Assembly: GCF_004359215.1 (NCBI RefSeq)
Contig: NW_027152180.1
Span: 138,312 to 202,311 of the forward strand
Reading direction: 5' to 3'
Source of the DNA: Bremia lactucae
Lineage: Eukaryota > Oomycota > Peronosporomycetes > Peronosporales > Peronosporaceae
Length of the DNA stretch: 64,000 bases
Positions within the stretch are counted from its first letter, which is position 1. Each line of letters begins with the position of its first letter. The notes beneath the pieces were generated by a model. It was not told where the DNA came from and ran no database searches. It saw only the letters and a program-made list of their open reading frames with translations. Shown piece after piece: positions 1 to 64,000 of this stretch. Position numbers and translations under genes: made by a program.

Positions 1-1434
1 CGTTTTACGTCTGGTTTTTGGCGACATGTGTTCGAGCTGCTAGGTAGCAAGCTCCACATGTCGACCGCAGATCATCCCCAGACCGATGGCCAAACAGAAC
101 GTGCCAATCGGGTCGTGGCGGATGTCTTACGCACTATAGCAACTCCCAAAGAGTGGAGCAAGCAATTGCCCTTTGTGGAGTTCGCTATAAATAACAGTGT
201 CCACGCCAGTACGGGTGAGACACCGTTTTATATTAACGGACTGCGCCATCCTCGGACGCCAGTCTCGTTTGTGCGCAGCCCGAGTCTTAGTGGGGGAGGG
301 CCCCTCACTATGCTCGGTGCGAAAGAGGGACATAGTTTCGTCAATATGACGATGACCCATGAGGGTATCATCTCAAAGACAGAAACTTGCCCTAGTGACC
401 CTGCCAGTTTAGCAGTGGTCAATAAAACTACGCCTTATGACCGACCTCTTGGCGGTATCATAGGCGAGTTTGATGCTAAAAGCGTGAGCGAGGCTCAACG
501 CTTTGTGGATGAGCGATTAGCCATCACACGTAAAGTCCGTGACGCAATGGCAAGCGCACAGGACAAGCAAAAAGAATATGCGGACCGAAATGGTCGCAAA
601 AACAATGAACGCTTTAGAGTGGGTGAAAAAGTACTATTAAGTACTGCTACCCTACCTAAAAATGCAATTTCTGTACTACCTGGAGGTACTACGAAGTTGT
701 TGCCGCGTTTCATTGGGCCCTTTACGGTGGTTGAAGAGGTTGGAGACCTAAATTATAGGCTCACCCTTCCCCCGTATATGAAGACGCACCCCGTATTTTA
801 CGTGGGTCGTCTGAAACGGTATGTAGACCCAAATGAGGTCACATACCCCTATCTGGTTAAGGAAACCGATGGTGACGCCGACTGTGAGTCGAGCGTCGTT
901 CGGGTGAGGGGGACGGTGAAGACGAAAAGCTATCGGACCGATGCCTCCCACCACGAACAGGACTTGGAGAGCGAGAGACATCACGCGAGTTTCGCGGATC
1001 CCTCAGCATCATCCTTTCAAAGATGTCCAAGCGAGTATTCAGGCGTTCATAACCCTGACGATCTTTCGCTCGGACATCAATGAGATCCGAGGTCAGTCGC
1101 GAGACTTGACCCTCGAGATCCGCAATACGTCGTTCAGCAGCGGTTAACGTCTGTGACTGAACGGATGAAAGTAAGGCAGCCGCGAGTAGTTGGGCGAGAT
1201 CGCCACTCCTATCGGGCGCCGCCTGCACTAATGGATGCGGGTGGAAATCAACGCTTCCTTGTTGGAAGGTTGCTTGCCCACCGCTCCGTCAGGCAAGGGT
1301 ATCAGATCCTCGTCCAATGGCAAGGTTACCCGAAGAGTATTGACCGTTGGGAACCGATCGATACCCTACGTATTGATGTGCCCGGCTTGGTGGCTGCCTA
1401 TGAAAAGGAGCACCAGATGAGGCCTCTTCGCTAG
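1..1434 (+). pseudogene. Pol 3' end: integrase C-terminal half and chromodomain, one in-frame stop
   Basis: The reading frame is open from base 1. It holds the end of the DDE integrase core (HPQTDGQTERANR, with the catalytic Glu in QTE; the second Asp would be just upstream), a GPY/F-type domain (RFIGPFTVVEEVGDLNYRL, then HPVFYVGRLKRY), a long Ser/Asp-rich linker and a chromodomain from about 1240 (FLVGRLL, QILVQWQGYPKSIDRWEP). One TGA at 1081-1083 separates the linker from the chromodomain in the same frame, so the product would be truncated without readthrough. The integrase inserts element cDNA; chromodomains in this clade are known to bias insertion towards marked chromatin. The linker lies opposite an antisense coiled-coil ORF. 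Confidence 0.85.
857..1228 (-). CDS. Antisense coiled-coil ORF (ORF-b) of family A element
   Basis: A 123-codon frame lies on the strand opposite pol, exactly over the integrase-chromodomain linker. The first part is a good heptad-type coiled coil (ERRIADLEGQVSRLTSDLID and on through RLDIFERM). The rest is SR/SP-rich and basic (SRSPSPVRGGRHRS, then RRSTHSRRHHR). No ATG is present: the frame starts at a GTG and stays open upstream to about 1288, so the N-terminus may lie further upstream across a lesion. Its codons pair with sense codons in the same register as in families B and D (antisense third position opposite sense second). A chance shadow ORF is the alternative; position and composition matching the other families argue against that. 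Function unknown. Confidence 0.5.
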   Translation of the reverse strand: MQAAPDRSGDLAQLLAAALLSSVQSQTLTAAERRIADLEGQVSRLTSDLIDVRAKDRQGYERLNTRLDIFERMMLRDPRNSRDVSRSPSPVRGGRHRSDSFSSSPSPSPERRSTHSRRHHRFP

Positions 1435-1673
1435 ACTAGCAGAAGTAGCGTTAAGAGAAGAAACAGGGGGTACAGTACCGCCCATGATTTCTTTCACACG
1501 CAAGTGGGCGAAATTAATTCACTGTGACCGCTGTTTCATCGCATCGGAATGCGGATGATGCGGCGCAGGAATTCCGCCTCGTATTAAGGCGTTTCATTTG
1601 AACGCAACACGACCGGGACCGGATAAATACGCCCAAGCGATTTTCCCTGAGCCCTCCATAATTTAAAGACGCC

Positions 1674-2368
1674 CTAATAGTTATGTGCGTCTACAAGAAC
1701 GCGCTCTAGGAGCAACGCTCTTGGCCCGTTTAAACGAGGCCATTTAGATGGAGGAAGCATCTTTGGTATGCCACCCGTCACATAGCCACGTTCAAAACGA
1801 CTGGCTTGTGACACCGACCGAGCACGTTCACGTGTCGTCGGCGGAGCTTCAGGCTCCGAATCGTCTATGTCAGAACCATTATGGATTATGGTCTGAGCAT
1901 AAGGCGTTGTAATTATACCCAACGGAGAAGCGGCTGCGCCTTTATGGGCAGCGCTCTCATTACCTGCCGCTGCGCTATCCAGCGCAGACGACGAGACAGT
2001 ATCCATAAATGCTGCTGTCTCCATGTTGTGAGCCATGAGAGAAGTTTGGATGGGCAATAATGCGCCATCATCCTTCCTCATGAGCTCGTTGTCTGCATCA
2101 CTAGTATGAGGTGACGGCAACGGTGTCGACTCATTGTAGTCGACAATGAGCGACGGATCAGCATCTCACTGTTAAAGTGGGATGGATCCTTTAGCCCTGT
2201 TAACGCGACAGCAGCAGTAGCTGTCGGCGTTTCGACTAAGGCATTGGAAGCAGCCGGCGAGTTAACGCGGCCCGTGCGCTTAGTGTGAGGTTGAGTGGGC
2301 GTCTTCGCAAACGACCCACCAACGTGGCCCCTTTTAGATGGCACCTTTGGCGCCGTGTATGGAAACAC
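1674..2368 (-). pseudogene. Antisense ORF-a of family A element, frameshifted
   Basis: Two overlapping frames (2368-2078 and 2120-1674) form one protein once aligned with the copy at 40446-41140. That copy has one extra G where this one has lost a base, near 2172. The protein is Ala/Ser/Thr-rich and low complexity (SNALVETPTATAAVALTGLK, SSALDSAAAGNESAAHKG) with a PPTTRERARS stretch near the C-terminus. It lies between the chromodomain and the 3' LTR on the strand opposite pol. Position and composition resemble the first antisense ORF of family B. It is not a gag: this element's gag would lie upstream of pol on the other strand. No known domain recognised. Confidence 0.55.
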
Positions 2369-2463
2369 AGGTCGCTAGAGTGATTGAGTGAACTAGCGGC
2401 GCGTAAAGCTGCTCGCAGTTACTCGCTCCTCTTTGACGAATTCAAAAATGTAAATTCGTTCTT

Positions 2464-2477
2464 AAAGGGGGGGGGGG
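2464..2477 (+). other. Polypurine tract of family A copy 1
   Basis: Three A's and a run of about a dozen G's directly abut the LTR start. This is the expected primer site for plus-strand cDNA synthesis and shows that the element reads left to right. The long G homopolymer is also a likely slippage spot. Confidence 0.75.
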
Positions 2478-3014
2478 TATAACGGGCTAAAGTTGCCCTA
2501 ATGTTACACAGTTCCCCTTAAGTACACTTGGTGTACATAAGGGGATGGTCAATTACTTAAATAACGTAATTAGACCCAGCACTCGGGTATGGTGCACATT
2601 TGTGACCAACCCTTGTGTATGTGATGCACATGGGTGCATTCACATTAGAAGAGATGACGCCCAGCGTCATCGTGATGACGGCTAGCGTAATCCGTTACAC
2701 GAGATATCTAAAAGATACGCTCGCAATACATATTATGTGTTATCTATAGAGATGACATTTTATTGGTGAAAATAGGTATTTATGTTTAATATGATTAAAT
2801 ATGAACCAGTCTGAAAACTACTTCCTACTTGGTAAGTGCGCACGAGGAGCCGGATTACCGCTCCCGTGACGACACTTAACCAGAGTACTTATTGCGTTGG
2901 GTGAGGTCGATAACGCGCCCACCGCAACTACCTCACTGCACGTAAGAGAAGCTGATTAAACCGCTTTCTCAATGTGCTAGGATGTGTGTCTAAGTAGAGC
3001 GTGGCCGCATTACA
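2478..3014 (+). repeat. 3' LTR, family A (about 537 bp)
   Basis: The LTR runs from TATAACGGG (canonical TGTAACGGG with one change) to GCATTACA, so the ends are inverted versions of TGTAAyG. It matches the LTR at 39573-40313 (opposite strand) and the partial LTR at 63845-64000 (same strand). Confidence 0.8.
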
Positions 3015-3033
3015 ACGTGCCCGCCTACACCAG

Positions 3034-3465
3034 GTACTACGACTTGTACTGCTTCAGCACAAGTCCACTTCGCTCTGCCCCAGTGCGAGTGGTGCCTCAC
3101 GTCACTTTTTTTTTTTCACGTACACTATTACGTGCAGAGGAGGTCTTCTCTATAAAACACTTGCTTTAAGGAGGGTTAAATGAAAACTGCATTAATATAA
3201 TTAAGTTCTTCTTGTCTATCTACTTAATACTAACTCAATTATAAACTAATACAAAACATGTACTTAAAGTCTATCTGTCTTTCTCAGCGCGCTGACTGGA
3301 CCACGGAGAAAGTATATATATAATGGTCTATATCTACCAATAGATAAGCTTTTGGAAAATTACCATGTAAAGTAATATTCTCCAAATATTTTCTACCTTT
3401 TAGATAATATATTAATTAACAACCTTTAAGTGTTAATTTCGTGTAACGATACACACCCAGTTACA
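3034..3465 (-). repeat. Solo LTR, family B
   Basis: It matches the 440-bp LTRs at 29665-30104 and 36556-36995 along almost its full length, including the stretch around ACTTGTACTGCTTCAG and the end before CCCAGTTACA. The first few bases are lost. It has no neighbouring family B internal sequence and abuts the family A LTR, so it is a solo or truncated LTR in the same orientation as the other family B copies. It contains a TATAAAACAC box-like stretch near 3152. Confidence 0.8.
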
Positions 3466-4080
3466 CATTTGGTATATATATATTATCCTTTGGATAGAAC
3501 GCCTGTATACCTAAAAGGCTTCAGACATTGTAAGCGATTCGCTTTATCTGAATTGTATCACCCGACAGATATATAAATTGCGACTCGCGCCAATAACTGT
3601 GCACTGCCAATTCCAAGGAGACCAACTTGTAAATCCGGTGTAGACTGATACATGCCTGAGACGCTTCGATTCTTTGAAAACAGATGCCACTTTGCAATCC
3701 AGTAAGCAAATCTGGGTTCTTGATCGTTGAATAACAACATCATAAAAACTGATTTGGCTTGGCAGATGATACGCAAAAAAAATTCACGTACTAATACCTC
3801 ATGTCCAACCCAATCAATTCTTTACAAGTTTAAAGATTCACTCTGATAATTATCAAATCATGTATCATACTTACTTATAGTGATAAGCAGCCATTTTCTT
3901 ATCATGCCAATCGTTAGCTTCAAAGCAGGTACAAGATACGCAGCCACTATCTTATGCCAATCGTTGGGTTCATGGCGTGAAATATTGTCGAGAAGCGGCT
4001 GCATGTGCCGAGTATCTTAGTGTTCATCTTATTCTTCGTTTTGCCGGCTATTCATCAGATCTCTTCGTTCATCAATCTCC
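3466..4080. other. AT-rich upstream region of the GH17 gene
   Basis: I see no convincing gene here; the short frames lack ATG starts or family features. A sequence containing ATGCCAATCGTT occurs twice (near 3905 and 3954) in a direct repeat of roughly 50 bp. The final 60 bases before the GH17 ATG are pyrimidine-rich (CTTATTCTTCGTTTTGCC), like oomycete core promoters. No defined promoter element is certain. Confidence 0.4.
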
Positions 4081-5382
4081 ATGAAGATCTTCTTCACAAC
4101 CTTCGCAGCCTCAGTTGCCCTTTTGCTCAACAGTTCTTCCGATGCCCTTAACGTCAAGCTCAGCGGTGTCAATTATGGAGCTCATCCTGATGGCACTATC
4201 TGCCAGTCTGCCGAGCAGGTCGAGCAGGCCATGGTGGCACTGCAAAAAGTTGCTGACACAGTTCGCATCCAGTCACTGTCGAACTGTAACCAGGCCGAGC
4301 TCGTGCTTCCTGCGGCAAAGAAAGCTGGACTCAAAGTACAACTCGGTGTCGCTACGGGCCCAGACCCGTCATTACTGAACACTGAAAAGGAAAAGCTACG
4401 GAGTTTGATTCAGTCGGGTCTCGTTGACGAAAATGTCATTGGCATGAGCGTGGGCCACAACGGCATCAGCCGGAAAGAAGTTACTGCGGCGCAAGCCATC
4501 GCCAACATGAACGACATTCGAAGCGTGTTCACAGAAGTTGGAAGGAACATGTCTTTAACGATCTCCGATACGATTGAAAGCTACGTTGACAACCCAATCA
4601 TGTATCGAGACGTCGACTTTATGAGCATCACCTACCTTTATAACATCGAAAACACTGATGTCGACGAGGCTGTTGCCACTGCCCTTGATCGTATCTATAG
4701 TGTGCGCTTAGCTGCTGTCAATAAACAAGTCGAGGTGGCTGAGATAGGCTGGAGCTCTGGCATCGGCGTCACTACAGGGTCCGCGACGCCAGCCAACCAG
4801 TCGAAATTTCTTTCTAACTTGGTCAAGGCGTTCACTGCTCTTCGCATGAATTTTTTTTGGTCCAGTGGTTTCGACGAACCATGGCACTCCAATGCAATTG
4901 AACGGTACTTCGGCCTTCACACGGCAAACGGTACACTGAAGAGCCACATTGATCAGCTGGTAATTACGTTCTTGGATCCACGTGTCATAAACATCCATGG
5001 TCTCTTTCTGTCCGTTTCCTCCTTTTCGTTCGGCTCTAATAAACTGACAATGGAAAAGTTAACGAATTATTTGCCTAGTCTTGATGAACAGACGTTTTTC
5101 ATCGACTACAACACGAACCAAGTGCGATCGTTGAGTTCCGATCGCTGCCTCACTTGTCAGGAGCCTGTAAACGGAAATTTACCCGTCATTTTAACCTGCA
5201 AAACCGATGATAACAGACAAAAGTGGACCTATAATACGCGCACTCGCCAGATTCAACTCGTCTCAAACCCGGGCATTTGCCTCGATGTGGACCGAAACCA
5301 GAACAACTTGATTCAGGTCTGGGACTGCGCAACTGACAATCCGAACCAAATGTTTAATCTTAGCCCCCGGTACTCCGTTTAG
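4081..5382 (+). CDS. Secreted GH17-like protein with ricin-type lectin tail; catalytic acid/base Glu replaced
   Basis: A 433-residue protein with a signal peptide (about residues 1-22, ending SSSDA), a glycoside hydrolase family 17-like barrel (about 24-300) and a C-terminal ricin B/CBM13-like domain (about 340-433, with QKWTY and CLDVD). GH17 enzymes cleave beta-1,3-glucan and act outside the cell, on the pathogen's own wall or host callose. The nucleophile motif AEIGWSS is present (Glu221). The acid/base motif, normally NE, reads VGHNGIS: Gly128 replaces Glu. The paralogue at 61761-63017 keeps VGSNEVS. The protein may therefore be catalytically dead and act as a glucan-binding lectin; this is inference. 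The start is an ATG at the beginning of the signal peptide. The frame is intact and apparently uninterrupted. Confidence 0.85.
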   Translation: MKIFFTTFAASVALLLNSSSDALNVKLSGVNYGAHPDGTICQSAEQVEQAMVALQKVADTVRIQSLSNCNQAELVLPAAKKAGLKVQLGVATGPDPSLLNTEKEKLRSLIQSGLVDENVIGMSVGHNGISRKEVTAAQAIANMNDIRSVFTEVGRNMSLTISDTIESYVDNPIMYRDVDFMSITYLYNIENTDVDEAVATALDRIYSVRLAAVNKQVEVAEIGWSSGIGVTTGSATPANQSKFLSNLVKAFTALRMNFFWSSGFDEPWHSNAIERYFGLHTANGTLKSHIDQLVITFLDPRVINIHGLFLSVSSFSFGSNKLTMEKLTNYLPSLDEQTFFIDYNTNQVRSLSSDRCLTCQEPVNGNLPVILTCKTDDNRQKWTYNTRTRQIQLVSNPGICLDVDRNQNNLIQVWDCATDNPNQMFNLSPRYSV

Positions 5383-6688
5383 TTTGGAGTCATTAACGGC
5401 AAAACTCGGATACGTTCTCAAGCTCCACTTATGGTTTCAGTGTGCCTTTAATCATGATAATACGATTCGATTGTTACTTCTTCGTCTATTGTCTTTCTCT
5501 ATCTTAAATTTCGTACTTACACCCACTTTAACATATCGACATGCAAGGCTTGCAAACGCTGAGCGTGGTTCTTACATAACACGTTAATAGTAATTAATTA
5601 CCTACACAGAAATGACTGTGGCGAATGTTCGAGTTTTTAATTATGAGATTAATAATTGCATTTTTGTGTCGCCACTTCTCTAATATTATGTATGACATTA
5701 AAGATTCCTCTTCTTCTATCTACAACTGACTTTATTACATTAATAACAAACTATGTATGGCGCCTACTTGCGCACCGCACATGTGTCGTATAACACAATT
5801 AACAATCAATAGCACTAATGTCTTATTGGACTAGAATTCAGTTTTTATTATAGACTTAAGTACCTTTTAAAAGTTTGTAACATCTATTGTATAAGTTTTA
5901 AAATGTCAGCAACTATATAATTTCTTTCGCCATACTTTATTGGAATGGTATGCAATCTAATTGCAGGATGTTTTATTCTTATGAGCTAGATTACTCGCGC
6001 AAACTATTACAACGAAACGCAGCGATAAACAAGTTGTGTCTTCCTTATATTTATAATTTCCCAAACTGGGACAAGACACCTTTTAAACAATTGAACTGCG
6101 CAGGGACAAGAGTGTATAATAATTTTCTATTTACGATAGGATTGCTGCTGTGACCGGGCAATAATACTGAGCATTATACATGTATGCTATTGCACCTTTA
6201 AGAAGTTAAGCTAGAGTTGCACGAGACGTGCTACATTTTTTTGCGTGGATGAGTGAGAAGTGCGCTTCGCATATCACATGTAATCAAGAATTATTGTGGA
6301 TAAATTGCTTTTCAAGGGAATCATCAGGTGCAAAACAAAGTCGCCACGCGTATTACCCATAAATTAATGGAGATTGAAATGTTCTTACTTCTATTAATAG
6401 GAAAAGGGTATTTTACCAGTTTAACAAAACCGAAGATTGCTCCGTAAAATCCGCTCACAATTGACAACAAAAACATAATTATATTTACAATCTGTTTGCG
6501 CTTGTACTTTGATATTCTCGAAAATCGTTTGGACAGGACGGCACGATACCACTCGAGGTACTTTATCGCAAATAGAATCTTCAATCGCTATACAGAGCAA
6601 AATTTTCGAGCTGTTGTCACAGTAAATAGTTCTTCCTTTCGCTCTAGACTTTACGTCGCAGAGCTTAGGGCGATGGTTTTGGCTGTCA
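5383..6688. other. AT-rich intergenic region with a small family C LTR scrap
   Basis: No supported gene. Around 5750-5815 the sequence GCGCCTACTTGCGCACCGCA and its flanks resemble the middle of the family C LTR (compare 17125-17165), so this is probably a decayed LTR fragment. A minus-strand frame at 6324-6584 contains a hydrophobic stretch but has no family signature and lies in AT-rich DNA; I do not call it. Confidence 0.4.
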
Positions 6689-7579
6689 TTAAAAACGTGC
6701 GCTAGCCAGTAAACGATACACCTGGTCTGTAATATTCGTCCTTGAACAACGTTCTAATTTGCGGCTTGCACTTACTTTTTGCCGAAATGCAAATGTGTCA
6801 ATTTCGTCGAAACTTTCGTCCTCTGGCTGCGGCATTATGTTGCATTTCAAACTCTGGACTTTTGATTTTTGAATGTGTGAGACGTGTTTGGATTCATCAC
6901 TTTCACGCTCAGACGGTCGTGACCAAATATCATTAGTGTCGTTGTCGACCAAAAATCTGCCGCCATTAATACTGTCATTGACGATGCTGACATTGCTTTG
7001 GTTGCAGAACGCTTTGAGAGACGCATTCCTTGATTGTGGAAAAGTCAGAGACAGTGGCGCCGCGGAATCGTCTAAAATAGCGCACGTCTGCCAGCTCAGA
7101 ATGATATCTGACTCCGTTGGAGGAGAACGACCATTATCCTCAAGAATAGGTATGTTCTCGATCGAATCGTTATCAGCTAGTGCTGCCAATACCGTCTCGA
7201 GAGTTGGCCTCTGTTTCGGTCGTGTATCGTTACAATGAAACGATTGAACAGGCGGAATCGATACCTGATGAATGCGTGCATTGACTGCTGGCAGCATGTA
7301 AAAATTAGAAGGAGCAAGGGCATTTTCAAGTGCCGCCTTCCAGGTCTCGTAAAGGGCAGAAGTTGGAGCGCGTAGAGTTGCGATATGATATCGCGGCCCG
7401 TACCGGATTTTAAGCTGGTAGTGATGCGCTTCGTCTTCAGATATGGAATTGATACTGGTGGTGCTGTTGTCAAGAGGTATTTCCACAATACCACCGAGCA
7501 CCTTGGAACGAGCAACAATTAGCAGCCCCTGTTGTGGATGAGCGAGCGAGAAGTGCGAGGGGACCTTTAGCGATACCAC
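6689..7579 (-). CDS. PH-domain-like protein, 5' exon(s) unresolved
   Basis: An open frame of about 296 residues. Residues 1-90 look like the C-terminal part of a pleckstrin-homology domain: strands around HHYQLKIRYGPRYHIATL, then a final helix with the conserved Trp (YETWKAALENAL). The remaining 200 residues are acidic, Ser/Asn-rich and show no domain I recognise. No ATG exists at the 5' end. The frame opens to a stop just upstream, and the sequence TTCTTTTTTTACGTATCAG precedes GCACAAAGCC, a good polypyrimidine 3' splice site. The N-terminal half of the PH domain therefore probably sits in an upstream exon within about 7.6-8.2 kb that I cannot define. PH domains bind phosphoinositides or proteins at membranes; the partner here is unknown. 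Confidence 0.5.
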   Translation of the reverse strand: MVSLKVPSHFSLAHPQQGLLIVARSKVLGGIVEIPLDNSTTSINSISEDEAHHYQLKIRYGPRYHIATLRAPTSALYETWKAALENALAPSNFYMLPAVNARIHQVSIPPVQSFHCNDTRPKQRPTLETVLAALADNDSIENIPILEDNGRSPPTESDIILSWQTCAILDDSAAPLSLTFPQSRNASLKAFCNQSNVSIVNDSINGGRFLVDNDTNDIWSRPSERESDESKHVSHIQKSKVQSLKCNIMPQPEDESFDEIDTFAFRQKVSASRKLERCSRTNITDQVYRLLASARF

Positions 7580-8701
7580 GGCTTTGTGCCTGATACGTAA
7601 AAAAAGAATAATTTAATCATGAGGCTGTTTTATAAAATTTAACGAGACAAAAGCAAAAAAGGCTCACCAAAACAGCCCGCATGTTCGCATTTTCATTGTG
7701 CACCGAAGCGTTCGTGGCGAGGTCATTGCAATGACGTTGACGACAGTTGATTGTTCTTTTGCTTCGTTCTTCGTAACAACTACAGCGCAAATTCAAGAGT
7801 GAACTTGATGGAGATGGATTTTCGACCGTCGCCCGTTGTTCCCTCTGGAACGTTTTGCTGGACTTAGGCACTTATATTCTCAGACCAAACATACTGCATT
7901 GACTGTCTTCTGTAATCACGCTGCAAGTTGCGTGCTGTATACAGAGAATCAGCAAGTCGTGCGCTGGACGAAAATTTAAAATAAAAAAGTTGAGCGAAAT
8001 CTAAAGTTGTAGTATCTCCGACTCCTCACGCTCTTTCTGTGCAAAACCTGTGGCTGCTGCTCAAAAATCAAGACGCTAGCGTTTCGGTGGGAAAAGGCGC
8101 AGTTGTAATGGACTAGTGACATAGAAAGAGCTGCTACGTGAATTGCTTTAGTTACATCGTGGTCATCAAATGGTGGCCCATGTAATAGTACTGTTTTATC
8201 GCATAGTTCTTCAACACGCGTCAAACCCTGTTAAGTAGTGTGGTCGTAGTGTTTTTCTTTATTCTGTACATGTTTTCTTACAAAAAGGGTCGATTCTTGT
8301 CAATGCGCGTGCATTACTTAGATATGTATTTTTGGAGCTGAAGATCATAGCGGCGGCTAGCCAAATTGTCTACAGTTCTACACCTTCTCTTTTCTACAAT
8401 AGCCACTGGCACAATTGGTATTTACTACAGAATAATATTGATGAGATTGATGCCGTCAAGCTGTCTTCCAAACCTTGCCAGCATAAAAGTATTGAACTTG
8501 TGACAGGGCGTCAAAACAACTCTTGATTGGTATCTGCTTTAACCAATAAAGCGACAGGATTAACATGTTTTCTCACGCATTGACATAAAGCAACAAGGTC
8601 AAATGCTAGCTCGGTAAGCTTGAACTCGACCCCACGCAACGCTATTGTAAATCTAATCTTTAATCAGGCGCATTGCACGGATAGGTTTTCACCACTGCCA
8701 A
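7580..8701. other. Divergent intergenic region, possible 5' exons of both neighbours
   Basis: The space between the minus-strand PH-like gene and the plus-strand acetyltransferase gene. Neither gene has an ATG at its visible 5' end, so this region should contain their first exons. Candidate minus-strand frames occur at 7617-7871 and 7976-8224, but neither shows a PH-type N-terminus. CTTTAATCAG near 8668 could be the 3' splice site for the plus-strand gene. Confidence 0.3.
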
Positions 8702-9916
8702 TTGGAAATTCGCTATAAATTACTTAGTTGTCCCATCCTGCAACGTTGTTACACAGTAGATCCAAAGCATAACACTCCGAAACTCACGCGCAACAAATAC
8801 CAGTCTGTTTTAAAAGAAGTATTTCCACTCGAGCTTGGTGGCTCGCTACCTGAAATAAGCATCGAATGGGAGCAGTGGGGCGATTGCTCACTACCTGGCG
8901 ACCGCACAATTCTAGTCATGCCATCCTTTTCGCACTCAAGCCACGCTGCCTCAAATCGTGACGACCCACGTCCTGGCTGGTGGGAGAATATGATCGGCCC
9001 CGGGAAGGCCATCAACTCGTCCTACTTCCGCGTGATCTGTCCCTCCGTCCTCGGAAGTCCATATGGAGCTACATCTCCACGAACAGTCAATCCCCTTACT
9101 GGAGAAATGTACAAGACCACATTTCCTCAGCTAACGCCCGCTGACATGGCTCGGTGCCACGCCAAGCTTTTGGACGATATTGGCATAAGGAGTGTTCACA
9201 CGGTGATTGGTTCTAGTATGGGAGGCATACAGGCACTAGAGTTTGCCGCTATGTTTCCCGATCGCTTAGATCGACTTATTGGCATTGCATGTACGCATCA
9301 GACCACACCGGGAACAGTCGCTTTTCGACGAGTTCAACGACGTGCGATTCTTGCGGACCCGGAGTTTAACGGCGGCAATTACACGCCTGAAGTGCCGCTC
9401 GAAGGCATGAAGGTAGCTCGTGAGCTAGGCTTGACGTGCTATCGCTCGCGTGAGGAGTTTGACGCGCGCTTTGACTGGAACCCCACAGGACCCATGCATT
9501 TCAAGGAAGCGACTTTTGAAGTCGAGAGATATATGGAGTACCAGGCCAACAAATTTGCTCGCTCCTTTGACCCAAATTGCTACTTATTATTGTCTAAGGC
9601 CATGGATTTGACCAATCTAGGTCGAAATGCACTAAATTTGGCAGAGGGTACAAGCCGTATTTCGTGCAATACCCTGATTATAGGAATAAAACAGGACCTG
9701 CTCATTCCGATTAACGAACAGCGCAATTTAATAAGCATTCTCCAGTCGTATGGCCGCAACGCCAAATTGGTGGAGGTCGATTCAAAATACGGACACGACG
9801 CCATGTTTCATGGGCAAATGCAACTGGATATGTTCTCACCACTCATTCGTGAGTGTATTGAGGAGCACCTCGCGAACATATTGCCACACGAGCAACACCG
9901 GTACAGCAGCCTCTAA
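8702..9916 (+). CDS. Homoserine O-acetyltransferase-like alpha/beta hydrolase
   Basis: About 404 residues resembling the MetX/Met2 family, which transfers acetyl from acetyl-CoA to homoserine for methionine synthesis; fungal serine O-acetyltransferases share the fold and cannot be excluded. Seen directly: GWWENMIGPGKAI, the nucleophile elbow GSSMGG (Ser172), the acid in IGIKQDLLIP (Asp332) and the base in YGHDAMF (His365), a complete Ser-Asp-His triad in the usual order. The frame begins at a TTG and the first in-frame ATG is residue 74, inside the conserved core, so the real start is upstream, probably in a separate exon ending before the CAG near 8670. Residue numbers count from 8702. Active site and C-terminus look intact. 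Plants and fungi make methionine precursors; animals lack this step. Confidence 0.85.
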   Translation: MEIRYKLLSCPILQRCYTVDPKHNTPKLTRNKYQSVLKEVFPLELGGSLPEISIEWEQWGDCSLPGDRTILVMPSFSHSSHAASNRDDPRPGWWENMIGPGKAINSSYFRVICPSVLGSPYGATSPRTVNPLTGEMYKTTFPQLTPADMARCHAKLLDDIGIRSVHTVIGSSMGGIQALEFAAMFPDRLDRLIGIACTHQTTPGTVAFRRVQRRAILADPEFNGGNYTPEVPLEGMKVARELGLTCYRSREEFDARFDWNPTGPMHFKEATFEVERYMEYQANKFARSFDPNCYLLLSKAMDLTNLGRNALNLAEGTSRISCNTLIIGIKQDLLIPINEQRNLISILQSYGRNAKLVEVDSKYGHDAMFHGQMQLDMFSPLIRECIEEHLANILPHEQHRYSSL

Positions 9917-10095
9917 ATGAACGTAACCCATTTACAAAGCTCGGATATAAATGATACTTCAGAAGTGAGATTTTTACTTCAACTCGACTTCTAACAAGTT
10001 TATTGGATAAGCAAAAATCCAATTATATCACATACTAACATGCTAAAAAATTATCAGAATCCTTTCTAACTTTAAAGCAAATTTTGACATTAGCA
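9917..10095. promoter_or_regulatory. Short intergenic spacer between two plus-strand genes
   Basis: About 180 AT-rich bases must hold the terminator of the acetyltransferase gene and the promoter of the DUF1295 gene, typical of compact oomycete gene islands. No specific motif is certain. Confidence 0.35.
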
Positions 10096-10950
10096 ATGTT
10101 CGTGCGTGATCTTGGTGGGTTGGTGATCGTCGTATCGCTGACCGCCGTTGTGGCTTACTATACCGAGCTACAGCTTTATGCTGCTTTAAGCCTTGGAATA
10201 CAGGGTGTCTCGGCGCTCTACGCCATCCCGAAGCAAGACGAGCGCTTTTACGACCTCACGGGTTCCGTCACGTTTGCGGCAGTGTCATTCTTGGCAATCA
10301 CCACTGCCGACGCGGTCACGTGGCGTGAAAAGATCTTAGTAGCATTTGTTTGGCTTTGGTGCTTCCGTCTTGGCTTGTTTCTGTTTTGGCGAATTTCTTC
10401 GTGCGGGGAAGACAAGCGCTTCAAAGATATTCGGAAGAACACGCTAAAATTTCTCTTGGTTTGGGCCGTACAAGGCCTTTGGGTGTTTTTAACACTGCTT
10501 TCCGTGTTACTGGCATTTATTCATGGCTCTCGAGACGTACCTGTATCGCTGCTGGATATCTTTGGCGGCTCTATCTGGATAATTGGGTACATAATGGAGG
10601 TCTCTGCCGACTATCAAAAGTCGAAATTTCGACTCGATGAGAGTAAAAGAGGTCAATTTATTCAGAGCGGACTATGGTATTACAGCCGCCACCCAAATCA
10701 TTGCGGGGAAATTATGATGTGGGTTGGAGTTTTTTGCGTGAGTGTTCACACACTGCTAACCCCTGCGCTTAAATGTTGGGCTGCAATTAGCCCCGTATTT
10801 GTGACGTTTCTGCTCATGTTCGTGTCGGGAATCCCTCTGCTTGAGAAAGTGGCTGACGAGCGCTGGGGTAAGACAAAAGCTTATCAAGAGTATAAGGCTC
10901 AAACGAGTTTACTTGTGCCCATGCCCAAGCACAAAATGAAGGCGACGTGA
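10096..10950 (+). CDS. DUF1295 / steroid 5-alpha-reductase-like membrane protein
   Basis: A 284-residue multi-pass membrane protein of the DUF1295 family, related to the C-terminal part of steroid 5-alpha-reductases and isoprenylcysteine methyltransferases. The family signature is clear: LWYYSRHPNHCGEIMMWVG, preceded by the conserved YQKSKFR and followed by LLEKVADERWG and YQEYKAQTS. About six or seven hydrophobic helices are visible, the first being LGGLVIVVSLTAVVAYY. The start is taken at the ATG at 10096; the upstream TTG is less likely. Members are thought to be NAD(P)H-dependent lipid or sterol reductases in endoplasmic reticulum membranes, but the substrate is unknown for most. The gene looks complete and intronless. 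Confidence 0.85.
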   Translation: MFVRDLGGLVIVVSLTAVVAYYTELQLYAALSLGIQGVSALYAIPKQDERFYDLTGSVTFAAVSFLAITTADAVTWREKILVAFVWLWCFRLGLFLFWRISSCGEDKRFKDIRKNTLKFLLVWAVQGLWVFLTLLSVLLAFIHGSRDVPVSLLDIFGGSIWIIGYIMEVSADYQKSKFRLDESKRGQFIQSGLWYYSRHPNHCGEIMMWVGVFCVSVHTLLTPALKCWAAISPVFVTFLLMFVSGIPLLEKVADERWGKTKAYQEYKAQTSLLVPMPKHKMKAT

Positions 10951-11639
10951 GGACCCACTTGTGTCACGTTTTAAGTTTAAGCAATATTTTTCAGTTTAAA
11001 AATTCGTGGCGTTGCAGTATTCCTCCGTGAATTTTTAAATTTGTTCTGCTCCTATGACCTTCGAGTTGATTAATTGTACTTTTAATTATTTGATCAATGC
11101 TGCCATTTTTCTGTACCTTTCGCAGTACTGCTTAAATAATATTGATCCCCACAACTATTTTTAAAATATTTTTTAAAAATCTAAATAAATCACTCAAATT
11201 ATTACTCTATAAAGGAAAAATCTAACGAGAGTGTGTTATTAGTTTCATTATATCCGCAGGAGAATTCAGGAAATGAAACACCTATAGTTGTTCGGCGCAA
11301 ATACGATAACCAACAATAATAATTGCACCACTTCGTTGGTTCATCACTTTGAAGCTTGCCTTTCAATAATTTTCCCTTCCTCTTTGCCACTTTTTGTGTG
11401 TCCACTGGTACGTTCCGTTCTGCTTTTTACAAAGATCTATGATAGTAAAAATTTAAGTAGGAGCGATTTAATAAAGTTTGAAAGAAACATTATTCAGAAA
11501 ACAATTGTGGGGATATCAATTCTAGTTGTGGAAAATCATACCCAAAAAATGAATCTAAGATATTTAAATTTCTACGTACTAAAATACTTATTCATAGTCC
11601 TGATTTAATATATTAACACACAACTATGTGTAGTGGTTT
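10951..11639. other. AT-rich gene-free region
   Basis: The region is rich in A/T runs, and the one longer frame (11288-11608 +) lacks an ATG start and family features. A stretch near 11500-11540 (TGTGGGGATATCAATTCTAG) may echo the opposite-strand TTGATCCCCACAA near 11140, suggesting a decayed inverted repeat or MITE, but this is weak. Confidence 0.35.
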
Positions 11640-11837
11640 TTTGCTTCGCGCGTCTACAGCGATTGGCGGGGAAGATCATAAGACTTAAATTAACCACTGA
11701 ACAGAAGTGTCACATTACTGCTACAATATTACCATGTATGGTAATATTAACAGTGTTATCTGTATGATTATACTCTTACTTCTCCTCTATTGTTCCTCTT
11801 ATAGGTAGTTATAATTATGTAACGAGCAGCTCCGTTA
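11640..11837 (-). repeat. Decayed family C LTR fragment
   Basis: It matches the second half of the LTR at 16881-17317 (CAGCGATTGGCGGGG, the Tyr-rich CTTATAG stretch, and the end before TCCGTTACGTCACCTCC). The sequence just past its end resembles the purine tract of minus-strand family elements read in reverse, so it is the 3' LTR of a minus-strand element. Confidence 0.6.
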
Positions 11838-11847
11838 CGTCACCTCC

Positions 11848-12881
11848 TTGATCAACAATCACTTCAGAGACTATTATTTTCCGATAGAGAGTACTATTAA
11901 GTCTCTCTGCGAAAGGAAGCACTTCATGGTCTGTAAAGACATTCCAAATGATTCTTTGTGGATCGCAGAACCATGCGTTGCACCTACAGGGCGACAAATC
12001 TCACGGCTGTATGAGTACGTGCAGCTGCTAAAAATCAAAAGCAATAGATGGCTAGTTGTCTGCTGCGAGCGACAAACAATCTCCGCCTTCGGTTGCAGGG
12101 GAAGTGTGAGCCGGACACCCCATCCGACTCAATACCATCAGGAATGGTTACTGAATTACTTAGGGTCATACCCGGGTAAATGCGAATCATGTATAATTAT
12201 TCGCAAAGATGTTCTGTCCGCCCGACCCAAATGATGAGGAGTCGTGTTATGATGACAATGCTGGTGAGTTAATTCAGATCACCAGGATGAAGTGGTAATA
12301 ACGATTACGACAAAAAGATATTAGTACGCCTACTAACATCAGTCAAGAGGAGAGAGACCGCAGTTTGTTGCATATTGCTCCATACAAAAACCTTGGTTGC
12401 CCACTAATTGCAATTTAAGTCGATAAACGAATCAGGATGCAATTAGTGAGCAACCAAATATCGTTTTACGAATTCGTTTTACGACTCATCAAGACTTCAC
12501 AGCCCTGGTGAGGACGAAATGAGTTCTTCATCGATGGCTTTTGCCGACATCGATAATACAGTGGTAAGGTTTCAAAAATTTGAATCCCTCCATTCAAGCC
12601 TGAAATGCTTTTGTAAGGATGTGCAAAGCGTCAGCCGCGAGGCCCGAATAGACCAACTGACCACGGTGCGTGACCAGTTCAAATATAGATCGGTCGTTGA
12701 TGCACGCTTTGACATGTATCCTTTTATAAAAGAGGCAGATGTACAATGCCGACGAACCCCGTCCAGCACTTGTGGTCAGGTCCGGCGGCATGCACGCATC
12801 AAGTCCAGACTGACCGACCCCGTAAAGCGGCTTCCATTTTTCTCTAAATTTATTTTCAGATTTGAATACAAGCCCGGTTAG
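11848..12881 (+). pseudogene. Antisense ORF-a region of a decayed family C element
   Basis: The plus strand, opposite to the element's pol direction, holds two frames (11848-12234 and 12519-12881). Residues in the second (VSREARIDQLTTVRDQF, then DARFDMYPFIKEA) align with the conserved block of family C at 18300-18420 and family B at 30985-31110 (GREAWLQRLNAIRDKFEKR; LSREAGLPC). The sequence near 12330 also matches the region before 18050 (a GAGGAGAGAGACCGCAG-like run), so it is a real but degraded copy. The last dozen codons belong to the plus-strand pol fragment that starts at about 12840. Confidence 0.5.
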
Positions 12882-13383
12882 TCGAAGTTTTGGCTAACGC
12901 GTTATCGCGCAGACCAGACAAGGCAAGACACTAGGAAAGTGTGTCTTGTGCCAAGGGCACAAGTTGAATCGTCAACGGTGGCAGCCATGAAGGTTCTCCA
13001 CGTAACGATCTCGTTGGCTTCCAAAATAGAGGAAAGCTACAGTCAGGGCGAACATTGTCGCCTGCTGTTGGATCACTTCGGTGGACAGAAGGTCTCCCTT
13101 CCGTCGCACCTGAAAGCTAAGCTAAGTCGGTTTAGCTACAGCGATGGCCTGTTATGGCGTCAGCTGTCACCTTGTGATCCCTTGAGAGCCTATGTCCCTT
13201 ATGACACAGATCTCAAGCTAAAGTTACTTCACGAGCTCCGTGAAAAACCATCGAGTGGACAAATGAGCCGTGAATTGACATTCTTACGACTGTCAGAGGA
13301 ATTTTGGTGGCTACACCTATATCGATGGGTGACCAACTATATTCGCTCCTAAGAACAGTGTCAGCGCATAAAGCCTTGCACTC
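12840..13383 (+). pseudogene. Plus-strand Gypsy pol scrap: RNase H end and integrase zinc finger
   Basis: The fragment reads FEYKPG at the RNase H C-terminus, then a damaged NALADALSRRPD-type stretch, then the integrase H2C2 zinc-binding region (LREKPSSGQMSRE, EFWWLHLYRWVTNYIRS, stop, EQCQRIKP). The first finger Cys codon has become TAA. It points opposite to the decayed pol on both sides, so it is a separate scrap caught between minus-strand elements. Confidence 0.7.
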
Positions 13384-13408
13384 GAAACTTAACAAGAGCA
13401 TACTTTAT

Positions 13409-14524
13409 TCAAAGCAGCTCCTTGTAATACACAGAATAATTCAACTCCGCGGCTTTCGAAATCCGGAATTGATAAGAGATGACACGGTCAACGGAGTTGT
13501 CATCATTCTGTATGAGCGCGCTGCCGATTGCAAAAATTGTTGCATCGCAGACGACGCTGAATTGCTTATCCATGTTTGGCAATGCCAACACCGGTGCTTC
13601 TGCAAGAGATGCTTCAGTGTTGTTAAGGCATCTTCTTGTTCCTTTGAACAACCCATTCTACATCTTTTTAAGGAGGTCAGACAAGGGCTTAGTATGTTCT
13701 GCATAATTCTTGCTATACTTATGCAAGTAATTAGAGAGCCCTAGGAGTTGGCTTGATTTCGTCACGTATCGTGAGATTGGCCAAGCCTTTAGCGATTTTA
13801 CCTTATCTGGGTCTGCTCGAGCACCATGTGTACTTACGATTAAGGTTTCTCGAGGACACGTATGACTCGCTTTTTCAAGTTGATGCACAATTGGGCGTCA
13901 CCCAGAGTCTTCAACACAGTGTCCAGATGACGCTTGTGCGATTCTATTTCGCTCAGTCCGTACTCGGCCCTACTATGCACGAATACATCGTCAAAGTAAT
14001 GGGTTTGCGTAGGCACGGTGCTGAAGAATCACGTGAGCCACCACTCGGTTGAATGTTGCCGGTGCGTTTTATAACTCATGTGGTATCACAAACCACTCCC
14101 ACATCATACAGCTTGGTGTGCTTAGTACCGTTTTGGCTACATCGGATTCTCTTATGGATACCTGCTACGTTAGACCAAAGCGGCGCAAGAAACGCTAGTT
14201 TGTTCGCCGTCTTTAGCTAATTGTAAGCGTGAGCCACGCGCCATCCATCTGTGGCTTTAAGCACACAGAAGGTCGGACTGTAGTGAGGCGACTTGATCTA
14301 CTGCCTTGACTCGCTTGTCGAAAACTCATTGATAGTTCCTTCGGCAACAGCCATTGGCTGGCTACACAATACTTGGCGCTAGGTTCCAGGTCAATCTCGT
14401 GTCTGAAGCCCTTATCGGCGGGTAGGCGGCTCGGCAATTGTTCTGGGAACACATAGGAACAAACCAATTTCCAAAACCGCCGATTAGTGCAGGCATGAGT
14501 AAAAAAATACCATAACAAAAGCAT
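13409..14524 (-). pseudogene. Reverse transcriptase and RNase H remnant
   Basis: Pieces in several frames read as RT start (KGFRHEIDLEPSAKYCVASQ), RT thumb (GARADPDKVKSLKAWP, LLGLSNYLHKYSKNYAEH) and RNase H (PVLALPNMDKQFSVVCDA, AIGSALIQNDDN). Frameshifts and stops separate them. RT copies element RNA into cDNA and RNase H removes the RNA; neither can be made intact here. Confidence 0.75.
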
Positions 14525-14590
14525 CTGCAGTAACTACAACATTATATAGTTGATGATTTTCCATAAAATTTTGGTTACCTGGTTGAGCTA

Positions 14591-14734
<144 letters not shown>

Positions 14735-15416
14735 TTAAAGATAAGTTTCTAATTTAATTTAAATTTAAAACAAAATTATCAAACGATATGTCCTTCAAGG
14801 CATCCCAGCCATGAGCAGCGAATCGTTTTTTTTTTCACGTCTGTCTCTAAAACACTCTCGCCCATCGTGGACGACGAGGAACAGTCCGCCTAGTTCTCTT
14901 CTGAAACTGATGCGACTACCTCATGAATCTTTCCTTCCTAAAGTTCGGGCAAGATAAGATCCTATGACGTCTATAAGATAAAAAAATACTATATTTTAAC
15001 AGATCCCAGGACGTGCTGTGACACCACACTGAGGATGCCTCCGCCTCTTGTCTTGGACGGCCCCGAACATCTTGTTCGAAGGTCCATCTATTTGGACCGG
15101 AAATGATCCAAAGGTCACTCATTTGGCGGGGACTCATCTATCGAGTCACGACGACTTTTGACCTGGAGTGGGAGCCATTGCTCTTTCGACTAACGCACTA
15201 CTTCCAATCGCATCAGGCTCTAGGCTCTGTGCCGGTTCTTGCGAACTTGGCTTCCAGTCAGCTTGCTATCAACTGCTACAGGCTCTCGACTCTGTGCAGG
15301 ACCATTGGACGCATGACTACTTGTCATTGTACTATTCACCACACCAGTCTCTCCGAGATGGGTGAGATTTTGTGTCACCTGACTTCCTGTCGGGGCACTT
15401 TCAACTACACCAGGCT

Positions 15417-15923
15417 CTAGGTTCTGGGTTGGACCTGATGACGTTTGAATCCCGTCAACACACCCACAACTGTGTTGCACACGACATCAGTTCCAAATGC
15501 CTCTCTCATGAGCAGATCATTTCGGTGTCTTGCGTACAGTTGTAAACTTTGCGTGTACGCCAGAATATCAATGTTTGGAGTCTTGCTAACCATGGCATGC
15601 CTTGGATGAGGCTCAAACGGACTCTCCATACCTAGCACCGTGAACTTCTCTCTACAGAAGATGTCACTTAAGTTGAAGGCGAGTTCAACTTGATCTTCCA
15701 CATATTTTACGAGCGCGCAGTTCGCGAAAAGAACTATCGCCTCTTCTTGCCAGCCATCCTGGCAAAGCGACTTATAAATCACCAGTCTCTGGCTTAGAGC
15801 TGCGACTTTCACAACATTATGTGATGCACCTGAATCCATGACAAGGGTCATCACATGGTCACAGTCTCGTACTCGAGCACTAGGGTCGAGGTCTGAAATT
15901 TCGAGACCTCGGCGACTATGCAA
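15417..15923 (-). pseudogene. Retropepsin-like aspartic protease remnant
   Basis: About 168 residues containing the retropepsin active-site triplet in LVMDSGASHNVV, followed by a hydrophobic region and FTVLGMESPFEPHPR near the expected position of the second conserved motif (usually ILGMPWL). It processes the Gag-Pol polyprotein in intact elements. It lies between gag (right) and RT (left) in the minus-strand reading order. Confidence 0.65.
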
Positions 15924-16768
15924 CTTATTTGTTCGATAACTCTGAGCTTAAGGGTAGCTTCAAAGTCCGCGTCAGTACGGTTTCCCGTTCCTACTGCGCT
16001 TTTTCTTTTCCGGGCCGTCAGTGGTCGATGCAGTACTCAAGCGTCGTGCACGATGGTTCTTGCCATTGCTGGAGTCATTTCGCTGGACCAGCAGCTACTC
16101 TTTCGACTGACGGATTATACTTACCTTCCGCCGAGGCATTGTTGAAAGAATGCTCTTCAACCAAGAGAAGTGTTGGATCGCCTCTTCCATCGTCGATGTC
16201 ATCCTTTAAAAAGGATTTGTCGCGATGGACCGTGCCGCAGTCCGTTCATGAAGGTGGGCACCTTAGTGTGTTTGGGTATCGGACCCAAAGTGAAAGATGC
16301 CGACAGCGAGCCAATTCCTGCAAATATTCTTGCAAATATCGCTTCGCCGTCGCGCTCCAAAGAAGCGCGCCTGAAGCAACACTTCATTGGTCAGCGGCTG
16401 GTATATGGCGCGAATGTTTATCTTAAAGATTGCCCATGAAGAAAACGCCGTACTGTCCGCCAGAAGCACCACTCTGCGGACATACCGCGCAAACTGGATA
16501 TGGTGCACGACACCATCTGGGTATCGTTCTCAATAATCTGCGCCAAACCGCATTGTCAGCGGCTAACAGCTAGTGAACAATCGTGTGAGCTGCAGATCCA
16601 CCAAACTTGAGCGGGTCTATCGAATGGGGCTCGGCTGATACGGTAGGGCGAGAGCATCTCAACAGTCCTGTTAAGAGCCTCGTCTTGAGCCTGTTCACGC
16701 CTGCTCACGCCCTGAGTCTTAATGACGGACTCCGCCGCAGCATGGCTATGTGCCTCTAATGCGGCCAT
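15924..16768 (-). pseudogene. Gag remnant of family C element
   Basis: Broken frames on the minus strand between protease and LTR. The N-terminal piece (MAALEAHSHAAAESVIKTQG) is helical and starts with an ATG about 110 bp inside the LTR; a middle piece is at 16508-16263. No intact CCHC knuckle is seen. The assignment as gag rests mainly on position. Confidence 0.5.
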
Positions 16769-16880
16769 TCACTGTCCGAGCACAAACGCCTGAATAGGGC
16801 TTGCTCACCAAGTCCCTTCGCCAAGTGCTCTGTTACCTACCGATAATGTTTGGAGGGCTGGTAATTAAGTCCAATCGAAA

Positions 16881-17317
16881 TGGAACGGGGCACCCTTCAC
16901 TAGCACTGATCAGTACTAGTTATCATTACACTGATTACAGTGATTACAGTGTAGGTTAGTCGCCTCAAATTTCCCGTACACAAGGGTACATAAGAATATT
17001 TATAAGTAGCTAAGGGGCTTTAGCTACCAAAGGCAATTGAAAAGATTAGAATTAGGGAAAAGTAAAACTATATTAATATATTTAATTTCGTACGTAACGA
17101 TCTTTTAATTACTACTGAACTGGCGACTCCTTGCGCACCGCACAATCGTGTCTTATAACGATTGGCGGGGTTGATTTAGAATTATATCAAAAATTATTAC
17201 CTTTAAATTAGTAACGGTAATAATTTTGTACTTCTTTATTATTTTCTCTCATAGGAAATATTAATTATTTTTCCTCTTATAAGAAATAATACTTATGTAA
17301 TGGGACACCCCGTTATA
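16881..17317 (-). repeat. Family C LTR (437 bp), shared by two adjoining minus-strand elements
   Basis: It runs from TGGAACGGGGCAC to ACACCCCGTTATA, inverted ends of the same TGTAACGGGG type as family B. To its left the gag of one minus-strand element begins; to its right the 3' region of another (17318-20866) ends. A single LTR therefore serves as 5' LTR of one and 3' LTR of the other, as after recombination between neighbouring copies. Confidence 0.7.
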
Positions 17318-17629
17318 TCATCCCCCTAACCAACAGTCACTATAGTACTAAAGTGACTAATGCGGGGTGACAGGAAATACTATTATGTATTTCCCTGAAA
17401 CTTTGCATTTCAGGTTTTTAATTAAGATTTCAATTTTATCGCACTATTGATTTTTGTTCGGAATTCAAAACGCCGGTGAACAAGTATGTGCGCGTAGCCC
17501 GTAAGGCCGCAAAGGCTGGCAGCTTCACGAATCAGTGCAACTATTAGTAATGCAAATGTTTCAGTAGACGCTTATTCGTCTACTGCGGGGAATACGTCAC
17601 CTCCTACTTCCATTGTAGATGACTGGAAC

Positions 17630-17971
17630 ATGTCATCTGTCGACGACATTGCAAGTGACGGTGACAAGTCACCTGCTACACCAATTGTAAGTGACTGGAC
17701 CAAGTCAACGGCATCATCCGGCTCAGTGTCTACTGTAAATACTGCCGGATCACCCGGGGTAGAGTCCGTCAAACCTTTGGGTTCTAACGTGACAACCAGA
17801 GAGATGATGACGAGATTGTTCGACTCATCGGACCTCTTTGGTGGGAAGTCATCATCTGATGACTCCGTGGGCGATGACCACTCCGGTGACGCTAGTATGC
17901 GTTACCAGGAACTAAGTGGTCGCGAAGGGAAGAGTGCTGCTGATGGTGCTACTTTGCATCGCCAGGAATGA
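17630..17971 (+). CDS. Antisense ORF-a, first part (family C)
   Basis: A 113-codon Ser/Asp/Thr-rich acidic frame (VDDIASDGDKSPATP, SSSDDSVGDDHSGDAS) on the strand opposite pol, starting about 310 bp inside the LTR. It precedes the conserved ORF-a block at 17981-18552 and matches family B 30222-30668 in position and acidic, disordered composition. No known domain is seen. Confidence 0.45.
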   Translation: MSSVDDIASDGDKSPATPIVSDWTKSTASSGSVSTVNTAGSPGVESVKPLGSNVTTREMMTRLFDSSDLFGGKSSSDDSVGDDHSGDASMRYQELSGREGKSAADGATLHRQE

Positions 17972-17980
17972 TGTGTTTCT

Positions 17981-18552
17981 ATGGATCGCTTTAAGGGCCG
18001 AGTTTACGTTAACGATAACATGAGCCAACAGGAGAGGGAGCGCAGTACGTTGCAGTTTGCTCCTGAAAAGAGGCCTTGGTTACCCTCTAAGGGTAACCTA
18101 ACTCGTTGGTCCGGTATGACCAACGATCGATATCATATTCCGCTGTTTAACTCATTCAGGCTTCATAAGCCTGGTGAGGATGAGACAAAATTCCGTATCG
18201 ATGCCTTTTTCCGGCACGGTGGTACTCTTCTAAACGGGCAAAAGATGTCAAACCTTTGTTCCAAGCTTGGACAGCCTTTGTACAGAGTGTACAAAACATA
18301 GGTCGTGAGGTCTGGCTTGACAAGCTAAATGCATTCGGTGAACAGTTCGAGAAACGGATTGTAGTCGGTGCACGCTATAAGATGTACCGTTTGTCTAGAG
18401 AGGCGGGGATTCCTTGCCTCTCGTTGGGGGGCTCAAGCCCATTTGTTTTAAGGGTGCGGGTCATGCCCCTAAGGAAACATATTCCCTTAAAGACCCTCAT
18501 TGGAGGCCGCTCATTTTTTTACGAGATGCGTCAAAAGATTAAAAACGTATAA
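17981..18552 (+). pseudogene. Antisense ORF-a, conserved block (family C), one frameshift
   Basis: Two overlapping frames (17981-18301 and 18256-18552) form one protein. Conserved parts shared with family B (30697-31157): PEKRPWLPSKG against SEKKPWFLPEQ; RIDAFFRH against YRDAFFKH; IGREVWLDKLNAFGEQFEKR against IGREAWLQRLNAIRDKFEKR; YRLSREAGIPCL against HRLSREAGLPCL. In a 42-codon block I count about 12 silent codon differences. The shared protein, on the strand opposite pol in two differently diverged families, is the clearest sign that ORF-a encodes something. Predicted mostly helical; no known fold recognised. Confidence 0.6.
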
Positions 18553-18780
18553 TCCTTGTACGAGCGCAGAAAGCGCTCGTTCTCCGACGGACCTTCTGTC
18601 GAGGAGGATTTGTCTCGTGGTACTGCAAGACGAGACCGACATCAGTTGAAAACGAGTTTCCCAACTATGTTGCGAGGGTGGATACCGTCGCCAACGAACG
18701 AGACTCGTTCGAATTTTCTTTTCTTTACTGTGGTTCGAGAAGCTTTCAACAAGGTAACGCTTTTCACCACTCGAATCCAT
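18511..18780 (-). pseudogene. Chromodomain remnant of family C pol
   Basis: The minus strand reads EKRYLVESFSNHSKE, then TSLVRWRRYPPSQHSWETR, a chromodomain at the end of pol. It aligns with the family B chromodomain at 31307-31498. The aromatic cage is partly changed. It overlaps the region between antisense ORF-a and ORF-b. Confidence 0.7.
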
Positions 18781-18915
18781 CGATGATGTGGAGGGGGAGG
18801 AAACATCGCGTTCACCTCGTTTGACGGACTCGAATCAACATCATGTTTTGGGTCACACCCTTTATATGCGAGGGAGGACATTGATCACGAACGGTTTTGT
18901 CGCCGCGAGTTAGCG

Positions 18916-19191
18916 ATGACGGTTGATAATGTTTTTCGTGACCAGTTAAGAAATTGGGCGCAGGTTGCGAATGATCAACTAGCGAACAAAAGAACACATT
19001 TACCTTTCAAAACGAGCTGTGAGAGCTCGTCAGAAGATCTCTTCCTTGAAGAAAAAGTGGATTGTCTGGTCCAAGAGAATCAGACTCCATTCCGAAACAT
19101 TAAGTCTTTGGCTCGGAACCATCCGGCTTTGGCGGATGCCCTTGACCGCTCCGGCGTAATCCTAAGCAAATCGGAAGAAGCCTCGTACTGA
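18916..19191 (+). CDS. Antisense ORF-b (family C), divergent
   Basis: A 91-codon frame opposite the integrase-chromodomain linker. Its end aligns with family B ORF-b: after the stop both continue with a near-identical stretch (TGATGGTACGGxCG, then AACGTAGGATGCGT). Residues around DCLVQENQTPFRNIK are helical and charged, but the coiled-coil pattern is weaker and the basic RKKPR tail is lost. Probably a decayed homologue. Confidence 0.4.
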   Translation: MTVDNVFRDQLRNWAQVANDQLANKRTHLPFKTSCESSSEDLFLEEKVDCLVQENQTPFRNIKSLARNHPALADALDRSGVILSKSEEASY

Positions 19192-19357
19192 TGGTACGGG
19201 CGACGACGCCCAACATAAAACGTAGGATGCGTACGCATTCTACGAGGCAGCTCGATTGTTTACGCATCGCTTTGGCGATGTAATACACGAAACGGGCCGA
19301 TATACCTGGGCAGAAATTGATAACTCCCTACATTCGTCACTACGTTTTTCGGTAGGT

Positions 19358-20517
19358 TTACGTAGACAGTAGGATTAAATCATTAACATTGAATGAAAGT
19401 ATGTTTGCTCTTCTATTTTTGTCAGAGTTCCATTTCTGTCGTCCCACCGCGTCAGCGATGAAATCCTGTACGAATCGGACCAATGCTTCTCCAGCCAATA
19501 GGAAATCACCTCTTGACTCGGTTTTACTTTTGTTTCCAGTGCGACCGGCTCGCACTGCGGAGATATCAATCTCTTCATTATTAAGAGTGATATCAATCTC
19601 ATTAATAATGTTTTTTTCCGATGCTAAGTCTTTCAGCATCGTTGTCAAAGTTAGTAATAGCATTATTGTTATGAATAAGAGTCACTTTCAAACAAGGTGG
19701 GTATACGTGGGTGGCCTAAGCCATTCACGATAAATGGTGTATGCTTTGTAAGCATGCACTGAATTCTCGATGACTAATTCTACGATCGCCAAGAACTCGC
19801 TCCAACTCTTTAAAGATTGGACGTATCTCTTCGAAATACAGTTTGCCCGCTCCGCTGACCATCGATTCAGGATGGTCAGAAGTTAACATTTTCAAACATG
19901 TTTCAAGTGATATGAATACAGTTTGCCAAAATTCCGCCGTGAATCTGGGGTCTCGATCTGAGACCTGTTCGCGGGGTTTCCCATGGAGTCGAAATATCGT
20001 GTCAACAAAGACACAAGCCGAGCCTTTGGCTGTGATCGACTCCGATACTACAGCAAGATGTACCATCATGCTAAGCGATCAACAAAAACAAGAATACCAT
20101 TGTTCTAATGTTCGTCGTCGAGAAATTCGAAGACGAAGTCCATGGATACAGACTGCCAACACTCTGCCGGAACAGGCAGTGGTTGTAACGGCGCCCGGGA
20201 CGAAGCACTGGGCTTCACCTGTTGGCAACTTCGCGAGCACTTATGTACTTGCGGACGACATCATACTGGCGTGGCCAGCAGAAGTCGCAACTTATCGTGA
20301 GAGATGTCTTCTCACGTCCACGATGACCACTTATTGGTGCATCGTGGCACTCATCTACGATGCGTAAACACAAATCATTATGGGTGGGAGACGACACGAC
20401 GTGTGTCGCCAGCAATGGTTGTATTATACAATAAACCGATCGATACAATTTTGACAATCCTTTTAAGGATTGTTGGGATGGATTTCTAAGGCAATCCATC
20501 AACCCTTTAAGAGCCAT
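19358..20517 (-). pseudogene. Integrase remnant of family C element
   Basis: From right to left on the minus strand: zinc-binding region (HNDLCLRIVDECHDAPISGH, DFCWPRQYDVVRKYI), DDE core (MVHLAAVSESI, SDRDPRFTAEFWQ) and the region before the GPY/F domain (FLLAGEALVRFVQDFIADAV). The motif that should carry the catalytic Glu is degraded (SDHPESMVSGAG instead of HPQTDGQTE). Several frames are needed, so it is inactive. Confidence 0.75.
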
Positions 20518-20569
20518 ATCTTTTTGATATCTCTTCTAACATCGTCGAGTAATGTTGACGACGGAACAC

Positions 20570-20866
20570 TTATTGTTGCAACATCAGTACGCAGATTTGC
20601 TTGACTTTGTCACTACGGAGATCACGCAAAAACCGTTTCGGTTCTAGCGTTGCCAATTGAGTTATCTTCGAAGTTAACTTCGGAGGCGCTATTAGATCAA
20701 GCGTATAAGCACCTACACTTGATCCATTGTTCACTATAGCATTTATTGTTTTAGTTTCCTCTTTGGAACTTATTTGCAAAAGTACCTGGGAACCTTTGAC
20801 CGCAGGTTTCCGGGGACTTATTCCCACAGAAATTATTTGGAGATTATTCTCTTCTGGGACTCGCAA
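20570..20866 (-). pseudogene. Protease-RT linker region remnant (family C)
   Basis: A 98-codon piece matching the start of the RT-bearing frames of family B at 52060 and 34516 (NDGSRVGAYTLDLYAPPKLT against NNGSSVGAYTLDLIAPPKLT; EPKRFLRDLHS against EPKRFLRDLRS). RT and RNase H between here and the integrase are deleted. The other end is cut by the Copia insertion. Confidence 0.7.
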
Positions 20867-21084
20867 GGAGTTTCGAAACGTCTTTTATTGTAATGGTCAC
20901 GGAGCGGTGGTTACGGCGAAAGATGAAACGATCCAAGGTCGAGAGGTTTCAAGAAGTATGAGATGCAAGTAACGCACGATGGACAGGTATTCTGACAAGA
21001 AGAGAGTTAAGGCTTACATGCATAATATATTCACTTTGTCTTTTGCAAAATAGCACCCATGGAAATTCAATCTGACGTTCAACA
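20855..21084 (+). repeat. Copia 5' LTR, 5'-truncated
   Basis: It is the same as the right LTR from TGGGACTCGCAAGG to GACGTTCAACA apart from a few changes. It lacks the opening TGTTGGAAGGCGATGCTGCA, so the promoter side may be damaged. Confidence 0.8.
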
Positions 21085-24000
21085 CCAAAAGGTTATGAGC
21101 CCAACGCCAAATGATCAAGAAGGTCATGTCCAAGCGCCAGCCATCACCCATATCGACGACGACAGAGCCAGTACGGCTTCTGGCGCGGACGAGGGCATGG
21201 CCAGGCTGCTGGAACTGATAACGGACTTGAAAGGAGACATGGGAGCTCGCCTTAATAGGCTTGAGGCCCGCCAAGTCGAGGATGATCAAGGTTCAGTCGT
21301 GTCAGCCGGTAGCAGCACCTTCCGTACGTATGCGGAAGCGCGCACCGGATTCGGCCGGAACATGACGATGGCCTCGCTCGAAGACGAAGTCATGCCTGGA
21401 CCAGCGCGGCAACACGCAGCAGGACCAGGGCAACAAAGGCTGGCTGGAGGGAGAGCCGGTGTAGGTCCAGTTCCTCAGGTGCCACGGGAATCGGCTTTCA
21501 GACCGGTTCCTACACTAGCGTATTTTGCTCCGCAAAGGCCCCTGCAGATCAGGGACCTAAAACTTGCGATCGAAAACTTCGATGGCAAGGAGGTTTATCC
21601 AGGACTAGGGTCGGGATTCGCACCTTGGGGGAAGCGATTTCTACGCCAAGTTCGTATCGCCGAGGAACTTAGTGGGTGCATCTGGACCGAGGACATCAAA
21701 ATGGATGTACTTGGTCGGTATTTGACAGGCAAGGCTGGTCAACATTTTTACAGTCAAGTGGATACATGGTACACCGAGAATCCACAGATATGGTACTCGA
21801 TGGACCGTATGAACCTCAAGTTTGGACCTAGGATCTCAAGGTCACAAGCTTTTAAACTGTTCACGTGTAAGAAAAAGGAGTCGATGTCGTGGAATGATCA
21901 TATGCTCTATCTAATGGCGGTCAGTGACGCAGTCGGAGGCGCACAAGACCAAGTGCTTGAAAATATAGCCAAGTACGCATGCTTCGCAACCGACTTTCAA
22001 GGTGTGCTTCTCGCAAGGTACAATCCTCATCGAGAGGATTACTTACGGCAAGCTGAAGAGTTGGTGAATTTTGCCCAGTTAAATGACCCGGGTATTCGCA
22101 TTGGGTCCAAGTCAACTGTGGCCGTCGTCAAAGGCACTGAAGGAGGTCGGCGCAGAAACGATAAAGAGAGAAAAGTCAAGAAGACTGGAGCGTGTTTCAA
22201 GTGTGGAAAAGAAGGCCACTACAAACGTGAATGTACTAGTGAGCCTAATAACAACTTTACGTTAGCTGTCTCCGACGGCATTGACTCTACCAGCCAATGG
22301 ATACTGGACAGCGTGTCAAGTCGACATTTGGTGACAAAGGCGTCACAGGTAATCGACGCAGTAAAATGCGACGAAGAGTGTTTACTTCCTAATGGGGACA
22401 GCTTGCGTATGCAGCTCAAGGGTACGGCCGAGTTCGTGGTCAGTGTTGACGGCGAAATTCGCCGAGTCAAACTACTCGATGCGTACTACGCAGAAAAGCT
22501 ACCGTTTAACATCATATCCTATGGCAAGATCGAGGAGCGAGGGTTTGAACTTCGTTACGATGGACATAAGCGATCAGTGGTTCGGCGGCGTGATGGTTGC
22601 AAGATTTTTGATGTTGACAAAGACGACAGCAACGTGTTGCTAGTGAATGTTGTTGACACAATTGAGCACAAGGATTTTTTTACGGTTGCAGCAATTGCTG
22701 AGGCTGTCAACACGCCGATTTCGGACCTTCAGATGGGGAGTCTACTCGATTTTCACTTAAGATTTGGACACCTCGCCTATGATACAATCGAATTGATGGC
22801 GAGTGATCCATCGAGTGGAATAAGGCTAACAGACACCGAGCGACCCACTTGCTTAACGTGTGCGCAAGGTAAGCAGCGCCGCAACAAGCAGTGGAAGAAA
22901 GACACGGGTGAGAATGCTCCTATCGATAGGGTGGGTGGTGTGATATGCAGCGATATCAAAGGTCCAATAACGCCGGTCGACAGGTCGGAAACCGATATTT
23001 AATTAATTTTATCGACCACAAGAGTAACTACTGCCGGGTATTCCTCTCCAAGACGAAGGACAAGGCGACTAAGCATTTCGAAAACTTCATGGTCTACTTT
23101 GAAAAGCGATTCAACTGCAAGGTTCACTATCTCCGTACGGATGGAGGTGCCGAGTACAAAGTTGTTGACCCGTTTTGTAAGAATGTGGGTGTGCGTCGCC
23201 AGGTTTCAGAAGCTGACAACCAAGGATCCAACGGAAAAGCGGAAAGGATGCACCAGACATTGATGAACCTGGTGCGATCAATGATTTTCGGTTCGGGACT
23301 CCCGTTGAGCTTCTGGGGTGATGCTGCTGAGTACGCAGCCTACATACTCAACAGAAGCCCAACGCGGAGTAACGTGGGGCGTGCATCACCTATTGAGGTG
23401 CTTACAGGTATCAAACCCAGGCTAACTGATATTGTTATATTTGGATCGCCGTGTACCGCTATTCGGACACCAAAACACAAGGCGCTGGATGGACGTGGAG
23501 AAGCAGGATTGATACTCGGGAAGAACGACGAAGTTAAAGGTTTTCGCGTCTTATTTACTAAGGATCGTGTGGTACGCACAACACAGCATGTGCAGAATAT
23601 CAAGACGCTGAGTGAAGACGCAAATGCACAACTTCATCGTCTGACAGATGGCCAATCAGAACATGAAAGCTCATCAGCTAATTCCTCGATTTCGCTGGAT
23701 GAGAACAGATCCAGTCCTGCTGATTTGGCGACTACAAGTGCAAGTCTAAAGTCTATCGAGACTGACGAATTCTTTGATACCCAACAGACCGATGTAGATC
23801 ATCGGAAGGAGCCACGTGCCTGTACAAAGCCACAAAGGTCACGTGGTAAGCGCGGCGGGCAAGGGAGGCGGTCGAATACCAAGATAATCGCCGAAAAACC
23901 ACGCATGACAACGCGATACTGTGGTAATAAGATACCTCCACGTGAATTTGTTGGAGCAACTTACCGCGTGGATCCAAGTAATTGGAACATGGCTATGAAG

Positions 24001-25595
24001 AGTGACAAGCGCGTGGAATGGGAGCGCGCTGCAAGCGCTGAAATTGACTCGCTGGAAGCAAATGATACGTGGGAGTTGGTTCCACGAACTCAGGAGATGC
24101 GACCACTCCATACCAAGTGGGTCTTCAAAACGAAGACGGATGCCGATGGTAACATCGAGCGTTACAAGGCACGCATGGTAGCGTGTGGCAACGAGCAGTC
24201 GTTCGGCAAGGACTATACCCTGACTTTTGCCGCAGTAATGGATATGACGACCGGGAAAGTCATTTTGGCACTGGCTCAGATATGGGGAGTTCCAGCAAGA
24301 CACGGAGACGTACCTAATGCGTACGTGAAGGCGTCTACGGAGCCGGACCTCAATATCTATTTGTACGTCCCGCAGGGAATGCAAATTAGCAAAGAAGAAA
24401 CTCAGCGACTTGGTGTTGAAACCGCAGGTCAAGTGGTTCTTCAGCTCAAAAGAAGTCTATATGGCTAAAGCAAGCCGGGAGACTATGGTCTCAGCTTCTA
24501 CACTCAGAGCTACTTCGAGTTGGATTTGTGCAGTGTGTGAGCGACTCGTGCCTTTACTTTAAAGTAAATGGTGACGATAGAACGGTCGTGGGGGTATATG
24601 TCGACGATTTGCTGATTACAGGGACGTCTGAGGGGCGAGTGGAAGAAGTATTTGATCTCCTTGTAACGCTGCAGATAAAGAATCTGGGTGCTGTCAGCAA
24701 ATTTCTGGGCATGAGAATCAGTTACTCGGATGAGTGTGGATACGAAATTGATCAAGAAGCTACTATCATCGAGATGCTGATAAAGTTTGGATTACAAGAT
24801 GCGCACTCGGTGATGACGCCAATTGGACTTGATCACGACAATAATACGCACGAGGTGGATACACTACTACCTAAAGAGGGCGTGGTTGGATCTGCATCGG
24901 TGCAGAATTTCCAGTCGATTGTTGGATCGCTTTTATGGCTGGCTCGCTGTACGCGTCCGGATGTAGCATATGCCGTACATCGAGCAACTCGGCGAGCTCA
25001 TGCGCCGACGACGAGCGATTGGCAGCTAGCCAAACAAATTGCTAGATACCTAAAGGGTACTAAAGATGTCAAGCTTCGCTTAGGACGACGAAAAGGTACA
25101 GAAAGATCGATTGTACAACTCACTAGCACAAGTGATGCAGACTTCGCCGGTGATAAGAGCGATAGGAAGTCAGTGAGCGGTGCTATATTTCGTGTGGACG
25201 TTATGATGGTGGGTTGGACCTGTCGGAAGCAGACAACCGTCTCACTGTCAACAATGGAAGCTGAATTCACGTCTGCATCGCATGCTGGACAAGAACTACC
25301 AGGCCTACGTGAGCTTTTATCCGAGTTGGATTTTCTCGTGAAGTTACCCATGACAATGGAAATGGATAACCAAGCGGCCATCCGGCAGATGGAAAATAAA
25401 GAGAGCTCGGCACGCGCCAAGCATATTGATATCAAGCTCAAGTTTATTAAGGACTACGCTAAGAAGGGAATTATAAAACCCAGCTTTGTGTCAACTGAGG
25501 CGATGACAGCAGACATACTGACGAAGGCATTTAGCGCCACTCGCCTGCGAGCACTAATGGAGATGTGCTCATTGTACCGCAGCAAGATGGACTAA
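21059..25595 (+). pseudogene. Copia Gag-Pol polyprotein, two frameshifts, altered protease site
   Basis: Domains in order: coiled-coil N-terminus and gag; CCHC knuckle CFKCGKEGHYKREC (about 22193); protease WILDSVSSRHLV (about 22300), where the usual DSG reads DSV; pre-integrase finger (HLRFGHLAY, CLTCAQGK); integrase with Asp (CSDIKGPI), Asp (LRTDGGAEY) and Glu (GKAERMHQT); RT with YVDDLLITG; RNase H (TSDADFAGDKSD, STMEAEF) and the C-terminal ADILTKAF. A one-base loss near 22985 interrupts the integrase and another near 24466 interrupts RT at YG/LKQAG. Gag starts at the ATG at 21059, which would lie inside the LTR, or at the in-frame ATG at 21095. Not autonomous as it stands. Confidence 0.9.
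21085..21102 (+). other. Copia primer-binding site, half-tRNA type
   Basis: Directly after the LTR comes CCAAAAGGTTATGAGCCC. GGTTATGAGCCC is complementary to the anticodon stem-loop of an initiator tRNA-Met (GGGCUCAUAACC), not to a tRNA 3' end. Drosophila copia is known to prime from such an internal half-tRNA. Confidence 0.65.
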
Positions 25596-25639
25596 AACAA
25601 GGCGTGTAATCAGAAACACACGGCACCGTGAGGAAGGAG

Positions 25640-25900
25640 TGTTGGAAGGCGATGCTGCAGCGGAGTTTCTGGGACTCGCAAGGAGTTTCGAAACGTCTTC
25701 TATTGTAATGGTCACGGAGCGGTGGTTACGGCGAAAGATGAAACGATCCAAGGTCGAGAGGTTTCAAGAAGTATGAGGTGCAAGTAACGCACGATGGACA
25801 GGTAATTCTGACAAGAAGAGAGTTAAGGCTTACATGCATAATATATTCACTTTGTCTTTTGCAAAATAGCACCCATGGAAATTCAATCTGACGTTCAACA
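25640..25900 (+). repeat. Copia 3' LTR (261 bp)
   Basis: It starts TGTTGGAAGG after the purine-rich GAGGAAGGAG, the usual Copia polypurine tract and LTR junction, and ends TTCAACA. TGTTG and CAACA form perfect inverted ends. Confidence 0.85.
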
Positions 25901-25906
25901 CCAAAA

Positions 25907-26250
25907 CCTTTACTGGACACATTTACCTGTGTTTGTTCATTAATTGGATGACTAACGATACAACTGACCAGGTATCGTGTATGTTGGGCGCAAGCGTGAA
26001 TATCACGCTTGCCCTACTTCAAATCCAGGATCTCGGCTCGAGCCCTGAATTTGGCACGTGGTGGCTCAAATGCGTGTCCGAGCCGGGCCTTAAAGACCTC
26101 ATACGACCCAAAGAAAAATGGGTCGTGAATCTTGGGCCTCCGGCTAAGTTGGGGACATGCCAAATTTCACTTTCGTCGCATCATCACTGATACGGTGAGC
26201 TTCTATGGCGTCGTCCGACTCGACGAACCAAGTTACAGAAGCATGGGGTG
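25907..26250 (-). pseudogene. Family C/B-like gag remnant right of the Copia insertion
   Basis: It aligns on the minus strand with the gag region of family B at 35880-36200 (shared CGACCCAAAGA, the TGCTTGCC region and CGTCCAACTCGACAAACC-like stretch). It is the other side of the Gypsy element split by the Copia insertion; the intervening protease is lost. No 5' LTR is recognised further right. Confidence 0.6.
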
Positions 26251-26518
26251 CGTAACCTCTTAACTAGCTTACATAGAGTCACCATACCGAATATTCCTCG
26301 AAGGCAATATTTACTCTATGATAGCCCCTTTTAATTCAGAATAGCTTTATAATAATAGAGAAAACGTCAGATTTATCGAGTTCAGTATAATTATTCGTGT
26401 AACATTCTCGTCTAATTCAAGCCCTTTTGCCAACTTCTGTGGATAACTAACTGGCTTGACCCGTTTGACACGACTGTGTCACATTGTGGTCTCACAGCCA
26501 ATGTAGGGACATCTTAAG
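26251..26518. promoter_or_regulatory. Upstream region of the S41-type gene
   Basis: No gene is seen. This is AT-rich sequence between the end of the Gypsy gag remnant and the ATG at 26519, presumably the old promoter. No clear motif. Confidence 0.3.
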
Positions 26519-28062
26519 ATGATGCGAAGGCCGTGGACGCTGCTGCATCTCGACTGGCTGGGGACGTTGGATGCACTGCTGCAACTCGTAATTATATGGC
26601 CACTTGAGACGTACGAAGCTGTGGCTATTCTTCCCGTCAGCTTCCTTCGCCGCCATGTGCCCGTGTTAGGCGGCGCGCTCGTGGTGCTCATGACGCTTCA
26701 CGGCATCATGCTGCGCCTTTTTCTCGAGCTCCTGCGCGCGATTTTTGCGCGTGTGACATACTCACGCGATCCAGTGCTCACATTCCGCCGATTCTGGTGC
26801 GCAATGCAGGATCACTATGCATTTATGGAGCCTCGATGCGTCGACTGGCAGCTCGTGCGCCAGCTCTTTGGGGATACGATCCAGCAGACCACGAGTGATG
26901 ACGATCTATGGATCGCACTTCAGGAGAGCGTTTCTCTATGCGATGACTCGTCGATTGTAGTCTCGCGCGTGGCTGGTGCCACTGCTGGAGCGCTCGGAGC
27001 GAAACCATTGACGGCTCGAGGACACGTGCTCCCAACTGCCGTGGTGCTGCGATTCCAGCACCAAACTTTGGCAGTTATGGAACGAGAGCATTTAACACAC
27101 GGAGGTCGTAGGTTTGGCAACAATCGCTTCATGTGCGGTATCTTAAATGCAGAAACGAGTCCAGGGTGGCGAATTGGCTACATTTGTCTGACTGCTATGC
27201 GAGGTTTTGTGGAGTTCCCGCTGCCTCAAATGGATGCGTTCATGTCGTCGTGGTCACGAGACGCACGAACATTGAAAATAGAACGAGCAGGGGCTGGACC
27301 GATAATATGTGAAGCCGATGGCGAGTCAAATCGCAGCGCTCTTGCTGTGCCTGAAATTTATGACCTCGAGTCCATGCGGTGGTCTTTTGAAGCAATTTTT
27401 CTTGGCTTAGGCGACGTGGATGGACTAATTTTGGACCTACGCTTTAATCAAGGAGGCGGCTCGCACGTGGCCGCGCTCACGGTCGCGTCGTTCTTTGCCA
27501 AGGATAAGCGAGCCACACTGGCTTACTCGACGGACGAAAAGGTACCAGGAGCGTTGCCTCAGTTTACTAAACGAAGGAATTATTTTGTTCCGTACACGTC
27601 ACGTGGTTCTCGGTATCAAGGTCCACTAGCTGTGCTTCAGAGCCCATTTATTCGGGGGTACGGAGGGTTACTTTGTTAAGGTTATGACCATCATTCTTAC
27701 ATGTGGTGGTACTCTATGACAGGACAGCAGAATTGCTGTGTCTGTCGCTAATGAAGCGGCCGCTTACGACTCGAATTGGTGCGACAAGTGCGGGGAGTCT
27801 GTCTCCCACGCGTCAATTGCGGTTGCCAAATTACTGGACAGTAGAAATTCCGCACCAACGTGTTTTTAGTGCCGACGACCAGCTCTTTGAAGGGATTGGC
27901 ATTCCTCCAAATGAAGCTGTGTCGAGTTCCGAGCTCTTTCCTGCACTAGTAGTCGATGACTTTTTACGTACAAAGCAACGGACGACAGCAAGCGCCTTTG
28001 ATCCGTGCGTACGGAAGGCGATAGACCACATCATGACTGTCAAGTCGGTGCTGGACAAGTAA
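26519..28062 (+). pseudogene. S41 (C-terminal-processing-like) peptidase, frame broken before the catalytic Ser region
   Basis: The first frame (26519-27679, 386 residues) starts with membrane-type helices (LLQLVIIWPLETYEAVAIL; VLGGALVVLMTLHGIML) and continues to a clear S41 core (GDVDGLILDLRFNQGGGSH). The second frame (27703-28062) carries the C-terminal S41 part (TTRIGATSAGSLS, LPNYWTVEIP, FEGIGIPPNE). They differ by a frameshift near 27660-27700. The segment that should hold the catalytic Ser (usually an SAAE-like motif) reads DRTAELL, without the Ser. A small intron from a GTACGG to a CAG at 27721 is conceivable, but its 5' site is poor. I favour a recently broken gene. Confidence 0.65.
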
Positions 28063-28315
28063 TGAGAAAATGCCTTGCCAGTTCTTCCTATCTCAGCGTT
28101 AAGGTGCTTTTTAGCTCATTATTAAGACTCTTTTTATTTGCCGACAAAAGTGCGATTAGCTTTGTGGCTGTAGGCCGTCGGAACTGGCGGCAACTGATGC
28201 ATTGTTAGGAGGGTACAGATAATGGTACATTTGGTCGTGCAGTCGAATATGATTTTGTGACACAATTGACGTCCCATCAAGTCGAACTGCTCTCAATATA
28301 CAAACACAAAACTTG
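28063..28315. other. Convergent 3' spacer
   Basis: The space between the ends of the S41-like gene (+) and the PRMT4-like gene (-). AT-rich 3' untranslated DNA; no gene seen. Confidence 0.35.
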
Positions 28316-29407
28316 TTATTCATTTTGAATAAGCGAAATGATCAATGGCGTACCTTCCATGTCAATGTCATAGCTAAATTTAGTGTTCGCCACAAAATGT
28401 AGATTGCCACTAACACTCTGTGACGCATTGACTGCAATTGGAGTGGCAAGCAAAAGCCGACATTGATACCAATGCGTCCCCACGTCGTGTGGCGATGTAC
28501 TGAGCATGATTCGGGCATCGGATCCGATGAAATCGACGGTAAACCAGCAGCCAAGACCGTGCATAATCGCTGTGCGTTCCACCACAAAATGAAATGGAAA
28601 CTCAAACGTATCGAGTTGCTCGTTGCTAATCTCGGCAAAGTCCAAGACATGCGCTGCATACTTGGAGCTTAGCAACTGATCGGGCGAGAAGTAGCCTACA
28701 ACTGGCTGGGAAAAGTGGTTCGCCAGCGCTCGAGTTCGCAGCGTCGATAAATTAATGCCGTAAAAGTCTTGTTGTTGCCAAAACGCCACCTTGGCCATTT
28801 GCTCTCGGTAGATTGTCTCATCGGTAAACGGCGACATGAACATGGTACCAATGGATGGGAACATCTTGAACCCAGGAGCCTGTCGCCGCCATGTTTTTCC
28901 CGCAGTGACGAAAGTCTCTAGCATGCGTTCATGTACCAGGAAAAAACCCATGGGTTCCGACACAACAATGTCTACCTTCTCAGGAAGCTGCACTTCTTCC
29001 ATTTTGCCCTTGATCACAATAATACGATCGCTAAGTCCGTTGGCAGCGACAAGGTCACGAGCACAATCGGCCATGGAGCTGAGCTCGACGGCGTAGACTT
29101 TGCGAGCCCCAGCCTTGATTGCAAAAAAAGCCAGAATGCCTGATCCCGTGCCTACATCGAGCACAATCTTGTCACGAAAGTCAGTCGGGTTGCAGAGCAT
29201 GGCGCGCTCGTAGGTTCCCGTGCGGACATGATCTTGCAGCATGTTCTGCTGATGTAAGAGCATGCCGTAATACTGCGAGAAAGGGTTGACATCGTCGTCT
29301 TCGTCACTTTTGTTTTTTGTAATGGTGACATTTGAGACGTCATAGGCTTGCAGCTTAGGGCTAATCGCCTTCTTAGCCGCGGTCTGCTGTAGCTTTTGCT
29401 CCGACAT
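28316..29407 (-). CDS. PRMT4: PRMT4/CARM1-type protein arginine methyltransferase
   Basis: A complete 363-residue type I arginine methyltransferase. Seen: SAM-binding motif I VLDVGTGSGILAFF (from residue 82) with the acidic end of strand 2 at Glu108 (YAVE), the double-E loop SEPMGFFLVHERM (Glu151, Glu160), the THW loop GTHWYQCRLL (311-313) and CARM1-like STSPHDVGTHW. The double-E loop and THW context fit PRMT4 better than PRMT1. These enzymes make asymmetric dimethylarginine on histone H3 and transcription or RNA factors in the nucleus. The N-terminal PH-like and C-terminal activation domains of animal CARM1 are absent, leaving only the core. The start is the ATG at 29407. No introns or lesions. 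Confidence 0.93.
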   Translation of the reverse strand: MSEQKLQQTAAKKAISPKLQAYDVSNVTITKNKSDEDDDVNPFSQYYGMLLHQQNMLQDHVRTGTYERAMLCNPTDFRDKIVLDVGTGSGILAFFAIKAGARKVYAVELSSMADCARDLVAANGLSDRIIVIKGKMEEVQLPEKVDIVVSEPMGFFLVHERMLETFVTAGKTWRRQAPGFKMFPSIGTMFMSPFTDETIYREQMAKVAFWQQQDFYGINLSTLRTRALANHFSQPVVGYFSPDQLLSSKYAAHVLDFAEISNEQLDTFEFPFHFVVERTAIMHGLGCWFTVDFIGSDARIMLSTSPHDVGTHWYQCRLLLATPIAVNASQSVSGNLHFVANTKFSYDIDMEGTPLIISLIQNE

Positions 29408-29664
29408 CGTCTAAGTGGTATATTGATGGTCAACTGGAGTAACTTTTGATTATGTTAAACACAGAAATTGGTTTTTGCGATTTGTAAAATAAATATTATC
29501 ACCTGGAAGAGAAATAAAATAGAATAACTAATGTTTATCTTTGTGGATAATATTATCGATATTACCATACATGGTTTATAGCGTCCAGTATTTGATTTAA
29601 TTTTTAAATAATCCCCACCCCAGCTGCTAGACGCGCGAATGGACAGTGAGCAATGAGCCACTAG
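29408..29664. promoter_or_regulatory. Upstream region of PRMT4 gene, ending at an LTR insertion
   Basis: About 257 AT-rich bases separate the PRMT4 ATG from the family B LTR. The LTR therefore sits close to the gene's promoter. No sequence motif is certain. Confidence 0.35.
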
Positions 29665-30104
29665 TGTAACGGGGCACTACCGACTTGTACTGCTTCAGTA
29701 CAAGTCCACTTCGCACTGCCTCAGTGCGAGTGGTGCCTCACGTCACTTCACGTACACTAGTACGTGCAGAGGAAGTCGACTCTTTAAATCACTTGCTTTA
29801 AAGAGGGTTAATTAAAAACTGTATTAATACAATTCAGTTCTTCTTGTCTATCTACTTATTCCTAACTTTATTATTTACTAATACAAAACATGGAATAAAA
29901 TCTTATCTGTATTTCTCTTTGCGCGCGTCCAGCGCTGACTGGACCGCGGAGAAAGTAGATATAATGGTCTATATCTACCAATGGATAAGCTTTTAGAATA
30001 TTACCATGTAAAGTAATATTCTCCAAATATTATCTACCTTTTAGATAATATATTAATTAACAACTTTTAAGTGTCAATTTCATGTAACGATACACCCCGT
30101 TACA
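29665..30104 (-). repeat. 3' LTR, family B copy 1 (440 bp)
   Basis: Starts TGTAACGGGG and ends CCCCGTTACA: 10-bp perfect inverted termini, much longer than the usual TG/CA. On the internal side it abuts the purine tract. Confidence 0.9.
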
Positions 30105-30118
30105 TCACTCCTCCCTTA
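30105..30118 (-). other. Polypurine tract, family B copy 1
   Basis: On the minus strand TTAAGGGAGGAGTGA directly precedes the LTR, the plus-strand primer site. It fixes the element's direction as right to left. Confidence 0.8.
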
Positions 30119-30221
30119 AACGACAATCACTCTGACTGTCATTGGGTAGAGTGGTCACTATAAGACCACTTTATTAATAATGATGTTGATTGGTCAGAAC
30201 CATCATTTTTAATTCTATCGC

Positions 30222-30668
30222 ATGGTTAACAAGTCCATGCGGTATGCGAAGAGTGCGGCGCCTTCGGCTGCGGTTCATGCATCCGTGGGCGACGCATTAT
30301 TGTCTCTTGCGGCAGACGTTCCGTCTGCCGTAGTGTCAACTTCTCCCGCAAATTTTTTTTTTTTAAATGTTGCGGGTGCACGTATTGATATGCCACGTGA
30401 ATGCGACCCCTCTTTGGAAGTCGACTACAAATGCGAGTCGGACGAAATGGCCGACTCGGGGAGATCAGAACAGTCGCCTGATCATCGTCAGGCGCTAACT
30501 ATGAGCCTTCGAATGAGGGGGCTCATTCAAGTAGACGTGCTGATAGCCTTTGCTACAGCATGTTCAGTTCCAACGATAAGGATGATTCCTCATCGCCAGC
30601 ACCGTCTCTCGTGCCGTCACCAGCACATATTTCTGTGTGTAGTGATACGATGGCGTAAGCCATCGTAA
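30222..30668 (+). CDS. Antisense ORF-a, first part (family B)
   Basis: A 148-codon frame from an ATG about 120 bp inside the 3' LTR, on the strand opposite gag-pol. The N-terminal half is Ala/Ser-rich, followed by DPSLEVDYKCES, which matches DPSLIVDYNES in family A (about 40630) and, more loosely, EIMVDYESQ in family D (about 58570). The end looks out of frame from about codon 95 (loss of acidic composition), so it probably continued into the next frame originally. Unknown function; likely disordered. Confidence 0.5.
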   Translation: MVNKSMRYAKSAAPSAAVHASVGDALLSLAADVPSAVVSTSPANFFFLNVAGARIDMPRECDPSLEVDYKCESDEMADSGRSEQSPDHRQALTMSLRMRGLIQVDVLIAFATACSVPTIRMIPHRQHRLSCRHQHIFLCVVIRWRKPS

Positions 30669-30696
30669 TAAAAGCTCTTGCTGTACCCCTGCTTCA

Positions 30697-31157
30697 GTGG
30701 GTACCGCTCAGGGGATCGTAGACACTAAAATGTCTCGTCTTGCGTCTGAGAAGAAGCCGTGGTTTTTGCCCGAGCAGCTAATTAATAGCTTGGCTGGAGA
30801 GACTACTCCTCATAATAAATATTTTTTATTTATTGCGACAAAGCTACATGGCCTTGATCCCAGCGCGAAGAACTTTAGCGCGAAAGAAGATTTTTATCGC
30901 GATGCTTTTTTCAAGCATCGGTATAGTGGCAACAATAGCGAGATCAAGTCTCGCTTATGCAAGCCCGGAGGGCGTTAATTCGCAATGTCAAAGACATTGG
31001 ACGCGAAGCCTGGCTTCAAAGACTTAATGCAATTCGCGATAAGTTTGAGAAACGAACTCCAACCGGTGCAAAGTATGAATTGCATCGGTTGTCACGTGAG
31101 GCTGGGCTTCCATGCCTCACGTGGGGTGATCGGGTGATCCCTGTCCGTGTTGTGTAG
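30697..31157 (+). pseudogene. Antisense ORF-a, conserved block (family B), one frameshift
   Basis: Frames 30697-30978 and 30957-31157 together carry SEKKPWFLPEQLINSLAG, YRDAFFKH, IGREAWLQRLNAIRDKFEKR, AKYELHRLSREAGLPCL. The family C counterpart is at 17981-18552, a third copy at 12519-12850 and a short fourth at 43968-44090. The block is helical and charged with no metal-binding pattern. It lies between chromodomain and 3' LTR on the strand opposite pol, so its transcript would have to start in or near the 3' LTR running inwards. Confidence 0.6.
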
Positions 31158-31306
31158 ACAACTCGAAGAGGGTAAAAGGGGATGTCTATTCCCATTCTTC
31201 GCCCTGGGGAAGGGCTCGCATCTCTATTGAGATGCGCGATGCGATTGACGTTTTGCAATCGATTTACACGCGTCAGGGGCGCGTGTTTTCCGATGGACCT
31301 TCCGAT

Positions 31307-31498
31307 CTATCGGATGGGTCTCGTCATACTGACGGACGAGGCCCTCAACGACAATTTGCAGCTGGGAACGAGGTTCCAGCTGTCATGTGAAGGTGGATAA
31401 CCGTGCCAGCGAACAAGATAACTCATTCGCTCCCCCTTCACATCACGGTAATTTTGAACAGGTTCCACAAGGAAACGTCGACCACCGTGGGAATCCAC
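31307..31498 (-). CDS. Chromodomain at the end of family B pol
   Basis: Reads RRFLVEPVQNYRDVKGERMS, then YLVRWHGYPPSHDSWNLVP, a chromodomain closing the pol frame. The aromatic residues usual for methyl-lysine binding are partly kept (Tyr, Trp). It overlaps the antisense frame on the other strand. Confidence 0.8.
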   Translation of the reverse strand: MDSHGGRRFLVEPVQNYRDVKGERMSYLVRWHGYPPSHDSWNLVPSCKLSLRASSVSMTRPIR

Positions 31499-31926
31499 TA
31501 ATGGTTGTGGCGGAGGAGGAAAAATTAGATCCGAACCGTATGTCGGATCTAATGTCGAAGATCGACAAACTCGATCGCTTCCTCCATGATTTGGAGGAAG
31601 AACTGGAACGCGAGCGCGGTAAGCGTCGCTCGTTGGACCAGACCGTGCAGGCTCATCATATCAAACGATGGGAAGACCGTTCAAAGAGTGCGTACTCCAT
31701 GTTGGAGTACGAACGGAATTATCACGCTCTTCGTGATGAGTTATCGTCAGCTCATCGCGGTTTCGAGGATCTTCGGACCCGACATGAGAATCTCCAGATT
31801 CAGCATGAGAATCTGGTTCGTGACCACATGAATATCTTAGGGATTCTTGAAAAGGGTGGTCAGATCCGTCCTCGGAAGAAACCGCGTACTAGTGGTACGG
31901 GCGGAGCCGACCAACGTAAAACGTAG
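31387..31926 (+). CDS. Antisense coiled-coil ORF-b (family B, copy 1)
   Basis: An intact 179-codon frame opposite the integrase-chromodomain linker. The core from about residue 50 to 155 is a long charged coiled coil (KIDKLDRFLHDLEEELERER, HENLQIQHENLVRDH) and the end is basic (RPRKKPRTSG), possibly a nuclear or nucleic-acid binding tail. The aligned copy at 48842-49267 shows 31 of 58 differences at its third codon position. The sense pol frame over this stretch has a TGA (minus strand at 31663-31661) while this frame is open. It is the best-preserved reading frame in the element and likely a real protein. It may dimerise; function unknown. Confidence 0.7.
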   Translation: MKVDNRASEQDNSFAPPSHHGNFEQVPQGNVDHRGNPLMVVAEEEKLDPNRMSDLMSKIDKLDRFLHDLEEELERERGKRRSLDQTVQAHHIKRWEDRSKSAYSMLEYERNYHALRDELSSAHRGFEDLRTRHENLQIQHENLVRDHMNILGILEKGGQIRPRKKPRTSGTGGADQRKT

Positions 31927-31989
31927 GATGCGTTCGCATCCTACGTGGCAATTCTATTGTGAACACATTGCCTCTGCGATGCAGTACAC

Positions 31990-32646
31990 GGAAAGTCCCG
32001 ATGAACTTGGGTAGTAGCTTACTGCTACCCACATTAGTGACTACTCGCTTAGGCAAATTTACCGTAGAGAGTAGTAGTAGGTCATTAACGTTAAATGAAA
32101 GAACGTTTGCTCTTCATGTTTGTCTGCGTTCCGTTTCTGACGGTCCACTGCGTTAGAATCCTGTACGAAACGGATTACTGATTCTCGAGTCAGCAGAAAT
32201 TCCTTTGCTGACTCATTTGTTTTGTCTTTTTCAGTGCGCTTATCCGAAGACGAAGTCCATAGATATGGACTGCCATCACTCTGCCGGAAGCGGTAGAGGT
32301 TGGAGAGGTGCACGGGATGAAGGGCTAGGCTTCACCCGTTGACATACGCCGCAAGCACGAATGTACTTGCGCTCGAACTGATACTGGCGGGGCCAGCAGA
32401 AGTCGCGACTTACTGTGGGATAAGATTCCTCACGTCCATATGCCCACTTGTTGGTGCATCGTGACACTTATGCATGATGCGCAAGCGCAAATCATTGTGA
32501 GTTGGGACGACGACACGTGGAGTGTCGCCGGCAGCGGCTGTGTAATACAATATGCCGTTGCGTGTTGTGTATCGATCGGATGACGATTGATATGAAGCCG
32601 GTAAATCTTTATAAGATTTATCGGATGGATTCATCAGATGATCCAT
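31990..32646 (-). pseudogene. Integrase with catalytic core deleted (family B, copy 1)
   Basis: The zinc-binding region is present (LRIMHKCHDAPTSGH; FCWPRQYQFERKYIRACGVC then QRVKP). The frame then reaches the first catalytic Asp (SISMDFVFG) and jumps to KRTEKDKTNESAKEFLLTRE, which in the other copy lies beyond the core. The second Asp and Glu are gone, so the copy cannot encode active integrase. Confidence 0.8.
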
Positions 32647-32818
32647 TAAACGCAGATGGTCCTTATCGTCTGCGTAGGCTTTCTTTATGTCATCAAATAA
32701 GGTTGATGACGGAACACTTGAAATGAGTGTTGCAACAGTAAGATTATTTTACGCTGTTGGAATGCGCAGCCGACTCTATATCGGATCGGCGTGATAACAC
32801 ATCAGCGACAACATTAAG

Positions 32819-34104
32819 TCAGCCTGGTTTATGTTCCACGGAGAAATTATACTCCGCGAAAAAGGATAGCCACCTCGCCATTCTTTGCGAGAGGTGTGGG
32901 CTATTTACGGCCGTGCGTAATGATGCATGGTCCGTATATATGATGAGCGATCTATCTCCTCGGAGATAGACCCTAAACTTAGCCAGTGCATATTCCATGG
33001 AAAGGAGTTCCTTGTCATGCACAGGGTAATTGCGTTCAGCTGGTTTCAGCTGACGCGATTGATAACAGACGACGCGGTCCGCGCCGTCTGTATCGTATTT
33101 CATTAACGCACAGCCGATTGCAAAATCGCTGGCGTCACAGACCACATGAAATGGTCTGTCTTGATCTGCGATCGCCAAGATGGGCGATTGCATCAAGCTT
33201 TGCTTGATACCTTCGAAGGAACGCTGACAATCAGCGATCCGTAGCCATTTCTCGTCTTTTTTCGAGAGACGAGAGGGACGAACAGTCATCTCGGCATAAT
33301 TGCGAGAATACTTGTGCAAGTACGCCGCTAATCCAAGGAACTTTCTAAGTCCCTTGACATCGACTGGAACTGGCCAGTCGGTAATTGCCTTGATCTTTTC
33401 GGGATCAGGGCGCACGCCGTGTTTACCGACGATGCACCCAACAAGTGGTATTTCGCTTGCAGCGAATATACACTTCTTGAGATCTGCATACAACTTATGC
33501 TTTCGCATAAGTGTAAGAATCTGACGAACGTGAGTTTTATGAACTTCCACGTCCTTCTTTCCGTCTATCGCCCGGCTATGGACGATTACATCGTCAAAAT
33601 AACTCGGTGCGAATTCTCACACCGGTCTCAACAGATTTGTTACGCATCTGTTGAATGTTGCAGGGGCGTTACTAAGCCCCTGAGGCATTACTAGCCATTC
33701 CCAGAGCACCCACTGGGAGTGCTCACTGCTGTGTACGGGATGTCACGTTCACGCATAAGGATTTGATAAAATCCATCAGATCCATAGACAAAACGATGGT
33801 ACTCTTAGACATTCCATCTATGATTACGTCTTTTTTAGGTATCGGCGTTTGAGCTGTTGCCGTTGCAGCATTCACTTTATTGAATGTGTGCACTCCGCCA
33901 CCCTCCTGTGGCCTTTCGCACACAGTAGGTCGGAGAGCTATGTAGAAAGGTTGACTCCCTCACATGGCCCGATTTTAATCGATCGATAAATAATTTATCG
34001 ATCGCAAGTACTTGTTCACGAGGCAGTAGCCACTGCTCCGTGACACAGTACTTCGAGCCCGGTTTGAGCTCGATCTCATGTCGAATGCCTTTACCCTTAG
34101 GCAA
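32819..34104 (-). pseudogene. Reverse transcriptase and RNase H (family B, copy 1)
   Basis: RT fingers (RHEIELKPGSKYCV, AGHVRES-like), the catalytic YFDDVIVHS near 33600, thumb (LYADLKKCIFAASEIPLVGC) and an intact RNase H frame 33550-32819 (PILAIADQDRPFHVVCDASD, ERNYPVHDKELLSMEYAL, IYTDHASL). The RT N-terminal part is in several frames, while the thumb-RNase H part is one 243-codon frame. Confidence 0.85.
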
Positions 34105-34204
34105 CTCGGATGGATCTGTTTTAGGGAATACATCACTGAATTAAATCAAATCCTTGTATAAAGGATTTGTCTTAAGTGACTCCCAGGATTAAGTAGTATA
34201 TCTA

Positions 34205-35393
34205 TCAATCCGAGTCTTTGCATCGAGGACACTTTTGTTCATCGATGAGCTGCTGAGATTTCGTTCGTTTTCTGCAAAAATTACTGTTGATCGAATATCG
34301 GTTATCATATACGTCCTCTGTGAGAAGTACGCAGATCTGCTTGATTATACCGCTATGCAGATCTCTCGAGAACCACTTGAGCTCTAGGGTTGGTAATTTA
34401 GTCATGTCAAAAGCTAATTTCGGAGGCGCATGCAGAACAAGAGAATAAGCGCCTATTCTTGATCCGTCATTTACTAAGACATTTAATGCCTTGGTTTCTT
34501 CCTGGGATTTATCCACAGGCTGCCGAGGGTCTAATCCCTCGTGATGCTAAAGTTTAGTCACTTTATCATTAACTATTTGAGGAGCTTCCTCCTCGAGTAC
34601 GTAGGGACTTATTTCCTCAACGTCTTCCGACTGTGATTGAGCTATCACAGTCGGGTCCTCTACGGTCAATCACTGCTCAACCTAGGATCATCGTGTTGTC
34701 CCTTTTGAATTACCCGTATGTTTCTTAAATGTCGCCTGCTAGGTATACATTCATGTCTCAATCCATTCGACGTATTCGAGCGGTGGACCTTCGGCGCTAC
34801 CTCTGCTTCGCACAGCCGCCAGCAGCTGACTCCACAGTGTGATTAGTAATCACACTGTGATCTTGTGCAGTTATACTAACGACCGTACCAAAAGTGAGGC
34901 CATCGCACTCACTCGTAGTACATCCACACGCTTGTGGACGCTCCAAGACGTTCATCAGATGACCATCTGACGAACAAGTGGCAGGCATCTTTACGGATCG
35001 ATGCTGCCAGCTGATCCTTGGCTCGTATTTTCTGAGCCAAGGTAAACCAAGGATGACATCAAATTTGTCATCCAAATCCAGTACGATGAAATCATCATCA
35101 TACTGTAAATCTCTTAACGTGTAGTGAAATTTCACTACGCGTTTCATCACTGTTATCGATGCGCCTGTCGCTAGACGCACCGTCATCCTCGTTGGAGGGA
35201 TGTCGCGCTCAATATATTTGAGCCTACTACCCTCTAGTGACTGGCGACGAATAAAGTTATTCGACGCTCCGCAGTCCACTAGGGCTTTAAGTGACAAATC
35301 ATTTGTCACTTTCAACTTCAAGGTGATGAGGGATACCTCATCACCAGGTGCAGAGACACATAATGATTGTGTGTCTGGAGCAACTTTTGTCAA
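34205..35393 (-). pseudogene. Aspartic protease and protease-RT linker (family B, copy 1)
   Basis: Frame 35393-34797 has the retropepsin-like active site ALVDCGASNNFIRR, where DSG is DCG, and a second motif VILGLPWLRKYEP. DCGAS is seen in functional retropepsin-like proteins, so it need not be inactive. Frame 34516-34205 is the linker before RT (VNDGSRIGAYSLVLHAPPKL), which is separated by stops. Confidence 0.8.
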
Positions 35394-35424
35394 GAGATTT
35401 GCAAATTCTCTTGAGGTTGCTGGA

Positions 35425-36535
35425 TCAGTAGGGCGTTGCGCCCCTACTGACCCCGTCCATTTTTTGGCGGTCCGCCTCGCTGTTGCGATTTCGCAACAAC
35501 GTCGGATCCGCGACCGTTGCCCTTTTTGGCATACGATCCAAAATTACGTTCAGTACCTTTTGGTGCTGGACGTGGGGCACTACACTCATGAGCGTAATGT
35601 CCCAATTTTTGGCAGCGATGGCATTTCTGCGATCGCTTATTATTCGAAAAGCGAGGTTTCTCGCTTTCGACATAGGAAAGGTCCATGGGTTCTGGACCTC
35701 CTAGTTCGTGTCGTCTAGGTGGACGATATGATGACGAACTTGCTTGAGCCTGTCTCAAGCTAAAGTCCTCCTGTTCCGCTACGGATATTGCTTCTTCAAG
35801 CGTATCCAGTTCCAAGCGGAACAGGTGGGTCTTTACGGGACCATCCGTAAGACCTTGCATGAACACCGTAATCAACGTGTGTTCATGGACTGGGTTATTG
35901 GTAATACAACTCGCTAAGAGTCGTATGTGCTGGGCATATGCGTGCACATCACGCTTGCCTTGCTTAAGTTTCAGAAGCTCTGAACGAGCTCTGAACTCAG
36001 CCCTTGGTGGCTCAAACGTCTGTTTGAGTCGGGTTTTAAAAGCCTATAGCGACCCAAAGACGTATGGGTCGCGCAACGTAAGGCTCAATGCCCAAGTTTT
36101 GGAGCGACCTGCCTAATCTGATTGAGCGAATGCGACTTGCATTTGCTCGTCGACGATGTGACGTGCCCTTAATGCATCGTCCAACTCGACAAACCATCTC
36201 AAGAGAGAGTCTTCTTCGACTCCCCTATACTTAGAGATGTCAATCTTTCAGGTTTCCGGACGACGCGTGTGCGTCATCCCAGGTACAGGGTTCTGTACTT
36301 GTTGTAACCTCAACAATTCTGCCTGTTGAGAGCCTTGCGGATTAAGCAAGGCTACCTTCTCCTTCGCCTCGTCATGTTCATGTGTATGAACTTGGCGATG
36401 ATAAATAGAGGGCATCTTTGTCAAAATCGGACAGCATGGCCAAGATGGCATCGTTCCCTACGGTCGAACTCATTCGTTTGACCGCACTCCTTTCTATGTC
36501 ACTTAGAAAGGAGTAGCTATCACGCGAAACGGACG
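35425..36535 (-). pseudogene. Gag with CCHC zinc knuckle (family B, copy 1)
   Basis: N-terminal helical part between 36535 and 36248 (NDAILAMLSDFDKDAL), a capsid-like middle in broken frames, and the C-terminal 167-codon frame 35947-35425 with capsid end (HIRLLASCITNNPVHEHTL) and one CCHC knuckle KCHRCQKLGHYAHECS, followed by a Gly/Arg-rich tail. Gag packages element RNA in cytoplasmic particles. The knuckle binds nucleic acid. Confidence 0.8.
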
Positions 36536-36536
36536 A

Positions 36537-36553
36537 ACTACAAAGTGCTACCA
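36537..36553 (-). other. Primer-binding site, family B copy 1
   Basis: On the minus strand, two bases after the LTR end comes TGGTAGCACTTTGTAG. It is complementary to a tRNA ending GUGCUACCA. U72 and A73 imply an A1:U72 pair, a hallmark of eukaryotic initiator tRNA-Met. The same TGGTAGCACT follows the LTRs at 53490 (family B) and 42426 (family D). Confidence 0.7.
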
Positions 36554-36555
36554 GG

Positions 36556-36995
36556 TGTAACGGAGCACTACTGACTTGTACTGTTTCAATAAAAGTCCAC
36601 TTCGCACTGCCTCGGTGCGAGTGGTGCCTCACGTCAGTTCACGCACCTAGTACGTGCAAAGGAAGACTCTCTTTATAGCACTTGCTTAAAAGAGGTTGAT
36701 AAAACCGTATTTAATATAATTAAGTTCTTCTGCTTCTGTCTATTAAGTACTAAATTAATTTTAAACTAATACAAAACATGTAATGAAGTCTTATCTGTCT
36801 TTTTCTTTTGCGTGCGTCCAGCGCTGACTGGACCGCGGAGAAAGTAGATATAATGGTGTATATCTACCAATAGATAAGCTTTTAGGAAATTACCACGTAA
36901 AGATATATTCTCCAAATATTCTCTACCTTTTAGATAATATACAATTAACAACCTTAAAGTGTTAATTTTCTTGTAACGATACACCCCGTTACACG
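36556..36995 (-). repeat. 5' LTR, family B copy 1 (440 bp)
   Basis: TGTAACGGAG to CCCCGTTACA, the same length as the left LTR. It differs from that LTR at scattered sites, so the insertion is not very young. Confidence 0.88.
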
Positions 36996-37039
36996 TGTAG
37001 ATCGGTTGATTCAAACTAAAATCAACCAATTAAAAGAAT

Positions 37040-37202
37040 CACTGTCTTATCGCGTCAATATTACCAAAATTGGTAATATTGGAACTGTTAAGTCGAATTT
37101 GATAAAAGACCAAAAAATCTATTGATTTTCTCTTAAAGGAAATCGTATTTATTATTCCTCTTACCGAAAATAATATTTATGAAACGGAAACACCATTACA
37201 AT
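37040..37202 (-). repeat. Family C LTR remnant
   Basis: TATTACC/GGTAATATT palindrome, then the TTCTCTTAAAGGAAATC and CCTCTTACCG stretches and an ATTACA end resemble the last third of the LTR at 16881-17317 and the fragment at 11700-11837. Degraded; no adjoining internal sequence. Confidence 0.5.
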
Positions 37203-37432
37203 GTACTTACAGGGCTTTTTAAATATGACCTGAATGCCTTTAAGAAATTACCCCGTATTCACCTAACATATGCTCCAGCGCAATTAACAAATTGACGAAA
37301 TTGACAACCAGAAATAATTCGGAGTGTACTACTTCAATAGCTTTTAAATGTCAAGTAAAATTTGACGCTTACAGATTTAATTAATACATCAACATTAAAT
37401 TACGTAGCATCATTGTTGTTTGTATTATCCTT

Positions 37433-37858
37433 TTAGTTGTCATCTGTATTGAGCTTTTCCATGCCATTTTCAAGATCTATTCTCTTTCTTGCATCGGCTC
37501 TTTTTCTTCTTTTTGCTGCCATTGTTTTTTCAACTGGGTCTATCTCTCTTTTTACAGTCTCTGATTTGCTTGTAGCTCCTTTTGCGGTTGAAGCTGTATC
37601 AGTAATCTCTTTCGCGGCTTCTTGGAACAACTTCTCGTCTTCTTTGGAGAATTTGAATAGTTTGGAGCTGGAAAACATTCTCTCCTCAGATTTCGCAGAT
37701 TTGCGCAGTTCTCCAGCTTTCAGGTATCTAGCAACTGGCGCGACTGGGATTGTGTCACGCATTTCCTGCTCTATATTAGCGGCTACGAGGAAAGCACTCG
37801 AATCTCCGAGGGAAATCGCAGACACAAAAATACTGCTAATCAGGAGCATACGCACCAT
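37433..37858 (-). CDS. RxLR-like (RYLK...EER) secreted effector candidate
   Basis: A 141-residue protein from the ATG at 37858. Residues 1-22 are a signal peptide (MVRMLLISSIFVSAISLGDS, cut after SSA). RYLK sits at 44-47, a variant of RxLR, and EER at 58-60, matching the spacing of oomycete RxLR-dEER effectors. The rest is Lys/Glu-rich and helical, with a basic cluster near the C-terminus (KRRKRADARKR) like a nuclear signal. RxLR effectors are secreted and act inside host cells; the target here is unknown. The frame extends 33 codons further upstream, but the internal Met gives a proper signal peptide. It stands alone between decayed LTRs, typical of effector genes in repeat-rich regions. No WY fold is evident. 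Confidence 0.65.
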   Translation of the reverse strand: MVRMLLISSIFVSAISLGDSSAFLVAANIEQEMRDTIPVAPVARYLKAGELRKSAKSEERMFSSSKLFKFSKEDEKLFQEAAKEITDTASTAKGATSKSETVKREIDPVEKTMAAKRRKRADARKRIDLENGMEKLNTDDN

Positions 37859-39572
37859 GTCGCTCGTTGAAATAAGAAAGAAAGAGATCTTACTGAGACG
37901 GAAGCAAAATGATAATGACTCGCTCCAATTAAAACTGTAGCGGTCTCTTGAAAACAAAAATTAAAATTAGACGAGTCATGCAATCGATTGCCACCAATGA
38001 AGTGGTGGTAGCCTTGTCGCAGTAGACCTAATGCGAAAAAGATTAGATTTTTTATGCAAGTTGTAAGGGATAGTGACGCTAACAATAGCAAGTATGAGCT
38101 AATATAACGAGACTTTCGAAAAACTCCGATCAGGTGGAAGATCCAATACCATTTATCTTGCTTGAAATAGAATGGGGGACCTGACTGTGCGGTGACCATA
38201 GGCTTTGTTAGTTTGCAGTGGCTATCGGGCAATAAATATCTTATGATAGATAAAGAGTAGACATGACAGTCCTGTTTATCATACAAGAATGTCACTGTTT
38301 AGCAATTTGTGCCTCCCCCAACCGAAGTTTCTTAAAAAAAGAACGAGCGGATAACGTGATGCGCTGGCATGCGCGAATCCACTTTTATGGACAAGACGTG
38401 AGCGGGACGACATCCTCCCGTTCCTGGACGGAGATAAAGCCTTTTAGCGTAGGACACGTGGAAATCTTGACTTTTTCGTTGCGACAAATAGAGCCGGCAT
38501 CTGATTCATATAAATATGATGGCTTCTTTTTGCACGAAAATTAACGACACGTTTGCTTAACAAATAAGACAAAGCACAACATATTGAATATTTTGCAGCC
38601 AATATCACGTGCTTAGGTATTTAATAGACTCATTGCGCCATTAAGATATAAAGTAATGTCATATCGAACCATTGTACAAGCTCAACAATTGCTGTGGTCA
38701 CAATATCGGAAGCAAGCCGACAACTAATCGAGATGCCGTAAAAAAAACTTCCAGCAACTTTCTTGGACTGTTCGGAAATGGATGCGACATTCATGCGTTA
38801 TTTCGCATCGCAAGCATTGAGCTGGAAAAAAGTTCAGATTAATTAAGACCATGTTTTTACCACCAGCTGCAGAAACGAAATTTCAAATATATACATCACG
38901 CTCATCGATAATTGAAATCATCTGGAAGAGAAAATTGGGTATTCATGCGACGATTGAGCGACCAGATGACTTAACACCATGCGACAACACCAAAATATAG
39001 TTAGCCCCGGGAGTGATGACACAGCCATTTTAAAAAGTTGCGTTTTAACCAATATTGTGTCGACACACGCTTCACCACGAGAAATCAAAGCTCCATATAT
39101 CCTTTTGCAAGGCAAACGATATTTTTACTTGCGCGTAAAGCATGAGATGCAGTTTTGAGGACAAGAAGTATCCTATAATAGCGTCATTGATATTGGAGAT
39201 CCGCAAGGGAATTTTAGATTTATATGCCCGATAAACAATTTAGGCAACAATAAAAGTATTATTTTGTCCCCAATGATGCAGCAAATGAAGTGCAAGCCAC
39301 TAAGTAGGAGTGAAGTATGAAAGTAGAATACCTTCACTCGTCTTTTTGGATCCTTTTGACAAATGATGTGGCTAGATTAAAACTAGACACTGTTTTATTC
39401 ACGTTCGACTAGGGAAATATATTTAAACCAAATGTAATTAAATATAAACTTTATCCAATGATTGGATGCCATCTGTAGATGTGTATTCCTGCATGGCGAG
39501 CTTACTTTTTTAAATCGCAGATGATGTCTTGATCCCCTTAAATGCGAAAGCACATTAAGACACAAGGGTGGG
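37859..39572. other. Gene-sparse region upstream of the effector candidate
   Basis: About 1.7 kb without a gene I can support. Short frames at 38263-38544 (+) and 38918-39115 (-) have no signal peptide, domain or homologue in the window. The first few hundred bases presumably hold the effector promoter. No repeat family recognised. Confidence 0.35.
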
Positions 39573-40313
39573 TGTAGACAGGTGCTACTATAGCAGCCAC
39601 GCTCTACTTACGCACACACCTTTAGGCACAGTGAGAAGGCGGTTTGACCGTCTTCTCACACGTGCAGTGAGATTGTTGGTGGGCCCCTAAGCGACCTCAC
39701 CCAACGAGCTAAGTACTTTAGTACAAGTGTCGTCACGGAAGCGGTAATCCGTCTTCACGTGCGCACTTCTTAAGTTGAAAGTTGTAGGTGGGCAAGTCTT
39801 TATGGGGGCACGCTCTACTTAAGCACACACCCTAGCGCAGCGGAGAAGCTGTTTGACCGTCTAATTTCGTGTGCCGTGAGGTAATTGTGGTGGGCGCCTT
39901 AGCGACCTCATCCAACGCACTAGGTACTCTGGTAAACGTGTCGTCACGGGAGCGGTGATTCGACTCCTCGTGCGCACTTGATAAGTAGAAAGTAGTTTGA
40001 GACCGATTTAAATATAATCGCATTAAATATAAATTCCAATTTTTACCAAATTGAACTGTCATCTCTATTGATTACACTAATATGTTTTGCGAGCGTATCT
40101 CTATATATCTCGCGTAACGGATGACGCTAGGCGACATCCCTCCTAATGTGAATGCACCTATGTGCATCACATACACAAGGGTTGGTCACAAATGTGAACC
40201 ACACTCAAGTGGTGGGTCTAATTACTTTATTTAAGAAATTGACCATCCCCTTGAGTACACCAAGTGTATTTAACGGGGACTGTGTAACATTAGGGCAACT
40301 TTAGCCAGTTACA
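39573..40313 (-). repeat. 3' LTR of family A copy 2, with an internal tandem duplication
   Basis: About 740 bp against 537 bp in copy 1. The extra length is a second copy of the outer part of the LTR: the stretch from CACGCTCTACTTACGCACAC (about 39598) is repeated from about 39810, each unit about 210 bp and now quite diverged. The inner end reads CCAGTTACA. Confidence 0.75.
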
Positions 40314-40445
40314 CTATCCACTCCCTTAAAGAACGAAGTTACATTTTAAACTTCGATAAAGTGGAAGGAAGAACTATGCTGCTTGACGCGCCGCTAAGTC
40401 TCTGATTCACTCTAGCGACCTCTGTTTTCATACACGGCGCCAAAG

Positions 40446-41410
40446 GTGCCACCTACATGGGCAACGTTGGAGGGTCGTCTGCGAAGACGCCCACTAACTC
40501 TTGCATTTAGCGCGCGCGCCGCGTTAACACGCCCTGCAGCGTCCAATGCCTTAGCTGAAACGCCGACCGCTACTGCTGCTGTCGCGTTAACGGGGCTTAA
40601 GGATTCATCCCACTTAATCAGTGAGGATGTTGATCCGTCGCTCATTGTCGACTACAATGAGTCGAGACCGTTGCCGTCACCTCAAAGTAATGATGCGGAC
40701 AAGGATCTCACGAGGAAGGATGATGGCACATTATTGCCCATCCAAACTTCTATCATTGCTCATAACATGGAGACAGCAACACTTACGAATGCTGTCTCGT
40801 CGTCTGCGCTGGATAGCGCAGCGACGGTTATTGCGAGCGCTGCCCATAAAGGCGCAGCCGCTTCTCCGTTGGGTAAAACCACACCGTCTTTTGCTCAGAC
40901 CATTATCCATAATGGTTCTGACATAGAGGATTCTGAGCGTAACGCTCCGCCGACGACGCGTGAATGTGCTTAGTCGCTGTCACAAGCCAGCCGTATTAAA
41001 CGTGGCTGTGTGACGGGTGGCATATCACTTATGCTCCCTCTCTCTGAATGGCCTCGTGTAAACGGGACAATAGCGTCGCTCAAAAAACGCGCTTTTCTAA
41101 ATGCTCAAAACTATTATGGTGTCATTAAATTATGGAAGACCCGGTCGTGTTGCGTTTAAATGAAACGCCCGACCAATACGAGGCGAAATTCTTGCGCCGC
41201 ATTCATCCGCATTCCGATGCGATGATACAGCGGTCGCAGCGAATTAATATCGCCCGCTTGCGTGTGAAAGAAATCATGGGCGGTACTGTACCCCCTGTTT
41301 CTTCTCACTACGCTACTTCTGCTAGTCCATTTGAGACTAGCGAAGAGGCCTCAGCTGGTGCTCCTTTTCATAGGCAGTCACCAAGTAAATTCACCGTCTC
41401 CCTCATCTGA
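40446..41410 (+). pseudogene. Antisense ORF-a, family A copy 2
   Basis: The frame 40446-40973 keeps the part broken in copy 1: EDVDPSLIVDYNESRPLPSP, then SSALDSAATVIASAAHKGAA and IIHNGSDIEDSE. A TAG then interrupts where copy 1 reads RARSVSQASR. The second frame, 41132-41410, holds a charged helical C-terminal part (NETPDQYEAKFLRRIHPHSD, INIARLRVKEIMGG). Its end is cut by the deletion that removed the chromodomain. Strand and place match copy 1. Confidence 0.55.
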
Positions 41411-41471
41411 TCGCCGCTAGACTCACAGTCGGCGTCACCATCGTCTTCTTCGACGAATGGGGGTATGAGGC

Positions 41472-41891
41472 TCATTTGAGTCTACATACCGTTTCAGACG
41501 ACCCACTTAAAATACGGCGCGTCTTTATATACGAGGGAAGGGTGAGCCTATAATTTGAGTCACCAACCTCTATTACCACCTTAAAGGGCCCAATGAAACG
41601 GTGCAACAACTTCGTAGTACCTCCAGGTAGTACAAAAATTGCATTTTTAGGTAGGGTAGCAATACTTAATAGTACTTTTTCACCCACTTTAAAGCGTTCG
41701 TTAATTTTGAGACCATTTCGGTCAGCATATTCTTTTTGCTTGTCCTGTGCGCTTGCCATCTCGTCACGGACTTTTCGTGTGATGGCTAATCGCTTAATCA
41801 AAAAGCGTTGAGCCTCGCTCACGCTTTTAGCATCAAACTCGCCTATGATACCGCCGAGAGGTCGGTCATAGGACGTAGTTTTATTGACCAC
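41472..41891 (-). pseudogene. Integrase C-terminal region, family A copy 2
   Basis: 139 codons closely matching copy 1 (AQRFLIKRLAITRKVRDEMA, GTTKLLHRFIGPFKVVIEVG), the GPY/F module, ending near the HPVFYVG motif, which is damaged. No DDE core and no chromodomain. Confidence 0.85.
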
Positions 41892-41941
41892 TGCTAAACT
41901 GGCAGGGTCACTAGGGAAAGTTCATGTCTTTAAGCTGATAG

Positions 41942-42426
41942 TGTAATGGGGCACACATCGGTTGGAGAACCGTTGTTGTGGTACATTTACTAAATGGGTA
42001 AAATACCCTTTATCTAATTTTAAAATAGTTAGTTGCTTAAATCCCATTAAATATGGGCAATAATTATGTGGTCGCCGCCAGATATAAATCTGGGGCCGAA
42101 ATCTATTTTAAATTAGCTAGGGTAAGGTTTTTAGATTTAAATAATTAAATAAAGTGCAGTTCCTCATTGATCTTAAAGCGTTAAGTGCCTTCCTAAGGCT
42201 TGCGCATTGATTTGTAAGAGATAGAAGCCTTTCTAAGGTATATCCTCTTGGGCACTAGTTGCCACTTGGCTTTACGAACCCCTGAATCCCTTGAACTAGG
42301 ATTCCTTAAGCTTTAATAGCATGTACGACTCCCAGAGTTGTTAAACCCATAAGCTCAATAGAACTAAGTGACTCTCTGAGTCTGAGAGTCTTTCTCTGAC
42401 TTTAGGAGCGTGATAGCTCCGCTACA
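41942..42426 (+). repeat. 5' LTR, family D copy 1 (485 bp)
   Basis: TGTAATGGGGCACAC to AGCTCCGCTACA. Related copies lie at 54001-54493, 58742-59193, 60781-61266 and, inverted and decayed, 59879-60215. Confidence 0.9.
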
Positions 42427-42428
42427 CC

Positions 42429-42444
42429 TGGTAGCACTCGTAGT
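42429..42444 (+). other. Primer-binding site, family D copy 1
   Basis: TGGTAGCACTCGTAGT two bases after the LTR. The first ten bases are identical to the family B site, so both use a tRNA ending GUGCUACCA. Confidence 0.7.
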
Positions 42445-42486
42445 CAACCTACGCCTGAGTCTTTACAAGACTTATTTTTTACGACA

Positions 42487-43505
42487 GTGAAAGAGGTTCC
42501 AGAATTGTCAGAAGCGCAACGCGCCGCTTATGACAAGCTCAAAATCTTATTCGGGCTTGAGCACGTGGAATTTATTATTTCCCAGGGACCAGAGGTCCTG
42601 CATGCAAGGCTTGAAGCTTTCATGCGGTACAAAGCCTCCCTGATCGGTCAGGTACAGGACCCTTTAGCGGCATCTATGCCTACCCGGTACATCTCCGTAC
42701 CTGACTCAGAGCCGAGGGCTCGCCCTCTAACTGTAAATGTAAAAAAAAATGAGGGAAAAGAGGGAGAAAATCTCCCTTTTTGAATTGAGCAAATGGAAAT
42801 GTCCATTGATTACGTCTTGTTCTTACCAGAAAGGCAAATGTGGCTATGGCCATGTCCAAACTTGGAGGTAGAGCCATAGAGTGGGCATTAATGTGCAGCA
42901 CATCCATAAACGACGCTTTCCCCTCATGGGATTCGCTGAAACAGCAAGTGACCAGCATGTTTGCACCGCCTGATCAGGCTTTTTGCATGCGAGCACGACT
43001 CCTAGCGACTCGGCAGGGTAAAAGAACCCTGGGGGTCTTTGTCCAGGAGTTGAGAACTCTCATTGCATCTATGCATCAAGACCCGGTGCAAGAGGCAATT
43101 GTAGTGACCTTTTTTATGGGGGGTCTCAATGAAGGCATTGCCCGGACGGAATTGTTCCGATCTCATCCGGCTACGTTCGAAGAGGCAGTTGCCATAGCGC
43201 TACGCGCCGACTTTGACTTTAAGTCTGCCCGCGTTAGCACGCCTGTTTACCGAACAAGCTCTTCGAGCACATGGGTTCCGTCTAATAGAGCGGAACCTAT
43301 GTTTATAAGCCTCGTTGAGGAAGGAGAAGAGGCTCTTCAAGCTGTGGAACAGCATAAGACCATCCGTAGATGTTATGTGCGCGAATGCACGAAACATTTA
43401 CGCCCTGCCTGCCCACTTCGAAATTTGCGTAAAGCCCGAAAGAGCTCCAACTCCGACCTATACCAGAGATCTGGTACGGTGCGGGGAAACGTCGATACCC
43501 AGTAG
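42487..43505 (+). pseudogene. Gag of family D copy 1, frameshifted
   Basis: N-terminal frame 42487-42783 ([20 protein letters not shown], helical) and capsid frame 42840-43505, which fits the retrotransposon gag domain (SWDSLKQQVTSMFAPPDQAF, FVQELRTLIASMHQDPVQEA, FFMGGLNEGIARTELFR). The CCHC knuckle is damaged (RCYVRECTKHLRPACPLRN). Confidence 0.8.
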
Positions 43506-43599
43506 ATGCGGGGCGCCCTTCTGGGGAAGACCTAGGCTCGGTTAAACCTCAAGGAGGTGAGAATAAATAGAACCTTGCCCCAATTAGCTTGGTGCTCAT

Positions 43600-43964
43600 T
43601 TCGATTGTAAAGGGCTTTGGTAAGCCGTGGTCAATTTTAATTGACTCAGGAGTGTCTTGCAATTATGCTCGACGCCTTTCTATTGAGGGAAATCAACAAT
43701 ACGTGGAGGTACTTAGAGCGCATGGAGATAATACAATAACACTGTTTGCTTAGGGACAGGGACTCGGGTCACTGTTCCCAAAGTTCCATTGAACTTAGGT
43801 ATAAAGTTTCTGGACTTTGACAGTATGGAACGCTGTCTCGTCCTTGATTTGGATTCGAGATATGATCTCATTTGTTGCCTAGCAAAGGTGGGTCCATGAC
43901 TCTCCAAAACTTTGCTAGGAATATTGCGCGTGGCGCCTAAGGTCTTAGACTTCCAATTGATCCA
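43600..43964 (+). pseudogene. Aspartic protease remnant, family D copy 1
   Basis: Reads KPWSILIDSGVSCNYARR (active-site DSG), a stop, then LVLDLDSRYDLI near the second conserved motif, which is broken where LGMPWL is expected. Confidence 0.65.
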
Positions 43965-44270
43965 CGGTCAGGGGAGTGAAGACAGTAAAATGTCTCATCT
44001 CGCCCCTGAAAAGAAGCCGTGGCTTTTGCCAGAAAGGCTTATCAATAGCTTGTCTGGAGAAGCTACTCCTCACAATAAATATTACTAATTCGGTTCATGA
44101 TGTTCTAGCCAGGCCATACCAAGAATGAGTCTGTCACTGTTTTAGACATTGGCATGTCTGAGTTAATAAACTCTAATGTTAAAAACATTAATTTTGAGCC
44201 CGACTGAGCAGAAATAAGTAAAACGGCACGTACTTCGTCGAGTAACACTCGCTATACTAACGATTCACTA
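43965..44270 (-). mobile_element. Foreign scrap of a minus-strand Gypsy element inside family D copy 1
   Basis: Bases 43968-44090 on the plus strand read KMSHLAPEKKPWLLPERLIN and onward, nearly the same as family B antisense ORF-a at 30727-30820. Bases 44145-44091 on the minus strand read ILGMAWLEHHEPN, the end of a Gypsy protease. Opposite strands for the two parts fit a heavily deleted minus-strand element. Family D sequence resumes at about 44272. Confidence 0.6.
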
Positions 44271-44271
44271 A

Positions 44272-45700
44272 ATGCTGAAAGCAGCGTGCAATATCCCTGA
44301 GATACGTGGAGTGGCACGTCTAAGTCCACCGAGTATGGTCGGCCGAGGTGGCACCATCCTAAGTGTCAATAGTGACACTATTGGCGGTTCGCCAGGGCAT
44401 TTTGGGTCAAATCCTCCTAATGCACGTGAGGCGACACGTAAACGTTCGCTGGATAAGGAAGTTGAGTTTTTTAACTCTTTATCGGATGTCAAATTAGACA
44501 CCATGTCTTGTATAGAACCAATACAGGCTGAAAACCCTGGGGACGTGAATGTCCCGGCCTCTAAAAGGCGTATTGTCTTCATCTTCACTCCAAGACAGGA
44601 TGGACACGAAGCGTGTATACCCTCACAAAGTGATACGAGTGAGCAAGTACATACGCTTGTAAATGGCGTAACCGGTAACATTGAGGGGGAAGTAAGCCTT
44701 GCGGCAATCCTCTCGTTACATGCTCTTTTAGAGCTAGACGAAATGTCTATTGATGAGTGCGGTCGAGTCTTAAAAACTGGTGACTTATCTGAAATGATGG
44801 TCATTCGACCTATGGTTGAGTTAAACTCATCGTCACTTCTAGACGAAGCTGTCCTGGATGACACAAAAGGTGCACTTTGTGCGCGAAATGGGTCACCGAT
44901 CCTGGAAGATCCTACGGATCCTTTTTATTCCTTAATTAAGGAATTCCAAGATAAGGTATGTAATAACCCACCATCTGTTTTAGCTCCGGATAGAAGTGTT
45001 CATCATGAAATTGACTTAGTAATGGGAACCAAATACTGTGTCACAAGAACAATGGCTTTTACCAAAGGAGCAGTGTGACGTCATTGACGATTTCTTCCAT
45101 GCAAAGCACGAGGCTGAAATGTTACGAGAGAACAAATCTCCTCATTCGACACCGACATTTTTGTGTCAAAAAGCCAAATGGTAAATGGCGCATTGTACAT
45201 GCTTATAATAAGCTTAAGGCTGCCACTATACCAGCCCAAACCCCCATTCCTAGAAAAGATGTTCTTTAGAACAATATGGTGGGATGTACAATGTACAGTG
45301 CATTGGACTTAGTCAATGGTTACTACCAAGTGCTTATGCGAGCTAGTGATATCCCGCTTACAGCGGTTAGCACCCAAAGCGGCATGTAATGGGAGTGGCT
45401 GGTTTTCCACAATGGCTTTCCAACGCCCCGGCAACATTTAATCGTCTAGTGACGCAACTGTTTCGCCCTCATCGAGGTTATGCACAGACTTATTTCGATG
45501 ACATTTTTGTCCATAGTCGTGCGGAGCAGGGTCGGTCGGATATGGAAAACCATTTAGACCATTTGCGAGCAGTGCTCGAATGCATGCGCACAAAAAAATT
45601 GTATGCCAATGCATCTAAATGCATTTTTGGCGCAGACGAAATTCCTTCTTTAGAAAACTTCATTGGAAAGCGATGCCTTAGAGCGATTCCGCTAAGGTAA
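44272..45700 (+). pseudogene. RT region of family D copy 1
   Basis: Frame 44272-45078 is a 268-codon protease-RT linker ending in the RT start (SVHHEIDLVMGTKYCVTR). Across stops follow fingers (SPHSTPTF, a shifted GKWRIVHAY, IPAQTPIPRKDV), palm (MYSALDLVNGYYQVLMRASD), catalytic YFDDIFVHSRAEQ near 45492 and thumb (TKKLYANASKCIFGADEIPS). Confidence 0.8.
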
Positions 45701-45741
45701 AAGCCATAGTAGATTGGCCGGTTCCTAAAAACCAAAAGGAT

Positions 45742-46360
45742 TTGCTTAAGTGGTTGGGTCTCGCCAATTATTTACACAAATATAGCAAAAATTACGCTGA
45801 TATGGCTAGGCCATTATCTAAACTCCTAAAGAAAGATATAGAATGGTGCTGGACTAGCACCGAAAATAATGCTTTTCGAGCAGTTAAGGGTAGTCTTATC
45901 CATGCCCCGATTCTGGTACTGCCAAACCCAAATTGGCCTTTCAGTATCGTCTTTGACGCATCAGATTTTGCCATTGGCAGTGCTCTGTTACAAACAGATG
46001 TTGATGGGCATCAACGTGTTATTGCGTTCGAGTCTAAAAAGCTTAAAGCTGCGGAAAAGAACTACCCAGTTCATGACAAAGAGTTCCTTGTTATGAAGTA
46101 TGCTCTCGTCAAATTCAGAGGTCATCCACTCGGCTCTAAGCCGTTTGTGATTTTTACAGATCACACATCATTGCGCACGGCGACTAAGTCGCCCCATCTC
46201 TCACAGAAAATGGCCCGATAACTATCTTTTTTTGCGGAATCCAACTTCGTGGTGAAGTATAAGCCCGGCAAGCAAAATGCTTTGGCCGACGCGTTATCAC
46301 GCAGGCCGGATTATGAGATTCTCATTCAACGACTATCTCGTCACCTATTCCTGAATTAAT
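45742..46360 (+). pseudogene. RNase H of family D copy 1
   Basis: A 159-codon frame with RT thumb-connection (WLGLANYLHKYSKNYADMAR), the RNase H-type domain (LVLPNPNWPFSIVFDASDFA, KNYPVHDKEFLVMKYALVKF, IFTDHTSLRT), a TAA at 46219-46221 and then the end (VVKYKPGKQNALADALSRRP). Confidence 0.85.
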
Positions 46361-46387
46361 CAGTTCGGCTTACGCCAAGGATAAACA

Positions 46388-47640
46388 GTGTGCAGCTCTG
46401 CTACGAGCGTTATAGGACTCAAATTGGGTATTAAATTGGCGGCACGTTTGCGTGCAAGGTTACATCGATTTCTATCGATAACAACCTGTTGCACAAACAT
46501 CGCGGACCCTCCGCGTGTCATTGTTCCTCATGATGAGGAGGTGAAGTACCGGATCCAATATGAGGCACACGATACTGTCCTTGGTGGTCATCTCGCTTGA
46601 GAAAAGACCTACGGCTTCATAGGCCAGAGTCGGTGGCCCAAACTTTAAAAATGGGTCAGCACATATATTCGCACATGCGAAACGTGCCAACGGATTAAAC
46701 CCTCGACACATGCTGCTGCGCCACTGGCGAGTCTTCCCGTCCCCATAGGATTGTGGGAGTCCATTAGTATGGATTTCGTCTTTGGGCTACCGAAAGATTC
46801 AGCCGGTAACTCCGGTATAGTGGTCTTTGTTGACCGTTTGAGCAAAATGGCTTACTAAGCAGCCGTGCCAGATTCCATTGATGGAGACGGTACAGCTAAG
46901 CTGTTCATCGATCGCGTGTTTCGAAAACATGGTTTGCCAGTGGCAATTATCTCTGATCGGGATCCCCGATTTTACGGGTAAATCTGGAAATCAATTTTCC
47001 GAGTGCTTATAACCAGATTGGAGATGTCCACTGCGGACCATCCACAGACCGATGGTCGAACTGAACTTGTCAATCGCGTCATTGAAGACGTTTAACGCAG
47101 CGTGTGTGCTCAGACACCAAAGCGCTGGAGCTCAATGCTCCCAGTAGTGGAGTTTGCGTTCAATGACGCTGTTCATGCCTCTACAGGCTATACTGTGTTC
47201 TATGTAAACGGTCTTACCAACCGCGCGTTCCATTAACGATACCACTGCAGGGTTAAGGGCTTGGTGGGGGAGAATCGGCCGATAGGCTTGCTGATATCAG
47301 CCCTGTTACCGTTCGGAAACAAGTAAGCGAGTTTCTCGCGACGCGATTTAGTATCTTAAGACATGTAAGAGATACGATGGCTGATAGCCAAGACAAACAA
47401 AAACAAGAAGCAGATGCCAAAAGCAGAAACTGTATTAATTCGTATATGGTCGGAGACCGAGTTTTACTAAACGCTAAGAACCTACCTACCAACTTGGTAT
47501 CCGCGGTCTTCAAGACCAAATTTCGCCCGCGCTTTATTGGACCATTTACGTTCGTGGCCAAGAAGGGCCTAGCTTATACGCTAAACCTTCCCAACAAGCT
47601 GCGTACACATCCAGTGTTTTACGTTGGCTTGCTTTAGCCA
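46388..47640 (+). pseudogene. Integrase of family D copy 1
   Basis: Zinc-binding region (YEAHDTVLGGHL, TYIRTCETCQRIKPS), DDE core (ISMDFVFGLPKDS, IISDRDPRF, STADHPQTDGRTELVNRVIE) and GPY/F module (FRPRFIGPFTFVAKKGLAYT, HPVFYVGLL). All three catalytic residues can be seen, but at least five stops or frame changes interrupt them. Confidence 0.85.
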
Positions 47641-47741
47641 TATCGGGACCCTTCCCACTTGGACTTGAAGGCGCTTGCGCCGAGACAGGCGGTCGTGCCG
47701 CAGATTGTTGCATCCTCACCAGGATATCCAACTGGCCCTCT

Positions 47742-48089
47742 TTACGTGGTAAAAGCGATTTCGGCGAAAGACGCCCGAACCGCCTCAAAAGAGCTCCCAA
47801 CCCGAGCAAGGACCTCACGAAGAAGTTGCACCTCGTGTCGTTGAGCATCAAATGCTTCCGCCGAAATTTCGGCCCCCTCCCGCACCGCTTGATGCGCGGG
47901 GAAACCTTCAGTTTCATGTGGAGAAACTTTTAAAGCGACGTCGTCGTGAGGGTCAATACTAGTATCTGGTGAAGTGGCTAGGGTAACCCTCTTCCAAAAA
48001 CTCTTGGGAGTTCGAGGTACCTCTTCGGCAAGATTGCCCGTACAACGTTGACATTTTTGAGCTCCAAGCTGAGGGTCAACTCGCGTCAA
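47742..48089 (-). CDS. Antisense ORF-b (family D, copy 1), coiled coil
   Basis: A 115-codon frame opposite the integrase linker and chromodomain (sense chromodomain about 47891-48060: FHVEKLLKRRRREGQY, YLVKWLG). The last 50 residues are a coiled-coil-like amphipathic helix (EISAEAFDAQRHEVQLLREV, then SSFEAVRASFAEI). The second copy at 57430-57580 encodes a related antisense helix (EISVKMFGALKHEVRLLREG). It uses the same codon register against sense as families A and B. Confidence 0.5.
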   Translation of the reverse strand: MTRVDPQLGAQKCQRCTGNLAEEVPRTPKSFWKRVTLATSPDTSIDPHDDVALKVSPHETEGFPAHQAVREGAEISAEAFDAQRHEVQLLREVLARVGSSFEAVRASFAEIAFTT

Positions 48090-48275
48090 ACGTCGCTTCC
48101 CACTACTAAACGTGGGATTAGGTGGATCTAAAGCCTCAGTGCGGCTTCGATCCTTGGTTGTACGGTCAACCGTAGCACTGAAATATCGGCTAGCCTTACT
48201 TCGTTTTGTGGCATAAATGCTGAACGTAACTGGCCTTTGGCCTAAAGCTTAGCGAAGTCGAAGCGAAGCTTCACC

Positions 48276-48467
48276 TTAATCCGCAGACTCTCTGATATTC
48301 CAGATATTACGGAGTTTGCGGGCCCGGTGAACCCAGTTCTCAAATGAGACTTCGTTTTCACTCCTTGTTTCGTTTGGAAACAAAACGATCAGAATCTTTC
48401 TCATGCAGGTCACCGAAGCCCCACAAGCTTGATCACGTAAACGCGTCAGATACTGGCTTCGCGTCAT
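48276..48467 (-). CDS. Antisense ORF-a segment (family D, copy 1)
   Basis: A 63-codon frame between chromodomain and element end on the strand opposite pol: TRSQYLTRLRDQACGASVTC, MRKILIVLF, ENWVHRARKL. The second copy at about 58200-57990 encodes a similar series (TRRQNLTLLRGQARGALVTL, MRIIPIVLS, KNWVHR) with stops, so the protein was shared by the family. It is a piece of a longer broken ORF. Confidence 0.45.
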   Translation of the reverse strand: MTRSQYLTRLRDQACGASVTCMRKILIVLFPNETRSENEVSFENWVHRARKLRNIWNIRESAD

Positions 48468-48577
48468 TACCTTCGGCGTAAGGTAATGCTCATGAAGAGC
48501 GTCGCGGGCAGCGATCTCCTCCGGCGTCCTCGCCGGGTCACCAGTGATCCAGGGGAAGGGCTCGCATCTCTATCGAG

Positions 48578-49267
48578 ATGCGCGATGAGATTGACGTTTT
48601 GCCATCGATTTACAGGCGCCAGAGGCGCGTGTTTTCTGATAGACCTTATGATCCATTGGATGGGTCTCGTCATACTGACGGACGAGGCTCTCAACGTCAA
48701 CAACCAGCTGGGAACGAGGCTCCCTGCTGTCATGTGAAGGTTGTAAACCGCACCAGCGAACAAGATAACTTGTTCGCTACCCCTTCACATCACGGAGTAT
48801 ACGTTCCACAAGGAAACGTTGACAGCCTTGGAAATTCACCAATGGTTGTGGCGGAGGAGTGAAAATTAAATCCGACCCATGTGTCGGATCTAGTGTCGAT
48901 GGTCGACAAACTCGATCGCTTCCTCCATGATTTGGAGGAGGGACTTGACCACGAGCGCGGTAAGCGTCGCTCGTTGGAGCAGACGGTGCAGGCTCACCAT
49001 ATCGAGCGGTTGGAAGACCGTTCGAAGAGTGCGTACTCCTTGTTGGAGTACGAGCGGAAGTATCATGCTGTCCGCGATGAGCTGTCGTCAGCTCATCGTA
49101 GCTTCGAGGATCTTCGAAACCGGCCTGAGAAACTTCAGGTTCAACATGAAAATCTGGTTCGCGATCACAATAATCTTTTGGGTATTCTTGTAAAGAGTGG
49201 TCAAATCCGTCCTCGGAAGAAGCCGCGTACTGATGGTACGGCCGGAGCCGACCAACGTAAAACGTAG
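48578..49267 (+). pseudogene. Antisense coiled-coil ORF-b (family B, copy 2), one stop
   Basis: One frame from the ATG at 48578 to 49267, interrupted only by a TGA at 48860. N-terminal part MRDEIDVLPSIYRRQRRVFS, C-terminal coiled coil (MVDKLDRFLHDLEEGLDHER, ERLEDRSKSAYSLLEYERKY) and basic end (RPRKKPRTDG). Because the N-terminal part is in frame here, ORF-b was probably about 229 codons long in the ancestor; copy 1 has an indel near 31375 that shortens it. Substitutions against copy 1 fall mostly on third codon positions. Confidence 0.65.
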
Positions 49268-49418
49268 GATGCGTTCGCATCCTACGTCGCAATTCTATTG
49301 TGTACGCATTGCCTCTTCGATGCAGTACACGGAAAGGCCCAATGAACTTGGGTAGTAGTTTAATGCTACCCACATTAGTGACTAATCGTTTAGGTAAGTT
49401 TACCGTAGAGAGTAGCAC
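48700..49418 (-). CDS. Integrase C-terminus, linker and start of chromodomain (family B, copy 2)
   Basis: A 213-codon frame: GPY/F module (KLLPKFIGPFRVLHRRGNAY, RTHPTFYVGRLRPYHQY), a Pro/Ser/Thr-rich disordered linker and the chromodomain start QRFLVERILRDVKG. The chromodomain continues in another frame after about 48777. Here the sense linker is open; in copy 1 it has a stop. Confidence 0.8.
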
Positions 49419-50586
49419 TAGATCATTAATTTGAATGAATTAACATTTGCTCTTCCATGTTTGTCTGCATTCCATTTCTGTCGGTCCACTGCGTTAGCAA
49501 TAGAATCCTGAACGAAACGGATAATTGATTCTCGAGTTAGCAGAAACTCTTCCGCTAACTCATTTGTTTTGTCTTTTTCAGTACGCTTAGTGCGTACTGC
49601 CATGAGATCAATCTCATTTTCGATGTCGTTTTCTTCGACATTGACATCACTCGCGTCGTTGTTATTTTCGACGCGTGTTGAGCATGAGCCAGAATTGGTT
49701 TTGCTCCTGCGAGTCCCCCCCCCTTAGACTAGAGGATCCCTCTAATTGGGTCGGTATGCGAGGATGGCGTAAGCCATTCACAAAGAACGGTGTATGCGTT
49801 GTAGACGCATGCACCGAATTATTGATGGCGAATTCGACCATCGGTAAAAACTCGCTCCAATTCGGATACGATTGGACGTAACCTCGAAGTATCTCTTCGA
49901 GGACGCTGTTTGATTATCCGTTTCTGGGTGATCGGATGTTGACATAGTCAGCCGTGTTCCGAGAGATCAGAATACGGATTGCCAAACTCCGCCGATAACG
50001 GTGGATCTCTATCCGAGACCAGTTCACGGAGTAAACCGTGGAATTTGAATACCGTGTCGATAAAGACACGGGCACAACCCGGAGCCGTAATCGACTCTGG
50101 TACCGCAGCAAGGTGCACCATCTTGCTGAATCTGTCTACAAAAACAAGGATTCCATTATTTTTGTGGTCGTTTTCGGGAAATCCGAAGACGAAGTCCACA
50201 GATACGGACTGCCAACACTCTGCTGGAAGTTGTAGAGGTTGGAGAGGTGCACGGGATGAAGGGCTGGGCTTCACCCGTTGACATACTTCGCAAGCACGAA
50301 CGTACTTGCGCATAAACTGATACTGGCGGGGCCAATAAAAGTCGCGACTTACTGTGAGTTAAGTTTTCTCACGTCCACGATGCCCAGTTATTGGTGCATC
50401 GTGACGCTCATACATGATGCGCAAGCGCAAATCATTGGGATTTGGGATGGAGTGTCGCCTGCAAGGGCTGTGAAATACAATATGCCGTTGCGTGTTGTGT
50501 ATCGATCGGATGACGATCGATATAAAGCCGGTAAATATTAAAAAAGTATTATCGGATGCATTTATCTGATAATCCAATAAACGCAA
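49418..50586 (-). pseudogene. Integrase zinc finger and core (family B, copy 2)
   Basis: NDLRLRIMYERHDAPITGHR (finger His pair), YVRACEVCQRVKPSPSS (Cys pair), core VSVDFVFGFPENDH and VSDRDPPLSAEFG; the catalytic Glu motif is lost after a frame break near 49950. The region before the C-terminal module (FLLTRESIIRFVQDSIANAV) is present. Confidence 0.8.
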
Positions 50587-50887
50587 CGGACCCTTATCTT
50601 CTTCGTAGGCTTTTTTTTAAGTCATCAAACAAGGTTGATGACAGAACACTTGAAATGAGTGTTGCAACAGTGGGATTATTTTCACTGTTGGAACGCGCAG
50701 CCGGCTCGAAATCGGGTCGGCATGGAATGGTCTGTCTTGATCTGCAATCGCGAAGATGGGCGATTGCATCAAGCTTTGCTTGATACCTTCGAAGGAATGC
50801 CGACAATCGGCGATCCATAGCGTTTTATCGTCTTTTTTTCAAAGACAAGAGAGATGAACTGTCATCTCGGCATAATTGCGGAAGTAC

Positions 50888-52060
50888 TTATGCAAATACG
50901 CAGGAACTTTCCAAGTCCCTTGACATCGACTGGAACTGACCATCGGTAAATGCCTTGATCTTTTCGGGATCAGGGCGCACGCCGTGTTTACCGACGTTGC
51001 ACCCAAGAAGTGGTATTTCGCTTGCAGCGAATATGAACTTCTTGAGATTTGCGTACAACTTATGCTTTAGAATAAACGTGACTTTAAGGAACTCCCACGT
51101 CCGTCTTTCCGTCATAAGTCCGGCTATAGACGAATACACCGTTAATAACTCAGAGCGAATTCTCGCACCGGTCTCAACAGATTCGTTACGCATCTATCGA
51201 ATGTTGCACTAAGCCCCATATGGCATTACTAGCCATTCCCAGAGCATCCCACTGGGAGTGCTCACTGCTGTGTACGGGATGTCTTGTTCTCGCATAAGGA
51301 TTTGATAGAACCCATCCATCAGATCCATAGAAGAAAAGATCGTACTCTTAGACATACCGTCTATGATTACGTCTTTTCTCGGTATCGGCGTTTGAGCCGG
51401 TATCGTTGCAGCATTCAGTTTATTGAATGCGTGCACTATCCGCCACCCTCCTGTGGCCTTTCGCACACAGAAGGTCGGAGAGCTATGCGGGGAGGTTGAT
51501 TCCCTCACATGGCCCGCTTTTAATCGATTAATAAAGAATTTATCGATCGCAAGTACTTGTTCACGAGGCAGTGGCCACTGCTTCATGACACAGTACTTCG
51601 AGCCCGGTTTGAGCTCGATCTCATGTCGAGTGCCTTTATCCTTAGGCAACTCGCATGAAACTGTTTCAGGGAATACATCCCTGAATTCCATCAAATCCTT
51701 GTAAAAAGAATTTGTCTTAAGTGACTCCCAGGATTCAGTAGCATATCTCTCAATCCGAGTCTTCACATCGAGGACACTTTCGTCCATCGATGTGCTGCTG
51801 AGAACCCGTCCGTTCTCTGCAAAAATTACCGCTGATTGTATATCGGTTACGTATTCGTCCTCTGTGACGAGTACGCAGATCTGCTTGATTCTACCACTAT
51901 GCAGATCTCTCAAGAACCGCTTGGGTTCTAGGGTTGGTAATTGAATTATCTCCGAAGTTAACTTCGGAGGCGCATACAGATCAAGAGTATAAGCGCCTAC
52001 TCTTGATCCGTCGTTAACCAAGACATTCAATGTCTCGGTTTCTTCCTGGAATTTATCCAC
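50888..52060 (-). pseudogene. Reverse transcriptase (family B, copy 2)
   Basis: The 283-codon frame 52060-51209 holds the protease-RT linker (NDGSRVGAYTLDLYAPPKLT), RT start (TRHEIELKPGSKYCVMKQWP), fingers (PTFCVRKATGGWRIVHAFNK) and palm (SSMDLMDGFYQILMREQDIP, GMLWEWLVMPYGA). The YxDD segment is degraded in the gap, and thumb pieces are in 51193-50888. RNase H is largely deleted to the left of 50888. Confidence 0.85.
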
Positions 52061-52249
52061 CGCTGCCGAGGGATCAATCCCTCGGTATGCTGAAGTCTAG
52101 TCACTTCAACATTAACTATTTGAGGAGATTTCTCCTTAAGTACGTGAGGACTTATTCCCAACGTCTTCCGACTGTGATTGCGCTATCACACTCGGGTCCT
52201 CTACGGTCGACTCCCACAGTTCACTAGAGCTCTAGCGACAAACCATTTG

Positions 52250-53439
52250 TCACTCTTAACTTCAAGGTGATGAGGGATACCTCATCGCCAGGTGGAGAGA
52301 CACATAATGATTTTGTGTCTGGAGCAACTTTCGTCAAGAGATTTGCAAATTCTCTTGAGATGCTGGATCAGTAGGGCGTTGCGCCCCTACTGATCCGCCC
52401 GATTATTTTTTAGCGGTCCGCCTCGCTTTTGCGACTTCGCAACTTCGGACCCGCGACCATTGCCCATTTCGGCATTCGGTCCATAATTACGCTCAGTACC
52501 TCCGATTGCATCTGTTGCTCGAAAAAGAAGGTCTCTCGATTTCGACATAAAAGAAGTCCATTGGTTCTGGACCTCCAAGCTCGTGTCGTCTTGGAGGACG
52601 ATACGATGACGAACTAGGTTGACCCTGTTTCAAGCTCAAGCCCTCTAAATCCGCAACGGATATTGCTTCTTCAAGCGTATCGAGTTCTAAGTGGAACAGG
52701 TGGGTCTTCATGGAACCATTCGTTAGACCTTGCATGATACCGAAATCAACGTGTGTTCATGAACTGGGTTCTTGTGATACAACTCGCTAAGTCGTATGTG
52801 CAGGACATAAGCGTGAGCACCACGCTTGCCTTGCTTGATTTTCAGAAGCTCTGATCGAGCTCTGAACTCAGCACTAGGCGGTTCAAACGTCTATTTAAGC
52901 CGGGCTTTAAAAGACTCTAGTTACCTAAAGACATATGGGTCGCGCAACTTAAGGCCTAGGGCTCAAGTTTTGGCACGACCTGCCAAATTTGATTGAGCAA
53001 ATGCGACTTGCATTTGCTTGTCGACGATATGACGAGCCCTGATGGCATCGCTCAATTCGATCAACTACCTTACAAGGAAGTCCTCTTCGACTCCTCTATT
53101 CTTAGAGATGTCAATCTTTAAGGTTTCGGGTAGATGCGTGTGCGTCATCCCAGGTACAGGGGTCTGTACCTGCTGTTACCTCAACAGTTCTGCCTGTTGA
53201 AAGCCTTGCTGATTAAGCAAGGCTACCTTCTCCTTCGCTTCGTCAAGTTCATGTTGTGTGAACTTGGTGATGGCTGAATGGAGTGCATCTCTGTCCAAAC
53301 CGGACAGCATAGCCAATATGGCATCAATCCCTACGGTTGGACTCATTCGATCGACCGCACTCCTTTCTATGTCACTTAGAAAGGAGTAGCTACCACGCGA
53401 AACGTGATGCGAAATTGCATTATCATCTAACATGTCCAT
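52250..53439 (-). pseudogene. Gag and protease scraps (family B, copy 2)
   Basis: N-terminal gag frame 53439-53176 (VGIDAILAMLSGLDRDALHS), C-terminal piece 52735-52493 (LEEAISVADLEGLSLKQGQP), then a shortened region where the zinc knuckle and most of the protease are missing compared with copy 1. Confidence 0.7.
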
Positions 53440-53489
53440 GTTAGATGATAGAACTGTGGTCCTTGGACGGGCTACAAAGTGCTACCAGG

Positions 53490-53932
53490 TGTAACGGTTT
53501 ACTACCGACTTGTACTGCTGCAGTACAAGTCCACTTCGCACTGCCTCAGTGCGAGTGTGGTGCCCCACGTTATTTTACGTACACTAGTACGTGCAGAGGA
53601 AGTCTCTTCTCTTTAAAACACTTGCTTTAAAGAGGTTTAATTAAAAACTGTATTTATATAATTAAGTTCTTCTTTCTATCTACTTAATACTAACTTAATT
53701 GTTAACTAATACAAAACATGTAATGAAGTCTTATCTGTATTTCTCTTTGCGCGCGTCCAGCGCTGACTGGACCGCGGAGAATGTAGATATAATGGTCTAT
53801 ATCTACCAATGGATAAGCTTTTAGAATATTACCATGTAAAGAAATATTCTCCAAATATTATCTACCTTTTAAATAATATATTAATTATTAACCTTTAAGT
53901 GTTAATTTTATGTAACGATACACCCCGTTACA
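53490..53932 (-). repeat. 5' LTR, family B copy 2 (443 bp)
   Basis: TGTAACGG to CCCCGTTACA. The primer site TGGTAGCACTTTGTAGC lies directly inside (53472-53487 on the minus strand), the same as in copy 1. Confidence 0.88.
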
Positions 53933-54000
53933 ACTAGCGCCCAGCCTAACCAGGCAGATTCTAAACAGCACCGATATACAGCGCGAGAATTTTATATCAC

Positions 54001-54493
54001 TGTAACCGTAATAAGGCACACATGGGTTGGAGAACCGTTGTTGTGGCTTATTTACTATATAAGTAAATACCCTTTTATCCTATTTAAAATAGTTAATTAC
54101 TTAAATCCCATTAATATTATGGGTAACAAATGTGGTCGCCGCCAGATTAATAGATCTGGCGGCCGAAATCGATTTAATTAGCTAGGGTAAGGGTTTTAGA
54201 TTTAAATAATTTAATAAAGCGCAGTTCTTCGTTTGATCTTAAAGCATCTAGTGCCTTTCAAAGGCTTGCGCATTGATCGGTGAGAGATAGAAGTCTTTCT
54301 AAGGTACATACTCTCCGGCACTAGTTGCCACTTCCTTTTACGAACTTCTGAATCTCTTGAACTAGGATTAATTAAGCTTTAATAGATTGTACGACTGACT
54401 ACCTGACCTAAGCCCAGTAGTTCTTTAGAACTAAGAGACTCTTTGAATCTATAAGTCTTCCTCTGACTTAAGGAGCGAGGTAGCTTCGCTACA
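54001..54493 (+). repeat. 5' LTR, family D copy 2
   Basis: It matches 41942-42426, with an altered start (TGTAACCGTAATAAGGCACA). The end CGCTACA is kept. Confidence 0.8.
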
Positions 54494-54529
54494 CCTGAGT
54501 CTTTATAAGGCTTGGCCTTCACTGAAATG

Positions 54530-54960
54530 GAAATGTTTTCAAAACTTTCAGAGGCGCAACGCACAGCGTATGACGAGCTCTAAACTTTGTTTGGGCTTGA
54601 AAAAATAGAGGCCTTTATGTCACAGGGACCAGAGGTACTGCATGCAAGGGCCTTCATGCGATATTAATCCTCCCTGATCGGACAGGTTCAAGATCACCTT
54701 GCGGCATCTATGCCAACTCGGTACATCTCTATACCTGATTAAGAGCCTAAGACTCACCCTCTAGTTATCAATGTAAAGACATTTGAGGGAAAAGAGGGAG
54801 AAGTATTTGTTTTTGGATTAAGCAGATAGAGATGTCCAATGACTCCAACTTGGTCTTAACAGAACGACAAAAGGTAGCTATGGCCATTTCCAAGGTCGGA
54901 AGTAGGTTTTAGCTGGTATAGTGGTAGGAAAAGCGTCGTTTATGCACGTGCTGCACGAGA
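54530..54960 (+). pseudogene. Gag scraps, family D copy 2
   Basis: Matches the N-terminal gag of copy 1 (KLSEAQRTAYDEL, then [15 protein letters not shown]) with stops and deletions. The capsid is lost; near 54950 the sequence jumps straight to RT (VPTFIPRKDV). Confidence 0.7.
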
Positions 54961-55980
54961 GTGCCCACCTTTATTCCTAGAAAGGATGTTCTTCAGAGCA
55001 ATATGGTAGGATGTACAAGGTACAGCGCACTCGACTTAGTCAATGGTTATTACCAACTGCTCATGCGAGCTAGCGATATCCCGCTTACAGCGGTTAGCAC
55101 CCAAGCGTTATGCTATCGGGAGTGGTTGGTTATGCCACAAGTGCTTTTCGACGCCCCGGCAACATTTAATCGTCGAGTGACGCAACTGTTCCGCCCTCAT
55201 CGAGGTTATCCACAGCCTTGTTTTGATGACATTTTCCCATTGTCGTGCGGATTAGGGTCGTTTGGATGTGGAAAACCATATCGCCATTTGCGAGCAGTGC
55301 TCGAGTTTATGCGCATAAATAAATTGTATGCCAATGCATCTTAATGCATTTTCGGCGCAGAAGAAATCCTATTTTTAAGGTGCTTCATTGGGAAGTGAGG
55401 CCTTAGAGCGGATCTCGTCAAAGTAGAAGCCATTCTTGATTGGCCGGTCCAAAAGGATTTACGCAAGTGGTTGGACCTCGCCAACTACTTGCACAAATAT
55501 ATCGAGAGTTACGCTGATTTGGCTAGGACATTATCTAATCTCTTTAAAAAGAATTCAGATTAGTGCTGGATAAGCACCGAGCATTATACTTTCATGCAGT
55601 TAAGGATAGACTTATCCATGCCCCGACCCTGGCACTGCCAAATCCAAATTGGCCTTTCAGTGTCGTCTGTGACGCTTCGGATTTTGCCATTGGCAGTGCT
55701 CTGTTACAAATAGATAATGATGGGCGTGAACGTGTAATTTCGTTCAAGTCTAGACAGCTTAAAGCTGCAGAAAAAGACATATCAGCTCATGGCAAAGAGT
55801 TACTTGCAATGAAGTATGCTCTTGTCAAATTCAGAGTTCATCTGCTAGGCTCTAAGCCGTTTGTGATATATACAGATCACGCACTGCGACTTAGTCGCAG
55901 TGCGTCAGAGAATGGCTCAATGGCTTTCACTATTCACCGAATATAATTTCGCAGTGTAATAAAAGCCTGGCAAGCAGAAT
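54961..55980 (+). pseudogene. Partial RT and RNase H, family D copy 2
   Basis: RT palm (RYSALDLVNGYYQLLMRASD), a degraded catalytic site (CFDDIFPLS) and RNase H (LALPNPNWPFSVVCDASDFA, GKELLAMKYALVKFRVHLLG, IYTDHAL). The RT fingers are deleted. Confidence 0.8.
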
Positions 55981-56249
55981 GCTTTTACTGATGCGTTTTA
56001 ACGCAGGCATGATTTTGAGCTCTCTCATTTAGCGACTATGACGTTACATATTACTGAATTAATCCGTCCGGCTTACGTCCAGGTTGAACAGTGTGTAGCT
56101 CTGCTACGAGCTCTAAAGAGCACTGGATAGGCTCTAAATTGTCGGCACGTTTGCGTGCAAACTACATCGATATTCTATCGATAGCGACCTATTGCTTTAT
56201 TGCACGGACGCTGCGGATCCTCCGCACGCTCTTGTTCCTCATATAAGGA

Positions 56250-57350
56250 TTGAAGTTCCGAGTTCTCTATGAGGCACACGATACTGTCCTTGGTGGTCAT
56301 CTCGGTAGAGAAAAGATCTACGGCTCTGTAAGCCAGATTTATTGGTGGCCCAAACTTCACAAATGGGTCAGCATATACGGGCGCACATGCGATACTTGCC
56401 AACGAATTAAGCCCTCGGCGCAAGCTGCTGCACCACTGGCAAGTCTGCCCGTAGCCTACAGGGTGTGGAGTCCATTAGTATGGATTTTGTTTTCGGCCTA
56501 CCAAAAGATTCAACCGGTAACACCGGCATAGTGGTCTTTGTTGACCGATTGAGCAAAATGGCTCACTTAGCGGCTATACCGGATATCATTGATAGTGAAG
56601 GTACAGCAAGGCTGTTCATTGATCGCGCGTTTCGACAACACGGTTTGCCAGTGGCAATTATCTCTGATCGGGACCCTTATTTCACGGGTTCATTCTGGAA
56701 ATCAATTTTCCGAGTGCTTGGCACAAGATTGGACATGTCCACCGCGGACCATCGACAGACCGGTGGTCAAACTGAACGTGTCAATCGCGTCATTGGAGAC
56801 GTTTTACGCAGTGTGTGCCCTTATACACTAAAGCGCTAGAGCTCAATGCTCACAGTGGTAATATTTGCGTTAAAAACCGCCGTCCATGCCTTTATCGACT
56901 ACACTCCGCTTTATGTCAATGGACTCACCCACCCACGCGTTCCGTTACCGATACCACTGCGTGGCTCAGAGCTTGGTGGGGGAGAAATAACCGATAGGCT
57001 TGCTACTACCAGGTCGTTACCATTCGGAAACAAGTAGGCGAGTTTCTCGAAACGCGATAAAGTGTCTTAAGACATGTGCGTGACACAATGGCTGGTAGTC
57101 AAGAAAGAATAATCGGATGCCAAATACAGAAGTTATATTGATTCTTAAGGGGTCGAAGACCGAGTTTTGCTAAACGCTAAAAACCTACTTACAAACTCGG
57201 TTTCTGCGGTCTTTAAGACTAAATTGCTCCCGCGCCTTATTGGACCATTTACGGTCGTGGTAAAAAAGGCCTAGCTTACACGCGAAACCTTTCTCGCAAG
57301 CTGCGTTCACCCAGTGCTCTCCGTGGGCTTGCTAAGCCATGTCGTAACCC
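56250..57350 (+). pseudogene. Integrase, family D copy 2
   Basis: Zinc region (YEAHDTVLGGHLGREKIYGS, TCDTCQRIKPSAQ), an intact core frame 56465-56839 (ISMDFVFGLPKDSTGNTGIV, AIISDRDPYFTGSFW, STADHRQTGGQTERVNRVIG) with both Asp and the Glu, then stops and a degraded GPY/F module. It is the best-kept integrase core in the window. Confidence 0.85.
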
Positions 57351-57429
57351 CTCTCACGTGGACTTGAAGGCGCTTGCGCCTAAACAGGCGGCCGTGCCGC
57401 AGATTGCTTCACCCTCACCAGGATGTCCA

Positions 57430-58740
57430 GCTGGCTCTTTAAACGAGGTTGTTGACGTTCCAATGTTGAAAGACGGGTTTGGGCCGCGTCAAAAGATCTT
57501 TCAGTCAGGGTAAAGCCCTCACGAAGAAGTCGCACCTCGTGCTTTAAAGCACCAAACATTTTTACAGAGATTTCGACCCCCCCCCGCGTTGCTCGATGAG
57601 CGAGGTAACGTTCATTTTCACGTGGAGAACCTCCTCAAGCGACGTCGTCGCAGGGACCAATACCACTATCTGGGTGGAGTGGCTTGAAAACCCCTCTTCG
57701 GAAAACTATTGGAAGTTTGAGTTACCCCTTCGACAAGATTGCTCGTACACCATTGACATTTTTGAGCGCTGCTCCCAGGGTCAACCTGCGCCAGACGACG
57801 CTTCCCACCAATAGAGATGGGAACGTATGGTGCTATAGCCGCAGTGCGACTTAAAATTAATCTATGGTTGCGCTGGAGTGCTGGCTAGATCTATCCTCGT
57901 TTTCAGACAGATAGTCCGGACGTAACTGGCCTTTGGCCTTAAGCTTGCGAAACCAAAACGAAGCTTCCGTTCGAAACGAACATCTTCACACCCGCAGACT
58001 CTCTTATAGACCAGATGTTGCGGAGGCGGTGGGCCGATGGACCCAGTTTTTGAACGAAGCATCGCTTTCGTTATTTTATTCGTTTAGAGACAGGACGATC
58101 GGAATTATCCTCATTAAGGTCACCAAAGCCCCACGGGCCTGACCACGCAAAAGCGTCAAATTCTGACGTCGCGTTATTATCTTAGGCTAAAGGTATCGCT
58201 CATGAAGAGCGTCGCAAGCCTTGCGTCAGGAGGTCCAGATGGTAAAGCTGCGACCCGTAACCTCTTGGAGGCGCTATTCCACACTAAGTGGAGTGAATCG
58301 ATATTCACTGTGAGCTTTTGCTTTCGCAATGTCTACAGGCTGCCGACGAGCTTGTTTCCTCTCTGACGATTGCTTGCTCTTGCTTTCCATTGAGCAGGAC
58401 CGTAATTATGTTGGGCTCAGGGTCCGGTGTCTTGCGCAATGCAGCTGAAACATCCGCAACACCCCGTTATTGGAACGGATATCGGGCCCGACGAAACTTA
58501 TCTACGCGACGAGGCGTGTAGGAGCCGCGCTCCTTTTCCTCATCCCCCGATAAAGTCTGACTTTCATAGTCTACCATTATCTCATCGTTAGGGAAGCAGT
58601 CGAGGGTCTGGGACTCACGCTTAGTTGTCATCAGACAAAGGAATGCAGAACACAACCGACCAGTTAGCTGTTTATATTCCAACCTTAAAGAGGAAATGAA
58701 GCGAATGTTGTCACTCGATCTCAACAGTCTGATGGGGAAA
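57430..58740 (-). pseudogene. Antisense ORF-b and ORF-a remnants, family D copy 2
   Basis: On the strand opposite pol: ORF-b helix at about 57580-57430 (EISVKMFGALKHEVRLLREG), ORF-a pieces at 58200-57990 (LTLLRGQARGALVTL, KNWVHR) and an acidic piece at 58740-58467 (FPNDEIMVDYESQTLSGDEE). The last shares VDYxxS-type residues with DPSLEVDYKCES of family B and DPSLIVDYNES of family A. Several stops. Confidence 0.45.
57590..57790 (+). pseudogene. Chromodomain remnant, family D copy 2
   Basis: DERGNVHFHVENLLKRRRR, then DQYHYLGGVA and a frameshift before the SENYWKFELPLRQDCSYTID stretch. It aligns with copy 1 at 47891-48060. Confidence 0.7.
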
Positions 58741-58741
58741 G

Positions 58742-59193
58742 TGTAGTGGGGCACACTTCGGTGAACTTTTTTGTGGTACATTTATTTTATGGGTGAAATA
58801 CCTATTTAAAACAGTTTATCGCTAAAATCCCATTTATTTATGGGTAGCGTATGTGGTAGCCGGCAGATATAAATCTAAGCAGCCGATTTTTTTTGATTTA
58901 GCGAGGTTACGGTTTTAAGATTCAAAGCTCCCCTTTTGATCTTACAGTATTTAGTGTCTTTCTAAGGCTTGCGCACTGATTGCGAGAGAAAAAACATTTC
59001 TAAGGTATATACTCTCGGTCACTAGCTACCACTTGGTTCTACGAACCCTTGAATCTCTTGAACTAGGACTCGTTTAGCTCTGCGAGCTTGTACAATTCAC
59101 TGAGTTATTGAGCCTACTAGTTCCCTAGAACTAGGTGACTATCTGACTCTATTAGTCTTCCTCTGACTTAAGCAGCAAGGTAGCTCCGCTACA
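58742..59193 (+). repeat. 3' LTR, family D copy 2 (452 bp)
   Basis: TGTAGTGGGGCACAC to AGCTCCGCTACA; about 30 bp shorter than the others through internal gaps. Confidence 0.85.
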
Positions 59194-59878
59194 AATTGCG
59201 TTCTCTAACCCACACTTTTAGTAAGATAAATTCAACTTGTCTATCAATCACAATCTGTCATAATTAATGCTATGGTGGAGTAAGCCTGCCAATCCGTGCA
59301 CAACTCATCAGAAAGCTCTTGTGCGTTTGGTTTTGATACCAACAAAAATTTGATTGCGTTGTCGTGCTATCGAATCAGCCCAATCGCTGGTACGATTCCT
59401 AAGAAAGTGTCGCATCCTTTCTTCCGGCTATTCATAGCCCCCTCAAATTTGATTTGGCTACTATCCAAAAGGAGTGGTTCTCTTATCAATAGCTATCATT
59501 TAATCACTTTTACAGTCAATTACCTTTTCTCTTTCACAGGTCACACTATGACTTGACTCGTCAAAATTATCCAATTAAGTTGACATACCCGCTAAATTTT
59601 AGGTGTAATACTAAAAGCTTTGGGCTCGATGCCGGCCTGCACTCGGAAAAATAAGCGTGATTTAGCTTCTTCGATACGGTGGTCTCGTCGCAATGGACAC
59701 ATGCTAATTCTTTCACGAATCGAAGCCTGTGAGCCAAGACACTTATTCGAAGAAATGCCGGCAACCATTGCATTCGCATAAGCGCGACTGTTTTCTTACC
59801 TCATTAAGTCAAGGGACGTGAATTTGTACATGTACGCAACAGCTAGTACCGCGTAAGCACGCATTTTGAAGACAGATT
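59194..59878. other. Gene-free region right of family D copy 2
   Basis: About 685 bp without a supported gene. A plus frame at 59296-59556 begins at a GTG and has no family features. Confidence 0.35.
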
Positions 59879-60215
59879 ATGTAGCGGAGCTACCTCGCTT
59901 GTCAAGTCAAAGGAAGTTTTATCGAGTCAAATAGTCGATTAGTTTGATGGAACAAATTGAAAAGGTAGCTCAAAAATCGTATTAGCCCGTAAAGCTTATC
60001 GGGTATTACTTCAAGGTATTCAGTGATTAGTAAAATCAAGTTGCAGCTAGTGCCCAAGAAAATATGCCTCAAGAAGGCTTCTCACTCTAGTGGTTGTAGC
60101 GCAAGCTTTAATAAGGCCCCCAACCTTTTTGGATCGATAGTAGAACTGAACTTCATTTATGTACTACATGTCAAATACGTCGCCCTAATCACTCTAAAAT
60201 AGACTCTGACATTTA
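59879..60215 (-). repeat. Decayed inverted family D LTR
   Basis: Begins TGTAGCGGAGCTACCTCGCT, the reverse complement of the family D LTR end. Further matches follow in reverse order: the GGGCACTAG stretch near 60055, the AAGTGCAGTTC-like stretch near 60150 and CCCTAATCAC near 60185. An old solo LTR on the minus strand. Confidence 0.55.
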
Positions 60216-60780
60216 CTATCACATATAAAGGTTGTTAACCTTAATGTTAACAACCGAAGTTTGTCCCGTTAAAAAAGCACATACAGTCATATATTTCTGT
60301 ATTAAAATTGTTGTACCATATTATTATTCGGATTAATATATTAAATTAAGAGAATTCCTAAACTCACCCTCGCTTTTTCCTAAACTCACCCCATCCATTT
60401 TTTTAGCCAATCAAATATCATAATTACAGCCCATCACATGTCGTTAAACATATCAACGGTCGAAGCTCCGTGCACGGACAGCAACGTTGAAATCTCGGCG
60501 TACGACTAGCAACATCAAAATCCACCGTCAATCATCCACTTTCTAAACTAACTACACTATTTCCGCAGGCGCTCTAGCTTACAAAACACCCGGGATGTCC
60601 TCTAAGAATACAGGCAGCGATACGAAAGTAAGAAGTTCTTTAATGGTCAGTGTTTTTATTAAGCTTGGTTATCTCTATTTAATTATTTTGGGTAGGCGTA
60701 ATTGGTGCCAAACCACTCTAAACTAACTACACTAATTTCCGCAGGCGCTATAGCTTACACAACACCCGGATTATTTCGAT

Positions 60781-61266
60781 TGTAATGGGGCACACATCGG
60801 TTGGAGAACCGTTGTTGTGGTACGTTTACTTTATGGGTAAAATACCTTTTTATCTAATTTTAATATAGTTAGTTACTTAAATCCCATTTATTATGGGTAA
60901 CAAATGTGATCGCCGCCAGATATAAATCTGGCGGCCAAAATCTATTTTACATTAGCTAGGGTAAGGTTTTAATATTAAAATAATTAAATAAAGTGCAGTT
61001 CTCCTTTTGATCTTAAAGCGTCAAGTGCCTTTCCAAGGCTTGCGCATTGATCTGTAAGAGGTAGAAGCCTTTCTAAGCTATATCCTCTTGGGCCGTAGTT
61101 GCCACTTGGTTCTACGAACCCCCGAATCCCTTGAATTAGGATTTCTTAAGCTTTAATAGCTTGTACGACATCCTGAGTTGTTAAACCTATTAGTTCAATA
61201 GAACCAAGTGACTCGCTGAGTCTGAAAGTCTTCCTCTGACTTTAGGAGTGAGGTAGCTCCGCTACG
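60781..61266 (+). repeat. Solo LTR, family D, with target duplication TCGAT
   Basis: TGTAATGGGGCACAC to CTCCGCTACG (normally CTACA). TCGAT at 60776-60780 and again at 61267-61271 is a perfect 5-bp target site duplication. Removing the LTR and one TCGAT restores a perfect 25-bp arm of the inner palindrome of the host MITE, which confirms the insertion point. Confidence 0.9.
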
Positions 61267-61318
61267 TCGATCGCTGCCTGTATTCCTAAAGGAAACCTAG
61301 GAATACAGGCAGCGATCG
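61267..61318. repeat. Perfect inverted repeat (hairpin) of the MITE
   Basis: Arms of 21 bp, 61268-61288 and 61298-61318 (from CGATCGCTGCCTGTATTCCT to its reverse complement), around a 9-base loop AAGGAAACC. A related half-site AAGAATACAGGCAGCGAT lies at about 60602. Confidence 0.85.
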
Positions 61319-61510
61319 AAATATATACCTCCCTTAGTTCTAACGGCGGTGTCGAAATTGCACATGACACCACAATTGAAATGTTCTCTCTCTTAGATTT
61401 CAACGTTGCTGATCGTGCACGGAGATTTCGACGTTGATATATTTGATGAAATGTGATGGGCTGTAATTATGACATTTGAAGGTGAGTTTTGAAATTCCCT
61501 ATTCTGTATA

Positions 61511-61760
61511 GTTGCCATTTTATAGCGAAAAAAAATACAGGAAGGCGTACGCCTTGCGATTGCCTTTAACAACATTAGTTACGTATGTTTCAAGTAGTGT
61601 CACTAATTCAACTTGAGTGAATATCTTAACTTCTCTGTAACCATTACACATTTTTCAAGTATTGTAGATAATCGCGACTCGTGAATTTTAAGCTTGTGGA
61701 CGAAGAGCCATAATGACAAAAAATGCAAAAGAATAAAAGACAAAAAGCCATTTGTAGCTT
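61511..61760. other. 3' flank of the second GH17 gene
   Basis: About 250 AT-rich bases between the MITE and the GH17 stop codon; presumably its 3' untranslated region. No gene seen. Confidence 0.35.
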
Positions 61761-63017
61761 TTAGGGCTTCAAAGCTGTCCACTTTTGGTACTTGTCGTCC
61801 GATGCGCAAGTGTTCCTCAATACGACCTTGCCAATCGTTGAGACGTCCGCGGCCAGGCAAAACGTTGCGTTTGTCGAGTGGAAGAGCTGACCATTCTCGC
61901 CAAATGTCCATTTCTGGTCTTTGTCGTCATTCACGCATTGGGTCACTTGAACCTTTCCATCCTTGATCTCCTGGTTGGCCGTCAGACAACGAAAATTAAA
62001 CTTGGAAATGAGCTGGTGGGTTTCCTTGTCATAGAGCCACACGGCATTCGCCCCTTCGGCCGCTTCGTGTTTGTGCATAACGACAGCACTTTTACTCTCG
62101 GCCAACACAAGTTTGGTACCAAGGTTTTGAAGGATCCGTGGTTCAAGCAACTCGATCTTGAGCTCCTGCAAGTGAGCCTTCATCTTGTTGTTCTTGTCAA
62201 AGATGCCAAAATTGGCCGCGAGTTGGTTGCCATTACCCCCTTTCGAGTCAAACGCCGTGAACCAGTAGAACTCGAAATCGTATGCTTTAGCCATTTGAAA
62301 GACTCGTTTCATATACAAAGCCTGGTCGGACCCTACGGCGTCGGAACTCCAGCCTACTTCCGAGAAGGCGACTTTCTTATCTAGCTCGGTAGCCTTTTCG
62401 AGGAGTTTCTGGACTTGTTCCAAAGTGATCGAAACCGCGTCACTAATAGCAATGCCATCCCGGATTGGCATGCTGCTAATTGAAACAAAGTCGACTTTTT
62501 CAAAGATCGAAGGGTTCTGCATGTAAGTGTCAATCGAATCCGAGACCGTCACGGCGGTAGACTTGCCACAGGAGCGAATGATGCTTTGAATCTCAATCAA
62601 GTGCGTAAGCGCAACGTCCGGCTGAACTTCGCCATTGCTGACTTCGTTGCTGCCAACGTGAAACGTCACGATGTTTGAGTCAAATAGACCGACTTCCACG
62701 AGTCTCGACAGTAGTTTTTTCTCTTGATAGTAATTACTGCACGTCTGGATGCCCAGCTCGACCTTGAGGCCAACTTTCTTGGCCGCTGGCAGTACCACTT
62801 CGCCGTGCTGGCACGGAATCAACGAGTGAATGCGTATCTTGTCTGCGACTTTCTTTATTAGCATCATATCCGCCTCGACCTCGGCCGCGGACTTGCACTT
62901 ATTGTCTCCGTACATCATTTCGTAGTTGACACCTGGAAGTTGGACATTTAGAGCGCCAGCACTAGGGAAAAGCACGAGTGCGACAGAAGCAATAAAGGAC
63001 GGAACGAAAATCTTCAT
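61761..63017 (-). CDS. Secreted GH17 glucan hydrolase-like protein with ricin-type lectin tail
   Basis: A 418-residue paralogue of the gene at 4081-5382. Signal peptide about residues 1-22 (MKIFVPSFIASVALVLFPSA), GH17-like barrel to about 290, and a C-terminal ricin B/CBM13-like domain with two QKWT motifs (DKDQKWTFGE, DKYQKWTAL). Both catalytic Glu residues are in place: Glu125 (VGSNEVS) as acid/base and Glu220 (FSEVGWSS) as nucleophile. The expected activity is endo- or exo-beta-1,3-glucan cleavage outside the cell, with the lectin tail binding glycans. The start is the ATG beginning the signal peptide; the frame is uninterrupted. It lies about 57 kb from, and in opposite orientation to, its paralogue. 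Confidence 0.88.
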   Translation of the reverse strand: MKIFVPSFIASVALVLFPSAGALNVQLPGVNYEMMYGDNKCKSAAEVEADMMLIKKVADKIRIHSLIPCQHGEVVLPAAKKVGLKVELGIQTCSNYYQEKKLLSRLVEVGLFDSNIVTFHVGSNEVSNGEVQPDVALTHLIEIQSIIRSCGKSTAVTVSDSIDTYMQNPSIFEKVDFVSISSMPIRDGIAISDAVSITLEQVQKLLEKATELDKKVAFSEVGWSSDAVGSDQALYMKRVFQMAKAYDFEFYWFTAFDSKGGNGNQLAANFGIFDKNNKMKAHLQELKIELLEPRILQNLGTKLVLAESKSAVVMHKHEAAEGANAVWLYDKETHQLISKFNFRCLTANQEIKDGKVQVTQCVNDDKDQKWTFGENGQLFHSTNATFCLAADVSTIGKVVLRNTCASDDKYQKWTALKP

Positions 63018-63844
63018 TGCTAACAGAAGGTTGAGTGCGTCGCGTAGGGAGCGGGTGGAACGAGCGTCTAAAGCACGTTGTATTTTCTAGCTGACAAAAT
63101 GAAGAGTGAGTTCTCCTAGAGAGGAGCCCGAATTCTCCGTGTCTCTGCCAGAAAGTCGAGCAGATCAAGAGGACTATCAATTCTATGGTCATAATCCGTG
63201 GAAGGTGCCGGTTCTATCGGTTAGAAACCAGACAGGAAATTGTCGCAGAGATGCTGCCTCCTGCTTTTATCCAGATTTTATCATTGAAGAATGGGCGTTT
63301 AATTTTTCGCAGAGCCCTCGGATGGTTAAAGTACATAATGAGCTCCATGATTTAAACGCAAGGAGAGGCTCTCCCTCTTCTTCTATTTTATTACGATGTG
63401 AAGATGTGAGGTTATTGGAGATGCTTGTCTTAAATCCAATATTAGTAGCGTTTAAGCACCATAAGAATACCAACAACAGTCGAGAATACAACGCGGCGGC
63501 GTGTGACGTTATTACTTTACAAAAATTTAAACGTAGGCAGCTCCTGTCGCCCTTCCAGGTGCAAATGTTTTAATAAATTCAATGAGAAAAATAAGCAAAT
63601 TTGAAGTTTTTATGTCGCAGATTCTGACGCATCCCGGACGCTTACGGATACGATGCCGTACACTTTCTTGAAGCGTGTGTGCTGGCTCTTTGATGTCATG
63701 ATAGAGAAATCCGCGACGATGCGTCAGTTGCAATCGACGCAGTGAATCTTTTTACGTGCGCAATTCGACGTTTCGATTTTTCATAAATTGCTTAGGACTT
63801 TTAGAGCTGTGCTTGTAACGTCTGTTCAAAAGACAATAAAGGAA
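63018..63844. other. Upstream region of the second GH17 gene
   Basis: About 830 bp without a supported gene. The plus frame 63106-63573 starts at a GTG, has no signal peptide and shows nothing recognisable. The GH17 promoter should be in the first few hundred bases. Confidence 0.35.
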
Positions 63845-64000
63845 TTAGACTTCGCACTCAGGTGTGGTTCACATTCGTGACCAACCCTTGTGTATGTGAT
63901 GCACATGAGTGCATTCACATTAGGAGGGATGACGCCTAGTCATCCGTGATGACGGCTAGCGTCACCCGTTACGCGAGATATCTAGAAAGATAAACTCGCA
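63845..64000 (+). repeat. Partial family A LTR at the window end
   Basis: It matches the LTR at 2478-3014 from about its 95th base (TGACCAACCCTTGTGTATGT, GATGACGGCTAGCGT, CGCGAGATATCTA) in the same orientation, and continues past the window edge. Confidence 0.85.

What the first reader, a model, noticed from the sequence alone, without database searches (positions are those of the whole stretch)
30222..31926. Gypsy chromovirus families carry a conserved protein-coding module on the strand opposite gag-pol
In families A, B, C and D the interval from the integrase C-terminus to the 3' LTR holds ORFs on the opposite strand (A: 857-1228 and 1674-2368, 40446-41410; B: 30222-31926, 48578-49267; C: 11848-12850, 17630-19191; D: 48467-47742, 58740-57430). 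Purine tracts and primer sites fix the element direction, so these are truly antisense. Two modules recur in the same order, ORF-b over the integrase linker and ORF-a next to the LTR. Antisense ORFs are known in some plant Gypsy elements such as Grande; I know of no description in oomycete chromoviruses. An ambisense element could use the product to regulate its own or its host's expression, but that is speculation.
Basis: partly seen in the sequence, partly recalled or inferred. Interest (0 to 1): 0.92.

Follow-up and report, generated by a model that had tools for sequence, protein, structure and literature searches.

The report
Antisense gene inside oomycete retrotransposons
A common jumping gene of downy mildews carries, on the strand opposite its own replication genes, a conserved extra protein gene that partly overlaps them; such reverse-strand genes were known in some plant elements and in leukaemia viruses, and the job of this one is unknown.

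Summary
The antisense coding is real. The 193 database relatives (120 listed) include proteins from Peronospora matthiolae (clusters of 1335 and 524 members), P. effusa and Hyaloperonospora arabidopsidis. The best conserved part, a central helical domain with an H-x9-C-x6-C-x2-C motif, lies beyond pol; there B and C copies differ most at antisense third codon positions (0.44/0.41/0.62), with pN below pS in 722 of 722 pairs. Further in, constraint changes strand: opposite the chromodomain the sense frame is conserved, opposite the SH3-chromodomain linker the antisense coiled coil. Family C carries the same protein. Family D carries a different antisense protein of similar layout in the same slot, also found in H. 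arabidopsidis. Family A's evidence is weak. No Pfam or PDB match fits. Best reading: an element-encoded, probably nuclear accessory protein, resembling plant 'aORF-3R' genes and HTLV HBZ in layout without detected relationship. Expression and function are untested. New variant of a known kind.

The parts
29664..30104 (-). 3' LTR of element B1 (sense strand is -)
   Evidence: blastn against 36555-36993, 86.7% over 445 columns
36555..36993 (-). 5' LTR of element B1
30222..31926 (+). antisense gene of B1 (one ~560-residue protein, frames broken in this copy), ATG 118 bases inside the 3' LTR, stop 31924-31926
   Evidence: profile of A1 matches 30237-31899 colinearly in six pieces; ATG at this place in 23 of 37 aligned sequences
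   Evidence: pLDDT under 50 for nearly all of residues 1-165 of P0001
30700..31220 (+). central helical domain (ends approximate) with H-x9-C-x6-C-x2-C motif: HRLSREAGLPCLTWG at 31083-31127, CCVDN at 31148-31162; beyond the pol frame
31220..31515 (+). antisense stretch opposite and around the chromodomain (ends approximate); here the sense frame is the conserved one
   Evidence: profile columns 318-400: antisense position 2 (= sense position 3) most variable, 0.31/0.46/0.29
31567..31899 (+).
31892..32095 (-). integrase SH3 domain of pol
   Evidence: SH3_Tf2-1 by Pfam in B2 and in copies; TFYVGRLRPYH at 31892-31924
31376..31480 (-). chromodomain of pol (core)
   Evidence: PF00385 in copies L064 (E 5e-14) and L046 (E 9e-10)
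48554..49243 (+). C-terminal part of the same antisense protein in element B2
18008..19173 (+). same antisense protein in family C fragment, six pieces
12308..12752 (+). weak remnants of the same protein in a rearranged C-type fragment
   Evidence: E 0.005 and 1.2e-5
47742..48467 (-). D-type antisense protein (different family), two stops inside in this copy
57430..58740 (-). D-type antisense protein, second and more diverged copy
   Evidence: 280 profile columns matched
40416..41410 (+). A-type antisense frame
   Evidence: weak evidence of selection
857..2368 (-). A-type antisense frames, second copy

Best explanation
These chromodomain Gypsy elements carry a second, oppositely oriented gene. 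It starts just inside the 3' LTR, runs inward, and ends opposite the integrase SH3 domain, overlapping about 0.6-0.7 kb of pol tail to tail. SHOWN: it encodes one conserved protein (predicted disordered acidic N-terminus, confidently predicted helical central domain with a conserved His/Cys motif, disordered stretch, long coiled coil, basic C-terminal end); its central domain and, within family B, its coiled coil are under purifying selection in the antisense frame, while opposite the chromodomain the sense frame is the constrained one. INFERRED: it is made from an antisense transcript starting in or near the 3' LTR, dimerises by the coiled coil, enters the nucleus and binds nucleic acid or chromatin to regulate the element (or help its cDNA or integrase), as proposed for plant antisense aORFs and reported for HTLV HBZ. 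INFERRED: the 140-residue pol linker between SH3 and chromodomain is largely what the antisense coiled-coil gene reads as on the other strand.
For: One protein: copies hold stop-free antisense stretches L050 262-1554 (N-terminus and centre, 431 aa) and L047 1501-2781 (centre and coiled coil, 427 aa); long relatives P0001 559 aa, P0004 574, P0014 529, P0073 593. Spread: 193 proteins at E<=1e-3, 120 listed, with P. matthiolae clusters of 1335 and 524 members. Selection: B x C central domain, 722 pairs, differences 0.42/0.36/0.61 at positions 1/2/3; pN below pS in 722 of 722, median pN/pS 0.48, dN/dS median 0.29 in the 158 pairs with pS under 0.74, the rest being saturated; bootstrap over columns, position 3 minus 2: 0.14 to 0.28. 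Within B at 31600-31899, variants shared by >=3 of 37 sequences 10/5/34 (p 4e-7), private ones 43/41/51 (p 0.54); the same in the 9 sequences not collected by protein similarity (shared by >=2: 1/2/15, p 4e-5). Opposite the chromodomain it reverses: 0.31/0.46/0.29. Structure: pLDDT block means 89-96 at residues 171-280 and 88-98 at 431-540. W243, G254, R272, G276, H282, E287, W295 invariant and C292, C299, C302 nearly so in 48 sequences. C-termini: 8 of 12 fetched relatives end in KT or RT, one more has QRKT and runs on, three lack it; B1 ends DQRKT, read opposite the SH3 stretch TFYVGRLRPYH. Sense linker of 140 residues between SH3 (45-108) and Chromo (249-299) in L064.
Against: No transcript, protein, localisation or binding data were available. 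No fold or Pfam match points to nucleic-acid binding. Among B copies the N-terminal and first middle parts show no position bias (shared >=3: 85/85/89 and 61/63/66), in a part of the alignment that is saturated or mixes subfamilies; the next two middle segments give only 15/10/25 (p 0.03) and 14/14/24 (p 0.15). B x C support is weak at profile columns 130-219, and in the coiled coil position 1 is highest overall (0.59/0.41/0.54), with columns 400-459 not favouring the antisense frame; median dN/dS there 0.55 (140 pairs) and 1.16 at columns 310-410 (242 pairs). The opposite-strand location in other species is inferred from C-terminal residues, not from their DNA. A copy of the multiplied D unit (window, identical in L004) has stops in its antisense frame, so such units spread without an intact copy in cis.
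Confidence: 0.6

Rival explanations
1. Passenger frames: the antisense frames are open only because of pol's codon make-up on the other strand; no antisense product matters.
For: Holds locally: opposite the chromodomain the sense frame is the constrained one, and long antisense frames can arise opposite biased codons (general knowledge).
Against: The best conserved part lies beyond pol, with pN below pS in 722 of 722 B x C pairs; in the linker overlap shared variants sit at antisense third = sense second positions, 10/5/34, also in copies found by DNA alone; relatives share invariant residues.
Confidence: 0.03
2. RNA-level role: antisense transcription matters (double-stranded RNA or promoter interference), the protein does not.
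For: Antisense transcripts of retroelements can act as RNA (review PMC7264820, passages).
Against: Codon-position bias, absence of stops and invariant residues need translation. A double RNA and protein role is not excluded.
Confidence: 0.05
3. Captured host gene: a cellular gene was transduced into the elements and keeps a host-like function.
For: Retroelements do transduce genes (PMC7264820 and PMC11963269); relatives are entered as ordinary proteins of P. matthiolae and P. effusa.
Against: Relatives come in very large groups within P. matthiolae; 8 of 12 fetched relatives have the C-terminus expected opposite SH3; no significant Pfam match in 48 members; no name outside oomycetes among the listed hits. 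Ancient capture cannot be excluded.
Confidence: 0.1
4. Particle or integration cofactor: the protein works in the virus-like particle or pre-integration complex (binding cDNA, integrase or gag) rather than regulating transcription.
For: The layout (disordered, helical His/Cys domain, coiled coil) suits a scaffold equally well; the overlap faces the targeting end of integrase.
Against: No direct evidence either way; the basic stretches (KKPRTD in B, QKRQRR in D) would fit nuclear entry in both readings.
Confidence: 0.22

Closest known systems
Plant antisense additional ORFs between pol and 3' LTR (aORF-3R: maize Grande gene23, rice RIRE2, Silene Retand, PvRetro13); review PMC7264820 (passages read)
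   Same: LTR elements with a gene antisense to gag-pol near the 3' LTR; conserved across copies and species; function unknown; nuclear or regulatory role proposed
   Different: Different host lineage; here the gene overlaps pol up to the SH3 domain (the word 'overlap' does not occur in the review's held text); chromodomain elements; no shared family found
Retand TRP28 (PF04195) antisense proteins, PMC11963269 (passages and Discussion read)
   Same: Antisense POL-3'LTR proteins, some with Smc-type domains, predicted DNA-binding region
   Different: PF04195 not among the Pfam families shown for 48 B/C-type or 13 D-type proteins (25 of 26 and 25 of 34 shown; those not shown matched one member each, weakly); Retand are non-chromovirus elements of flowering plants
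HTLV-1 HBZ and other antisense retroviral proteins, PMC10186651 (passages read)
   Same: Antisense gene at the 3' end; HBZ has an N-terminal activation domain and a C-terminal bZIP; here an acidic N-terminus and a C-terminal coiled coil
   Different: No bZIP family among the Pfam matches shown; the central His/Cys helical domain has no HBZ counterpart that I know of (recall); no known relation
Chronos Gypsy elements of oomycetes, PMC5348765 (passages read)
   Same: Oomycete Gypsy elements with a chromodomain; also counted in H. arabidopsidis
   Different: Chronos took up a plant-like RNase H; the paper's main text has no 'antisense' or 'opposite'

Membership tests
aORF-3R class (antisense additional ORF of LTR elements) | frame antisense to gag-pol inside an LTR element | tested here: met
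aORF-3R class (antisense additional ORF of LTR elements) | located between pol and the 3' LTR | tested here: met
   N-terminal and central parts lie there; the C-terminal part overlaps pol
aORF-3R class (antisense additional ORF of LTR elements) | conserved over many copies and across species | tested here: met
   B/C and D types in the copies examined and in other downy mildews; A type not shown across species
aORF-3R class (antisense additional ORF of LTR elements) | antisense transcription, nuclear product (as in Grande) | not testable with these tools
   no RNA or localisation data held
Retand TRP28 proteins | PF04195 domain | tested here: not met
   no significant match in 48 + 13 members; families not shown matched a single member at E of about 0.06-0.1
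HBZ-like antisense bZIP factors | bZIP domain | tested here: not met
   only weak coiled-coil and other families, none bZIP, among those shown
Chromodomain Gypsy elements | chromodomain at integrase C-terminus | tested here: met
   PF00385 in L064 and L046
Chromovirus clade | position of RT in the chromovirus clade | not tested
   no RT tree was made
Chronos | additional plant-like RNase H besides the gypsy RNase H | tested here: inconclusive
   only about 250 bases (L003) and 160 bases (window D) lie between the RNase H and H2C2 matches, short for a second RNase H there; full elements not examined

The most novel reading that the evidence does not exclude
Downy mildew chromodomain Gypsy elements are ambisense: unrelated antisense proteins (B/C type, D type, perhaps A type) occupy the same slot with a similar layout, and the antisense gene has grown into pol, so that a 140-residue integrase linker exists mainly as the back side of its coiled coil; along the overlap the two strands take turns in being the selected one. 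The product is a nuclear regulator of the element with a central domain of no recognised fold.
Probability: 0.35. Interest if true: 0.82.

Novelty: new variant of a known kind. Interest (0 to 1): 0.68.

Why it matters
Antisense accessory genes were recorded in some plant LTR elements and in HTLV-type viruses. A strongly conserved one in oomycetes suggests that ambisense coding arises repeatedly in LTR elements. It is a natural case of overlapping genes in which selection can be read strand by strand from many genomic copies, and it explains large groups of 'uncharacterized proteins' in downy mildew gene sets (clusters of 1335 and 524 members in P. matthiolae) as probable transposon products, which bears on gene counts for these crop pathogens.

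Full report
WHAT IS THERE. The window (G000 contig C93, 138312-202311, in a 116-Mb assembly of 220 contigs) is full of LTR elements, several of them nested or broken. Pfam and local tblastn place gag, protease, RT, RNase H, H2C2 and SH3 of family B on the - strand. B1 is bounded by LTRs 29664-30104 and 36555-36993, 86.7% identical over 445 columns, so it is an old insertion. The finding's region is the 3' end of B1, read on the + strand.

ONE PROTEIN, NOT TWO MODULES. The L047 protein found 193 database proteins at E<=1e-3, of which 120 were listed: a 559-residue one 93% identical over 98% of the query, many Peronospora matthiolae proteins (two 529-residue clusters with 1335 and 524 member sequences), P. 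effusa and Hyaloperonospora arabidopsidis proteins and unnamed ENA ones. A second search with alignment A1 gave 146 hits (only the 7997 candidates sharing most words were scored) and no other named genus among the 120 listed. A profile of A1 matches window 30237-31899 in order from N- to C-terminus in six pieces, plus 18008-19173 (C), 48554-49243 (B2), weak remnants at 12308-12752, and a short piece on the sense strand inside the D element (43966-44079, E 1.3e-8).

ANATOMY OF THE PROTEIN. AlphaFold on P0001 with 48 sequences: residues 1-165 disordered, confident helices within 177-287 and less certain ones to 342, 351-416 disordered, one long coiled coil 430-536 (mean pLDDT 66, pTM 0.42, so only the parts are reliable). 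In A1, W243, G254, R272, G276, H282, E287 and W295 are invariant and C292, C299, C302 nearly so: an H-x9-C-x6-C-x2-C pattern, zinc-like by inference; its last half lies where pLDDT falls to 62-83. No Pfam family fits and no solved structure is close by sequence or fold.

OVERLAP WITH POL. In copies L064 and L046 one sense frame carries SH3_Tf2-1 and Chromo; in L064 SH3 is at residues 45-108 and Chromo at 249-299 of 330, a 140-residue linker. The antisense stop of B1 (31924-31926) lies opposite the SH3 end TFYVGRLRPYH (31892-31924). Over 31375-31899 both frames lack stops in most sequences: antisense 28 of 37, pol 21 of 37, other four frames 0 of 37; in the nine sequences not collected by protein similarity, antisense 7 of 9 and pol 4 of 9. 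Of 12 relatives fetched, 8 end in KT or RT, one has QRKT and runs on, three lack it; this is what the overlap would give and suggests the same arrangement in their genomes, whose DNA was not seen.

SELECTION. Old copies decay neutrally, so variants were split. In 37 B sequences at 31600-31899, private variants are spread evenly over antisense codon positions (43/41/51, p 0.54), whereas variants shared by three or more sequences are 10/5/34 (p 4e-7). Antisense position 3 is sense position 2, so the antisense frame is the one conserved there. The nine rows found by DNA or lying in the window give the same (shared by two or more 1/2/15, p 4e-5; private 28/24/36). At 31375-31592, over the chromodomain, shared variants are 8/15/10 (p 0.31) and, at four or more sequences, 4/15/4 (p 0.005), the sense pattern. 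Across families B and C, differences at positions 1/2/3 are 0.44/0.41/0.62 in the central domain (171 columns), 0.31/0.46/0.29 opposite the chromodomain (83 columns) and 0.59/0.41/0.54 in the coiled coil (109 columns; only position 2 clearly lowest). In the central domain pN is below pS in 722 of 722 B x C pairs (median pN/pS 0.48; dN/dS 0.29 in the 158 pairs that are not saturated); medians are 0.46 for C x C (269 pairs) and 0.43 for B x B (474). Pairs share ancestry and are not independent. Results against: shared variants are flat in the N-terminal (85/85/89) and first middle segments (61/63/66), where the alignment is saturated or mixes subfamilies; B x C columns 130-219 and 400-459 are weak; median dN/dS is 0.55 in the coiled coil and 1.16 at columns 310-410, the latter as expected opposite the chromodomain.

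OTHER FAMILIES. D: a different antisense protein of ~450 residues (14 hits, among them three H. arabidopsidis entries; 13 aligned) with a similar layout: disordered acidic start, folded 124-249, disordered 255-370, coiled coil 375-431 (mean pLDDT 59, 13 sequences), and a conserved KRQRR-type basic patch. Median dN/dS in its central part is 0.37-0.52 in three comparisons, elsewhere 0.51-0.84 (profile columns 230-428). No homology to the B/C protein was found. A: long antisense frames in many of the 18 sequences examined, dN/dS 0.64-0.89, little position bias; no database search was left for it. So a common slot is well supported for B, C and D, less so for A.

HOW IT PROBABLY WORKS. The ATG lies 118 bases inside the 3' LTR; 23 of 37 aligned sequences have it, 5 are gapped, 2 masked and 7 show other codons, several of them not truly alignable there. 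By analogy with Grande and HTLV (reviews PMC7264820, PMC10186651; passages read) an antisense promoter in or next to the 3' LTR is the likely source of its mRNA; this is inference. A coiled-coil protein with a His/Cys helical domain, acidic tail and basic patch suits a nuclear nucleic-acid- or chromatin-binding accessory factor (regulatory role about 0.6, particle or integration cofactor about 0.2).

NOVELTY. [quoted passage not shown] the oomycete proteins lack the Retand TRP28 domain. Nine paper searches listed no title or abstract start describing one in oomycetes, and the oomycete retrotransposon paper PMC5348765 has no 'antisense' in its main text. Subscription papers and Repbase notes could not be searched. 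The overlap with pol and the change of constraint between strands are the features I know from no description.

Noticed in passing
window about 40416-48656: Recently multiplied chimeric unit: the A-type piece (59 matches at 100%) and the D-type piece (60) recur at nearly constant distance genome-wide; L004 is base-identical to the window over 47179-48656 and runs on into a B element. In the window copy antisense and pol frames are broken, so it probably spread with help. Outer boundaries not resolved.
   Followed up: partly
window 20852-25804: Young Copia-type element: 138-base direct repeats 99% identical, long gag and pol frames, next to C-type remnants.
   Followed up: no
window 43966-44079: Piece of the B-type antisense gene inside the D element between gag and RT, on the sense strand, an apparent template switch or insertion.
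   Followed up: partly
window 30136-30154: Palindrome GTGGTC-ACTATAA-GACCAC between the 3' LTR and the antisense ATG; another subfamily has GTGGTCAC-TATG-TGACCAC. Possible binding site or RNA hairpin; untested.
   Followed up: no
window 4021-5382 (+) and 61761-63086 (-): Two frames of 453 and 441 residues with C-terminal ricin-type lectin domains.
   Followed up: no
window 11815-14476: Rearranged fragment: H2C2 domain on + beside RT-RNase H on -.
   Followed up: partly
P0006 (H. arabidopsidis): UniRef calls this relative a 'Core-binding (CB) domain-containing protein' (a tyrosine recombinase term, from recall); not supported by Pfam here.
   Followed up: partly
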